Below are positions 1 through 64,000 of a DNA stretch of 64,000 nucleotides, piece after piece. The translations under genes were made by a program, and so were the position numbers. Under the pieces are notes generated by a model, which worked only from the letters and a program-made list of their open reading frames with translations, had not been told where the DNA came from and did not search any database. Origin of the DNA: Acorus gramineus (lineage: Eukaryota; Streptophyta; Magnoliopsida; Acorales; Acoraceae); assembly GCA_030737835.1 (NCBI GenBank), contig CM060851.1:8787129-8851128 (forward strand), written 5' to 3'. How positions within the stretch are numbered: the stretch's first letter is position 1; every line of letters begins with the position of its first letter.

Positions 1-3000
1 ACAGGAATCATCATGGGATGTGCTCTTATGTTTATGACACCTTTGTTTAGAGAAATACCACAGGTATTTTAGTTATTTTTTTCATATTTTCTTGTAAAAA
101 TGTTCTCCTATTGAGTCACTATGGGACCATTGTGGTTTTTGCACCTACATCAAGCGCAAACACAATCACAGCTGTTAGATTTGGATGTTGAGTTACTAGG
201 ACTACTTGAATTGTTTAGATATTTATTGTCACTTTACTTTGAGGGTTTCCTAGGTCTAGGTCTTCCATTTTAAATTGATGTTTAGCATTATGGATGTTTT
301 AGTTAATTTTGATGTATAATTGATTAATTATTTGATTCCATTTTTTTCTTGTTTTCTCCTCTTCATCTTCTTACTTGATCCACATCACATGGCTTTGTTA
401 GGAAGGAGAAGAGGAGGGATCCTCAAAAACTTTAGCATGCCTATTGTGAAGAAGTGGCATTATAAGCCTAAATCACATGGAACTTATCTTTTTATTAATA
501 ATTTATGATTGCTATTGATAAAGAATAGAATCTTATTATTTTTTTAACTGCCCTGACAATGAAGAAACCTCAAAGTGCAGGATTTGAATTGGAATATGAT
601 TTTTATGAATATGGGGCAATCTAGAAAGTCGATTACAAAGTAAAGACAAAGAACAGGAATGCAATTAGTAGTGAAACTTATTGATACAATCCATTGTCTT
701 TGAAAGATCGTATTAATTGTCATGAGAGATGTTAAATGTGCCTATAAAAACTGAAGTGCAAATGTAAATATGAAAAGCAAAGAAGACCTGGAAAACATAT
801 TTGGCCATAAGATTGAGTAGTCCACATCATTACCCACTGTTACCATACAAGGTAATGAATCTGATGTAATATCCTGATCAAACTGATCTACCAGGGACAA
901 AAAGATGACAAGGGCTGAACTACTATGTAAAACTTATGTTGATTGACAATTGTGGAGAATATAGACAAATTCTTGAGTGTGATAAACCTCTAAGAAGCCC
1001 ATCAATGTTATTTTGGACATAAAATATAATAAGGATGAAACTTATTAAAGATGCAATATCTTCATGATCTAGGAGCATGATTAAACTGAGGATCTCATAG
1101 GTTATATCAAATCTCTTACCATTTTGTTTTTTCTTTCTTATTTGTTATGCATTTTGAATTGTTAATATTTTCTATGTTTTCTTTCATTGTATGCTTCATC
1201 ACTGTTACTATTAGTTGATTTTAAATCAGTGTGGTTGGATCATGGCATACTAACCAAAAACTTTTTAATGTTAAACAGTGTACACTGGCAGCCATTGTTA
1301 TCTCTGCTGTTATGGGTCTGGTAAGCAATTTGAGCTTGTCACGGCATTATTACTAACATATGACATCTCTCAGGCTTTGGTAGATGAGATACCTTGTTTT
1401 ATATGCATCCATTACAATATTGTATGTAGTATATGAAGACACAATCATATATCCACCATGCATGAGAAATTTATCCATGCTGCAGGATCTCTTTGTGCTT
1501 ATTGGCTCATTGTGGTACTTCATTTTATGGCACTACAATGTAGGTGGATTATGATGAAGCTATGTTCTTATGGAGTGTGGATAAGAAAGATTTTCTTCTC
1601 TGGACAATTACTAGCGTTACAACATTGTTTCTCGGTATTGAGGTTGGTGTTCTTGTTGGGGTAAGTTGTTATACCTAATGGAAGATCTTCTTGAATGTTC
1701 TATCTATTAGTGTCAATTATGGGCATGTGTGCGTATGTGCAGGTGTGTGTCTATTACATGAATATTTATATAGACCCTGCTATTTAGATATTCTATTTTT
1801 GCAATTTGAGTTATGCAACTCGTACGCCATATAAAAATGTTAGAGGGATTGGGGTTGGAAATGGTCATTTCTTCAAGTTAATTTAATGTAGGTGGTGTCC
1901 AGATAATTTATAGCACCAGCCATCCTTAACATTTGATATTCTTTAAACGAAACGGATTTTGTTATAATATATTATATGTAGAATCTTTGTTTAATGAAGA
2001 TGGTCCCTAGAATTAAATAGACTTTGGGGAAGTACCCCCATAAAATGGATAAAGTACTTTAGAAAATTACCCATCCTTGACATTTGATAAGCAAAACTCT
2101 GTTTTCTATAATAAGAGGGAGGAAGTGGGTGGGGGGGAGGGATGGGGTAGAGGAAGGGAGGGCAATGTCTGTAAAGAGGCCAAGCCAGAAACTGAAGCAG
2201 GGCAATGTCTACCAGCTCTGGAAATATCAAAGTTAAAACGTATAATAGTTCAGATCAGAGTCTTTGATTATTCTCTCATAATGCCAAATAATAGATCCTC
2301 AGGTATTGTATGCATTGCACTTGCTTCAATTTCATGCATGGACCTTACTCAGGCGGCTCATGACCACAGCAAACTGAACTCAGTTTATGTAATGGCCCAT
2401 GCCTTACCTGACTAATTGGCATTTCTATCTTTCTTATCTTCGTATTTGTTATCATTTATCTGCACCTTCTGGACATCATATAATATTTAAAACTTACCTA
2501 TCCAAGAATCAACACAATAATTTGAGCATTTTTTTCTCATGTGGCACACCATCCACCTTGTCATATCTTCATATTCTTATGGTTGTTTTCTCCCTTTTTT
2601 TCACGTGAATTGAATAGATTTTTTTTTTTCATGGGAATTATTCGTGATTGTTATCCTTTATATTGGATTTATACTAGCGTATGACTCTGAAATCTCCAAC
2701 CCATCCTTTATGCGGGTTTAAAATGTTTGAGAACCCATAACAGGTATCAACGTAAAATTGGACTTACCTTATTGATTTTTGAGTATGGGAATTTTTACAT
2801 TGTAGGTTGGATTCTCCCTTGCATTTGTCATCCATGAATCAGCAAATCCACATGTAGGTGAGTGTACTTCCTGATTTGTCACCATAACCTATTTTCTAAT
2901 CGAGTTCACAATGTACTAGATAATCAATTACTGAATCTCAGAGGCTAAACAGTTTCTCAGATCATAAAAAATAGACAATGACCTATACAACATCAATCAA

Positions 3001-6000
3001 GACAAAATTACATTATACATCCGAAAACCAAAGTTGATCATTTCAGAGGTTTACTTATAGGGGGTAGTCAATTAGGATTTTCATGGACAAATGTCTCCGA
3101 ATTTGTAAATCTGATATTTTTCAATCAGGACTTTGGTTCATGGACAAAAAGTCCAGCGTTATTCAATTAAGATATTATTTCGAAGACAAAAAGTCCAGCG
3201 TTATTCGATTGAGACATTATTTCATAGACAAAAAATCCAGCGTTATTCGATTGAGATATTATTTCATGGACAAAAAATCCAGCGTTGTTCGATTGAGACA
3301 TTATTTCGTGGATATAAAGTATAGTGTTATTCGATTGAGACATTATTTCGTGGACATAAAGTCCAGTGTTATTCAATTGAGACATTATTTCGTGGACAAA
3401 AAGTTCAACGTTATTCGATTGAGACTTCTCATAGTAGACATTTTGTTATATGTTATTCAATTTAAACATGATCTGTGAAAACTTTCATAAGTGATAGATT
3501 CTTGTGGACTTTTGTGAACTTTTGAGAGAGAAATATAAAGGAAAAAGTCATTTCAAAATCCCACCGAGATGGGTGGGATTCTCATAGACTTTTATTCCAA
3601 CATTGTGAATATTTCTTCTTTTTTTCTTTTAATAAATCTTCTTTATGATTTTTATCCATGCCTTTCATATTTTTATTCACATTTTTTCTTTATTTATCAT
3701 CTTTTTTTATGAATGTCCATATGTATGAAATATTCCTATCACCTCATATGTTTGATGAATATATGAGAATGGTAGATTATTTTATATAATATATGCGTAG
3801 ATTATCCACAATTATTTTCTAATAAAATATAGATTTATCATATATTTGATTATACATATAATGTTTGATTTGATTTTCCATGAAGATGTTTCTATTATTG
3901 TATAATATAGATGCATATATATTTTTTTTAAATGTTCTAACCGATGAGCAACAACGAGAGGACAATGAAGACCCTCTGGAAGTTTAAAATCAAGAGCAAC
4001 AATGTCGAGATGCCAATAATTGGCGATTAAATATAGCTAAACGTATGTGGGATAACCATGACATCAATATTCATGGTGAACTAATGTAATATTATCTAGT
4101 TAAAAATGATGTCTTTATCATGACATTCTAGCAATATGCATTTCAGATATGTGAAAATTGATATTTACTATATTAAATTGCATTTTATGTTGGTTATCAA
4201 TAATTCATGTTGAATTTGAATATTTGAGTTCTTTATTTGTTATTTTAAAATTTCAAAAACATTATTGTGTTTATTAATAGAAATCCACATGTGAAAAGAG
4301 TCAATTTCTGAAAGTCTGTAAAAGTCTGTGAAAGTCCATGAGAGTGATTTGTGAAAGTCTGCAAATGTCTGTGAAAGTCTATGAGAGTCAATATGTGAAA
4401 GTCTGCAAATGTCTGTAAAAGTATGTGAAAGTCCATGAGAGTCAATCTGTGAAAGTCTGCAAATGTCTGTAAAAGTCTGTGAAAGTCCATGAGAGTCAAT
4501 ATGTGAAAGTCTGCAAAAGTCTGTGAAAGTCCATGAGAGTCAATTTGTGAAAGTCTGCAAAAGTCTATAAAAGTCTGTGAAAGTCTGAAAAGTCTAAAAG
4601 TCCATCACTTAAACAATGTCCACAGAAATACATCAAAGTCCGTATCGACTATAAATAAATAAAAACTCCATAAGATGAACCTATGCATTTTAATCATTTT
4701 GATCTTGGTTCTCCAACTTATAAATATACTGATAAATTTTAAAAGAGTAATATATCTCATTCAATTTTTATATATCTGAGTTAGCCTACCATCACATTTC
4801 CTCTATTTCTGTGTTTCACATGTTGTGCTTGTTACGATTGTTAATTTGTATGCCTCTTGACTTTGAACAAGCTTAGCATCCTGTAATGTCAGAATCTGTA
4901 CTTATTTGATGCGTTTGTTTTTTTCAACAAATTGCGAAACATGAGACCATGAATGCATGTGTAAATAATTTTATGATGAAATACTAGGTTAACCACCACC
5001 TCTTTATGCTTTCGGTTTCAGCCATATTGGGACGTCTTCCTGGAACTACCATTTATCGGAATGTTCAGCAATATCCTGAATCTTACACCTATAATGGGAT
5101 TGTCATTGTTCGCATTGATGCTCCCATTTATTTTGCAAATATAAGCTACATTAAGGACAAGTAAGTGACACTTCCATGGGAAAAGCAAGTGAATATCCCA
5201 ACATATTTGCATAAATGATATGTTCTTGCATCAGGCTAAGAGAATATGAACTCGATGTTTCGGGAGATACAAAGCGTGGACCGGAAGTTGAAAGAAATTA
5301 TTTCATAATAATTGAGATGGCTCGTAAGTCCTCACATTTTTCTTTTTTCTTTTCATACTCATTGAGTTTTTGTTTTATTTTTTGTTTATATGCATAACCG
5401 GCTTATAACCTGACAAGTTTATTTCTTTGTTCTTTTGTCTCATCAGTAATCAAACCTATTTTTAGCCATGTAAAAACTCTTGCCTTGTAAAAAATAAATA
5501 AACTACATGACACAAGGTAAAAGTTTGATTTGCTGACCAAAAAAATAATTCATTGTAATCAATGACAATGAATTCAATCGTGTGGTAAAAATCCAAAAGG
5601 AGAATGCAACATATCACAGTTCTCATTCAAGCATCTTACTTATGATTTAGAATCTATGCCTTCTCTTGGCCTTCCCTCTATTTACTCTCATGATCACTGC
5701 AGCTGTCACATACATAGACTCCAGCGCCGTCCAAGCTTTCAAGGACCTGTATCAGGAATGCAAATCCCGTGACATACAGGTCTCGATCGAAAAAAGAAAC
5801 CTTTATATCAGCTGATCAATCCTACTTTTCAGTTCAGCATTTACTCCTCATTTCAATCTCTTCTCTACGCAGATTGTCATCGCGAACCCGAACCATGATG
5901 TACTGCCTACTCTCGCAAGGGCTGGCCTGGTGGACCTGATCGGGAAGGAGTGGTACTTTGTGAGGGTGCATGATGCGGTGCAGGTCTGCCTCCAACACGT

Positions 6001-6157
6001 GCAGAACTTGACAGAGTCTTCGTCCACACCAAAGTCTTCGTCGGGAGACTTGGTGACTCCGAGGCGGCAATCGAGTTTTCTGCAGAGGCTGCACAGGCTG
6101 CAGTCCGGGGAAGATAGCCCCAGTACAGAGCCCCTCCTCTCTCATGAAGAGGTATAA
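1..6157 (+). CDS. SULTR4: Group 4 vacuolar sulfate transporter, 3' part (8 exons)
   Basis: Sulfate/proton co-transporter of the SLC26/SulP family. Group 4 plant members sit in the tonoplast and release sulfate from the vacuole (family knowledge). Exons read as 1-63, 1279-1320, 1544-1660, 2806-2857, 5022-5160, 5235-5323, 5703-5779 and 5873-6157; all junctions are GT-AG and the phase is kept, giving 287 residues and a TAA stop. The first exons encode the last membrane segments (TGIIMGCALMFMTPLF, then VDYDEAMFLWSVDKKDF and TTLFLGIEVGVLVG). Exons 5-8 encode the cytosolic STAS domain, from GIVIVRIDAPIYFANISYI through the conserved YIDSSAVQAFKDLY to VHDAVQVCLQHVQ. The tail is serine-rich and ends EPLLSHEEV, with an acidic dileucine-like EPLL that could be a vacuolar sorting signal (inference). 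The 5' part lies outside the window. The group 4 assignment rests on remembered similarity to Arabidopsis SULTR4;1 and SULTR4;2. Confidence 0.9.
64..1278 (+). other. SULTR4 intron (first visible)
   Basis: Intron with donor GTATTT after the IPQ codons and acceptor TTAAACAG before the TLAAIVISAV exon. Short open frames inside it, such as the one at 320-508, show no recognisable domain. No transposon was identified. Confidence 0.75.
3143..3460. repeat. 42-bp minisatellite, about 7 copies
   Basis: A 42-bp unit (about GACAAAAAGTCCAGCG plus TTATTCGATTGAGACATTATTTC) is repeated head to tail with substitutions. Because 42 is a multiple of three it stays open in one frame and translates as repeats of DKKSSVIRLRHYF. 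It lies in an intron inside a Harbinger remnant, so a protein role is unlikely. Confidence 0.85.
3557..3580. repeat. Perfect 9-bp-stem hairpin
   Basis: AATCCCACC and GGTGGGATT pair around a 6-nt loop (GAGATG). It lies between the two minisatellites of the Harbinger remnant. Confidence 0.7.
4315..4600. repeat. Minisatellite of 44-54-bp units built on GTCTGTGAAA
   Basis: About five higher-order units begin CATGAGAGTCAAT and continue with runs of GTGAAAGTCTGCAAA-type decamers. The units differ by one decamer (44 versus 54 bp), as expected for replication slippage. It lies in the right part of the Harbinger remnant. Confidence 0.85.
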
Positions 6158-6858
6158 ATCATACATTGCAGATAAAAAGAGTCCAACCTATTCTTTCAGC
6201 CTTTGTAAGTGTTTCCTTCTCAATGAACATTTGTGGCGGCTGTCACATATTTGAAAAAATTGTACTGCTGTACCTCTTGATTGTATTATTGTTATAGAGG
6301 AAAAAGTATGAGAAAAAATGCCTAAAAATCAAAATTATCAAACTCAGATCGATTTTAATTCTTAATTCTAGCCTTTCGTATAGTTCCATTTCATGAAAGA
6401 TGTATGTTTAAGAACTTGAATACGGGCGTTTAATACTCTGTCCGTTTTATAACTTCATATGTAGCCTAGAGGTGGTCTCCAACCGCTTATGCACTCCACT
6501 AGTATGTATATTATCGTAGTGTAGTATATACTCTATTAATATAATGTATAAAAAATTTTAAAAATTTAATTTTTTTTAAATGTACTAATTTACCTATATA
6601 TGTTTCATTTTACTTCATTAGACGAGAATATAATTTAAGAAAATATGTAAAGGTTGGGACTGCAGATAGAGTTGCACGCGGGGGCTGGAAGCATTATTTT
6701 CCTTTGAATATTAATGTATTTTCTTTGTTAACCAGTGTGGATCACTCTAAATTTGAATATTAATATTATATTCTAAATGATTTAGGATAATGACCGGCTT
6801 CAACATAAAAAACGCACACCAAATGATATTCAAATAAACGATACAATAGGTAAGATAT
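6158..6858. other. SULTR4 3' flank and spacer
   Basis: The 3' untranslated region of SULTR4 followed by AT-rich spacer. No further gene, long repeat or clear polyadenylation motif was recognised. Confidence 0.5.
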
Positions 6859-6872
6859 ACTTGCTCAAACAA

Positions 6873-7031
6873 ATTTTTTTTTCCAGATAGCAAGGCCCAT
6901 TAGGGGGCAAGTACAACAATTGGGCACAAGGTCCTTCTACTCCCCAAAGGGGGTTAGCCGGGTTTGAACCCAGGTCGTCGTCCAGGTGAGACGGATGCAA
7001 CTCGTCCACCCTGCCAGCGACGGGACGTGCT
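6873..7031 (-). mobile_element. tRNA-derived SINE
   Basis: Read on the minus strand it has a box A-like TGGCAGGGTGG and a box B-like GGTTCAAACCC, the internal RNA polymerase III promoter of tRNA-type SINEs. It ends in an A-run (a T-run at 6873-6881 on the plus strand). It is flanked by ACTTGCTCAAACAA (6859-6872) and ACTTGATCAAACAA (7032-7045), a 14-bp target duplication with one mismatch. The length of about 159 bp fits a SINE. The family is not named. Confidence 0.75.
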
Positions 7032-7222
7032 ACTTGATCAAACAATTGATCCTTGATAAAACATACGGTAAATGACATTTTTTTTTGCTATCAAGATAAA
7101 TGATATTCATGGAGTTGGAGTAAATTTTTGTAGATCTTGTTTACTTTATAGGTTTTTTTATTGAAAAAATGTTTTTATTATTTAAAAATAGTAAACAAAC
7201 TCTAATCAAATATATATTTTTA

Positions 7223-8516
7223 CAATAATGATTTTCAAGCCCCAACTTTCCAGGCCCCATGATGTGGCAATAGGATATTACCTATTATACCATCTAATTG
7301 ATAACTACCTCTAAACAAGGAAAACAATTACATTTATTCCTAGGATTGTGGAGATTTCATTAATTACTGTATTTCTTCTTCCTTGCATTGTGTAAAATCA
7401 TTCATTCCTATTTTATGTAGGTAAGAGTAACCTAATAATTTACGATGAACATATTCGTAGCAGTCCCGAAATTTTAATCCCGAGAAGTTTGAAAAACTGA
7501 TTTGTTCTTTATCGAGTTAGATCTCCAACAATATCTTACGGATCAGGTTTGTCAATTATTTTTTTATCATTTTTTTGTCATATTGAATGAAAGTCATGAT
7601 TTTTTAAATTAAATTTTTGATGATCAAATATTCAATCTCTGTTACATGTTTCAATTCAGAAAATAAATTTTTTTTTCTTATTTTGATCACTATTTCACAC
7701 TTTTTTTTATATTTATTTCGTTATGATTTGATAAATGTAACTTTTAATATTGTTATATTTAATTGTTAATGGTTCGTGTGATGTTTATATTAGACTCCCG
7801 AACTCGGATATTTATTTACACAATTTAGTTACATCTATAAATGTAACACTCTGAAATGTAACATTATTTCATGTTGTGTATTTCTTTTAACAATGTAAAT
7901 AGAAATGATGTATAAATGTAACAGTGAAGTACATACTTTTGCAGAGGATTCTGATACATTTTCTTTAGAAGGCAGTGCACTAGAAATTGAAATACATGAT
8001 TTCAAAGAGTAAATATAACTGTTTGACATTTAGGTAAATATAACTGTTTGTTCTATCTATGTAAATGTATCAGTTTTTATATAAATTTAACAAATCGTTG
8101 TGAGAGATGTAAACATTTAAAAAATGTATTTGTAACTACCAATATAAAATGTAACTGTTTCATATGTTAACTATATGTGTTTTTTATTTAAATTTGAATA
8201 CAATAAATAGCTAGAAAAAATGGGTCGTTTGAAGGATTTTGATGAAAACATTTTCGATAATTTTTGGTGTAATTTAAGTTCAATTATAATTTAGGTAATG
8301 ATTTCAAAATTTAAAATTTGAAATATGTAAATGGATTTTAAGATTCATATAGAAAAGTCATAATAGAAAATGGGGAGATTTGGGTTAATGAGACAAATTT
8401 TAATGAATAGCAAATTTGTATTTTACCATTTTTTGAAAAAGTCAACCAACCAAATAATGACATCTTATAGGGCTTGTGAGTGGAGCTTATATTGTAGGAC
8501 CTGGGTATCATGACTC
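7223..8516 (+). mobile_element. Non-autonomous Mutator-like element E1
   Basis: The left end starts CAATAATGATTTTCAAGCCC and the right end closes GACCTGGGTATCATGACTC; together with the other copies they define an imperfect terminal inverted repeat of roughly 50 bp. Flanks ATATTTTTA (7214-7222) and GTATTTTTA (8517-8525) are a 9-bp target duplication with one mismatch, the size typical of Mutator elements. There is no transposase. The interior (about 7830-8170) is full of AAATGTAACA-type motifs. It is the same subfamily as E2 at 18681-20309, which is inverted. Confidence 0.75.
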
Positions 8517-9150
8517 GTATTTTTATGTAAAAAAAAAATTTCTATTTTAAGTCTAAATTTAGTCTCACCCTTTACCCTCTTTAAAATAAATATTTAATTC
8601 TTACCACCGATCTAAATATAAATATAAATATATATATATATATATTTATTAATATGAATAAAATTCAATTAATATTCATATTCATCATTTAGCAAAATAT
8701 CATATCTTCACAAAAATATCATTCTTTAAAAAAATTTTAAAACAAACGTCTTCACAGTAGTCAATTTAATAAAATTTTAGATTACCAAGTATTGGGGGTT
8801 GGGTTATTGGGAGGCCCGCGCGAGCGAGTTCTGCGAAAGTAGAGCAGCGTCAACGCCCGGCCAGCCTATAACCCCTCCATAAATTCTTGCGCATTTATGT
8901 TTAGTTCTAGCGCGGCGGGCAGTTCCCACCACCCGCTTTGTTTTCCTTACTCATTAGTTTAAGGCAAGTTTAACAGTTCTCCGCGGATCCCTCTTTATAG
9001 AGCCCACTGTCCCCTGTTCAAACCCAAACTTCCGATGTGGGACTAAACAAAACACATTAACACCCCCCCCCCAACTTACGTTGCCTTTCAAACTTCTTCA
9101 ACGATGTACGTCTAAAAAACGAAAACCTCCTCTCGCTTTGTTCACCTCAT

Positions 9151-9158
9151 TTTCCCGC
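9151..9158 (+). promoter_or_regulatory. E2F-type site upstream of RAD51D
   Basis: TTTCCCGC matches the E2F consensus TTTSSCGC and lies about 85 bp before the RAD51D start codon. Plant DNA-repair and replication genes often carry E2F sites, so S-phase control is plausible. A single 8-mer can arise by chance. Confidence 0.4.
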
Positions 9159-9215
9159 TCTCTCCGTGTGGGGCAGAGAAATGGCGGTTTAGGTTTTCAT
9201 TCGTTCGTTCGATTT

Positions 9216-9241
9216 GAGAGAGAGAGAGAGAGAGAGAGAGG
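9216..9241. repeat. (GA)n microsatellite in RAD51D leader
   Basis: About 13 GA repeats ending immediately before the RAD51D ATG. GA/CT tracts are common in plant 5' leaders. Confidence 0.9.
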
Positions 9242-9242
9242 G

Positions 9243-12200
9243 ATGGGTACCCTGCGATCGATGGAGAGAGAGTTCCCGATCATCGACGATAATTTTCAGC
9301 GGTTCTGCGCCTCTCATGGCATCTTCTCCTGTCAGTTTTCCTATCCCCTTTTAAAAAGTTTTTTTTATTTGAATGATTTGAACGAGCATCAGCGACGATT
9401 GATGAAAGATCATTGCGTTATATAAGTAGCTTTTTTGCGGTCATTTTGAATTCTTTCTACAAGGGCTTGAATTTGTTAATGTGCATCTCATTTTCAGTGG
9501 AAGATTTCCTGGTTCACGATCTTTCCAAGTTGGCCTCTTTTGCTGAAATGGATGCTGCATCGGTTTCGTTGAAGCAGGTAAATTTTCCTAATTGAGATGT
9601 TTCAACTTCAAAGTTGGGTTAAGCTTCCATTTAAGATTCAAACTATGTGTTCTGGTTCATAATTACTAGAATTTCTATGGAAAACTATAGTGGGTTACAA
9701 TTTATTTTTTTTTGAAGTATTTAAACAAGTTTTTTGAATAGGGCATCGCGCAAGTGATGTCTATAATAGACGGCCTTCATCAGCCCTGGTTGAATGGGAT
9801 TGAGTTGTTGGATGATGCGAAGTTGAATAAGCATTTTCTTGCCACTGGATGTGAAGGGTATTTTTTGGAGTCTTATTTACATATGCCAAAACAGAAATTT
9901 TAATATTAACTTCTTTTTTTTCTAAAATATGTTTGGTTGTGTGAATTGGCAGGATTGATCAAATTCTTCGTGGTGGTTTACGGATGGGCCAGTTGACAGA
10001 GCTGGTTGGACCGTCATCCTCTGGTAAAACACAGGTAAGAATACTTATTAGTTTGAGGTTCCTTCTATGTATTTGCATAGTCCTTTTTATGTGTTTGAAT
10101 GCATAGTTATTTAAGTACAAGAAAATGTACAAAGTAATGCATTGTTATTTAAGTATCAAGAAAATGTACAATTACTATATATTATGATTTATGTGTATGC
10201 ATGCTCTATATTCTATGTAATGAACTCACATGCAGTACTTAGCTCTTTTGTATATACGGGCTATTTGCCCTCAATTGTGAATAGAGTTCTATTTCACCAT
10301 CCATTGTATTATAGTATCGAAGCCTAATTACACCCTAATTGATCTTTGAAGAACTCTGATCATCACCAGCGTTGGTCCATCTTCTTTGTTGTTGGTTTAC
10401 GCTTGTCAATTATCCAAAAAATATTTGTATATACTCTAAATCACTATACGAAAAATAAAAAAATGTTCGGATATTCAAATATCTGAAATGTGGATACAGA
10501 TATCAAGGTATCCGCCCCATAAAATATCTAAATTCAACATATATTATATTATATATGTATGTATTATATTTTGGTATAAATTCAATTATCTTGTTTTTTC
10601 ATAATTTTCAAAATTTAAATAGTACCTGGATTATCCTTTTACTATATTTGTATCTAAAAGATATAGAAGTGAATACATGTATTAAGGTATGTGGTCTATT
10701 GACAGGCTTAATTGCCTTTGATCCACTTATCACATCAAAGATGAATCCTTTTCTTTTCTCCTTTCTTCTTCCTCCATTATCTCTGTCATCATTGGGGTTC
10801 ACCATTGCTTAAATCCATCATTGATGCCGCCTGATTTTCAATTTTTCATCAACGCCTCTGCCTGATCCGTGATCCATCATTGTTGTCATTGCCCGAAATA
10901 CGACCTGCCATTGTAGTTTTCACTCAATTCATGATTTGTCATTGTGGTCAATCTCACTTGTAATTGCCAGTGTTCTAGCTTGCTCTCCGCTACCAGCTCC
11001 CCTAACATCTTTTATTTGTTGTGTTTGTCAATCCACCTCAATTACCATTGCATGCGAGGGAAAGTGCGAAGAAAAAAAAGCTATGTCTTCTACTTTGCGA
11101 CAATGGTGTTGATGTCCTTTTCCCACTAACATTCAATGTGAATACCGGAGTGTTATTGAAATTGCTAGCAATTGGTCTTTCACGAGCGCATGAAGCACAT
11201 TGAAACTTGTTGTCGCTTTGTGTGGGACCAATATTTAGCTGGTTTGTTTCACTGTCTTATCTTGCTTCCGAGGACCAGCTGGCTGACCTCTTGATCAAAG
11301 CGACAAAGCGTGGACATTACCACAGCTTCAATATTTCCTATCCAAGCTTTCAGTCTTTGATCCACTATGAATTGAGGGGTGTGGATATACTTGCATACAT
11401 GCTATGTGTAAGCATACAATACATTGTATCTATTGAAATCACATAATCCTTCACTCTTCTATATATCTCTTGTATATATATTAGACCTCAATAGTGAAAG
11501 GACTTCTATTTTCATCATCCACTTTATCAAGATCGTTTACTGATTTTCATACATTCATGCAGGTCTGCTTATGTGCTGCTTCGCATGTTGCGGAGTACTC
11601 AGGCACTACCATGTTCTTTGATACGGGAAACTCCTTTTCCCCAGAACGCATTGAACGCATAATCAATCGCCGTTCAAAATCTCAGGTTCGTACTTGCTGT
11701 CTCCATCTAACTGCCAGGCTTCCCTGAATAGCAACTTGGTGTTATCTACATATTTGCTCTATAATATTTTGAATTCACTTCTTCTCATTTTACATCTTCT
11801 CTGACTGTTGTTTGATTGTTCATGTTGCAGTTCCAGGCAGACCAAAGAAGGCTTGTGAGAGTGATGAGTAGCATATCAAGCAGGTCAGTTTTTGACCTCT
11901 TCGAATTGTTTGATATGCTGGGTCATCTGGAAAACACACTGAAAAATCAGGTATTCATTGAACTGAAGCCTCAAAAAGTATCATTGCAAACACTGAACAC
12001 GAGTTTTTTGGTACATTGAACCTATGCTAACTGCTTCAGGTCAAGGATGAAGGTTCCAATCTTCGGTTGATAGTTATTGACTCAATCTCATCCCTTTTGG
12101 CCCCAATACTGGGGGGTATAGATGCAAATGGTAAGCTGCTGCTTCTTTTTTTCCCTTTGTGAAATAATTTTTTATTTTTTTTGGTAGTCATGAACTTTAA

Positions 12201-12923
12201 TATAAACTCTATATGCATTTCTGGTTTGTATAACAAGCAGAATAATGTAGTGGTAGACATTGAATCTGTTCTATTGGCTCAGTTTATTAATTGGAAAGGA
12301 TGAATTAGAAATTTATTGGTGGTAGTACATGATTGAAAATTCCAATTGAACAGACTCACATCAAATTTGGTTGAGCTTTATAAAGTGCACACAAAAAACA
12401 CTCTTCAGTGGGCTATTGACCGAAAGACCGTGTGGAACGTTCATGCTCATGCCATGTGCAGTAACATTAGTAATACTAATTACTTGTCTTTTCCATAAAT
12501 GGATGATAATTCTGACCCTAATAGCATGAAGCAAAAAGACAATTGAAAAATGAACCGCCAAATAACCATAAAGAGAAAGTAGGCAGAAGTAGTTTTAAAT
12601 TGACATGAGACTCATAAGCAACACAGCAAAGCTCATTATATATCAAATACTGGTATTGGATGAAGTATTGCTTGGTCTTTGGAATATACAAGGTCTTTGT
12701 GTCAGCTTAAACCTGCATTCTTCTGATATGAATGAACAATATAATATATTTTTTTTCATAAGAATTTTGTGTTTTGTTGAAGGGAAGGTAGAAGTTTCTC
12801 ATTAAAGAAAGACAAACCCCTTCAACAATAGGAGAAGAGGGATCTCCAAATAAAAGAAAGAGGAAAGGAAATGAAAGAAAGAGATTAAACACAAGAGAGT
12901 ATACAAACCCCCCAACCCCCCCC

Positions 12924-12960
<37 letters not shown>

Positions 12961-15900
12961 AAGAAAGACCCGCTACCCAATACACCTATAAAAATATATG
13001 GAATCTTAGAATAGAGCTACTATGTCAACCCATTTGCATATTTATTGTTCTTCTAGATTAAGTTGTTGCTTGAAGTGAGGTTCAGTGGATCAAGAAAGGA
13101 AAATTGGGCATCCATATTTAAACCTCTTTTCCAATGTACCACCGACATGGCAGTTCCTATTACTTTATTTTTGTTCAAGGACAATACTAGTATATATAGG
13201 ACAGACAAACTTGTATCATCCAAAATTCATAACCATTCTCAATAGAATTAAATTATGCAACATTATAGTATGCAAACCGGTATCATTCAAAATCAAAAAC
13301 CTCTTTCTGGATATCAACTCTTGCAAATTCTACATTAAATTTAACACAAGTACAAAAACCTCTCTTTGTTACTTGTAAATCAACATAGGGTGTTTATTTT
13401 TTTTCAGACAATTGATGCCCGTGTCGATGTTAAATGTGGACGGTGGGTCTCTAGAATATGGATTCCTTACTTATTGAGGAATGATTGTCTTGTGTGAGTT
13501 GGTGTCCTGGGCTCCGGGGTAGTTTCCTCTACTACCTTTGGGCTTGGGATATCTCTTTTGTTTTTTTTCTTTTCTTGTAATAATTTACTTGTTTCCCGAT
13601 AATGAAACGTGATAGCTGGTCTACCTTTTCTCAAAAAATAAAAAATAAAATAAAAACATGGACGGTGGGTCTCTAGACTGCATAATGTATAATATATACT
13701 TTATCATGTACGGGGGACGTGCCACATTTTAAACATGCATGGTGTCTAACATAAGTTACATAACAGAAGGTGTTTTTTTTAATAATAGCATTTTTATGGG
13801 ATAGAAAATGACAACTGCAAAAGCACCTGGTTTCCAATCCAATCTGGCCATGCACCAAAGCTTCCTCAATGTGGTTTTGGAAGTGTATAGTTTCCTGGGT
13901 CTGGTTCTGTCCACTTCCCTCTCACCTCATGCAACCATGGTTATGTTTATATAATAAGCTACCATTCATCAGGCTGTGTTTTTTCACATCTGTTTAACTC
14001 TACCCTGCTGTTTTGGAAACCCAGCCTCTTATGGGCTATACTATAGTCCATGGTTTACTCAGTTATCAGTCAGCAATTAGCTGGGTTTATTATTGTGGCC
14101 TTTGTAAAAAAAATGGCAGTCTTGTCTTTCTGGACCTTGTTAGATGTGAAACTCTTGTCACTTTTCGTATCAATATATTCTTAATTGAGTTCCATCTCTG
14201 CTCTCTGGGGAGCCTCAGGCAACCTGCTAATATGTAAATTGCCTTCTAGGCTCAAAATTCCCATCATAATTGGATATTGCACCCATCTCTTATTTCTTTC
14301 CTTTATTCCCAATCCCGACACGTAGATTTTAGTTGACATGCCATGCTTTTGAGGCATGTAGACTAAGTTTTTCATGTTAAAGAACTACAACTCCGATTGC
14401 TTTCCCACCTTGCTCTTGGCTGTTTTACATCTCGATGCTTAAAGATCATGGAACTTCAGAGGAACATCTATGCCACTGAAGAAAAGACCATAGAAGGGGG
14501 CATGTATATGTGTAATATGGTTATCATGTTACCAAGGTCAAGTTGTTCTCCTTGATCTAATTGACCCATCCTTGATAGTTCGCACTGTTCATATTGGAAT
14601 GATACTTACGTCTTCAGAGTAAGCAGAGCAAGTTATCTCTACTGGAAATTAATGGGGTACAGATCTGTTTAAGCATCTTTCTCAAAGATATATTAGCCAA
14701 CATAAGTTTCAGGATGGATGAAAATGGCACAAAATTGATAATCGAGGCAGTTTTCCTGTACTATCTGCACGTAAACTCAACACTGGTGTTGAAACACTTG
14801 TGATAATATCACAGTTATTCATATTTACAATTCACATGCAGAATTCCAACTGCTTGTCACTTCCTTTACTTGCTTGGTAACTTTCTAATTGATAAAAGAC
14901 GTGTCTGAGCAGATTATTGGTGGAATTTTATATTGAAATTTATTCTGTACCATGAAAGGCAAAAATATTATTTTAATTATCGAATGTGAAATATTTAGAG
15001 CTTAAATTTGGCAAATGTAGAACTTCTCAAATATCAGTACCATGAAAGCAATAACGTTTGGGCTGTGACTATATGGTGTAGTGTTATAAGCTCATATACG
15101 TCAACCCTTGAACTTGTAGGGCCCATGTGGCAATTAAAACAATATTTCTCTCTTGAAAATTAACTTCTGTGCTGATCAGTGCATCACTGCACTGGGACTG
15201 AATGGACCAAAAGCATAGATAGATTGAGTAAAATGGGAGAACTCAAAATTTAATAAATAAATAAATAAAACTGAAGATGAAAAAAAATTGTTCTGCACTA
15301 CAACACTGTCTGGTAGCCTTGTATGATTCCTTTATCAGATGACTAATTTCCCTCTGATGGATCCAAGTTCAATAAATTGGGACTTCGACCCACATTAGGT
15401 GGGTGGTACCTGCATTTTGGCAGCAAAACTTGTGGTTTCCATACTGGCCATGTAGGCATGGCAGCCTTATAGATCATTCTCATTTTTTGGAAAAACAATC
15501 AGAGCTATATGTGGGTTGTACCTTCATTTCGGCAGCAAAACTTGTAGTTTCCATACTGGTCATGCTGGAATGGCAACCGTGTAGATCATTCTCTTAGGAA
15601 AGGAAATGGTTCATTATCTTAGCAGTTGCTATCGAATTTCTTTCCTGTTAGCAAACCATAGGGCTCGCTATGTCCAAGATAATGTGACCAAATAATTTTA
15701 ATGTCTGTTGCGGTCCTATAATATCTTTAAACTATATTGTAATTTGATAATTGAAGCTCCTGAAATGCATCACTAAGGGACTAATTATCCTGCACATTTG
15801 TTATGGAAATGTAGGATGGTCTCTTATGCAATCTGCTGGATTTTTATTAAAGAGATTGGCTGATGAACATAATCTCTCTGTCCTGGTAAGTTTTTCAAAA

Positions 15901-17451
15901 GACCTCCCACCATTAGGTTTTAAGTTAGTACCTAGTAGAAGAATTGTAGGTGTTTCAAAGGCCATGCAAATAGTATGTTTTGTCTGAACAATGTAATTGC
16001 AAGGCTTCACTGTGTCAAAGATGTAGACCATGGATATTTTGTGATAAAAATGTAGAACTTGTGCATACTGCAGAATTACTGGCTCAAGCAATTGTTGATC
16101 TTTTATGAATTGTTATATGTAGACATCAAGAAAGCTCATCTGCATTTTACTTAGGATATTTTTAATGCTACTTTGATATTTTTAATGTTATAAGTGATTA
16201 TAACAGTTACTGGTCTGGACTTCTATGAACCTGTAGTTATCAATCCATGCTGCCCGTCGATTCTAGTATTTAATCATCACATACAGAAGGAAGACAAGTT
16301 GATTCCATAGTTGATTAGACTTCTCAATTCCATGTAATAAGGCCACATCAGTTTGTCGCGTTTGACATTGTTTGTGGCATCAATGAAGGTGACCAATCAC
16401 ACTGTCGGTGGAGAGGGAGGACTCCCTAAGCCTGCGTTGGGGGAGAGTTGGAAGAGCATCCCACATGTGCGGTTACTGCTCTCCCCTGACTACGGAAATG
16501 ACATGTACAACGTATCCATACTGAAGCACACATCCGTGGTATGGGTATTATCATCACTTATTTCTAAGTATAGCAAATGTTATTCTCTGTCAAACCTATT
16601 TTTTGTGCACAATTAGAAAGAGTATAAAATATGAGAAGTGTTATTGGCTTATCTTACCTATGCTACTACAGTTTATAGGTCAACACTCACCCAGACATTG
16701 ATAGGAGCATCATTTGATGAAAAAGATACCTTTTTATTTCTTCCTCTCATGTTACATTAGACTGTATCCTCATTTATTATTAGTATATACAATTTAAGAA
16801 ATCTACCATGAAGGCTAATGCAGCAAAAAACAGATAAAAAGATCCAACAAGTGTTAAGATCTCATAAGCTTCTTGAATCCACAAGGAAGAAAACCTCAAA
16901 AGAGAGAAAATTTGAAATATTATTGATAAAAACTGAAAACCCTATGCTACAAGTCTGCTATTTATACTAATAACATATAATTAAAAAAAATACTAAAAAT
17001 AGTAAAATTTAAAAACTAATTTTTTTTATTCTATGAGATCCTAAATGATCATAGGAATTGATGGAGATCAATTCTAATCTGTTATGATTGAGATATCATA
17101 AATCTAAAAATTACTAAAAATAGAAAAATTGCTAATTTAAAGGCGTAAATGAATGAATTTTCAAACAATAAGAATTGCTAGTTGCATAACAACTAATCTA
17201 GAAGATCTCCTTGATGTATTTCATCATGTAAAATTTCGTGGGATTCTGAGATTGTGACCATTGATTTATAATTTATTTAATGGACCTTTTTTGGTGGTTC
17301 CATCTACATAATCTGTCGTATATCTTGATTCACTATCACTAGACATGATAAGGTGCAATGTGATTGAGCAATACCTGATAATTCAACACATATTTCTTCT
17401 TTTTTTTTCCAGGCCATGGGAAGCTCCGCAAAATTTGTGATTCACAGGTGA
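9243..17451 (+). CDS. RAD51D: RAD51D recombination protein, 10 exons, complete
   Basis: RAD51 paralogue of the BCDX2-type complex, acting with RAD51 in homologous recombination repair in the nucleus (family knowledge). Exons: 9243-9330, 9498-9577, 9742-9857, 9953-10034, 11563-11685, 11831-11950, 12040-12130, 15815-15885, 16389-16538 and 17413-17451. All introns are GT-AG and phases agree, giving 319 residues and TGA. The amino end [19 protein letters not shown] and [10 protein letters not shown] match plant RAD51D. Walker A is GPSSSGKT (about residues 114-121) and Walker B is RLIVID (about 212-217). Later blocks are [46 protein letters not shown] and the end [12 protein letters not shown]. 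The start at 9243 is chosen because family homology begins there; an in-frame ATG at 9261 is possible. The 3.7-kb intron 7 holds a truncated retroposon. Partial copies of exons 9 and 10 lie downstream. Confidence 0.93.
12927..12957. repeat. (AC)n microsatellite in RAD51D intron 7
   Basis: About 15 CA repeats preceded by C-runs. A plain dinucleotide microsatellite. Confidence 0.9.
13456..13658 (+). mobile_element. 5'-truncated LINE-type retroposon in RAD51D intron 7
   Basis: About 200 bp ending in an A-rich tail (CTCAAAAAATAAAAAATAAA type), flanked by a perfect 19-bp duplication TGGACGGTGGGTCTCTAGA at 13437-13455 and 13659-13677. A long exact duplication plus an A-tail is the signature of target-primed reverse transcription. 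No polymerase III boxes were seen, so the 3' end of a LINE is likelier than a SINE. The sequence just before the tail (GGTCTACCTTTTCTC) resembles that before the A-run at 26987-27009. Confidence 0.8.
15399..15598. repeat. 112-bp tandem duplication in RAD51D intron 7
   Basis: The segment beginning GTGGGTGGTACCTGCATTTT (15399) recurs from 15511 as GTGGGTTGTACCTTCATTTC, with GCAGCAAAACTTGT and TTTCCATACTGG shared. The second copy is shorter. Confidence 0.75.
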
Positions 17452-18015
17452 AGTTCATTTTTGGATTATTGGATGACAAAGCTGAGATCGAGCTGTGCCC
17501 TCCCGAAGAATCGATAAATTCTTGAAATCCAAAAATATCTAGATTGAACACCTAACATGATTCCTTTGTTCAGATTGTCCTGGTCCTTCATCTAGATCGG
17601 ACATCAAGAAAGTTTATCTGCTTTTTACTGTTGGATATTTCTAATGCCACTTTGATATTTTTAATGTTACAAGTGATTATAACAGTTACTCGTCTAGACT
17701 TCTATGAACCGTATAGTTATCAATCCATGCTGCCCGTCAGTTCTAGTATTTAATTGTCACCTACAGAAGGAAGACAACCTAACGTGATTCCTTTGATCAG
17801 ATTGTCCTGGTCCTTCATCTAGATTGGACATCAAGAAAGCTTATCTGCTTTTTACTGTTCTAATGCCACTTTGATGTTTTTAATGTTACAAGTGATTATA
17901 ACAGTTACTCGTATGGACTTCTATGAACCTGTAGTTATCAATCCATGCTGCCCGTCAATTCTAGTATTTAATCGTCACCTACAGAAGGAAGACAAGTTGA
18001 TTCTATAGTTAATTA
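16122..18015. repeat. Three copies of a block around RAD51D exons 9-10
   Basis: A block of about 180 bp starting ACATCAAGAAAGCTCATCTG (near 16122) recurs near 17603 and 17827, each time followed by CAGTTACT, CTTCTATGAACC and AATCCATGCTGCCCGTC. The first copy is in intron 8; the others lie beyond the stop codon. A fourth copy lies near 52923 in the distal duplicated segment. Confidence 0.8.
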
Positions 18016-18087
18016 GACTTCTCAATTCCATGTAATAAGGCCACATCAGTTTTGTCGCGTTTGACATTGTTTGTAGCATCAATGAAG

Positions 18088-18200
18088 GTGATCGATCACA
18101 CTGTCGGTGGAGAAGGAGGGACACCCTAAGCCTGCATCGGGGGAGAGTTGGAAGAGCATCCCACATGTACAATGTATCCATACTGAAACACACATCTGTG
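18088..18200 (+). pseudogene. Partial copy of RAD51D exon 9
   Basis: GTGATCGATCACACTGTCGG opens a copy of exon 9 that keeps the acceptor context AATGAAG. It continues GAGAAGGAGGGACACCCTAA, where a shifted frame gives a stop soon after the HTVGGEGG block. The stretch encoding [11 protein letters not shown] is missing: the copy passes straight from CCCACATGT to ACAATGTATCC. The deletion joins at ACATGT, present at both ends in the true exon, suggesting a microhomology deletion. It lies about 640 bp past the RAD51D stop and is not functional as read. Confidence 0.85.
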
Positions 18201-18680
18201 GTACAAATATTATCATCACTTTTATACTTATAGCAAATGTTCTTTTCTGTCAAACCTATTTTTTGTGCACAATTAGAAAGAGTAAAAAATTACGAGAAGT
18301 GTCATTGGCTTATCTTACCTATGTTACTGCAGTTTATTGTTCAACACTCACCCAGATGTTGATAGGAGCATCATTTGATGAAAAAGATACCTTTTGTTTT
18401 CTTGTTGGAGGTTTCATAATGAACGTGACGTTTTCTCATTGGTTGTTATATGATAGTTTTTTGTAACAGACCATAGAGGATATAATCCCCTCCTAACACA
18501 TACATCTACCTTTGTTATGCTGACCCTGGAACGAATGTGGATTATGATCGATTTGAGGTACTACCACAGAATTAAATTTCTTATGTAAATCAGTTAGATG
18601 ATGCAAAATGTCATTAAAAGAAGTTATAATTTGGGTAAAATGCATGTGCTCTCCCTGAAAGTTTGTTAGAGTTTAAAAAT

Positions 18681-20309
18681 CAGTCTATGATACCTAAGTC
18701 TTAAAATATAAACTCTACTCACAAATTCCATGAGGTGTTATCATTTCGTTTGTTGACTTTTTAAAAAGGGTAAATGATAAAATACAAATCTGTCTTTCAT
18801 TAAAAATCTCCTTTTTTTTTTTCTCTATTTAGTTACTAATTTTCTACGGTTACACTAAGATTTATGTATTTCAAAATTTGAATTTTGAAATCTTTTCTAT
18901 TTCAGTTATATCCGAAGCTTACTTAAATTACACCAAAACTTACTTAAATTATTTTTTTGTCAAAATCCTTCAACAGCTACTCTTTTTTTTTTTTTTAAAT
19001 TACATTCGTACTATATACATTTTTTTTAAAAATATTATTTACTAAACATTCTAGCATTTGATAAACATCTTTTCAATTTACATAAATAAGATACATCTCA
19101 GAAAATGCAAATACATTTTCTAAATGTTTACATCTCTCACAACTATTTGTTACATTTACATAAATATAACATAACAATTATATTTACATAAATGTTTTAC
19201 ATTCTATGCAATGTTTAAACAATTTAAAAACAGATCCTCTATTCAATAGTCAGTTACATTATGGAAAATATCGAACACCTTTTTTGTTGTGAGTTACATT
19301 TAACAAATGTTACATGAACTATTTATTACATTTTCATAAAAACCGTTACATTTACATTTAAATGTTTTACATTCCGTTCCATATTTAATCAATTTAAAAG
19401 AAGATTCTCTCTTCAATAGCCAATTACATTTTATGGAAAATGTCAAACATTTTTTTCATTGTAAGTTACATTAACAAATGTTATATGAATTATTTGTTAC
19501 ATTTTTATAAAAACTATTACATTTATATAAATGTAACATAACAATTATATTTACCTAAATGTTATACATTTCATGCAATGTTTAAATAATTTAAAAACAT
19601 ATTTTCTCTTTAATAATTAGCTACATTTTATGAAAAATGTCAAACACATTTTTCGTTGTGTGTTACATTTAACAAATATTACATTGAGTTCATGAAAAAA
19701 TAAATATTGTTACATTCTTTAATCTAGGCTATACAAAAAACAGAAAAACATTATATTCAAAGCTAAACACCAAATATCAAATCTATACATAATATATGTG
19801 AAACTTGATCCGATAGACATTGAGATGGAATTCAAATTGAAAAAAAAAATCGAACTCGTGACTTCAAATTCTTCTGAAGTAGAAATTCAGATTTGCTACG
19901 AGGTGATCTTTTGAAAGAATAAGAATTTATTTTAACATTCTGAAAAAGAAAAACATAAAATAATGTTAGATGGATGTAAATATGAAAATCGCAACCGCCG
20001 CATGATTTGAGGGATTGGTTGGCAAAATGGTATAATAAGAGGATTTTGATTCTCTACTTATTTTTTCATGCTTTTATCTTACTTGACTTTTATTGTGGGA
20101 TTGACACATCATCACAATTAAAATCAAAGGGTTATAAATATATCAAATCATGAATTGATAAATGAATCTATTTTATATGATAAATTTTTGACCGTCTGAT
20201 TGATCAAAGCACAAAATAAGCAGAAAAAAAATAAATAGAGGATCCGAACTCATAATAAGAATTCTCCATTTGCATGGGCCTGTGAATTGGGGCCTAAGAA
20301 ACATTTCCC
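18681..20309 (-). mobile_element. Non-autonomous Mutator-like element E2 (inverted relative to E1)
   Basis: Starts CAGTCTATGATACCTAAGTC and ends TGGGGCCTAAGAAACATTTC; its ends and interior match the reverse complement of E1. Flanks are a perfect 9-bp duplication TTTAAAAAT at 18672-18680 and 20310-20318. The interior (18990-19720) is crowded with TTACATTTA/AAATGTTACAT motifs. It has no coding capacity. The paralogous site near 55341 in the distal segment has TTTAAAAAT without the element. Confidence 0.85.
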
Positions 20310-21508
20310 TTTAAAAATATACACACTTTCACATACTGCTTACAATATACTCCTCACTAAACTCAAAAAAAATAGTAACATAAAAGTGCTGTTTTACCAT
20401 TCAAAATAATATTTGATATATAATATTTGATACTTATATCTATACATTTTAAGTAATAAAAAATATTCTTACATCTCAGATTAACATCCATGTATCTTAT
20501 TAAATATAGATAGATCATTCATACATTTCAAACAGGGGGGTGTCTTTGCACGTTTTAACATCCATATTTAACAGGTAGTGTTAAATATTTAATATAAATT
20601 TATTTAATAAAGATATTTTTATATTAATTAAATTTACATAAAAATTACATACATGAATTTCTCTGTATCCGCCGTTGACCCTTATAATTTTAGGATATTA
20701 CATTATGTTGTAGTTTTTAAGTAATAATTATCTTTATAGTTTCATTTGATATACCAACGTACCATTTCTTGAGGGAAAATTGTAACTTGAGAACCAGATC
20801 AAAGTTGAGCAATCTAGATTTAAATGGCAGGGTCAAGAGGTGTAAAATGTAAGTGAGGTTCAGAACTCAGAATAAATATATATTTAAAAAAATGCAATAA
20901 TCGAGGATTATAAATCTACTGAAATTGTGTGACCTGTCTACAATCTCCTGCTACCAGTCCTCGGATCCAAGAACTGATTTAGCTATATTTTGAAAGGAAA
21001 AGCAAGGACATATTAGACCAGGCTAGCCAAGGATAGTGGATATTGCCATCAAATGCTGACTAGATTCTAATTGTCATATATATAATGGGGTAAAAGGTGA
21101 TTGAGATCCACGTGTCAAATAATCATAAAGCAATAACGTAGATGATACAATAACAACACGACACGTTAGCACAATCGATGCCTAGGGTACCCCCACAAAA
21201 TCCAACACCTCAAGGCAGATCGAATTCTTATCCATTCTCTTCTCAAATCTTTGTTCCTAGAACATGATTTGATCCGGATTATTAAAATAGAGAATTGATT
21301 CACCTCCTTCACCATATATCTTAAATTCTATCGAGCCGGTCCCATTTGATAATGTTAGATGAACTCGATGTGCTTGTCATGTAGAAATCTTTATAATAAG
21401 CTCATATGCTGGGGCATGTATTAGGGCGGAGCCAGGATTTAGAACAGGAGGGAATGAGAGTTAGTAAAAAATGAAAAGTATTTGTAAAAAATATAAAGAT
21501 AAAATAAA

Positions 21509-21535
21509 CAAACACACACACACACACACACACAC
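21509..21535. repeat. (CA)n microsatellite
   Basis: About 13 ACA/CA repeats shortly upstream of element E3. Confidence 0.85.
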
Positions 21536-23114
21536 ATCTGCAACTCCAAATCTTAAAAATTTCAATGGATACTGATACATTATGTCTGTTTTGAAGCCCC
21601 GTTTGCGGTCATCATGACTAAACACAATACATAAAATTGGTTACAATAATGATCTTTAGGCCCCAATTGGTAGACCCAATCTCAAGCCCCATGAGGTGGC
21701 AAGATTGAATTACCCACTTTATCATTTCTATCTAAATGGAGAAGTTTTTTCCATAATCGATTCCTTAAATCTGGAGGTGGTTATGATTTAGGATATTTTA
21801 TCTTTTTAAAGCAATCAATTCAATTGAATACCAAAAAATAAGATTTACATTTTTTTATTCAGATTGATATGTGAAAAAAATATCGAATTCAGTTTTGGTG
21901 GGGATTGGAGGAGAAGATTATAATTACTCTAGTAATTTTTTTATATTTGCGACCTGATTGTAGTGCAAACAATGACGATCCATTCGAGTTAAGCTTTTCG
22001 ATCTGAATAAAATATATTGTTCTGATTTTACATTCATCTTTGAATCATCAATACATTTTTGAGATCGAATTTAATTTAAATTAAGATACATTGCCACTGT
22101 ATCTGAATTTTTAGCCTTGCATAATCATTATTCAGTACGATTTTTGAGATCTGAGTAAGTACGATTTGTATAATTGTTTTTGTTGTTGTGAATGTGTATA
22201 AGTATGCATATTGAGTCGTTCAGTATATTTTTAACCTTGCATGATCATTTTTCAACTCATTCGGATTCAAGATACATTGTTATCTAATGTAAAGTTGTTA
22301 ATTCAGATTCCACATACATGTGTATCTTAATTATTTATCCACCCCAATTTGTTGTTTGTTATTTTTCTTTTGGTGGATTTGATTAATGTGTATCTGAATA
22401 ATATTTAATTATTTTTTGACATCTATATTTAAATACTTTTATTAATCATCTATGCAATGCCTCATTAGCATATAAACCATAATTTTTTATTTTTTAAACT
22501 CATTCAGATTCCAGATACACTTGTATCTAATGTAAAGTTGTTATTTCATATTTTAGATACACGTGTATCTGAATTATTTACCCAGCTCAATTTGTTGTTT
22601 GTTATTTTTCTTTTTAATGGATTTGATTAATGTGTACCTGAATAATATTTAATTTTTTTGTCATGTATATTTAAATATTTTTATTATCATCTAAACAATG
22701 CTTCATTAACAGGTAGAATATAATTATTTCATATGAATATATTCATCTGTATCTAAAATTCTAATATATTCATTTGTAGCTTATCTGAAAAAAATGGAGG
22801 TAAAGGTCGGGGAAGTGCTCGAAAGGTAGCCGATTCACCTCTTATATGATAGAAGGCAACGAGAGCAATCCAAAGGTAGTGATGCCGATCACCGGAGATG
22901 AGAAGGCCGGCCGGAATGAATTTTTGAAGTAGTGGATGCTTTATGAGGGTAAAAAAGAAATTTTTTCAAAGAAGGAGTGCTAGAGGCCGGTTATTCAATC
23001 CCATTTAATGAGGGATTGTTTTTTATAATGAAAAATTCAAATATAAAGGAATGGTAGTATTGTCTCTGCACTTTTTACCTTAAAAAAAAATCAAACAGGG
23101 AATCAATAAATTAA

Positions 23115-26100
23115 CAATAATGATTTTTGGGTCCCAATTGATAGACCCCATTTTAAGCCCCATGAGGTGGCAAGTGTGAATTTCCTATATTACTCCCTTA
23201 CAATTAATCTCTTCGTTGTTTCCATAACCGGTCTAATAATTACAGGGTTAATTACGATATGGAGATCACTTCCTTTTCTGGAATATACGAATTCAATTGC
23301 ACGTTCAAGGAAATAAAAAATCACGAGTTTCATTTTTTTTTTCTTCTGATTGTTCTCTCGCAACGAAAACAAACATCAAATTTTTTTTTTCATTCATATT
23401 TGATTGGCGGAGAAGAGAAGAGAAGAGAAAAACGAGTTTCGTTTTTGTTTTTGTGCGATATGTTTGTGGTGCAGACATTCAGGTTAGGCCAATCGGAACA
23501 TCCAAAAATTGATGATTTAGAATTTTTAGATCCAGTTTATTCGGTGAAAATGAAAACAAACATCGTAATCTTTATTTTTTTTCAGTTTGATCGGTTGAGA
23601 ATATAAAAATTACACGATTATGGTGGAAACAATGGCGATCCATTCAGGTTAGACTGTTTTCGGTCTGAATAATTGAATTTGATCTGATTTTTTTAACTGT
23701 TCCTTTGAATCATCATATAATTTTTTTATACATAATTTAATTTAAATTAAGATACGTGTTGTGTATCTGAATTCTGATGCGTTCTTGTGTTTTACATTCA
23801 AGCCTGTATAATCAGTTTTTTAGTGGTGTGTATATGTACATTTATGCATATTAAGTCATTCAGCATATTTTATAGCTTTGAATGATTGGTATTCAACCCA
23901 TTAGATTCAATATTCGGTAGTATCAAATGTGTAGATGTTAATTCCAATTCCAGATACATGTGTATCTTGATGTTGTTTTCTAGCCCAATTGAAGTTTGAT
24001 TTATTATTTATATAGATTTGATTGATGCCTATCTGATTAATATTCAATTGCTTATTGTCGTATGTATATAAAGGCTTGAATGACTTTCATTGAAAATCTA
24101 TGTGTGTTTTGCTAATTAGCTTGTAGACCATGAAATTGTTTGTTTTTTATTTTATTGATTTTTCGTCATTACTTTGAATCATTATATACATTAATTGAAT
24201 CTGAATTTTATTTTAAATTCAGATACATGGGCTGTATCTTGATTTTCATGCATTGTTGTGTACCAAGTATGATCTGTACAATGGTTTATGATTGTGTGTT
24301 TGTGTATAATTATGCATAATGTGTCATTCATCATATTTTTTAGCTTTATATCAGTATTATTCGACTCATTCAGATTGAAGATTTTGAAATACACTAGACA
24401 TTCACTTGTATAGAATGTGTATTTGTTAATTCAAATTCTAGATACATCTGTATCTGAATTTGAATTCAGCCCATTTTTTGAAGGTTGTTATTTTTATTTT
24501 TATGGATTTGATTAATATATAGCTGATTAATATGTAATTGCTTATTGTTGGCATTTTGAAGACCTTTTATGAATTTTCTATACAGTTCTGAGTAGCATGT
24601 AGATCATATTTGTTCATTTGGATTTTCAGATACATTATTGTATCTTAATTGATAACATGTGGTTGATGTTCTTTTTTTTCACCAGGCAATGATGGTGATT
24701 TTGTGGACACATGTGAAGACTCAATTCATTTGGATGACATCAATGATCCATGTTCTGTGAAAACCAGTTTGTTGAAGGAATTGTTTGTTGTGGCTGATCA
24801 GCAAAATGTAGAAGAGATTGTCTGAATGTCTGAATGCCTTTAGCTCAACTCTATTGCTGCAAATGTTTTAAATATTCTGTGCACTGTAGATCTGTACTAG
24901 GGATAGTATGCCCAGTTTCTTATTTGTTCAGCAACTCCGTCTTTTTTGCTTTTGCATAATTTGTACAACATCCAGATGCAGTTAAAATGCCTAATACAGT
25001 ATCATACACATGACATTTTCTTTTCTATACGAACAGTGGACAAACAGTCTTTTTGTGTATTAAGATACATGTGTATCTTAAAAATGAAATCAAGAGTTTC
25101 TAAACAAATATAAGAGAGATCAAAACTATATATACCATCTATATTTCAGATACATATGAACAGCCAGATTGCACACAAATAAATGCTATCAAATGTTTGT
25201 TTTTTCAGATATAGCCAAAGGATTTAACCATGTTTTATATAACAATTTCAGATACAAATGATTCAGATACATACAATTTTTACAAGAGCATTAATCTATT
25301 TTCATCAAGGGATTTACAGAAACAGTTGAGTAATCCAAAATATAAGATTGAAGTTTTTAATACACAACACATTCTGATTCATGGCTACTTGTTAATAGCT
25401 TGTAATGTGACTATTAGGTTCTCTGTTACTACATAATTGCTTCAGATTCATATTTATTTGATAACAGGTTTTCAGATACATGTACAGTTGATTAAGATAC
25501 ATGGATTGTTTACAAAAAAATAAGATATATTCATCAAACAATGCATGTTAATTATCAAAGATAATATAATAATTCATGATCTACATGCATATGATATTTC
25601 AAACATTTCATTTGGCTACTATTAATTGCTCAGTTAACCAGATTTTGTTTCACTGAATCATGAAACAATTGCACATTATATAAAATTTTCAGATACATGC
25701 ATCTGACTTATATTTTTGTTTCATCAGAAGCGAAATATGCACACGAGAAAACCCTAAACAATCAAAAAATGTAATTTCATTTTTCCTTTAATCTTGATAC
25801 ATTGGCAGACAAAGACAATGTATCAGAAAACAATCTCATAATATATTAGAGATTAATGACAATGTATCTTGATACACTTTTTTTTTTTATTCAGATGCAT
25901 GTATCTGAATCACTGATTTCAAATCATTTTTTTTTCAGATGCAAGTATTTGAACCAATGATTCTTCAAATGGATATCAGATACAATCGGATTAACGAGAG
26001 TTGAGATAATCGAAGGAAATCGTTTTATATATTATTTTGAAAATAAAAGATTTCATCTAATAAGAAGTGCAAAAAAAAAAAAACGCGATCTCTTTATCGT

Positions 26101-26554
26101 ATACAAACGACCTGTTTTTTTTTTGTCAAAAAAAAAAATACAAAGCGACAGTTAAGTTTCGATTGGCGGAAGAAATCTATCCTTTTTTATTCGCCATTGT
26201 TGACGGTTTGTTGGGGAAGAGAATCAGATGGATTGAAATCTTGATCGCCTAATTTTTTTCTTTTTTTTTTTCATTCGTATGGTTTTGCCCAAATTGGAAC
26301 CCTAACATTTAAATTTTTTTGAAATATGTTAATTCGGGGAGAGGAATTAATGGTGCCCCCATTTGTGGGATTCGGTTACGATTTTAATGAAGATATTAGC
26401 TAGTTAGAGGTTATTTTTTAAAATTATAAGAAGGGTAGTTTTGTCATTGACATTTTGGTGGTTTGAAAAAGTCAAATAGGGAACCAATAGGAGAGTGCCA
26501 CCTATTGGGGCTCACAAATAGGGCTTAAATTCTGGGGCCCAGGTAACAGCACTG
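23115..26554 (+). mobile_element. Mutator-like element E4, nested in E3
   Basis: Left end CAATAATGATTTTTGGGTCC and right end GGCCCAGGTAACAGCACTG, with flanks ATAAATTAA (23106-23114) and GTAAATTAA (26555-26563), 8 of 9 bp matching. About 3.4 kb, with a long interior of AGATACATGTGTATCT palindromes and a terminal exon-like open frame at 24688-24825. Right-end motifs CCAATAGG, GTGCCACCTATTGGGGCTC and AATAGGGCTTAAATTC match element E6 at 48507-50611 closely. Confidence 0.82.
24688..24825 (+). CDS. 46-codon exon-like open frame inside MULE E4
   Basis: A polypyrimidine tract and CACCAG acceptor precede a frame reading NDGDFVDTCEDSIHLDDIND then PCSVKTSLLKELFVVADQQN and VEEIV, ending in TGA. The acidic start and leucine-rich SLLKELFVVADQQNVEEIV look like the real end of a protein. 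The same exon is in E6 (48705-48842) with three base changes, two altering residues (F to Y, D to Y). No upstream exon was identified. It may be the last exon of the element's own protein or a captured host fragment; the family is not recognised. Confidence 0.4.
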   Translation, partial: NDGDFVDTCEDSIHLDDINDPCSVKTSLLKELFVVADQQNVEEIV

Positions 26555-26986
26555 GTAAATTAATTACACCTATTGGGGTTTCTCAATGGAGCTCAAATTT
26601 TGGGGTCCATATAGCAAGACCCAATTGGTTAACATATACATACTTTTCTATCTCGGTATATACTCTTTATATTATTAAAAATAAATAAATATATGCATTC
26701 GATATGACTATACATTTCATTTTTAATGGATAAATGTACTTCATTCATTAGTTAGATATACACTTTATAAAAATTCAAAACACATGCTAGCCATAAAAGA
26801 AACCAAAGACAACCCGTCTAATGCACCGCTAACTCTTCACCCCACCTTTATTATCGACACCTCTTATCTTTGTATTTTTATTTTTCTACTCCCTTTAATT
26901 ACTTCTCTTTCTTCTTCTCACCGCCTTTCAGACTTGTAACTCACTTTTAATACAAGTGTTGGTAGCAAGATCTACCTTTCTCTCTC

Positions 26987-27009
26987 AAAAAAAAAAAAAA
27001 AAAAAAAAA
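26987..27009. repeat. A-run, possible retroposon tail
   Basis: About 23 A follow GATCTACCTTTCTCTCTC, similar to the sequence before the tail of the retroposon at 13456-13658. No target duplication was found, so the element's extent is not defined. Confidence 0.45.
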
Positions 27010-27212
27010 TACTAACTTCATTGTATTATCAACCAATTTCGTTTGAATCATATTACTAAAAAAATTATGCTCAGCCCCAGGTGCAACCCAGTCCACACCG
27101 TCCACACTTTTTTCCTTTTAAAAAAAAAATTTATACACTCGCCCATGGAAGCATATACACCGGCATATGAAATGAAGTATACTAAAATAGAACAAGATAT
27201 ATATTTTTTAAA

Positions 27213-27749
27213 GGGAAAAATCCATATAACCCCCTACAAACTGATTGAAATCCATATAACCCCCTGACTTTTATTAAAATCCATACAACCCCCTGAAAAC
27301 ACTTAGTAAATCAAAATAAACCCCTAAATAAAATTTACGTTTATAGGTGATGAATATTCTGTGAATTTTATGTTTGGTTAACCCTTGTAGAAAACACTGT
27401 ATACTAAAAAACCATAAAATGTGTTAAAATGTGAAAAATCTTCTATGAATGACGATTTTATCTCTCCAGATAGGGTTTTATAATACATCCAAAGAGAGTA
27501 AAATTGTCTTTTTATAGGATTTTTCATATTTTTAACACATTGTAGTGGTTTTTTTTAGTCCATTGTGTCTTTAGTCAAGGTTAACCAAATGAAATATTTG
27601 CAAAATATTCATCATCAACTAATGAAAATTTTATGGAGGGAGTTATTTGGATTTACTAGGTGTTTTCAGGGGGTTATATAGATTTTAAGAAAAGTGAGAG
27701 GGTTATATGAATTTCAGTAAGATTTTAGGGGGTTGTATGGATTTTTCTC
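27213..27749. mobile_element. Foldback Mutator-like element with arms of about 250 bp
   Basis: The left arm GGGAAAAATCCATATAACCC and right arm ending GGTTGTATGGATTTTTCTC are inverted repeats that stay alignable almost to the centre. Each arm carries internal AACCCCCT repeats. It is flanked by a perfect 9-bp duplication TTTTTTAAA (27204-27212 and 27750-27758). A transcript would fold into one long hairpin. No coding sequence. Confidence 0.85.
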
Positions 27750-28158
27750 TTTTTTAAAATACAAAAAATTGACCTTCATATAACGTGGTATAGCCCATAC
27801 ATTATGAAACCACATCATATCTTAGTTTGGGTTCTATTATAGTATATTATCCTATTATAGTGTATGAGACTGTAGACGAAGTTACGATACAGACTAAATG
27901 TATCAACTATCTTATACACAATTTTTTTTCGCAACCCCAATTTCAATCTTATATGCTCGATAGAAAATAACATGAGCATATACTTACATCAGCGAGGTAT
28001 ATGCTTTGTAATTTTTATTCACATGTTTTATAAATGGATCCGTGCAATTTATTGAAGTTTGTGCTTTATTTTTTTTATGAAAATATATACCTCATTAGAT
28101 TATGTATACTATTTTTAAAAAATTCAAAATACTTGTTGACTGTAAGTGGGGCTGGAAC

Positions 28159-29279
28159 CAGTGGCGGCTCCAGGAATTTTCATAGATGGGGTCGTTAAAA
28201 AAATAAATTTAACAAAAATTTTAAAAAATATATTCTTATCATATATCATATATTTATAAAAAATATAAATTTTTCTTTGTAAAGTAAAACTACTTACATT
28301 AATACAAAAAAATAAACCATCAAAGAGAATCATTTTAGATATATGCTCTTCTTATTTTGTTATGATTATTAGGATGAAAAGTTGAGTTTTTTTTTCTTAA
28401 ACTTGAATCTGAAAGAGATTGCTTACTTCAAGACGACCTTGCTTAACACCACAATTATTTTTTTCATAGGAGAAAAATCTTGTTCTATAGTTGATTTTTT
28501 TATCCATTAAACAAAAATTTTATAAACACAAATACATAAAAAAATAAAAAATTAATCAACTGGAGACCCACACCCATCTTCCCAAAACACTCTCCGGATG
28601 GGTCCACCCCCCTCCCCTTCCCCTCACAAGCATATATTAAATTATATTTTGATACACAGACAGGTAAAGGGCTTTCAATACACTATAAATGACTGAAAAA
28701 TGGTGTAATGTTGAAGGGTCCCATACTAGCGATTTTTTATAAAATGGAGTAGTGTTTTAGTGTTTCACTATTTTTTCCTTTTCCAATGTGAGTGTTGGGT
28801 TTTTAATGGGTCAAATACTGGCCGGTTTGTTTTAAAAAAGGAAAATGTTAGACTCGGTTTTTTTACTAACCAAAACTCAAACCACACATGTTTTAATTTA
28901 TCTTTGATTTATAAACATCATCTAACGAGGTATATATTTTGATAAAAAATGTATATCTCTCTATTTCGGATTGAATGAATCCATATTTAATAAGTGTAAG
29001 AAAATTTTTAACAAGATATATACATCGTTTAATGAGGTATATGTTTCACTGGATTTCTAACGAGGTATATAAGATTGTATTTTGAACTGAGTGTAACAAC
29101 ACTCTTTAAAAAAATTTAATGGGCTAGTTTGTTTAAAAAAAGTGTAATGGGGGTCAAAATGTCAAAACTCTGGCCAAAAAAATGTGAATAAAGTATGATG
29201 GGTAGGCTGATTTGTTTTTTGTTTTTAAAATATTGATGGGTCAATTGACCCAATCCTGTGAAGAGTGGAGCCGCCGTTG
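28159..29279. mobile_element. Non-autonomous hAT element
   Basis: Ends CAGTGGCGGCTCC and GGAGCCGCCGTTG form a 13-bp terminal inverted repeat with one mismatch. The 8-bp target duplication GCTGGAAC (28151-28158 and 29280-29287) is exact, the size used by hAT transposases. 1,121 bp, AT-rich, with repeated AACGAGGTATAT-type motifs and no transposase. Confidence 0.88.
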
Positions 29280-29469
29280 GCTGGAACACACTGCTGAACA
29301 CACCGAATTCTCTTGTACACAGCCCCTCTTAAATCTATAAATGAGACTCCTGAGACTTGAGACTTCACTTCTGTGTGTTATTGTTCACAAAGGGAATTGA
29401 TATATATAACACATATACTTACTGTAAAAAAAAAAAAGACATATAACATATAAGTATATGGAGGTTTGC

Positions 29470-29486
29470 GCCCCCCCCCCCCCCCC
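29470..29486. repeat. Poly-C run
   Basis: A run of roughly 16 C. Its length may be unreliable in assembly. Confidence 0.7.
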
Positions 29487-29799
29487 TATGTGGAACATTT
29501 ACAAATTTTTTTATTATAAATGCCAACTAAAATAAAGATTGTTGATCACTTAATCTGTTTTACAGTCCTATTTACAACCACATATATCATTAAAAAACAA
29601 TGTATATTATACAATCGCAGTGTATGAGATTGTAATTCTTTTATTTTTTTTAAAGAAAAAAATATACTAATGTATTTTAGTGCATACTTCAATAAACGAG
29701 TATATATTTTTTATATAAAAAAATTGATGTGAACTGCGGATGAAGCTATATACAGAACATGTCATATCTTTTTTTAAATTAATATAATATTTTGTAGTT

Positions 29800-31609
29800 C
29801 TACGCTTAACCCCTTGAGTTAAAATTTCGTTGACAGATGAGAAATATTATGTGAATATTCTGTTTAGTTAACCTTAACTAAAAATAAAGTATACCAAAAA
29901 ACACTTACAATTTATTAAAAATGCGACAAAAAGTCTGTCAATGATGATTTACCCTTTTAGATAGATTATAACTAGTTTTCTCCCAAGCACGATGTGCGTG
30001 TAAATAAAAAATATTTTAAAAAAACTGCCCACAATCAATACACTCATTTTTTTTCAATTAATATATGTGTGATATAATATATCATATTATATATACATAA
30101 ATAATATAATGAAAATTTCAATGATTATTAAATGAGTTTTTTACATATATATACCCCTCCACCAACCCTATATTGTAAAAATACTCTATTTGAAACTCTA
30201 AAAACAATAATATCACTTGAATGGATTTTAAAAAAATAATGTTTATGTAAAATTTAAATCTTTATTAGAATTAGAGGTGCAACTTGGATGTGTTGAACTC
30301 GATCCAACTTGAAATTTGAACGGATTTGGGTTGGAGTTTTACGTTCGGGTTCAACTTGAGCCCGAACACGAACAACCCCAACCCAATTTGGGTTGAATAA
30401 GTTAAAGAGAAAAAAGATTACAAATAAATAATATAATTTTATTTTTTCATATGGATAAGTTAAACAGATTTAAAAATTTTAATTTAAAAACTGATCAATT
30501 ATGAAAAAATATATTCAACCGAAAAACCCTAAATTCAAACTCAAATACTCATGCATAAAGATTGAATAAATTTATTCACTGTTAAGAACCCACACAAACA
30601 CATTAATAACTTATTATGAAGTCTCCATTCACCACTGGCGTCCAAACCGTGCAATCTAATTTCATTAGTAAAAACTCATCTATTCAAATAACAAATGAAT
30701 GTAAGTTCTTTTTATATATATATATATATATATATCCGAAAGCTGTTAAGATTTATTGTGAGATTTATTAAATAATAATTTGGGAGTTAATAAGAAAAAT
30801 GGGCATTTGATTAGGATATAAAATAGGTTATTAATGTTGATATATTAACCCCCCGTAATCTCGATATATCTATAAAGCCCTCATATTTCCAATTCTACCC
30901 TCCTTTAGGGTTTTTTTTTTTTTGAAATATTGGTTGCTTTCAAAGAGTTAAAAATATATATATTTGTTAATCATGGCTTAGATAACGAAATATGCCTAGA
31001 ATATTCTAATTTTGTAAAAGAATTTTTAACCGCAGAGGGTTATTTGCATTTATGGTGTGTTTACAGGGGGTTATATGGATATATCGAGATTATAGGGGGT
31101 TTTATGGATATCTGGAAGATTGCAGGGGGTTAGATGGATTTTTGCCTTTTAAATATTTTGGCAGTAGAATGTAGATTGATTTATAAAATCTAATTATCTA
31201 TTTAAAATCATAAGATAAGATTAGGAGACTAAATATTAGTTTTGAATAATAATAGACTTTAACAAATTTATTAGGGGTAAAAATGTAAAATTGTGTCACA
31301 AAGTTGAAAAACACTTTTGATTAGTAGTATATATATAGATAGAAACCCTATTCAGATGGGTAAAATCATCAATTATAGTGGGTTTTTTTTTATAATTTTA
31401 ACACATTATATGGAGTTTTCAATATACTATGTTTTCAATCATGATTAACCAAACGGAATATTCACAAACAATCATAATACGTCAGCGAAATTCAGGGGGC
31501 TATTTGAAATAATTATGTAGGTGTTTTTAAGGGGTTACATGTACTTCAGAAAAAGACAAAGGGTTATATAGATTTTAGACATTTTACCGGGGTTAAATGG
31601 ATTTTTCCC
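29800..31609. mobile_element. Second foldback Mutator-like element, split by a Helitron
   Basis: The left part (29800-29971) and right part (31340-31609) match the arms of the foldback element at 27213-27749: TTAACC with ATATTATGTGAATATTC on the left, and GATTAACCAAACGGAATATT with the GGATTTTTCCC end on the right. The outer left end is truncated. The Helitron 29972-31339 lies near the axis of the palindrome. The right arm also occurs in the array units at 36453-36643 and 41966-42159. Confidence 0.75.
29972..31339 (-). mobile_element. Non-autonomous Helitron H1
   Basis: On the minus strand it begins TCTATATATATACTACTAAT and ends with hairpin GCACATCGTGC, a 10-nt spacer and CTAG, inserted between A (29971) and T (31340). 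A TC start, a hairpin about 10 nt before CTRR, and an A-T target without duplication are the Helitron hallmarks. 1,368 bp with no Rep/helicase coding. The interior contains a short inverted repeat (ATCTCGATATATC near 30855 and GATATATCGAGAT near 31075). Confidence 0.82.
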
Positions 31610-31663
31610 TAACATATAACCTGTGTAAGCCGTGGAACGAGAATGATATATTCATATAGATGA

Positions 31664-31715
31664 TAAAATAATAATAATAACAATAATAACAACATACAAC
31701 AACAACAACACGCGG
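31664..31715. repeat. AAT/AAC trinucleotide microsatellite
   Basis: ATAATAATAATAACAATAAT followed by ACAACAACA. The same tract occurs at 36693-36735 and 42206-42251 in the array units, and an AAT version at 62863-62911 in the distal segment. Confidence 0.85.
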
Positions 31716-32067
31716 GTTCACGTGTTCCCCCATCATTTGTTAAAACCAAAAGTCATGTTTCTAAAACGTTGAAGAGTGGATCAATCCCCACCATTCACAT
31801 TGCTAAACCTATCAATAAAAAAAACAAAAAAAATTCATATGTAGGTTATTTGAAAAATATTAATCCCACTGATCCATTCGACAGTCTCCTGCCTTACTTT
31901 TTTTTTTTTTTCAGGTGATGACGTAAACAATATTTTAATATGATGACATAAATAAGATATTCTAGGAAAGTTACACATCTAATATTTTTCATTGCCAGAA
32001 ACTAAACTTTTCAATTTAAATCGTCAAAATCTAAAATCAAAGTATGACATTTCAGTTAGTAGCAGAC

Positions 32068-32147
32068 CTCCATTGGCGTAGTGGTCGAAATGCACCCCTC
32101 CCCAAGGGAGGTCACGAGTTCAAACCTTTCTTTACCCACCCAAAAAA
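32068..32147 (+). mobile_element. Short tRNA-related SINE head
   Basis: Box A-like TTGGCGTAGTGG and box B-like GAGTTCAAACC are 32-33 bp apart, with a short A-rich end (CCCAAAAAACA). The corresponding place in the next array unit (near 37135) lacks it. Only about 80 bp, with no clear target duplication. Confidence 0.55.
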
Positions 32148-32351
32148 CATCTGAACTTCCTTCCAATTATTGCTACCAATTTAAGTTGTCAAAGAGTTTG
32201 ACAAAATCTTCATCGGTCATATCCCCTCTATTTCCAAATTGAGTTTATGGATGTAAAGAAAAAATTAAAACTTTTTTTTGGTATAAAAAGATAAAATATA
32301 AAATTTGACAACATTTGTTTCTAAGCTTGACCCTGCAACAAGCTTAATTCT

Positions 32352-32426
32352 AGGCCCTGCAACAAGCTTGACCGCTGCGACAGGAATGCTCGGGCTAAGC
32401 TTGGATCAAGTACTTGACGAGGTCTG
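32352..32426 (+). pseudogene. RALF-like 3' fragment (copy R0)
   Basis: Keeps the last third of the RALF gene, from AGGCCCTGCAACAAGCTTGA to the TGA shared with intact copies. An extra G in CTCGGGCTAAG shifts the frame, and a short partial repeat of CCCTGCAACAAGCTT lies just upstream (32330-32345). No promoter or signal peptide. It marks the left edge of the RALF array; the matching point in copy R1 is 5,534 bp downstream. Confidence 0.85.
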
Positions 32427-32999
32427 ATCAGACTTAATTCTGTGAATGGAATAAAACATTGTTTAGGTTTGTGGGTTTTGTAAATAAATAAAGAAGGGCT
32501 GTTGATGATCAGCTTAATTGAACCTTCATTATTCCTTCTCTTTGATATTTGGTTGCACCTTTTTTTTTTTTTGTTTAAATCAATGATGATTTTGATTGGC
32601 AATGCTGGTATTTTGTTATTCTTTATTCCGTCCATCTATTCTGCATTGTGACTTGTGAGCCTGTGAGGGAAGAAGTGGTGTGTTAGGAATTACTTAGCAT
32701 GGCTTTGGTCTACTATTATGTTAGCACCATTGAATTTATCCGGATAGTCCGGAAAGACAAATAAAATTGTTCAAAGGTCCAGAGCCAAATAATTTAGACT
32801 CAATCATATTTATTAATCAAAACTCAGATCACACGTGTTTTTAATTTTTTAAAATATTAAATATCACCTGATGAGCATATACTTTAATTAAAAATGTATA
32901 TTGATCCATTTTGAGTTGAATGCTTTAATTTAAAAATGTATAATATTAAGAAAAATTATGTTTAAACTAAAAAAAAAAAATTTTTAAAATAATGGTGGT

Positions 33000-33108
33000 T
33001 CAGCCCATTAGGTGGATCGGCCGAGTTAGGCTGGCACGGCCTGGTAGCCCATTGGCCAGTTTCCCAAGCAGGGCGGGCCGAATCGATACGGTTCGTTTTA
33101 CACCTCTA
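33000..33108 (-). mobile_element. GC-rich terminal block of an unidentified hAT-like element
   Basis: Read on the minus strand it starts TAGAGGTGTAAAACGAACCG and is rich in GGCC/GGGC motifs, as are subterminal regions of several plant hAT families. Copies lie at about 38521-38637 and 45798-45909. The other end was not found. Confidence 0.35.
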
Positions 33109-33290
33109 TCCTTCCTAACCCTACCTTTCCTCTTTTCCTCTTCCCCTCTTCGAACCCCTCCACCTCTTCCGCCGGTCACACATCTTTCCACCTCTCCAGT
33201 TTTCTCCGTTCCCCTCTCCCTCCTTCCTCCGTCATTTGCTCCGGAAAAATGGATTACGGCGAAGGGTGAATGGTGAGAATGTGAGATTAA
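33109..33290 (+). pseudogene. CT-rich leader with short ATG frame (possible captured first exon)
   Basis: A CT-rich stretch resembling a plant 5' leader is followed by ATG at 33249, a six-codon frame MDYGEG, TGA and then GGTGAG, which could be a splice donor. Copies lie at 38779, 44173, 44219 (a local 46-bp duplication) and 46051. Gene of origin not recognised. Confidence 0.3.
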
Positions 33291-33768
33291 TGGTTTTCTT
33301 AACTAAATTGTTGATTTTTGGGTTTCGGAATTTTGAGGATAGTGGCTCAAGAATTAGTTTGTTAGGATAGACATTCTCATTCGAAAACTGTAATGTTGGT
33401 GAAAAAAATGCTTTTTAGGATTACATCGTTATTTTATTTTATTTTTGCATTATTTTTTTGTTAATAAATTATTGATGTTTGGGGATATATTTACATTATG
33501 ATTTTATTTTATTTTATTATTTTATTGGTGGGTTGTTCTTGAAGATCTATTAATATGTCATACTATTCTAATCCAAGGTTAGCAATGATATCGGGTAGCA
33601 AATATCAACATTTCCTTAAAAAAAAACATGTCATACTATTTAGGAGTACATTTATTTTATTCTATTTTAGTAAAAAGTTAGAATATCATATTATTTTATT
33701 ATATTTTTTATTGATGGGTTTTCTTAAAATATATTAATATATTATTACTTTTATTGAATTTTATATTC

Positions 33769-33796
33769 ACGCACATCGTGCGTAGGGGAAGACTAG
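33769..33796 (+). mobile_element. Helitron 3' end
   Basis: Palindrome ACGCACATCGTGCGT, then AGGGGAAGA, then CTAG with T next: a textbook Helitron 3' terminus. The 5' end was not located. The matching place in unit 2 (near 39301) is partly deleted. Confidence 0.7.
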
Positions 33797-34012
33797 TATA
33801 AGACTACCCTTAACATTATCAACAAAATTATGAGATGGATCAAATGCTAAATGCTAACTACGAGAGATTTAATTAAACATAATATTTGAATTTGCAATTT
33901 CATGAAAAAAATCGAGATGCATTTGTTTGTGTTTTTTTTTTTTTTCCTTTCTCACTTCCTTCATTATCTTTTATTCCCTCTTGGGCTATGTTTATTTTAC
34001 GATAGGTGTCAA

Positions 34013-34037
34013 CTAGTTTTCCCAATGCACAATGTGC
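34013..34037 (-). mobile_element. Helitron 3' end, opposite orientation
   Basis: On the minus strand hairpin GCACATTGTGC is followed by ATTGGGAAAA and CTAG, preceded by A on the plus strand. Same terminus type as H1. Repeated at 39526 in unit 2. A Helitron-type 5' start TCTATATTAGTGACC occurs at 34640 on the plus strand. Confidence 0.6.
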
Positions 34038-34096
34038 GTCGAAATGAAAATTCTGTTGATAGTACATATGACATGTTAAAAATATGTCGGAAAATT

Positions 34097-34597
34097 CAAA
34101 TTACATAAAATATTTATTAAATTAATTTCAAATAATAAAAATTTATACTAAAAATTTGAAAAATTCAAACTACATAAAAACAAAATTATGTGCAAGAAAT
34201 TAAGAAGGAAACAAATATATATTAATTGAGTTTCATTTGCAATTTTGTTTCTCTGATCCATTTCAAATTACATAAAATATTTATTAAATTAATTTCAAAT
34301 AATACAAATTTATACTAAAATTTTGAAAGATTCAAACTACATAAAAACAAAATTATGTGCAAAAAATTATGAAGGAAACAAATATATATTACTTGAGTTT
34401 CATTTACAATTTTATTTCTCTGATCCATTTCAAATTACATAAAATATTTATTAAATTAATTCCAAATAATACAAATTTATACTTCAAATTTGAAAAAATC
34501 AAATTACAAACAAAAAATTACGTGCAAGAAATTATGATGGAAACAAATATATATTACTTGGGTTTCATTTACAATTTTGTTTTACCGATCCATTTTG
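34097..34597. repeat. 167-bp tandem triplicate
   Basis: Units start CAAATTACATAAAATATT at 34097, 34264 and 34431, exactly 167 bp apart. Each includes AATTATGTGCAA and a GAGTTTCATTT block. The copy in unit 2 starts at 39610, 39777 and 39944. Confidence 0.88.
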
Positions 34598-35573
34598 GTT
34601 CTTTCATCCAAATCCTGAAATTAATAAGTTAGTAATCTATCTATATTAGTGACCAAAAGTGTTTTCAATTGTATTACACAATTTTACATATTTACCCCTA
34701 ATAAAATTTTTAAAGTCTATTATTATCCAACACTAATATTTAGTCTCTTAATTTTATCTTAGGATTTTAAAGATATATTGAATCAATGGTGTTGATTGTA
34801 CAATATCATCATATTTTTTGTTATTATTATTTTTATTAGATTTAGATTGAGATAATCATAGAATGATAGAACATAGATAATAAAGATGTAATTTCAGATA
34901 AATATGAGTTTCGATGTCACTTTTCATCTTCAAATAATCATTTTCTATTTCATCGGCATAAGTATATATTGAAACTCTCTTTCCAATGAGCTATTGATCA
35001 CCGCAATCAGAGTTATTGTTGAAAAATTATGATTTTTTTAAAGAATATGAAGAATATTTTAACTCTTTGTTTTTCTTTCTGTATCTACGCATAAATTGGA
35101 TAATATCATCAATATCCACCAAATAATAATTTTTTTTGTATACATACCTCTAAAAAAATCATATTTTAGCAAAATATCAATAATGATTTGTTATTTCTAA
35201 TAATATCATTCTAAATATGAGTGCAACTCGGGCGGGTTGGATCAGGTTGGAGCTCAACTCAAACCCAACTCGATGTTGGAGAAAATCAACTCGAGGTTGC
35301 ACAACTCAACCCGTCAGGTTATATTCAGGTTGGGTTCAGGTTTGATACGAGATTTTGTGCCATGAATAAAGATTATGTTCATTTTAATGTTTCTGGTTAC
35401 TGTTTTATGGTCAATGAATCCAAATCTTTATTTGGGTTGGGATATTTTGACCAATTTACGTTGGTTTTTCATTTATTCTTATATTAAATGTGTTGGATTG
35501 CTGTGGATTTTGGACTGGATTGAAGGGACACTCGCAGTAGTAATATATAGTTGAAACTAAGCTTTTTTGAAAG

Positions 35574-35952
35574 ATGGAGATCACCGATGTTTCGGATTAT
35601 GAGGCGATCGCCAAAGAGAAGCTTCCGAAGATGGTCTATGGCCCCATTCGGTAACGCAATTGGGGGTCTGATTCTGCTTTTAATTAAGAAAAAAAACTCA
35701 AACGTGTTACCGAATGGATTTTAGAAAGATAACTTAAATAAAAAGTTACTAACAGTTTTTAGCGCAAAATGATTGCTTTTTAAAAAACACAGAAAATATG
35801 CTTTCGGGAAATCAAAGTATATTTAAACCACTTTATTCAAAATCATATTTTTTGAACGTGTTTTCAAATGAGCCCTATGACTAATATGCGTCCGGAGCCG
35901 AGGACCAGTAGTCTCCCAAGGAGATCTGGAACGCATTCTCAAGGATCCTATG
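35574..35952 (+). pseudogene. Glycolate oxidase exon 1 pseudogene with MITE (unit 1)
   Basis: ATG at 35574 opens MEITDVSDYEAIAKEKLPKM then VY, the start of plant peroxisomal glycolate oxidase, the photorespiratory FMN enzyme. A 236-bp MITE interrupts after VY (35640-35875). Beyond it the frame continues D, stop, YASGAEDQ, stop, SPKEIWNAFSRIL, where functional enzymes have DYYASGAEDQW and ENRNAFSRIL. The donor after the last codons reads CTATGAGC where GT is expected. Later exons are absent from this unit. Same lesions as units 2 and 3. Confidence 0.88.
35640..35875. mobile_element. 236-bp MITE in glycolate oxidase pseudogene (unit 1)
   Basis: Terminal repeats GGCCCCATTCGGTAACGC and CGTGTTTTCAAATGAGCCC (reverse complement similar), flanked by TAT on both sides (35637-35639 and 35876-35878). 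A 3-bp duplication suggests Tourist/Harbinger type. Present at the same codon in all three units. Confidence 0.75.
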
Positions 35953-37594
35953 AGCTTCCTTCAGTTACTTCAGCATGTTTTTCTTTTGTTTGAAATCGAT
36001 GTCGTCGCATTAGATTTAGTTCAAAATTAAAAACACCTTTTAAGTTTATGTTGTTTTTTATATGAATGGGTTTAGTTTAAGATTCTTCGAATAACTTATC
36101 AGTGGAGTGACCATCCGAAGAAATCTTTTTTATTTTTCCTGTTTTATTTCATTGGGTTGAGTTTTCTCATATACTGATGGAAAGTTGATTTTGTCTCACA
36201 AAATAAAGTTTCCTTTGAAACCAAACCAATTTTCAAAATTGGCTTTTTACCTGCTTTTCGTAAAAGCTACTCTCAACCAACTTTTAATAAAAGCTACTCT
36301 GAACTAATTATTTTCATAAAAGTTGTTTTGTTTGCTTTTAGTACATGAGAATCAAAATCTGAAACAAAAATATTAAAATTTTACAAAAAAAACATGTCTG
36401 AAACTGATTATCTTAAAACTGATATTGTAAAAGCATAATCAATTTGATAGTTGGAGTTTTCAGTATATTATGTTTTCAATCATTACTAACCAAACAGAAT
36501 ATTCACAAATAATCATAATATGTCAGCGAAATTCACGGGGCTATTTGGATTAATTACATAGGTGTTTTCAAAGGGTTACATGAACTTCATAAAAGACAAA
36601 GGGTTATATGAATTTTAGACATTTCACAGGGGTGGATTTTTCCCTAACATATAACCGGTGTAAGCCATACAACGAGAATGATATAGATGATAAAATAATA
36701 ATAATAACCTACAACAACAACAAAAACAACAACAAGCGGGTTCACTTTGACAATTCACAGTGGCTCTACTTTTTGATTTTTTAGTCCAATTTTTCATGAA
36801 AACCCAATTAATTCTCTTCATTTAAGACTTTTTTTGTCCGAAAATTTAAAATCCACTGATTAAGAAATTTTAAAGATGATAGATATGGTTATAATTTTCA
36901 AAATAATATTTTTATCTACATTCCAGTTATTTGTGTTTAGTCAAATGTTTGGGCAATTTGACATATGTAACTTATCTTTTTTTTCTTTTTTTCACGTGAT
37001 GACATAAACAATATTTTAATATGGTGACATAAATAAGATATTCTAGGCAAGTTGCACTTTTAATGTTTTTTGTTGTCAGAAACTAGACTTTCCAATTTAA
37101 ATAGTCAAAATCTAAAATCAAATTATAACAATTTAAGTTAACAAAATCTGAACTTCCTATTTTTTTTTTTTTTCTTCCCCAAAACTGAACTTTCAATTTA
37201 AGATGTGAAAAGATGAACTTCCAATTAGTTGCTACCAATTTAAGTTGTCAAAAAGTTTGACAAAATCTTTCCATTGGTCATATCCCCTCTATTTCCAAAT
37301 TGAGTTTATGGGTCTAAAGATAAAATTAAAACTTTTTTTTGGTACAAAAAGATAAAATATAAAATTTGACAACATTTGTTTCCCAATATAGCCTTCTATG
37401 AAACTATAAGGAACATAATAGATCCAACACATCCGTGATCATCCGATCTTATAGATATAGTTGAAAGATAATCCATACAAAGAAATGTTAAATTTTAATT
37501 GAATCTTAATTCTAATTTTGAAATCTAAAAGAATATCTCAGTCTCATTGCTATTTTAAAATGATAAGATCAGACAATCATGTATACGTAAACCC

Positions 37595-37601
37595 TATAAA
37601 T
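37595..37601 (+). promoter_or_regulatory. TATA box of RALF copy R1
   Basis: TATAAAT lies 78 bp before the ATG, followed by a short leader with no upstream ATG. The same box is at 43099 in R2, but it is changed (TGTAAAT) in the broken copy R3. Confidence 0.65.
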
Positions 37602-37672
37602 ATCCCTCCCCCAACAAATTAACACACATATTCATCAAAAGTCAAGTGACAAGTGACACACCACCACCAACG

Positions 37673-37960
37673 ATGGCTTCTTCTTCTTCTTCCTCCTCCC
37701 GCTCGTTATCATTGGTCTTTGTCGTGTTTGCATTGCTGGCGACCGCGCTCTTCATAGGTTCAAACGGAGATGGTGACGAAGGTGGCCGCCTCGGCTACGG
37801 AGCGATTGGGCGTGATGGAACGCCGTGCAGCAAGCGACTGAACCAGTCGGCCAATTGCCGTCCTCAACCCGTGAACCCCATCACCAGGCCCTGCAACAAG
37901 CTTGACCGCTGTGACAGGAATGCTCGGCTAAGCTTGGATCAAGTACTTGACGAGGTCTGA
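37673..37960 (+). CDS. RALF-like secreted peptide R1
   Basis: 95-residue single-exon precursor of a rapid alkalinization factor, a family of extracellular peptides sensed by CrRLK1L receptor kinases (family knowledge). A serine-rich start and hydrophobic segment (LSLVFVVFALLATALFIGS, about residues 12-30) form the signal peptide. The RALF core follows: LGYGAIGRDGTPC in place of the usual YISY block, four cysteines spaced C-x9-C and C-x5-C (CSKRLNQSANC, CNKLDRC), and VNPITRPC in place of ANPYSRGC. There is no dibasic RRxL site, so it is the short type without an S1P-cleaved propeptide. A 13-residue tail NARLSLDQVLDEV after the last cysteine block is unusual, since most RALFs end there. The ATG at 37673 is preferred over an in-frame GTG. 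The protein is identical to R2. Confidence 0.87.
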   Translation: MASSSSSSSRSLSLVFVVFALLATALFIGSNGDGDEGGRLGYGAIGRDGTPCSKRLNQSANCRPQPVNPITRPCNKLDRCDRNARLSLDQVLDEV

Positions 37961-40900
37961 TCAGACTTAATTCTGTGAATGGAATAAAACATTGTTTAGG
38001 TATGTGGGTTTTGTAAATAAATAAAGAAGGGCTGTTGATGATCAGCTTAATTGAACCTTCATTATTCCTTCTCTTTGATATTTGGTTGCACCTTTTTTTT
38101 TTTTTTGTTTAAATCAATGATGATTTTGATTGGCAATGCTGGTATTTTGTTATTCTTTATTCCGTCCATCTATTCTGCATTGTGACTTGTGAGCCTGTGA
38201 GGTGAGAAGTGGTGTGTTAGGACTCACGTAGCATGGTTTTGGTCTACTATTATGTCAGCACCATTGAATTTATCCGGATAGTCCGAAAGACAAATAGAAA
38301 TTGTTCAATGGTCCAGGGCCAAATAATTTAGACTCAATCGTATTTATTAATCAAAATTCGGACCACACATTTTTTTAATTTCTTAAAATATTATACATCA
38401 CCTGATGAGCATATACTTTAATTAAAAATGTATATCGATCCATTTTGAGTTGAATGCTTTAATTTAAAAATGTATAATATTAAGAAAAATTATGTTTAAA
38501 CTAAAAAAAAAAAATTTTTAAAATAATGGTGGTCCAGCCCATTGGATCGGCCGAGTTAGGCTGGCACGGCCTGGTAGCCCATTGGCCAGTTTCCCAAGCA
38601 GGGCGGGCCGAATCGATACGGTTCGTTTTACACCTCTACCCTTCCCAACCCTACCTTCTCTCTTTCCCTCTTCCCCTCTTCGAACCCCTCCACCTCTTCC
38701 GCCGGTCACACATCTTTTCACCTCTCCAGTTTTCTCCGTTCCCCTCTCCCTCCTTCCTCCGTCATTTGCTCCGGAAAAATGGATTACGGCAAAGGGTGAA
38801 TGGTGAGAATGTGAGATTAATGGTTTTCTTAACTAAATTGTTGATTTTTGGGTTTCGGAATTTTGAGGATAGTGGCTCAAAATTTAGTTTGTTAGGATAG
38901 ACATTCTCATTCGAAAACTGTAATGTTGGTGAAAAAAATGCTTTTTAGGATTACATCGTTATTTTATTTTATTTTTGCATTATTTTTTTGTTAATAAATT
39001 ATTGATGTTTGGGGATATATTTACATTATGATTTTATTTTATTTTATTATTTTATTGGTGGGTTGTTCTTGAAGATCTATTAATATGTCATACTATTCTA
39101 ATCCAAGGTTAGCAATGATATCGGGTAGCAAATATCAACATTTCCTTAAAAAAAACATGTCATACTATTTAGTGGAGTACATTTATTTTATTCTATTTTA
39201 GTAAAAAGTTAGAATATCATATTATTTTATTATATTTTTTATTGATGGGTTTTCTTAAAATATATTAATATATTATTACTTTTATTGAATTTTATATTCA
39301 CGCACATCGTATAAGACTACCCTTAACATTATCAACAAAATTATGAGATGGATCAAATGCTAAATGCTAACTACGAGAGATTTAATTAAACATAATATTT
39401 GAATTTGCAATTTCATGAAAAAAATCGAGATGCATTTGTTTGTGTTTTTTTTTTTTTTCCTTTCTCACTTCCTTCATTATCTTTTATTCCCTCTTGGGCT
39501 ATGTTTATTTTACGATAGGTGTCAACTAGTTTTCCCAATGCACAATGTGCGTCGAAATGAAAATTCTGTTGATAGTACATATGACATGTTAAAAATATGT
39601 CGGAAAATTCAAATTACATAAAATATTTATTAAATTAATTTCAAATAATAAAAATTTATACTAAAAATTTGAAAAATTCAAACTACATAAAAACAAAATT
39701 ATGTGCAAGAAATTAAGAAGGAAACAAATATGTATTAATTGAGTTTCATTTGCAATTTTGTTTCTCTGATCCATTTCAAATTACATAAAATATTTATTAA
39801 ATTAATTTCAAATAATACAAATTTATACTAAAATTTTGAAAGATTCAAACTACATAAAAACAAAATTATGTGCAAAAAATTATGAAGGAAACAAATATAT
39901 ATTACTTGAGTTTCATTTACAATTTTATTTCTCTGATCCATTTCAAATTACATAAAATATTTATTAAATTAATTCCAAATAATACAAATTTATACTTCAA
40001 ATTTGAAAAAATCAAATTACAAACAAAAAATTACGTGCAAGAAATTATGATGGAAACAAATATATATTACTTGGGTTTCATTTACAATTTTGTTTTACCG
40101 ATCCATTTTGGTTCTTTCATCCAAATCCTTAAATTAATAAGTTAGTAATCTATCTATATTAGTGACCAAAAGTGTTTTCAATTGTGTTACACAATTTTAC
40201 ATATTTACCCCTAATAAATTTTTTAAAGTCTATTATTATCCAACACTAATATTTAGTCTCTTAATTTTATCTTAGGATTTTAAAGATATATTGAATCAAT
40301 GGTGTTGATTGTACAACATCATCATATTTTTTGTTATTATTATTTTTATTAGATTTAGATTGAGATAATCATAGAATGATAGAACATAGATAATAAAGAT
40401 GTAATTTCAGATAAATATGAGTTTCGATGTCACTTTTCATCTTCAAATAATCATTTTCTATTTCATCGGCATAAGTATATATTGAAACTCTCTTTCCAAT
40501 GAGCTATTGATCACCGCAATCAGAGTTATTGTTGAAAAATTATGATTTTTTAAAAAATATGAAGAATATTTTAATTCTTTTTTTTTTCTTTCTGTATCTA
40601 CGCATAAATTGGATAATATCATCAATATCCACCAAATAATAATTTTTTTTGTATACATACCTCTAAAAAATCATATTTTAGCAAAATATCAATAATGATT
40701 TGTTATTTCTAATAATATCATTCTAAATATGGGTGCAACTCGGACGGGTTGGATCAAGTTGGAGCTCAACTCAAACTCAACTCGATGTTGGAAAAAATCA
40801 ACTCGAGGTTGCACAACCCAACCCGTCAGGTTATATTTAGGTTGGGTTCGGGTTTGATTCGAGATTTTGTGCCATGAATAAAGATTATGTTCATTTTAAT

Positions 40901-41085
40901 GTTTCTGGTTACTGTTTTATGGTCAATGAGTCCAAATCTTTATTTGGGTTGGGATATTTTGACCAATTTACGTTGGTTTTTCATTTATTCTTATATTAAA
41001 TGTGTTGGAATGCTGTGGATTTTGGACTGGATTGAAGGGACACTCGCAGTAGTAATATATAGTTGAAACTAAGCTTTTTTGAAAG

Positions 41086-41463
41086 ATGGAGATCACCAAT
41101 GTTTCGGATTATGAGGCGATCGCCAAGGAGAAGCTTCCGAAGATGGTCTATGGCCCCATTCGGTAACGCAATTGGGGGTCTGATTCTGCTTTTAATTAAG
41201 AAAAAAAACTCAAACGTGTTACCGAATGGATTTTAGAAAGAAAACTTAAATAAAAAGTTACTAACAACTTTTAGCGCAAAATGATTACTTTTTAAAAAAC
41301 ACAGAAAATATGTTTTCGGGGAATCAAAGTATATTTAAGCCACTTTATTCAAAATCTTATTTTTTGAACGTGTTTTCAAATGGGCCCTATGACTAATATG
41401 CGTCCGGAGCCGAGGACCAGTAGTCTCCCAAGGAGATCTGGAACGCATTCTCAAGGATCCTAT
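41086..41463 (+). pseudogene. Glycolate oxidase exon 1 pseudogene with MITE (unit 2)
   Basis: Begins MEITNVSDYEAIAKEKLPKM then VY, with the 236-bp MITE at 41152-41387 and TAT on both sides, then the same two stop codons and the same lost splice donor as unit 1. The unit was therefore already dead before it was duplicated. Confidence 0.88.
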
Positions 41464-43098
41464 GAGCTTCCTTCAGTTACTTCAGCATGTTTTTCTTTTG
41501 TTTGAAATCGATGTCGTCGCATTAGATTTAGTTCAAAATTAAAAACACCTTTTAAGTTTATGTTGTTTTTTGTTTTTTATATGAATGGGTTTAGTTTAAG
41601 ATTCTTCGAATAACTTATCAGTGGAGTGACCATCCGAAGAAATCTTTTTTATTTTTCCTGTTTTATTTCATTGGGTTGAGTTTTCTCATATACTGATGGA
41701 AAGTTGATTTTGTCTCACAAAATAAAGTTTCCTTTGAAACCAAACCAATTTTCAAAATTGGCTTTTTACCTGCTTTTCGTAAAAGCTACTCTCAACCAAC
41801 TTTTAATAAAAGCTACTCTGAACTAATTATTTTCATAAAAGTTGTTTTGTTTGCTTTTAGTACATGAGAATCAAAATCTGAAACAAAAATATTAAAATTT
41901 TACAAAAAAAACAAAGAAATGTATTATCTTAAAACTGATATTGTAAAAGCATAATCAATTTGACAGTTGGAGTTTTCAGTATATTATGTTTTCAATCATT
42001 ACTAACCAAACAGAATATTCACAAATAATCATAATATGTCAGTGAAATTCAGGGGCTATTTGGATTAATTACATAGGTGTTTTCAAAGGGTTACATGAAC
42101 TTCATAAAAGACAGAGGGTTATATGAATTTTAGACATTTCACAGGGGTGGATTTTTCCCTAACATATAACCGGTGTAAGCCATACAACGAGAATGATACA
42201 GATGATAAAATAATAATAATAACCTACAACAACAACAAAAACAACAACAAGCGGGTTCACTTTGACAATTCACAGTGGCTCTACTTTTTGATTTTTTAGT
42301 CCAATTTTTCATGAAAACCCAATTAATTCTCTTCATTTAAGGCTTTTTTTGTCCGAAAATTTAAAATCCACTGATTAAGAAATTTTAAAGATGATAGATA
42401 TGGTTATAATTTTCAAAATAATATTTTTATCTACATTTCAGTTATCTGTGTTTAGTCAAATGTTTGGGCAATTTGAAATATGTAACTTATCTTTTTTTCA
42501 CATGATGACATAAACAATATTTTAATATGATGACATAAATAAGATATTCTAGGAAAGTTGCACATTTAATGTTTTTTTGTTGTCAGAAACTAGACTTTCC
42601 AATTTAAATAGTCAAAATCTAAAATCAAATTATAACAATTTAAGTTAACAAAATCTGAACTTCCTTTTTTTTTTTTTCTTCCCCAAAACTGAACTTTCAA
42701 TTTAAGATGTGAAAAGATGAACTTCCAATTAGTTGCTACCAATTTAAGTTGTCAAAAAGTTTGACAAAATCTTTCCATTGGTCATATCCCCTCTATTTCC
42801 AAATTTAGTTTACGGGTCTAAAGATAAAATTAAAACTTTTTTTTGGTACAAAAAGATAAAATATAAAATTTGACAACATTTGTTTCCCAATATAGCCTTC
42901 TATGAAACTATAAGGAACATAATAGATCCAACGTATCCGTGATCGTCCGATCTTATAGATATAGTTGAAAGATAATCCATACAAAGAAATGTTAAATTTT
43001 AATTGAATCTTAATTCTAATTTTGAAATCTAAAAGAATATCTCAGTCTCATTGCTATTTTAAAATGATAAGATCAGACAATCATGTATACGTAAATCC

Positions 43099-43105
43099 TA
43101 TAAAT
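43099..43105 (+). promoter_or_regulatory. TATA box of RALF copy R2
   Basis: TATAAAT 75 bp before the R2 start codon, in the same context as R1. Confidence 0.65.
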
Positions 43106-43173
43106 ATCCCTCCCCCAACAAATTAACACACATATTCATCAAAAGTCAAGTGACAAGTGACACACCACCAACG

Positions 43174-43461
43174 ATGGCTTCTTCTTCTTCTTCCTCCTCC
43201 CGCTCGTTATCATTGGTCTTTGTCGTGTTTGCATTGCTGGCGACCGCGCTCTTCATAGGTTCAAACGGAGACGGTGACGAAGGTGGCCGCCTCGGCTACG
43301 GAGCGATTGGGCGTGATGGAACGCCGTGCAGCAAGCGACTGAACCAGTCGGCCAATTGCCGTCCTCAACCCGTGAACCCCATCACCAGGCCCTGCAACAA
43401 GCTTGACCGCTGTGACAGGAATGCTCGGCTAAGCTTGGATCAAGTACTTGACGAGGTCTGA
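43174..43461 (+). CDS. RALF-like secreted peptide R2
   Basis: 95-residue precursor identical in protein sequence to R1. The only coding difference noticed is a silent GAT/GAC in the GDGDEGG stretch, and the leader is three bases shorter (one CAC/ACC repeat fewer). It has the same signal peptide, four-cysteine RALF core and extra carboxy tail. Promoter and downstream AATAAA motifs are shared with R1, so both copies are probably expressed alike (inference). Confidence 0.87.
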   Translation: MASSSSSSSRSLSLVFVVFALLATALFIGSNGDGDEGGRLGYGAIGRDGTPCSKRLNQSANCRPQPVNPITRPCNKLDRCDRNARLSLDQVLDEV

Positions 43462-45349
43462 TCAGACTTAATTCTGTGAATGGAATAAAACATTGTTTAG
43501 GTATGTGGGTTTTGTAAATAAATAAAGAAGGGCTGTTGATGATCAGCTTAATTGAACCTTCATTATTCCTTCTCTTTGATATTTGGTTGCACCTTTTTTT
43601 TTTTTTGTTTAAATCAATGATGATTTTGATTGGCAATGCTGGTATTTTGTTATTCTTTATTCCGTCCATCTATTCTGCATTGTGACTTGTGAGCCTGTGA
43701 GGTGAGAAGTGGTGTGTTAGGACTCACGTAGCATGGTTTTGGTCTACTATTATGTCAGCACCATTGAATTTATCCGGATAGTCCGAAAGACAAATAGAAA
43801 TTGTTCAATGGTCCAGGGCCAAATAATTTAGACTCAATCGTATTTATTAATCAAAACTCGGACCACACATTTTTTTAATTTCTTAAAATATTAAACATCA
43901 CCTGATGAGGATATACTTTAATTAAAAATGTATATCGATCCATTTCGAATTTAATTAATCCTTTTCGAGTTGAATTCTTTAATTTAAAAATGTATAATAT
44001 TAAGAACCATATCGATGCGGCCCGACCTGCTACCTTTCCCAACCCTACCTTCTCTCTTTCCCTCTCCCCCTCTCTGAACACCTCCACCTCTTCCGCCGGT
44101 CACCCATCTTTCCACCTCTCCAGTTTTCTCCGTTCCCCTCTCCCTCCTTCCTCTGTCATTTGCTTCGGAAAAATGGATTACGGCAAAGGGTGAATGCTCC
44201 GTCATTTGCTCCGGAAAAATGGATTACGGCAAAGGGTGAATGGTGAGAATGTGAGATTAATGGTTTTCTTAACTAAATTGTTGATTTTTGGGTTTCGGAA
44301 TTTTGAGGATAGTGGCTCAAAAATTAGTTTGTTAGGATAGACATTCTCATTCGAAAACTGTATTGTAGGTGAAAAAAATGTTTTTTAGGATTACATCGTT
44401 ATTTTATTTTATTTTTGTATTATTTTTTTGTTAATAAATTATTGATGTTTGGGGATATATTTACATTATTAAGATATTCTAGGCAAGTTGCACTTCTAAT
44501 GTTTTTGGTTGCCAGAAACTAGACTTTCCAATTTAAATCGTCAAAATCTAAAATCAAATTATGACAATTTAAGTTAATAAAATCTGAACTTCCTATTTTT
44601 TTTTTTTTTCTTCCCCAAAACTGAACTTTCAATTTAAGATGTGAAAAGATGAACTTCCAATTAGTTGCTACCAATTTAAGTTGTCAAAAAGTTTGACAAA
44701 ATATTTCCATCGGTCATATCCCCTCTATTTCCAAATTGAGTTTATGGATCTAAAGATAAAATTAAAACTTTTTTTTGGTACAAAAAGATAAAACATAAAA
44801 TTTGAGAACATTTGTTTCCCAATACAACTTTCTATGAAACTATAAGGAACAGAATAAATCCAACGCATATGTGATCGTCCGATCTTATAGATATAGCTGA
44901 AAGAAAATCCAAATAAAGAAATGTTAATTTTTAATTGAATCTTAATTCTAATTTTGAAATCTAAAAGAATATTTCAGTCTCATTGACATTTTAAAATGAT
45001 AAGATCAAACAGTCACGAATACGTAGACCCCTGTAAATATCCCTCCCCCAACAAATTAACACACACGTATTCATCAAAAGTCAAGTGACAAGTGACACAC
45101 CACCACCAACGATGGCTTCTTCTTCTTCTTCCTCCTCCCGCTCGTTATCATCGGTCTTTGTCGGGTTTGCATTGCTGGCGACCGCGCTCTTCATAGGTTC
45201 AAACGAAGACGGTGACGAAGGTGGCCGCCTCGGCTACGGAGCGATTGGGCGAGATGGAACGCCATGCAGCAAGCGACTGAACTAGTCGGCCAACTGCCGT
45301 CCTCAACCCCCGTGAACCCCATCACCAGGCCCTGCAACAAGCTTGACCG
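43462..45349. repeat. RALF array, unit 3 (internally deleted)
   Basis: Follows units 1 and 2 to about 44465 (TTTACATTATT), then jumps to sequence matching the RALF upstream region (AAGATATTCTAGGCAAGTTG; compare 37035 onwards). About 4.5 kb is missing, including the glycolate oxidase exon, Helitron ends and 167-bp triplicate. It ends with the broken RALF copy R3. Confidence 0.85.
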
Positions 45350-45352
45350 CTG
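45112..45352 (+). pseudogene. RALF-like pseudogene R3
   Basis: Opens like R1/R2 (MASSSSSSSRSLSSVFVGFA) with amino-acid changes in the signal peptide. It reaches GRDGTPCSKRLN and then TAG at 45283-45285, before the second cysteine. Downstream homology continues out of frame (two extra C in CTCAACCCCCGTG), and the end of the gene is deleted: CTTGACCGCTG joins TTGATGATCAGC of the 3' flank. The TATA box is altered to TGTAAAT. Not functional. Confidence 0.9.
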
Positions 45353-47160
45353 TTGATGATCAGCTTAATTGAACCTTCATTATTCCTTTTCTTTGATATT
45401 TTGTTGCACCTTTTTTTTTTAAATCAATGATGATTTGGATTGGCAATGCTGGTATTTTGTTATTCTTTATTCCGTCCATCTATTCTGCCTTGTGACTTGT
45501 GAGCCTGTGAGGGAAGAAGTGGTGTGTTAGGAATTACTTAGCATGGCTTTGGTCCACTATTATGTCAGCACCATTGAATTTATCCGGATAGTCCGGAAAG
45601 ACAAATGGAAATCATTCAATGGTCCAGGGCCAAATAATTTATACTCAGTCATATTTATTAATCAAAACTCGGACCACACATTTTTTTAATTTCTTAAAAT
45701 ATTAAACATCACCTGATGAGGATATACTTTAATTAAAAATGTATAATATTAAGAAAAATTATGTTTAAACTAAAAAAAAATAATTTTTAAAATAATGGTG
45801 GTTCAGCCCATTAGGTGGATCGGCCGAGTTAGGCTGGCATGGCTTGGTAGCTCATTGGCCAGTTTCCCTAGTAGGTCGGCCGAATTGATACGGTTCGTTT
45901 TACACCTCTATCCTTCCTAACCCTACCTTTCCTCTTTTCCTCTTCCCCTCTTCGAACCCCTCCACCTCTTCCGCCGCTCACCCATCTTTCCTCCTCTCCA
46001 GTTTTCTCCGTTCCCCTCTCCCTCCTTCCTACGTCGTTTGCCCCGGAAAAATGGATTACGGCAAAGGGTGGATGGTGAGAATGTGAGATTAATGGTTTTC
46101 TTAACTAAATTGTTTATTTTTGGGTTTTGGATTTTCGAGGATAGTGGCTCAAAAATTAGTTTGTTAGGATAGACTGACCAATTTATGGTTGTTTTTCATT
46201 TATTCTAATATTAAATTTGTTGGAATACCGTGGATTTTGCAATGGATTGAAGGGGACACTCATAGTAGTAATATATAGTTGAAGCTAAGCTTTTTTGAAA
46301 GATGGAGATCACCAATGTTTCGGAGTATGAGGCGATCGCCAAGGAGAAGCTTCCGAAGATGGTCTATGGCCCCATTTGGTAACGCAATTGGGGGGTGTGA
46401 TTCTGCTTTTAATTAAGCAAAAAACTCAAACGTGTTACCGAATGGATTTCAGAAAGCTAGCTTAAATAAAATGTGACTAACAACTTTTAGTACAAAATGA
46501 TTGTTTTTTAAAAAGCACAGAAAATAGGCTTTCGGGGAGTCAAAGTCTATTTAAACCACTTTGTTCAAAATCTTATTTTTCAAACGTGTTTCCAAACGGG
46601 CCCTATAACTAATATGCGTCCGGAGCTGAGGACCAGTATTCTCCCAAGGAGAACCGGAACGCATTCTCGAGGATCCTATGAGCTTCCTTCAGTTACTTCA
46701 GCATGTCTTTCTTTTGTTTGAAATCGATGTCGTCGCATTAGATTTAGTTCAAAATTAAAAACACCTTTTAAGTTTATGTTGTTTTTTATATGAATGGGTT
46801 TGGTTTAAGATTCTTCGAATAAATTATCAGTGGAGTGACCATATGAAGATATCTTTTTTGTTTTTACTGTTTTATTTCATTGGGTTGAGTTTTCTCATAT
46901 ATTGATGGAAAGTTGATTTTGTCTCACAAAATAAAGTTTCTTTTGAAACCAAACCAATTTTCAAAATTGGCTTTTTACCTGTTTTTCGTAAAAGCTGCTC
47001 TCAACCAACTTTTAATAAAAGCTACTCTGAACTAATTATTTTCATAAGAGTTGTTTTGTTTGCTTTTAGTACATGAGAATCAAAATCTGAAACCGAAAGA
47101 TGAAATTTTACAAAAAAAACTTGTTTGAAACTGATTATCTTAAAACCGACATTGTAAAAG
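45353..47160. repeat. RALF array, partial unit 4
   Basis: RALF 3' flank, the GC-rich block and the leader-like ATG frame, then a jump near 46175 (GTTAGGATAGACTGACCAATTT) to the glycolate oxidase region. More divergent from units 1 and 2 than those are from each other, so probably an older copy. Confidence 0.82.
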
Positions 47161-48018
47161 CATAATCTGTTTGACAGTTGGTTCCAAGTGGTACACAAGG
47201 TCCTATGGTGATTGATCTCAATTGCCTCAACATGTTTTGTAGAGAACTTTTTTTTCTTGAAGTTCTACATAATTGTATTTGATTTCTCTGGGTTGTATCT
47301 GAATCTCTTACAGCTCTTTTCATCTTCATATATATTACACAAATATGTTCTTCATGATTAAAAAACAGATTTTCAAGTTGTATAAGTTGACATATGGGAC
47401 GATGGATCTAGATAATTACAGGCCATAAAGTGTGATCATTGATATTATTAGAACCAAAATTTCTTCATATGAAGTGGTCATTTTGATATGAAAATACCAT
47501 CTTTGTTGAATTGTGGTCCTATATCACGCTTCACTGAATTGGACAGTTTACTTAATCCATATATAGAGAGGTTAATCAACAATTTGGTTTAATATTATTT
47601 TCTCAATCTGTTTCTCTGGTTTTTTATTTAGGTTTTGTCCTCGCATTCTGATCGATGTGACCAAGATAAATATGGCAACCACTGTTTTGGGATACAAGAC
47701 TGCTGTGCAAAAAATGGCTCCCCCTGATGGTATGCCACTCTAGCTTGGATTTTTGGTGTCATATTTTAAAGACTGATTTATATGCTAGAACATAATGCAA
47801 GAGATATTTAGTCTTTTGAGGATCAATTCACTGTAAAATCTTATAATTATATTTGAAGTATATCAAACGTGCTTCATTTTGATATTGCACATGGTTCACC
47901 TGATAAAATAGAAATTGTTTGGTTTGCGTTCTCAGTTCCCTTCGACTAAAGTTGAGCTTCTACGTCATAGGAGAGTATGCAACTGCAAGGGCAGCATCAG
48001 CCACAAGCACAATTATGG
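46302..48018 (+). pseudogene. Glycolate oxidase pseudogene with three exon remnants
   Basis: Exon 1 (46302 to about 46680) starts MEITNVSEYEAIAKEKLPKM then VY, with the shared 236-bp MITE at 46368-46603. Exon 2 (47632-47729) reads [20 protein letters not shown] then [13 protein letters not shown]; functional enzymes have about a dozen extra residues (SMPIMVAPTAM) between YKT and QKMA, so there is an in-frame deletion. Exon 3 (from 47971) reads EYATARAASATSTIMDL and then loses similarity. Exons 2 and 3 keep plausible splice sites. It is the least reduced of the three copies and shows the parent gene was spliced, not retrocopied. The catalytic part of the enzyme is absent. Confidence 0.88.
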
Positions 48019-48506
48019 ATCTCATCCATTCTTGTCTGTCCCATGTGGGATTGACACGTGATCAAAATTGTCATAGAACTCACATGTTACACATGTGAGG
48101 TGACACATGCTAGTCTTATATTGAGAATTGATAATAATAGATGAGATTCAACATTAACTGAATCATATCTCTTGTGTAGTTTGATCAAATAAAATTTCTG
48201 AAAATTGCGAGCAGTTGCATCCGTCTCACTCTGTACAAGTGGATGCTTATTGATATGGAAATTTGCATCCACTCATAATTTGTGCAACATATCTTTGAAA
48301 GGTGAAACAGTTTTATAGGGTTGGTGGAGGTATATATATGTAAAATATATATACTTATCCTTATCTCTATCGATTAATTTTTTAATAAATTGTTATCCTT
48401 AAAACTCTTCTATTATTTAGTCTTTCATGATTTTCTCTCTCAACTGGATATATTTAAACAAAAAAAACTCAATTTTCTTAGGGTAATCAGAAACAAATCT
48501 TCCTTG
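48019..48506. other. Spacer after glycolate oxidase pseudogene
   Basis: AT-rich sequence with no recognisable gene or repeat. Homology to MULE E4 begins abruptly at about 48507. Confidence 0.4.
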
Positions 48507-50611
48507 ATTTTTATTTTTATGGATTTGATTAATATATAGCTGATTAATATGTAATTGCTTATTGTTGGCATTTTGAAGACATTTTATGAATTTTCTATGC
48601 AGTTCTGAGTAGCATGTAGATCATATTTGTTCATTTGGATTTTCTAATACATTATTGTATCTTCATTGATAACATGTGGTTGATGTTCTTTTTTTTCACC
48701 AGGCAATGATGGTGATTATGTGGACACATGTGAAGACTCAATTCATTTGGATGACATCAATTATCCATGTTCTGTGAAAACCAGTTTGTTGAAGGAATTA
48801 TTTGTTGTGGCTGATCAGCAAAATGTAGAAGAGATTGTCTGAATGTCTGAATGCCTTTGGCTCAACTCTATTGCTGCAAATGTTTCAAATATTATGTGCA
48901 CTGTAGATCTGTACTCGGGATAGTATGCCCAGTTTCTTCTTTGTTCAGCAACTCCGTCTTTTTTTGCTTTTGCATATTTTTACAACATCCAGATGCAGTT
49001 AAAATGCCTAATACAGTATCATACACATGACATTGTCTTTTCTATACGAACAGTTGACAAACACTGTCTTTTTGTGTATTAAGATACATGTGTATCTTAA
49101 AAATGAAATCAAGAGTTTCTAAACAAATATAAGAGAGATCAAAACTATATATACCATCTATATTTCAGATACATATGAACAGCCAGATTGCACACAAATA
49201 AATGCTATCAAATGTTTGTTTTTTCAGATATAGCCAAAGGATTTAATCATGTTTTATATAACAATTTCAGATACAATTGATTCAGATACATACAACTTTT
49301 ACAAGAGCATTAATCTATTTTCATCAAGGGATTTACAGAAACAGTTGAGTAATCCAAAATATAAGATTGAAGTTTTTAATACACAACACATTCTGATTCA
49401 TGAGTACTTGTTAATAGCTTGTAATGTGACTATTAGATTCTCTGTTGCTACATAATTGCTTCAGATTCATATTTATTTGATAACAGGTTTTCAGATACAT
49501 GTACAGTTGATTAAGATAAATGGATTGTTTACAAAAAAAATAAGATATATTCATCAAACAATGCATGTTAATTATCAAAGATAATATAATAATTCATGAT
49601 CTACATGCATATGATATTTCTAACATTTCATTTGGCTACTATTAATTGCTCAGTTTACCAGATTTTATTTCACTGAATCATGAAACAATTGCACATTATA
49701 TAAAATTTTCAGATACATGTATTTGACTTATCTTTTTGTTTCATCAGAAGCGAAATATGCACACGAGAAAACCCTAAACAATCGAAAAATGTAATTTCAT
49801 TTTTCCTTTAATCTTGATACACTGGCAGACGAAGACAATGTATCAGAAAACAATCTCATAATATATTAGAGATTAATGACAATGTATCTTGATACACATT
49901 TTTTTTTATTCAGATGCATGTATCTGAATCATTGATTTCAAATCATTTTTTTTTATTTCAGATGCAAGTATTTGAAACAATAATTCTTCAAATAGATATC
50001 AGATACAATCAGATTAACAGGAGCCGAGATAATCGAAGAAAATCGTTTTATATATTATTTTAAAAATAAAAGTATTCGTCTAATAAGAAGTGCAAAAAAA
50101 AAAAAGTGACCTCTTTATCGGATACAAATGACCTGTTTTTTTTTGTCAAAAAAAAAAAAAAATACAAAGCGACAGTTAAATTTCGATTGGCGGAAGAAAT
50201 CTATCCCTTTTTATTCGCCATTGTTGATGGTTTGTTGGGGAAGAGAATTAGATGGGTTGAAATCTTGATCACCTAATTTTTTTTCTTTTTTTCTTTCATT
50301 CGTATGGCTTTGCCCAAATCGGAACCCTAACATTCAAATTTTTTTGGGGAGAGGAATTAATGGTGCCCCCATTTGTGGGATTCGGTTACTTTGGAGAGAG
50401 GAATTAATGGTGCCCCCATTTGTGAGATTCGGTTACGATTTTAATGAGGATATTAGCTAGTTGGAGGTTATTTTTAAAATTTATAAGAAGGGTAGTTTTG
50501 TCATTGACATTTTGGTGGTTTGAAAAAGTCAAATAGGAAACCAATAGGAGAGTGCCACCTATTGGGGCTCACAAATGGGGCTTAATTTATGGGGCCTAGG
50601 TAGCAACACTG
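48507..50611 (+). mobile_element. Right part of Mutator-like element E6
   Basis: Closely matches E4 from about 24490 to its right end, including the exon-like frame (48705-48842) and the AGATACATGTGTATCT palindromes. It ends GGGGCCTAGGTAGCAACACTG. The left part and left terminal repeat are missing, so no target duplication can be scored. A short local duplication (AGAGGAATTAATGGTGCCCC twice near 50350-50420) is specific to this copy. Confidence 0.85.
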
Positions 50612-51540
50612 CATTTAAAAAATTTGAAACACTATGCAAACTAGAATTGAGACTGGAAATGAGACTGGATGTAACATTATCCTTTATCCTACGAAACAAC
50701 AAAAGCCCAAGCCCATGGTATTGTTGATCACACAGAAATGCCAAAACACCCTCAAACTGACCAGTTTGGGCATAATCAACAATATATATAAACAATCTAA
50801 GAAGCCATGCCAATCTGTGTAGGTTCAGCAACCAAATAATCTCTTTGTTTCAAGTTTCAGTGTGCTCTGTTCTGGAATGAATTGCATTTTGATGGCATTG
50901 CAGTCAATAATTGATCAAAAAAATTCCACAACACCCTTGATCGCAGGCATGCTTGCTCGTTCGGACTCATTGTTGTTCTGTGCTCATGAGTGGACGTGCA
51001 CGGAGATGCATGTGTGCATGTGCGAGAGAGAAGGAACCAAAATGGTGATAACCCTCTTGAGGACTTGTTTTTCAACTTTAAGAACAAAATGCACTCCATG
51101 TGATGTAGAACGGATGGTCAATAAGCTATTGGAGTGATCGGACCATTAAAAGAAATCCAGGAAGAAAATTGTGAGAATAACATGTGATAAATATAATTTA
51201 GACCATTTCAGAATTCTACGAAATTTGACATATTGAATTATTATGTCGAGATATTTTAGGTCAGTAACAACTGACAATATTTATATTTGTTAGATTTCAT
51301 CATTAAAGATATTAAATAAGCAAATTTACTATTTATGGTATGATCTGATTGTTGTCGGAGCGATCAGAACATCACCATGGTTGCACAAGCAAATACTGTT
51401 GGCATTTGTAATTAAGGTAGAATTCCCTTAATTCTTAACTGGCAGCAGCAACAATATGAAATGCACATCCCTTTCTTACAAACTGACATCCAGGACTTCA
51501 CCCAGTAATCTAAGGATTCACATAAGCTCACCGAATGGAA
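50612..51540. other. Spacer, no gene recognised
   Basis: Contains overlapping open frames on both strands (for example 50862-51137 plus and 50559-50831 minus) with no family pattern, start context or splice logic. Nothing supported. Confidence 0.4.
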
Positions 51541-51783
51541 AGAAATTATAATTAACTTCTGTGTTATTAATCAATGTATCACTTCACTGGGACTGAATAA
51601 ACGAAAACATAGATAGATTGAGTAAAGTGAGAGAACTCATAATTTAATAAATAAATAGAACAGAAAAAGAAAAAAAATTGTTCTGCAGTACATATCACTG
51701 TCTAGTAGCCTTATATTATTCCTTTATCAGATGACTAATTTCTCTCTGATGGATTCAAGTTCAATAAATCGGGACTTAGACAC

Positions 51784-51847
51784 GGTTACTGCTCTCCAAC
51801 GACTACGGGAAGTGACATGTACAACGTATCCATTCTGAAACACACTT
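51784..51847 (+). pseudogene. Fragment of RAD51D exon 9 (3' part)
   Basis: GGTTACTGCTCTCCAACGAC, then GACATGTACAACGTATCCAT and CTGAAACACAC match the end of exon 9 ([20 protein letters not shown]). The 5' part is absent. It is joined directly to intron 7-like sequence, so exon 8 and most of intron 8 were lost. Confidence 0.85.
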
Positions 51848-51972
51848 ATTTCTAATAATAGCTAATGTTCTTCTCTGTCAAACCTATTTTTTGCGCACAA
51901 CTAGAAAGAGTAAAAAATTACAAGTGTCATTGGCTTATCTTACCTATGCTACTGCCGTTTGTTGGTCAACAC

Positions 51973-52495
51973 TTGTTAGGATTATGTCTTGATCCGGTGT
52001 ATCACATCGGATGGCCATGATGAAACCATATTAGGTTTGACACATAATGAGTAGAATATTATTTAAGATTTGATATTAATTAATATTTAAAGTGAATTTC
52101 CTAAAATAGGAAACAATATTTGTTTGTTAATTAGGAGAGTGAATATCTCCTCATTAATGGGAACAATATTTGTTTGTTAATTGAGATATTACTTTGAAAG
52201 GAAGTTATTTATCTTTATAAATATCGTCTAGGGTTTCATGGCAATACTAGGCAATGTATATAATGTAGAGATCCGAAGGGAAAGTTGAGAGGGTTATAAG
52301 AGAAGATAACTCTATGAGAGAGTTTGTGAGTCTCTTAATGTATCTCAACTATCAAAGTGGATTATCTATTTTTTACCCCGTGGATATAGGCCTAGGCCGA
52401 ACCACGTATATCTTGTTGTCTTCGCGTGATGTGATGTTTCGTTCTTGTGTTCGATCTCGTGTTTGTTGGTGACTTCCGCGATAACCTTCCCAACA
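51973..52495. mobile_element. Solo LTR (retrotransposon fossil)
   Basis: Starts TGTTAGGATT and ends CTTCCCAACA, flanked by an exact 5-bp duplication ACACT (51968-51972 and 52496-52500). The matching place in RAD51D intron 9 (GGTCAACACTCACCC near 16680) is the empty site. 523 bp with no internal region, so it is a solo LTR; the size and TGTTAGG start suggest the Copia type. It inserted after the segmental duplication. Confidence 0.85.
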
Positions 52496-52733
52496 ACACT
52501 CACCCAAACATTGATAGGAGCATCATTTGATGAAAAAGATACCGGCATTTTTTTTTCTTCCTTTCATGTTACATTAGACTGTATCCTCATTTATTGTTAG
52601 CATATACAATTTAATAAATCTACTATGAAAGCTGATTCACTATCACGAGACATGATAAGCAGACACTGTACAGTGAGATTGAGCAATATAATACCTGATA
52701 ATTCAACACATATTTCTTCTCCTTTTTTTCCAG

Positions 52734-52772
52734 GCCATGGGAAGCTCCACAAAATTTGTGATCCACAGGTGA
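52734..52772 (+). pseudogene. Copy of RAD51D exon 10 (first distal copy)
   Basis: Preceded by TTTTTTTCCAG and reading AMGSSTKFVIHR then TGA, one residue from the true last exon ([12 protein letters not shown]). The acceptor and stop are intact, but no matching upstream exons exist here. Confidence 0.85.
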
Positions 52773-53180
52773 AGCTCATTTTTGGATTATTGGATGACAA
52801 AGCTGAGGTCGAGCTGCACCCTCCCGAAGAATCGATAAATCCTTGAAAACCAAAAATATCTAGATCAGACACCTAGCGTGATTCCTTTGTTTAGACTGTC
52901 CTAGTCCTTCATCTAGATCGGACATCAAGAAAGCTCATCTGCTTTTTACTGTTCTAACCACTTTGATGATTTAATGTTACAAGTGATTATAACAGTTACT
53001 CGTCTGGACTTCTATGAATCTGTAGTTATCAATCCATGCTACCCGCCAATTCTAGTATTTAATTGTCACCTACAGAAGGAAGACAAGTTGATTCTATAGT
53101 TTATTAGACTTCTAAATTCCGTGTAATACTAGGCCACATCAGTTTTGTCATGTTTGACATTGTTTGTGGCATCAATGAAG

Positions 53181-53214
53181 GTGATCAATTACACTGTCGG
53201 GGGAGAGGGAGGGA
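53181..53214 (+). pseudogene. Fragment of RAD51D exon 9 (5' part)
   Basis: GTGATCAATTACACTGTCGG follows GCATCAATGAAG as in true exon 9, then breaks off after GGGAGGGACA into intron 9-like sequence. Confidence 0.8.
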
Positions 53215-53565
53215 CAATTATAATTTTAGCAAATGTTCTTCTCTGTCAAACCTATTTTTTGTGCACAATTAGAAGGAGTAAAAAATTACGAGAAGTGTCA
53301 TTGGCTTATCTTTCCTATGTTACTGCAGTTTATTGGTCAACACTCACCCAGATGTTGATAGGAGCATCATTTGATGAAAAAGATACCTTTTTCTTTCTTT
53401 CTTTCATGTTACATTAGACTGTATCATCCTTTATTATTAGTATATACAATTTAAATTGAAATCTACAATGACAGCTGATTCACTATCACTAGACATGATA
53501 AGCAGACACTGTAGAGTGAGCAGTACCTGATAATTCAACGCATATTTCTTCTCCTTTTTTTCCAG

Positions 53566-53604
53566 GCCATGGAAATCTCTGAAAAAATTGTGATCCACAA
53601 GTGA
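53566..53604 (+). pseudogene. Copy of RAD51D exon 10 (second distal copy)
   Basis: After TTTTTTTCCAG it reads AMEISEKIVIHK then TGA, more diverged than the copy at 52734. With the true exon this makes three exon 10-like sequences in the window. Confidence 0.8.
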
Positions 53605-54205
53605 AGCTCATTTTTGAATTATTGGATGACAAAGTTGAGGTCGAGCTTCGCCCTCCAAAAATATCTTGAAAACCAAAAATATCTAGATCAGACACCTAAC
53701 GTGATTCCTTCCTTTTTGTTTGGACTGCCCTGGTCCTCATCTCCTTTTGCTTGGCTTTTGCTCCGGGGGGGGAGGCTGGAAAAGAAAGAATTTCTCCCCT
53801 CTTCACTGCAGGATGTAAGAGTTGCGAAATGCTTGTCAAAAGAAAAGACAAAAAGCCTCCTCTAGTTGGTGCTCTCTTCCAAAAGAGAAGGCAAACAAAA
53901 AGGACAGGCAGGAAGAATCAGATATGGCGTCTTCGTGTTCCCGGGGAGATTTTTCTTGGAGTTTTGGATGAGCATTTCCACAGGTCTGTTGTCTTTGTAT
54001 GCTCTATAATATCTGAATGGTAGAATGCTAGGTACAATCATTCCTTCATTCACTTTTACAGCCCACCTACTTCTTCAATTTTTTTCTTATAATCGTCTAA
54101 CGATACGGTAAGTTTACATAAAATATATATTTGTTCAGTGAAATGCATATGCTCACTTAAATTGAATACATGTCCGACTATAGATTTCACATAGTAAATT
54201 ACAAG

Positions 54206-54830
54206 TAGACAGGTCAACGGTTCGGGTCTTGACCCAGACCCGATTACACGTGAAATATACCCAATCTGATTTGAACCTGATCTGGTGGACTCGAACATAC
54301 AAACGGGTCGGGTCCTGGTTCACCCCACCCCGACCCATTGGATCCGAGACCCGATTGTTTTATTAATATATGCTCGTATATTACAAGACTATTAGTATTA
54401 GTTGAGCCATGTATAATTTTATTTCTTATTTATCAAGTTACAAATATAAGTTTTTATTGTTTACCTCGTGACACAATGAGTTCTCCCTTTTAATTCATTG
54501 TTATATTGTTTAAATTTCTGTTTACTTTGAATGTTGTTTAGTATATCATTCACTTCTTTTAAATTGTACAACCATATGTTCAAACATAGAATTAGGATAC
54601 CAGTTTAAAAGGCTTAATAATAATTAATGTTTTATTACAAATTTTTCTTAGTAAAATGATAAGACAAACAAATGCATGAGTTTGGAATTTTTTGTTTTGT
54701 CAACTATCCTCGAGTCAGGTCGAACCCGTGTCCTGGTCCAGGTCCACATTTTTTCGGACCCGCCAGGTCCTACCACGGGTCAAGTCCGGATCCACCATGA
54801 CTCAACCCGGATTTGACCGGTTGACAAACC
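54206..54830. mobile_element. Diverged non-autonomous hAT element (relative of 61565-62472)
   Basis: Left end ACAGGTCAACGGTTCGGGTC and right end GACCGGTTGACAAACCTC are inverted repeats. Interior blocks (ATTACACGTGAAATATACCC, GAGACCCGATTGTTTTATTA) match the hAT element at 61565-62472. The target duplication is not clean, so the limits are approximate. Confidence 0.7.
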
Positions 54831-55784
54831 TCGTTACACGTGAGTGCTGATTTGAAAATTTGTTCATGGGCCTACTGGGCCGGGTGGTTCCAAGTGCGTG
54901 GGCTGGGGGGACGTGGGGGGATGCTTTTAGATACAGTGTCCACTTGGAAAAATCTATGTAGATAATTGAAGTCAGGGCCATAGCCAACCCTACAAAAATA
55001 TCAAAAGTTTGACTGTTAATTGGATTGTGCCAGATTCATTGATCATGGACAAATCCAATAATGCCACGTCAGCCACTTGCCCACTGTGCAATCTAGCACA
55101 GTGTAAGCTGTCCATCCAAACACCCATATCTAGCTTTGTTATGCTGACTCTGCAATGAATGAATGGGGATTATGATCGATTTGAGGTATAACCACAGGAA
55201 ATTAAATTTCTTATGTAAATCAGTTAGATGATGCAATATGTCATTGAAAGATGTTTTAATTTGGGTAAAATGCATGTACTCCCCCTTTAAGCTTGTGTCC
55301 CTTTTACGTTTGTGAAAGCTACATAAACATTCTATGTGGTTTAAAAATATATACTTGCAACCCCTATTGTAATTTAAATACACACACTTACACTCCTTAC
55401 TATATACTCCTCGTTAAACTAAATAAAAATAGTAACATAAAAGTGTTATTTTACCATTCAAAATAATATTTGATACTTCAATACATTTTAAGTAACAAAA
55501 AACAAATTAAACTTGGGAGGGGGGGATCAAACTGTATTTTAGCCTTATAATTTTAGGATACAAATGTTGTAATTTTAAGTAATAATTATCTTTATAGATT
55601 CATTTGATATACCAACATACCATTTCTTGAGGGAATAATTGTAACTTGAGAAATATATCAAAGTTGAGCAATCTAGTCTAAATTTAAATGGCAGGGTCCA
55701 GGAAGTGTAAAAGCAGGGTGAAGTTCAGAACTCAGAATAAATATATTAAAAAAATACAATGTTAATCAAGTATTATCAATCTTA

Positions 55785-56221
55785 GGGTGTGTCTGAAAAT
55801 ACAATTCGAAAAGCAGCTTTAAGCTTTTAGATTTTTTATGTACACCTTTTGGGTGTATAATGATGATGGTTGCTTTATGAAACACAAATTTCAATGCATT
55901 GTATGAGAGACAAAATCAAGTAATAGTGATACATTTAAGCTTGCTTGTTTGACAACAGTATTTAGCTTTCTATATAAAAAAAGTTAAAAGTTGTTTTTTT
56001 ATTTGGTGTGATTGCAAAATTGATTATGCAGGAATCTGAGTATTAAAACTGATTTTGCAGGAAACCCACCCCCCCCCCCCCCTCAGCTTTTGGAAATCGT
56101 AGTTTTTGGGCTTGAAATCAGTCCGCAGGAAGCTGTTACAATAAAACTGTTTGGTTGTACGATTGCAGAAGTAGCTTCTTACAAATACAAAAGTTGTACA
56201 ATCGCGCAACCAAACACACCC
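55785..56221. mobile_element. Tourist-like MITE (PIF/Harbinger)
   Basis: Ends GGGTGTGTCTGAAAATAC and GCGCAACCAAACACACCC are inverted repeats flanked by TTA on both sides (55782-55784 and 56222-56224), the Harbinger-type target. 437 bp. The proximal segment near 20905 has the equivalent site without the element. Confidence 0.8.
56068..56080. repeat. Poly-C run inside MITE
   Basis: A run of about 13-15 C. A G-run of similar length follows at about 56736-56751 in the flanking sequence. Confidence 0.7.
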
Positions 56222-57435
56222 TTACACTGAATAGGTTGACCGTTCTACAATCTCCTGCTACCAGTCCTCGGATCCAAGAACTGATTTAGCTATTTTGAAA
56301 GGAAAAGCAAGAACATATAGACCAGGCTAACCAAGGATAGTGGATACAACCATCAAATGATAGCTAGATTCTAATTGTCATATATGATAGGGTAAATGTG
56401 ACTGAGATCCATATGTCAAATCAGAAAGCAATAACGTAGATGATACAATAATGACACAACACGTCAACACAATCGATGCCTATGGTACCCCCACAAAATC
56501 TGACACTAGTGTCAAGGCAAATCGAATTCTTATCCATTCTCTTCTCGAATATTTGTTTTTGCAACATGATTTGATCCGGATAATTAAAATAGAGAATTAA
56601 TTCACCTCCTTCACCATATATCTTAAATTGTATGGAGATGGTTCCCTTTGATAATGTTAGATGAACTCGATGTGCTTGTACAGAAATTTTTATAATAAGC
56701 TCATATATTGGGGCGGAGTCAGGATTTAGAAGGGGGGGGGGGGGGGAGGAGAGTTAGTAAAAAATGAAACATGATTTGATCCGGATTCACAACGAAGATC
56801 GGATTCGCATCCATTCTCTGCTCGGATCTTTGTTTCTGCAACATGATTTGATCCGGATTATAAAATAGATTATTAATTCACCTCCTGCACCATTTATCTT
56901 AAATTCTATCGAGCTGGTTCCATTTGATAATGTTAAATGAACTTGATGCATGTGCTTGTCACATAGAAATCTTTATAATAAGCTCATGTAGACATGTATG
57001 TGGAAGATTTACAAATTTATTTTTTTATAAATGCCAACTAAAATAAAGAGTGTTGATCACTTCATCTGTTTTATAGTCACATTTACAACCCCACATATAT
57101 CGTAAAAGCACAATATATATATTGCATTATCGTAGTATATGATGTCATTTTAAAAAAAAATTACTAGTGTACATCAGTGAATGGCGGCTCCCAGATTTTT
57201 TTATAGATAGGGTCATTTAAAAATAAATACCACAAAATTAAAAAAAAAATCTACACTTATTATATTTATCAAAAACTTAAAAAATTTCTTTTGAAAATAG
57301 AACAACTAACATTTAAAAAAATAAATCATCAAAGAAAGAAGATCAGGTATTTCCAATATATAGACTTTTATAATTGTACTCGACAAGATTTCATATTTTG
57401 AAATTGTTGCATGATATTTCATTATCAATATTATA

Positions 57436-59648
57436 TGTAACACCCTCGGATCCACGACTCCATTTTGAAGCATGAAATTCGGTTTCGTTAACTTAATTCC
57501 TCAAATCTCAGAGTTCTATATATATATATTTTATCATCCAGAGAACATAAGAATACATCACCATAATTATACATATATTGTCAAGGCTAAAATCCAACAC
57601 AAATTCAATATACATCGGGAACAACTAAATTTATATATCCACACTATCATACATATGGGTCCTCTACATGCCAAAGAAATGACCAACACCTTTTACACAA
57701 GTCTAGTGTTCCAGAAATAAAATACGAGCTTATGATAAAAAATGTTATTCAAAACATGCCAGGTGTAAAGCTTCTCATTTAAGTATGAATGCAACAGACA
57801 CGCATGTCCGCTTTCCACGACACCTAGCCACAGAGATTTTGCTTTGTAAATCGGGCCATGTAGACATAGCTACCTAGACTTGGGTCAAATTTTAGACTGC
57901 AGCCACTTAGATAATTTAATGCATGCACAATCAAAACTACTTATTCTTTCAAGTATACAGCATGCAACAATTTTCATAAATCCCATAATTTCCAATGCAT
58001 ACGATATATCCAAAATATCAACCTACATGATGATAACATGCTCATATGTTTCATACAAGATATATTTCATAATCATAAAATAACATGATGTTTTTCAAAT
58101 AATATAGAGACATCCACTCACCTCCAGTCCACGCAATACAAACCGATGCACGTGCATGAACCTACACACTCGCACGTAGATAATCTAGCATAATAATTAT
58201 GCAATCAATAAATAAGAAAATCATTCAATGATGACCCAAACAACTGACAACCAACTTACAGCAACACTATGCCCAATAATCCCAAAAGCCCATACCTAAT
58301 AGACCTACAATCCGCAACTCACCTCAAAGGCATAAACGAAAATCCCAACTCCGAATAAATATTAAAATATCTATATACTCACAATGATTCGATAATCAGT
58401 ATCCATTTATTTCATAAGGACCACATAATCGATCAATCCTTGAATAAATATTTAGACAAATCCAATAAGGCTCAACTACAACATCAATGATCGAAATAAC
58501 TCAATCCAATCAATTTACATCCAAATAACAATAATATCCAATTAATATTCATTGATCCCACTAAACCAAATTATCGATTTAAGATCCAATTTGAGTCACC
58601 AAGATCAATAAAATCATCAAAACCCACAAATCAAATTATACTCATTAAACATTCATTTGAGATCCCTTTAATCTCTAAAATTCATCAAACTTGGTCACGA
58701 AGCTAAATATTTTGAATTCTAAGAAACTGCACAGAAATCATTGAAAAATCATAACTTTCTACCCGTAACTTTGAATTGGACGATACATGATTCGTTGGAA
58801 AGATATTTTTGAAACCTATTTCGATTTGTGAAATACATTTTTTCCATAAACGATCCCTTCAAGGTCAAAAACATGATTTAATTATCAAGTATACAATCAA
58901 CCCGAAAATAACCCTTAAATCCCAAAACCAATAAATCTAGTTTGATCTTAAGAAATCCTTCGAGATCCATTGAAATCTAATAAAAACATCATCTATTTTA
59001 AATCAATTAAACGCTAACCCTAATCCATCAACCTTCTTCCCCAAATAATCGATTGACACAATCATCTCCTAACAAAAAAATAAATTGAAACACTAAACAA
59101 TAAAAATCAATAGAGAAAGATTTCTCACCTTGTGGTGCTCGACGGGTAGAGTTAGGTCATCACCACCCTTCATGGCTCATGAGAAATCTGATGCAAACCC
59201 TAACCCAAAACGTGTTATATAAAAAGGGTTTTTACCAAATTACAAAATGACCCCTCAAGTATTCCGGGTTTACAATTAGGTTCTTATCTGATTTACTGAC
59301 AGATCCCTATCTGATTTACAAACTGATCCCTGAAAGCTATTAAAAGATATTCTGGATTCGCAACCAGATCCCTGGGCCCAATAACTTAACACAAAATCTT
59401 AAAATCCTAATTTTCCAAACTTCGAATCTCACTAAATTTCAACCAAAATATCTTGAGACTATAAAGATCTCCAGAAAAATATAAAATAAATATTTCAACA
59501 TCAATTTATAATTATTATAATTATAAATTAAATTGGACCCATTTGGGCCCACCGTCAAATCTAAAAATGAAATAATTAAATTTGAATTAAAAAATTCCAT
59601 TATATATTTAAAATAAATATATAAGACTAAAAATACAGAGACGTTACA
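57436..59648. mobile_element. LTR-like block, possible solo LTR (fossil)
   Basis: Begins TGTAACACCCTCGG and ends GACGTTACA, the TG...CA form with a TGTAAC/GTTACA inversion common in plant Ty3/Gypsy LTRs. Flanks TTATA and TTATC match at 4 of 5. No coding region was recognised. The length of about 2.2 kb is long for a solo LTR but within known plant sizes. Confidence 0.45.
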
Positions 59649-59655
59649 TTATCGA

Positions 59656-59656
<1 letters not shown>

Positions 59657-59734
<78 letters not shown>

Positions 59735-59737
59735 TAT
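59657..59737. repeat. (AT)n microsatellite
   Basis: About 80 bp of nearly pure TA repeats with three interrupting GTATA units, directly after the LTR-like block. Confidence 0.9.
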
Positions 59738-60092
59738 TTTAATGTATATGATCAAACAATCATTCATTCACTGATCTCCCATTCTATTATGCAATTTGCT
59801 CTTGATGATTTTCATTCATGAAAAAGCTCTTTCTACCCATTCAATTGAGAGTTTTTGTTCATTATTTATGCACAATTATGCAATGATGTAAAAATTTTAA
59901 ATTAACATACAACAATGGTAAAGTAAAAGAAAAAGGAAAAATAAATCAAACTCCAATCCATGATTAGATACATGAATCATAGTGGGAAGAGGAGATCGAC
60001 GATCGGCAACGTCGGAGATCGGCAAACGGACGGTGATTAGTGAGTCCGCCGACTAATGAAAGACAAAGAGTCCCCGCCGTTTTTTATTTTTT

Positions 60093-61451
60093 GGGTGAAT
60101 TGCTCAAATGCCCCTTGACCAAGGGTCTAATTATTTTTCGGCCCCTTGACTTTTTTTTATTTTTTATTATTTATCCCTGAAATCTGGTTCTATTTTTTTT
60201 TTTTTTTTGCTCTTGATTTTTCATAATACCCGAACTACCCCTTACAGATAATTACAGAAATACAGAAATATAATGCGATACATACAGAAATCTTATACAC
60301 AGTTACAAATATTTAATAGTTATTTGCAAAAAATATTAACGTACACAAAGATGTTTAAACACAAAATGGTTATATATACATTTTCAGTGTCATTACAATA
60401 AATTCATAATTCATTAATTGTAATTCATTTCATTATCATCTGTAAGTGCATTTAATGTATACAAAATTGTTATAGATACAATCCCAAAGTTTCGTTAAAA
60501 TAGATACATCAATTGTTTGAATTACAACGTTTTTTTCCTATCCTAATAAAATCAGTTGTTGTCTCACCTTTAATCCTCTTGATGCACTCTTGGTGAAATG
60601 ATACCCACTAAAAGACCATCGAACTAGACATTCAACGTACTTCATGACGAAGAACATGTTATGCAAGTTACATAATATAACAACCAGTCAAACACTTAAA
60701 TAAATTTTAATTTAGCAATATGAAGAAAATAATTAATAGCATAAATCCAAACTGAAAATATACGAACAACTGTAATATTTTCGTCGAAGTATTTCTTGAT
60801 CCAAGTACAACAATTACAGAAACTAAAACATTACATAACCAACTACAATAAGTGTTAATGTAATTAATCTAAGGACATATAATTTTAGAGAAATGTAATA
60901 ACTAATTACTGTAATTTAATATCAATTTACATATATGTAAATGACCCATTACATAAACTTTATAAACAATTACATAATGTAATAAATATTTACATGAATC
61001 ATTAACATAACAACAATGCAACAGAAACTACATAATGTATACTAATGTAATTACTACAACATAACAACTACCAATGTAATGTCCAATGACATAAACTACC
61101 ATTTACAGAACAGAAATATAATATCATCTATCATTCTTATAACAATTACAACATAAATTACAAAAACTATAATTTACATAACAGATATGTAATATCATAT
61201 ATGGAACTAAACTAAAGACATACAAATTACAGAAATGTAATGACCACTTACAGATATGTAATGATCAATTATAGAAGTATAATACCAATTTACAGATGGG
61301 GGTAGGTTAGGTATAAAAAATTGAGGTGACATAGGTCAGGGGCAAAAAATAAAATAGAAACAGATTTCAAGGGTAAAGAAAAAATAAAAAAAAGTCTAAG
61401 GGTAAAAAAAAAATTAGACTCTTGATCAAGGGGTATTTGAACAATTCTCCC
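60093..61451. mobile_element. Non-autonomous TIR element with ATTACAT-rich interior
   Basis: Ends GGGTGAATTGCTCAAATGCC and TATTTGAACAATTCTCCC belong to inverted repeats of nearly 100 bp, both including TGACCAAGGGTCTAATTA-like and CTTGACTTTTTTT-like blocks. Both flanks are T-runs, so the target duplication cannot be sized. The interior is dominated by TTACAT/ATGTAA and TACAGAAAT motifs and has no coding region. Long inverted repeats suggest a Mutator-like element. Confidence 0.65.
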
Positions 61452-61564
61452 TTTTTTAAAAAAAAAAAAAAAAAAGTGAGGTAGGGTTTTTAGTTTTGGA
61501 TTAATGTGGGGGCAGCTGGGTAGGTTTGTTTAAAAAGTTTTGAATAACCCCATCGGGCCACCAC

Positions 61565-62472
61565 TAGGCCTGTCAACGGGTCGGGTCCAGACCTGGACCT
61601 GACCCGATCCGGACCCGATTACACGTGTAATATACCCGACCCGATTTGGACCCGACCCGGTGGACCCGAACAAACAAACGGGTCGGGTCCGGGTCCACCC
61701 CGCCCCGACCCGTTGGACCCGAGACCCAATTGTTTTATTAAAATATGCTCATATATTATAAGACTATTAGTATTAGTTGATACATAATTTTATTTCTTAC
61801 TTAACTTATTTTTGTATCTACAAGTTCATAAATCATAATCATAACAAGCCTATAAATCATAAGTCATAATCATAATCATAACATTTTTTTTGTTGTGTTG
61901 ATGTTGCAACTTGCAAGAACTTGATTGTTTAATATGTAATAAACTTAGTAATGTATTGTCATCGGTTTGTTTTGGACAATTAACTTATTAGCTTTTGAAT
62001 TTGTATAATTAATTAGTTTGTTGCATGATTTATGTTTATTATTTAGGTTAATATGTTAGTGTTTATTGTTTAGGTTAATATTGTTTTGAATGTTTGTATA
62101 ATTAGTTATGTTTATTATTTAAGTTAATATGTTTTTTTATGTTAGTGATTATTGTTTTGGATGTTGTTTAATAATTCATTTACTTCTTTTGAATTGTATA
62201 AAATTATATTCAAACATAGTCTCATTAACAATAATGTTTTATTACAAAAAATTTCAAATAGAATGATAAGGCAAGCAAATACATGAGCTCTTCTCTCTCT
62301 TTTTTTTTTTTTTATACCCAACCATCCGTGTCCGGTTGGACCTGGACCTGACCCGGGTCTGACGGGTCCAGGTCTGGGTCCACATTTCCTCGGACCACTG
62401 GGTCTTTTCACGGATCGGGTCCGGATCCATCCTGACCCGACCCGACCCGGACCTGACTCGTTGACAGGCCTA
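61565..62472. mobile_element. Non-autonomous hAT element with GGGTCGGGTCC subterminal repeats
   Basis: Ends TAGGCCTGTCAACGGGTC and GACTCGTTGACAGGCCTA are inverted repeats with an exact 8-bp duplication GCCACCAC (61557-61564 and 62473-62480). Both ends carry dense GACCCG/CGGGTC motifs while the middle is AT-rich. 908 bp, no transposase. An open frame on the minus strand through the right end is a by-product of these motifs. Confidence 0.88.
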
Positions 62473-62664
62473 GCCACCACAATATATTATATGTGTCATC
62501 CGCTCCCACAGCTAGTCCGCATTTTTTTTTTTTTTAAGTGGGGTTTTAGATGGGGTGATTTTTTTATTTTTTTTTTGGATAGGGTTAATGGAGGGGCAAT
62601 GTTTGATTTTTTTTTAAGTTTGGATGGGGTCAATGACCCACAACCACCCATGTGGTGTAGCTAG

Positions 62665-63340
62665 TGATTTTAGTACGCGTACTTTACTTTAATAGACGAG
62701 TGTATGTTTTTTTTAAAAAAAATTGGTATGAAATGCAGATAAAATTGCATACAGAGCATGTTAAATTTAAATCAAAATAACATTTAGCAGTTCTGAGGTT
62801 GTTGTAATTTTCAGGTGTACCGATGGTGGATGAAACATATAACAACATATGATCTTGTGTATAATAATAATAATAATGACTTTCAAAAAATAATAATAAT
62901 AATAATAATGCGGGTTCATTTTAAATAATCTTCTATATATTGGTGTAACCTCGTTGGCTCACACTATCCATAATATCTTCCTTGATAACAGGAGAACAAG
63001 TGTTCCTCCATCATTGGCCGAAAGTCGTTTTTCATGAAACGTTGAAAGGTAGGAGGGATACACCATGCCAAATGGCCCCCTTCATAGCTGTCATTTTGAT
63101 TTTCCCTCCCACGCAAAAGCTCACAAATCAGTTCATGCCAAACAGGGTCCACTAGTCACGACTAAAGCAGTACTACAACAACTGATGCACCACTGTTTTG
63201 TTTTTTATGTCCAAAACGAAGGGAGAGACAAAAAGAAAGAAAGAAAACAACATCCCATACCCCCCTCTTGAAATAGACTTTCATCATGCAATGCAATAAA
63301 AGAAAAGAGAGAGGTCGATACGGCAGTTTTAATGACCGTT
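62665..63340. other. End of duplicated segment and upstream spacer of last gene
   Basis: 62665-63055 matches 29660-29800 and 31610-31780 without the foldback element and Helitron found there. After that the sequence is unique, with no recognised gene. Confidence 0.6.
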
Positions 63341-63361
63341 GCGCGCTTGCGTGCGCGCGCG
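63341..63361. other. Alternating GC purine-pyrimidine tract
   Basis: GCGCGCTTGCGTGCGCGCGC is almost strictly alternating, a sequence type that can adopt Z-DNA. It lies about 400 bp upstream of the last gene, next to a TA tract and a short GT run. Confidence 0.6.
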
Positions 63362-63472
63362 GTATTCATGAAATATATATAAAATATATAATTATATATA
63401 TATATATATAGATTAAAAGATTTGTACGCACAGTGTGTGTGTTTTTTTCTTTCTTTTGCATGGCATGCAAAT

Positions 63473-63478
<6 letters not shown>

Positions 63479-63505
<27 letters not shown>
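63479..63505. repeat. (GA)n microsatellite
   Basis: About 13 GA repeats just upstream of the first G-box. Confidence 0.9.
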
Positions 63506-63510
<5 letters not shown>

Positions 63511-63518
63511 CCGAGTGT

Positions 63519-63524
63519 CACGTG
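63519..63524. promoter_or_regulatory. G-box CACGTG
   Basis: CACGTG about 215 bp upstream of the start codon of the last gene. G-boxes bind bHLH and bZIP factors such as PIFs and HY5. Confidence 0.5.
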
Positions 63525-63611
63525 AAGGGGTGAGGCTCATGTCGAGATTGTGAGACAAAACTTTATTTTATAAATCTCACCTCATCTCCTCTTGGCCAAT
63601 GATAACCTATC

Positions 63612-63623
63612 TCCCACGTGGGA
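63612..63623. promoter_or_regulatory. Perfect 12-bp palindromic G-box
   Basis: TCCCACGTGGGA is a perfect palindrome around CACGTG, about 115 bp before the ATG. With the second G-box nearby, light or ABA control is plausible (inference). Confidence 0.6.
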
Positions 63624-63702
63624 CTCCTGCCCTACTACCCCCACCACCTCTCCATTTTTTCTACCCCCTCAATATTCAACCCTTCCTTACCTTCCTCTCA
63701 AC

Positions 63703-63723
63703 ACTCTCTCTCTCTCTCTCTCT
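63703..63723. repeat. (CT)n tract in 5' leader
   Basis: About ten CT repeats ending 13 bp before the start codon of the last gene, as is common in plant 5' leaders. Confidence 0.85.
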
Positions 63724-63736
63724 AACTTCTCTCTTC

Positions 63737-63990
63737 ATGGGGGACTCTTCTGCTTCGTACATCCGCCTGGTATGAAGAAACAATTCATTTAATTTTAATT
63801 TCTTCTCTCATTTTATGTTGTTGTAGTTGTTTCAACTCACTGAAATATTCATCTGGGTTTCTTTGGTTTTACTTGCTTACAAAGGTGCAACACCTGATAG
63901 AGAAATGCCTACTCTTCAACATGAACAAGGAGGAGTGCATGGAGGCCCTCTCCAAACACGCCAACATTAAGCCTGTCATCACTTCCACAG
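63737..63990 (+). CDS. TIGR01589-family small plant protein, first two exons
   Basis: Exon 1 (63737-63769) encodes MGDSSASYIRL; after a 115-bp GT-AG intron, exon 2 (63885-63990) encodes VQHLIEKCLLFNMNKEECME then ALSKHANIKPVITST. It ends in phase 1 before GTACC, so the next codon begins with the final G (valine in known members). The run SYI..VQ.LIEKCL.F.M.KEECMEAL..HANIKPVITSTV is the hallmark of the plant-specific TIGR01589 domain, found in short proteins that include the Arabidopsis PEL/RPGE group linked to light and greening phenotypes (remembered, not searched). The biochemical function is unknown. The rest of the gene lies outside the window. Confidence 0.85.
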
Positions 63991-64000
63991 GTACCACAAA

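Follow-up and report, generated by a model that had tools for sequence, protein, structure and literature searches.

How does a plant genome come to carry two genes for exactly the same small peptide between two broken copies of that gene? The question is raised by an array of four head-to-tail copies of a gene for a small secreted signalling peptide in Acorus gramineus, of which the inner pair (R1 and R2) encodes the same peptide and the outer pair (R0 and R3) is broken. The array lies in the 64,000-nucleotide stretch analysed here, which we call the window (C5:8787129-8851128, in an assembly of 398.6 Mb and 137 contigs). The likely answer, in our judgement, is a founding duplication at a microhomology, later recombination and homogenisation between the repeats and decay of the outer copies, the whole amounting to a plain gene-dosage duplication.

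R1 and R2 both match the Pfam RALF family (PF05498) with 32.9 bits over residues 40-82, against a curated cut-off of 22 bits, and solved relatives are found in the RALF4 chains of the PDB (E 0.009-0.01). The leader of the precursor is hydrophobic (Kyte-Doolittle 2.4 over residues 11-30, window of 15 residues), and there are four cysteines, C52, C62, C74 and C80, spaced C-9-C and C-5-C as in the aligned RALF4. An RRXL cleavage site is absent from the whole 95-aa sequence, and so is the YISY motif, RLGY standing at the equivalent place. In the accessible text of PMC5258720, RRXL and YISY mark the true RALFs of clades I-III, so by the sequence criteria of Campbell and Turner given there the product is RALF-related and clade IV-like and not a typical RALF. 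The initial annotation of these loci as RALF peptide genes is thus upheld at the level of the Pfam family but not in the sense of a typical RALF. According to the same text, clade IV peptides resemble the R1/R2 product in their short precursor (clade mean 88 residues, 95 aa here), in the lack of RRXL, in a variant YISY and in the cysteine framework. They differ in that many of them are without the second cysteine, whereas the R1/R2 product keeps all four, and in the latter CDR is followed by a C-terminal tail of 13 residues. In Arabidopsis, the expression of clade IV genes is described there as nearly confined to inflorescences. A tree of the RALFs of this genome, built from 25 distinct rows without reference clade IV rows, puts R1 on a branch of 1.95 with weak support (26 rows were collected, L021 was dropped as identical to L020, and R2 was left out as identical to R1). 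Judged by their uninterrupted frames and their TATA-like boxes, both genes most likely work from near-identical promoters and yield one and the same secreted peptide with four cysteines.

R1 and R2 are 2 of the 27 RALF family matches in the genome. A genome protein search with R1 gave 13 rows, comprising 5 in the array, 1 for a dead C-terminal fragment at C4:1519950-1520196 and 7 for other RALFs. The best-scoring other full-length relative, at C1:596337-596585, is 40% identical over most of the length and scores 24.5 bits for Pfam RALF, above the cut-off. No other close intact copy was found in the genome, either with the DNA query 36980-38560 (40 of 986 candidates scored) or with the R1 protein (13 of 13 scored). 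Functional copies elsewhere were considered and dropped, the searches having returned the array locus, the dead C4 fragment, short dispersed-repeat matches and distant RALFs.

The extent and layout of the array follow from self-comparison (Table 1). Its left end at 31411 aligns to 36452 and its right end at 47181 aligns to 36454, which corrects the narrower span of 32336..45352 in the initial annotation. That annotation had also placed all four copies on a 5.5-kb unit, and this fits R1 and R2, which are 5501 bp apart (5516 bp from junction to junction), but not R2 and R3, whose spacing is only 1938 bp because about 3.5 kb has been deleted between them. Inspected letter by letter, the scar of this deletion is without clear microhomology.

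Table 1. Features of the RALF-related array and its passengers, in window positions.
Feature	Position	Strand	Evidence and remarks
Whole array	31411..47181	.	self-BLAST ends and junction letters; units A (R0), B (R1), C (R2) and D (R3), some internally deleted
Filler at R0 deletion	32321..32351	.	words of 9-15 bases also in RALF gene and its 3' side
R0, C-terminal coding scrap	32352..32427	+	self-BLAST, alignment; extra G; lacks promoter and 5' part of coding region
Satellite, 3 x 167 bp, R0-R1 interval	34095..34595	.	repeat analysis
Dispersed repeat, ~0.7 kb	34635..35346	.	genome search, query 1336-2046
Glycolate oxidase 5' fragment, unit A	35340..36454	+	split by ~235-bp insert
Founding duplication junction, first copy, AGTTGG/AGTTTTC	36452	.	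self-BLAST and junction letters
TATA-like box of R1, CTATAAATAT	37594..37603	+	sequence; putative functional role
R1, intact RALF-related gene, 95 aa	37673..37960	+	ORF, Pfam, genome protein search
Satellite, 3 x 167 bp, R1-R2 interval	39608..40108	.	repeat analysis
Glycolate oxidase 5' fragment, unit B	40852..41970	+	sequence comparison
Founding duplication junction, second copy, AGTTGG/AGTTTTC	41968	.	self-BLAST and junction letters
TATA-like box of R2, CTATAAATAT	43098..43107	+	sequence; putative functional role
R2, intact RALF-related gene, product identical to that of R1 (95 aa)	43174..43461	+	ORF, Pfam, genome protein search
Substitution-free stretch vs R1, 584 bp	43273..43856	.	remaining coding bases plus 395 bp of noncoding DNA on the 3' side; single 1-base indel
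Scar of the deletion that joined units C and D	44455..44469	.	self-BLAST, junction letters; ~3.5 kb missing, junction included
R3 pseudogene	45112..45353	+	stop, 2-base frameshifting insertion, 123-bp 3' deletion, altered TATA-like box
Rest of dead glycolate oxidase copy	46163..48313	+	within unit D up to 47181, with later exons beyond the array

The right flank of the array reads AGTTGG/TTCC, the left flank ATATGG/AGTTTTC and the internal junctions AGTTGG/AGTTTTC, with TGG as a 3-bp microhomology common to the flanks and the internal junction. Since both array ends map to one internal junction with TGG, there was one founding tandem duplication, which was copied into later units. The junction is observed directly; the pathway would have been a single end-joining event at TGG that duplicated a 5.5-kb block in tandem. 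The junction is near the end of a ~0.2-kb dispersed repeat, ~10 bp inside it (query ~283-492 in the genome search, junction at 482).

The duplicated block would have held a RALF-related gene and, next to it, a dead 5' stretch of a glycolate oxidase gene. In unit A, the start of this fragment matches glycolate oxidase chains (E 5e-6), and later exons of the dead copy lie beyond the array at 47612-48023. Compared with the gene at C1:23.63 Mb, the dead copy shows 87-92% identity in its main blocks, which include introns, and 81% in a short upstream block. In units A, B and D the first coding stretch of the fragment is interrupted at one common position by a ~235-bp insert that the C1 gene lacks, so the breakage of the glycolate oxidase copy most likely predates the array. 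Spread among the units by conversion is an alternative way to a common insert. A working glycolate oxidase in the array was rejected, as the fragments are broken and better-preserved exons are present at C1:6.13 and C1:23.63 Mb.

The outer copies had been annotated as a fragment (R0) and a pseudogene (R3), and the letters of both are those of remnants. All that R0 keeps of the gene is its final ~75 bases, ~0.5 kb with the promoter and most of the coding region being replaced by ~31 bases of filler. The longest word common to this filler and the RALF gene or its 3' side is 15 bases, a length reached in 0 of 2000 shuffles. In R3, a CAG codon has become the stop TAG, there are three amino-acid changes besides, the 123-bp deletion lies at GCTGT microhomology, and the TATA-like box (45031) reads CTGTAAATAT in place of the CTATAAATAT of R1 and R2. 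Deletions with microhomology or filler thus broke both outer copies, and such scars are typical of end joining, which we infer to be the pathway here.

The similarity of the R1 and R2 repeats, by comparison, is beyond chance. In the alignment of 32352-38486 with 37886-44006, whose edges include some older flank, 98 of the 6089 sites compared are substituted (1.6%) and 18 gap runs occur; in the inner part (38471-43940) the figure is 67 of 5459 sites (1.2%). The satellites of the two intervals differ at 1 of 501 bases. These counts agree with the near-identical flanks, satellites included, that had been reported from a first look at the sequence. The same 95 residues had been reported for both genes, and the ORF translations are indeed identical; a silent GAT/GAC site, T/C at 37771/43272, is confirmed as the sole coding difference. 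In the 5' leader the two genes are further set apart by a 3-bp indel. Upstream of the gene R1 and R2 differ by 1.5%, as against 7.8-9.1% for R3 and 18.9-19.0% for R0. R3 is 4.3-9.1% from the R1/R2 units, the R0 upstream region and immediate 3' flank are at 6.3-19.0%, the glycolate oxidase part of unit D is 7.3-7.4% diverged from units A and B, and the left end of the array is 9.9-10.6% diverged. Judged by these divergences, R1 and R2 are a recent duplication and the outer copies are older, so that the proposal of a young array suits the R1/R2 step (inner divergence 1.2%) but not the outer copies (4.3-19.0% from R1/R2). Dated with 6.5e-9 substitutions per site and year, the inner part would be very roughly ~1 million years old.

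The inner differences are also clustered (variance/mean 2.64, 0 of 5000 shuffles). The longest substitution-free inner stretch, of 846 compared columns (38883-39732; 5 of 5000 shuffles), is noncoding and extends into the satellite, and the second and third measure 584 and 523 (0 of 5000 shuffles each). The second crosses from coding sequence into 395 bp of noncoding DNA, and homogenisation therefore accounts for the identity of the peptides no less well than selection does. We read the R1/R2 identity as mainly homogenisation, with selection possible. Recombination between the repeats would have added units and homogenised tracts after the founding event, and its latest step would have created R1 and R2. 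Allelic mosaics can also give clustered divergence.

R1 and R2 could instead be kept the same by selection, either for a larger amount of a single ligand or for its exact sequence. Both frames and both TATA-like boxes are intact, the single change is silent, and purifying selection on the coding region is possible, as its 288 bases hold 1 difference and the rate of the whole alignment predicts 4.8 (P 0.046). At the inner-unit rate, however, 3.7 are expected (P 0.12), identical tracts span noncoding DNA and satellite so that homogenisation alone suffices, and R0 and R3 were allowed to die; we therefore consider selection as the keeper of identity rather unlikely. The death of R0, R3 and the fragment at C4:1.52 Mb, together with the low identity of the best-scoring full-length relative, could also be taken to mean that this peptide lineage is being discarded and that R1 and R2 are themselves heading for loss. 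Against this, both inner frames are intact, with four cysteines, hydrophobic leader and TATA-like box, and we regard such a course as improbable. The array would be a simple duplication for gene dosage, and nothing so far points to a division of function.

A different kind of doubt concerns the assembly, in which two alleles of one unit could have been threaded in series through an older repeat, leaving the plant with R0, one working gene and R3. The R1/R2 divergence of 1.2-1.6% is within the range of blocks of contig C118 against C5:8.49 Mb, which are possibly alleles (93-100% identity, longest block 98.0%), although C118 also matches C5:20.3 Mb at ~98%; from these blocks, a mis-threaded pair of alleles is conceivable for the inner duplication. 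A second haplotype of the gene-bearing DNA, which would have allowed a direct comparison, was not found in the DNA search (40 of 986 candidates scored) or the protein search (13 of 13 scored). R0 and R3, for their part, diverge too much to be alleles. The window is without any N, and the substitutions and gap runs counted above separate the aligned repeats. The unit boundary keeps the phase of the older repeat, which random contig ends would not do, although a repeat-graph error could give the same. The in-phase boundary and the lack of N favour a real duplication; false duplication of the inner unit is unlikely, and we put little weight on the threading of alleles.

Variation in copy number between individuals and a changed peptide dosage, as suggested in the initial annotation, are plausible for repeats that lie in phase. 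A stronger form of this idea, in which the in-phase 5.5-kb units go on recombining and copies are gained, lost and overwritten, so that individuals differ in gene number and the peptide stays fixed, seems to us possible but doubtful. Should the species prove variable in copy number, ligand dosage in RALF-type signalling could be approached through this locus.

Tandem duplication has long been noted as a source of RALF genes (PMC5258720, in the text accessible to us), and tandem RALF arrays with putative pseudogenes are already known from Arabidopsis. The array AT2G19020-AT2G19060 (Cao and Shi 2012, as described in the available portion of PMC13219399) resembles ours in having several tandem RALF genes with putative pseudogenes among them, AT2G19020, AT2G19040 and AT2G19045 being so called from expression. 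It differs from the Acorus array, as far as that description goes, in that the latter has two protein-identical members, a glycolate oxidase fragment with satellites and a readable founding junction. In Rosaceae, tandem duplication is likewise one source of RALF genes, and the available portion of PMC7073784 names four pairs and does not describe an array with two broken outer copies. Literature on RALF duplication, copy number, conversion and pan-genomes, searched by topic without the species name, gave no account of the Acorus locus, nor did the accessible parts of PMC2869330 and PMC5557327. As a gene duplication the array is ordinary, and its history is unusually legible. It is a clear record of the birth and decay of a small-peptide array, with its junction, its passenger fragment, end-joining scars outside and clustered identity inside, and it illustrates that identical paralogous peptides need not imply selection for identity.

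A transposon carrying the RALF gene was considered and dropped: repeats adjoin the gene, but no enclosing terminal repeats were noticed in the course of the comparisons above. The ~0.7-kb dispersed repeat of unit A has scored copies on at least 14 contigs besides C5, among the 40 of 1025 first-look candidates that were scored.

Further RALF loci lie elsewhere in the same assembly, both on the contig that holds the window (C5) and on another contig, C118 (Table). The C118 cluster is 93-100% identical in parts to the cluster at C5:8.49 Mb and about 98% identical to that at C5:20.3 Mb, and because it matches both C5 clusters, comparison of the sequences suggests two possible readings of it, a retained haplotype and a third copy. 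Sequences of about 200 bp, related to the insert found in the glycolate oxidase copies (the dead 5' gene fragments of array units A, B, and D), occur near RALF loci at C5:8.49 Mb, at C5:20.29 Mb, and on C118. The 1.1-kb repeat in the window is 87% identical both to DNA adjoining a RALF remnant at C5:8.49 Mb and to DNA on C118.

Self-comparison of the window showed that the left and right flanks of the RALF array have many blocks in common, at about 74-96% identity and in partly shuffled order. They may be repeats related to one another, or may stem from an older segmental duplication.

Several features lie to the left of these blocks. The GC-rich exon, which we take to resemble a sulfate transporter at its C-terminal end, had no match in a Pfam search. 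Another set of exons presumably resembles a RAD51 paralogue; the one exon of this set that was tested, 9945-10103, scored 19.4 bits against Pfam Rad51, under the cut-off of 22, and its top PDB match outside RecA was RAD51 homolog 4 (E 0.00016). A U12 gene and a tandem-repeat ORF were also observed.

Positions of features in the window and of RALF clusters elsewhere in the assembly
Feature	Position	Strand	Detail
Tandem repeat	3137-3469		~7 copies of 42 bp, within repetitive ORF of 131 aa
GC-rich exon	5816-6154	+	
U12 minor spliceosomal snRNA gene	8809-8967	-	84.7 bits vs gathering score 53
RAD51-like exons	about 9300-12000	+	
Left flank blocks	15158-26554		
1.1-kb repeat	28159-29248		
Glycolate oxidase insert	35640-35875, 41152-41387, 46368-46603		~235 bp, first coding stretch
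Right flank blocks	48507-56990		
RALF cluster	C5:8.49-8.51 Mb		loci L017, L020
RALF cluster	C5:20.24-20.31 Mb		loci L011, L014, L022-L024
RALF cluster	G000:C118		loci L015, L018, L021
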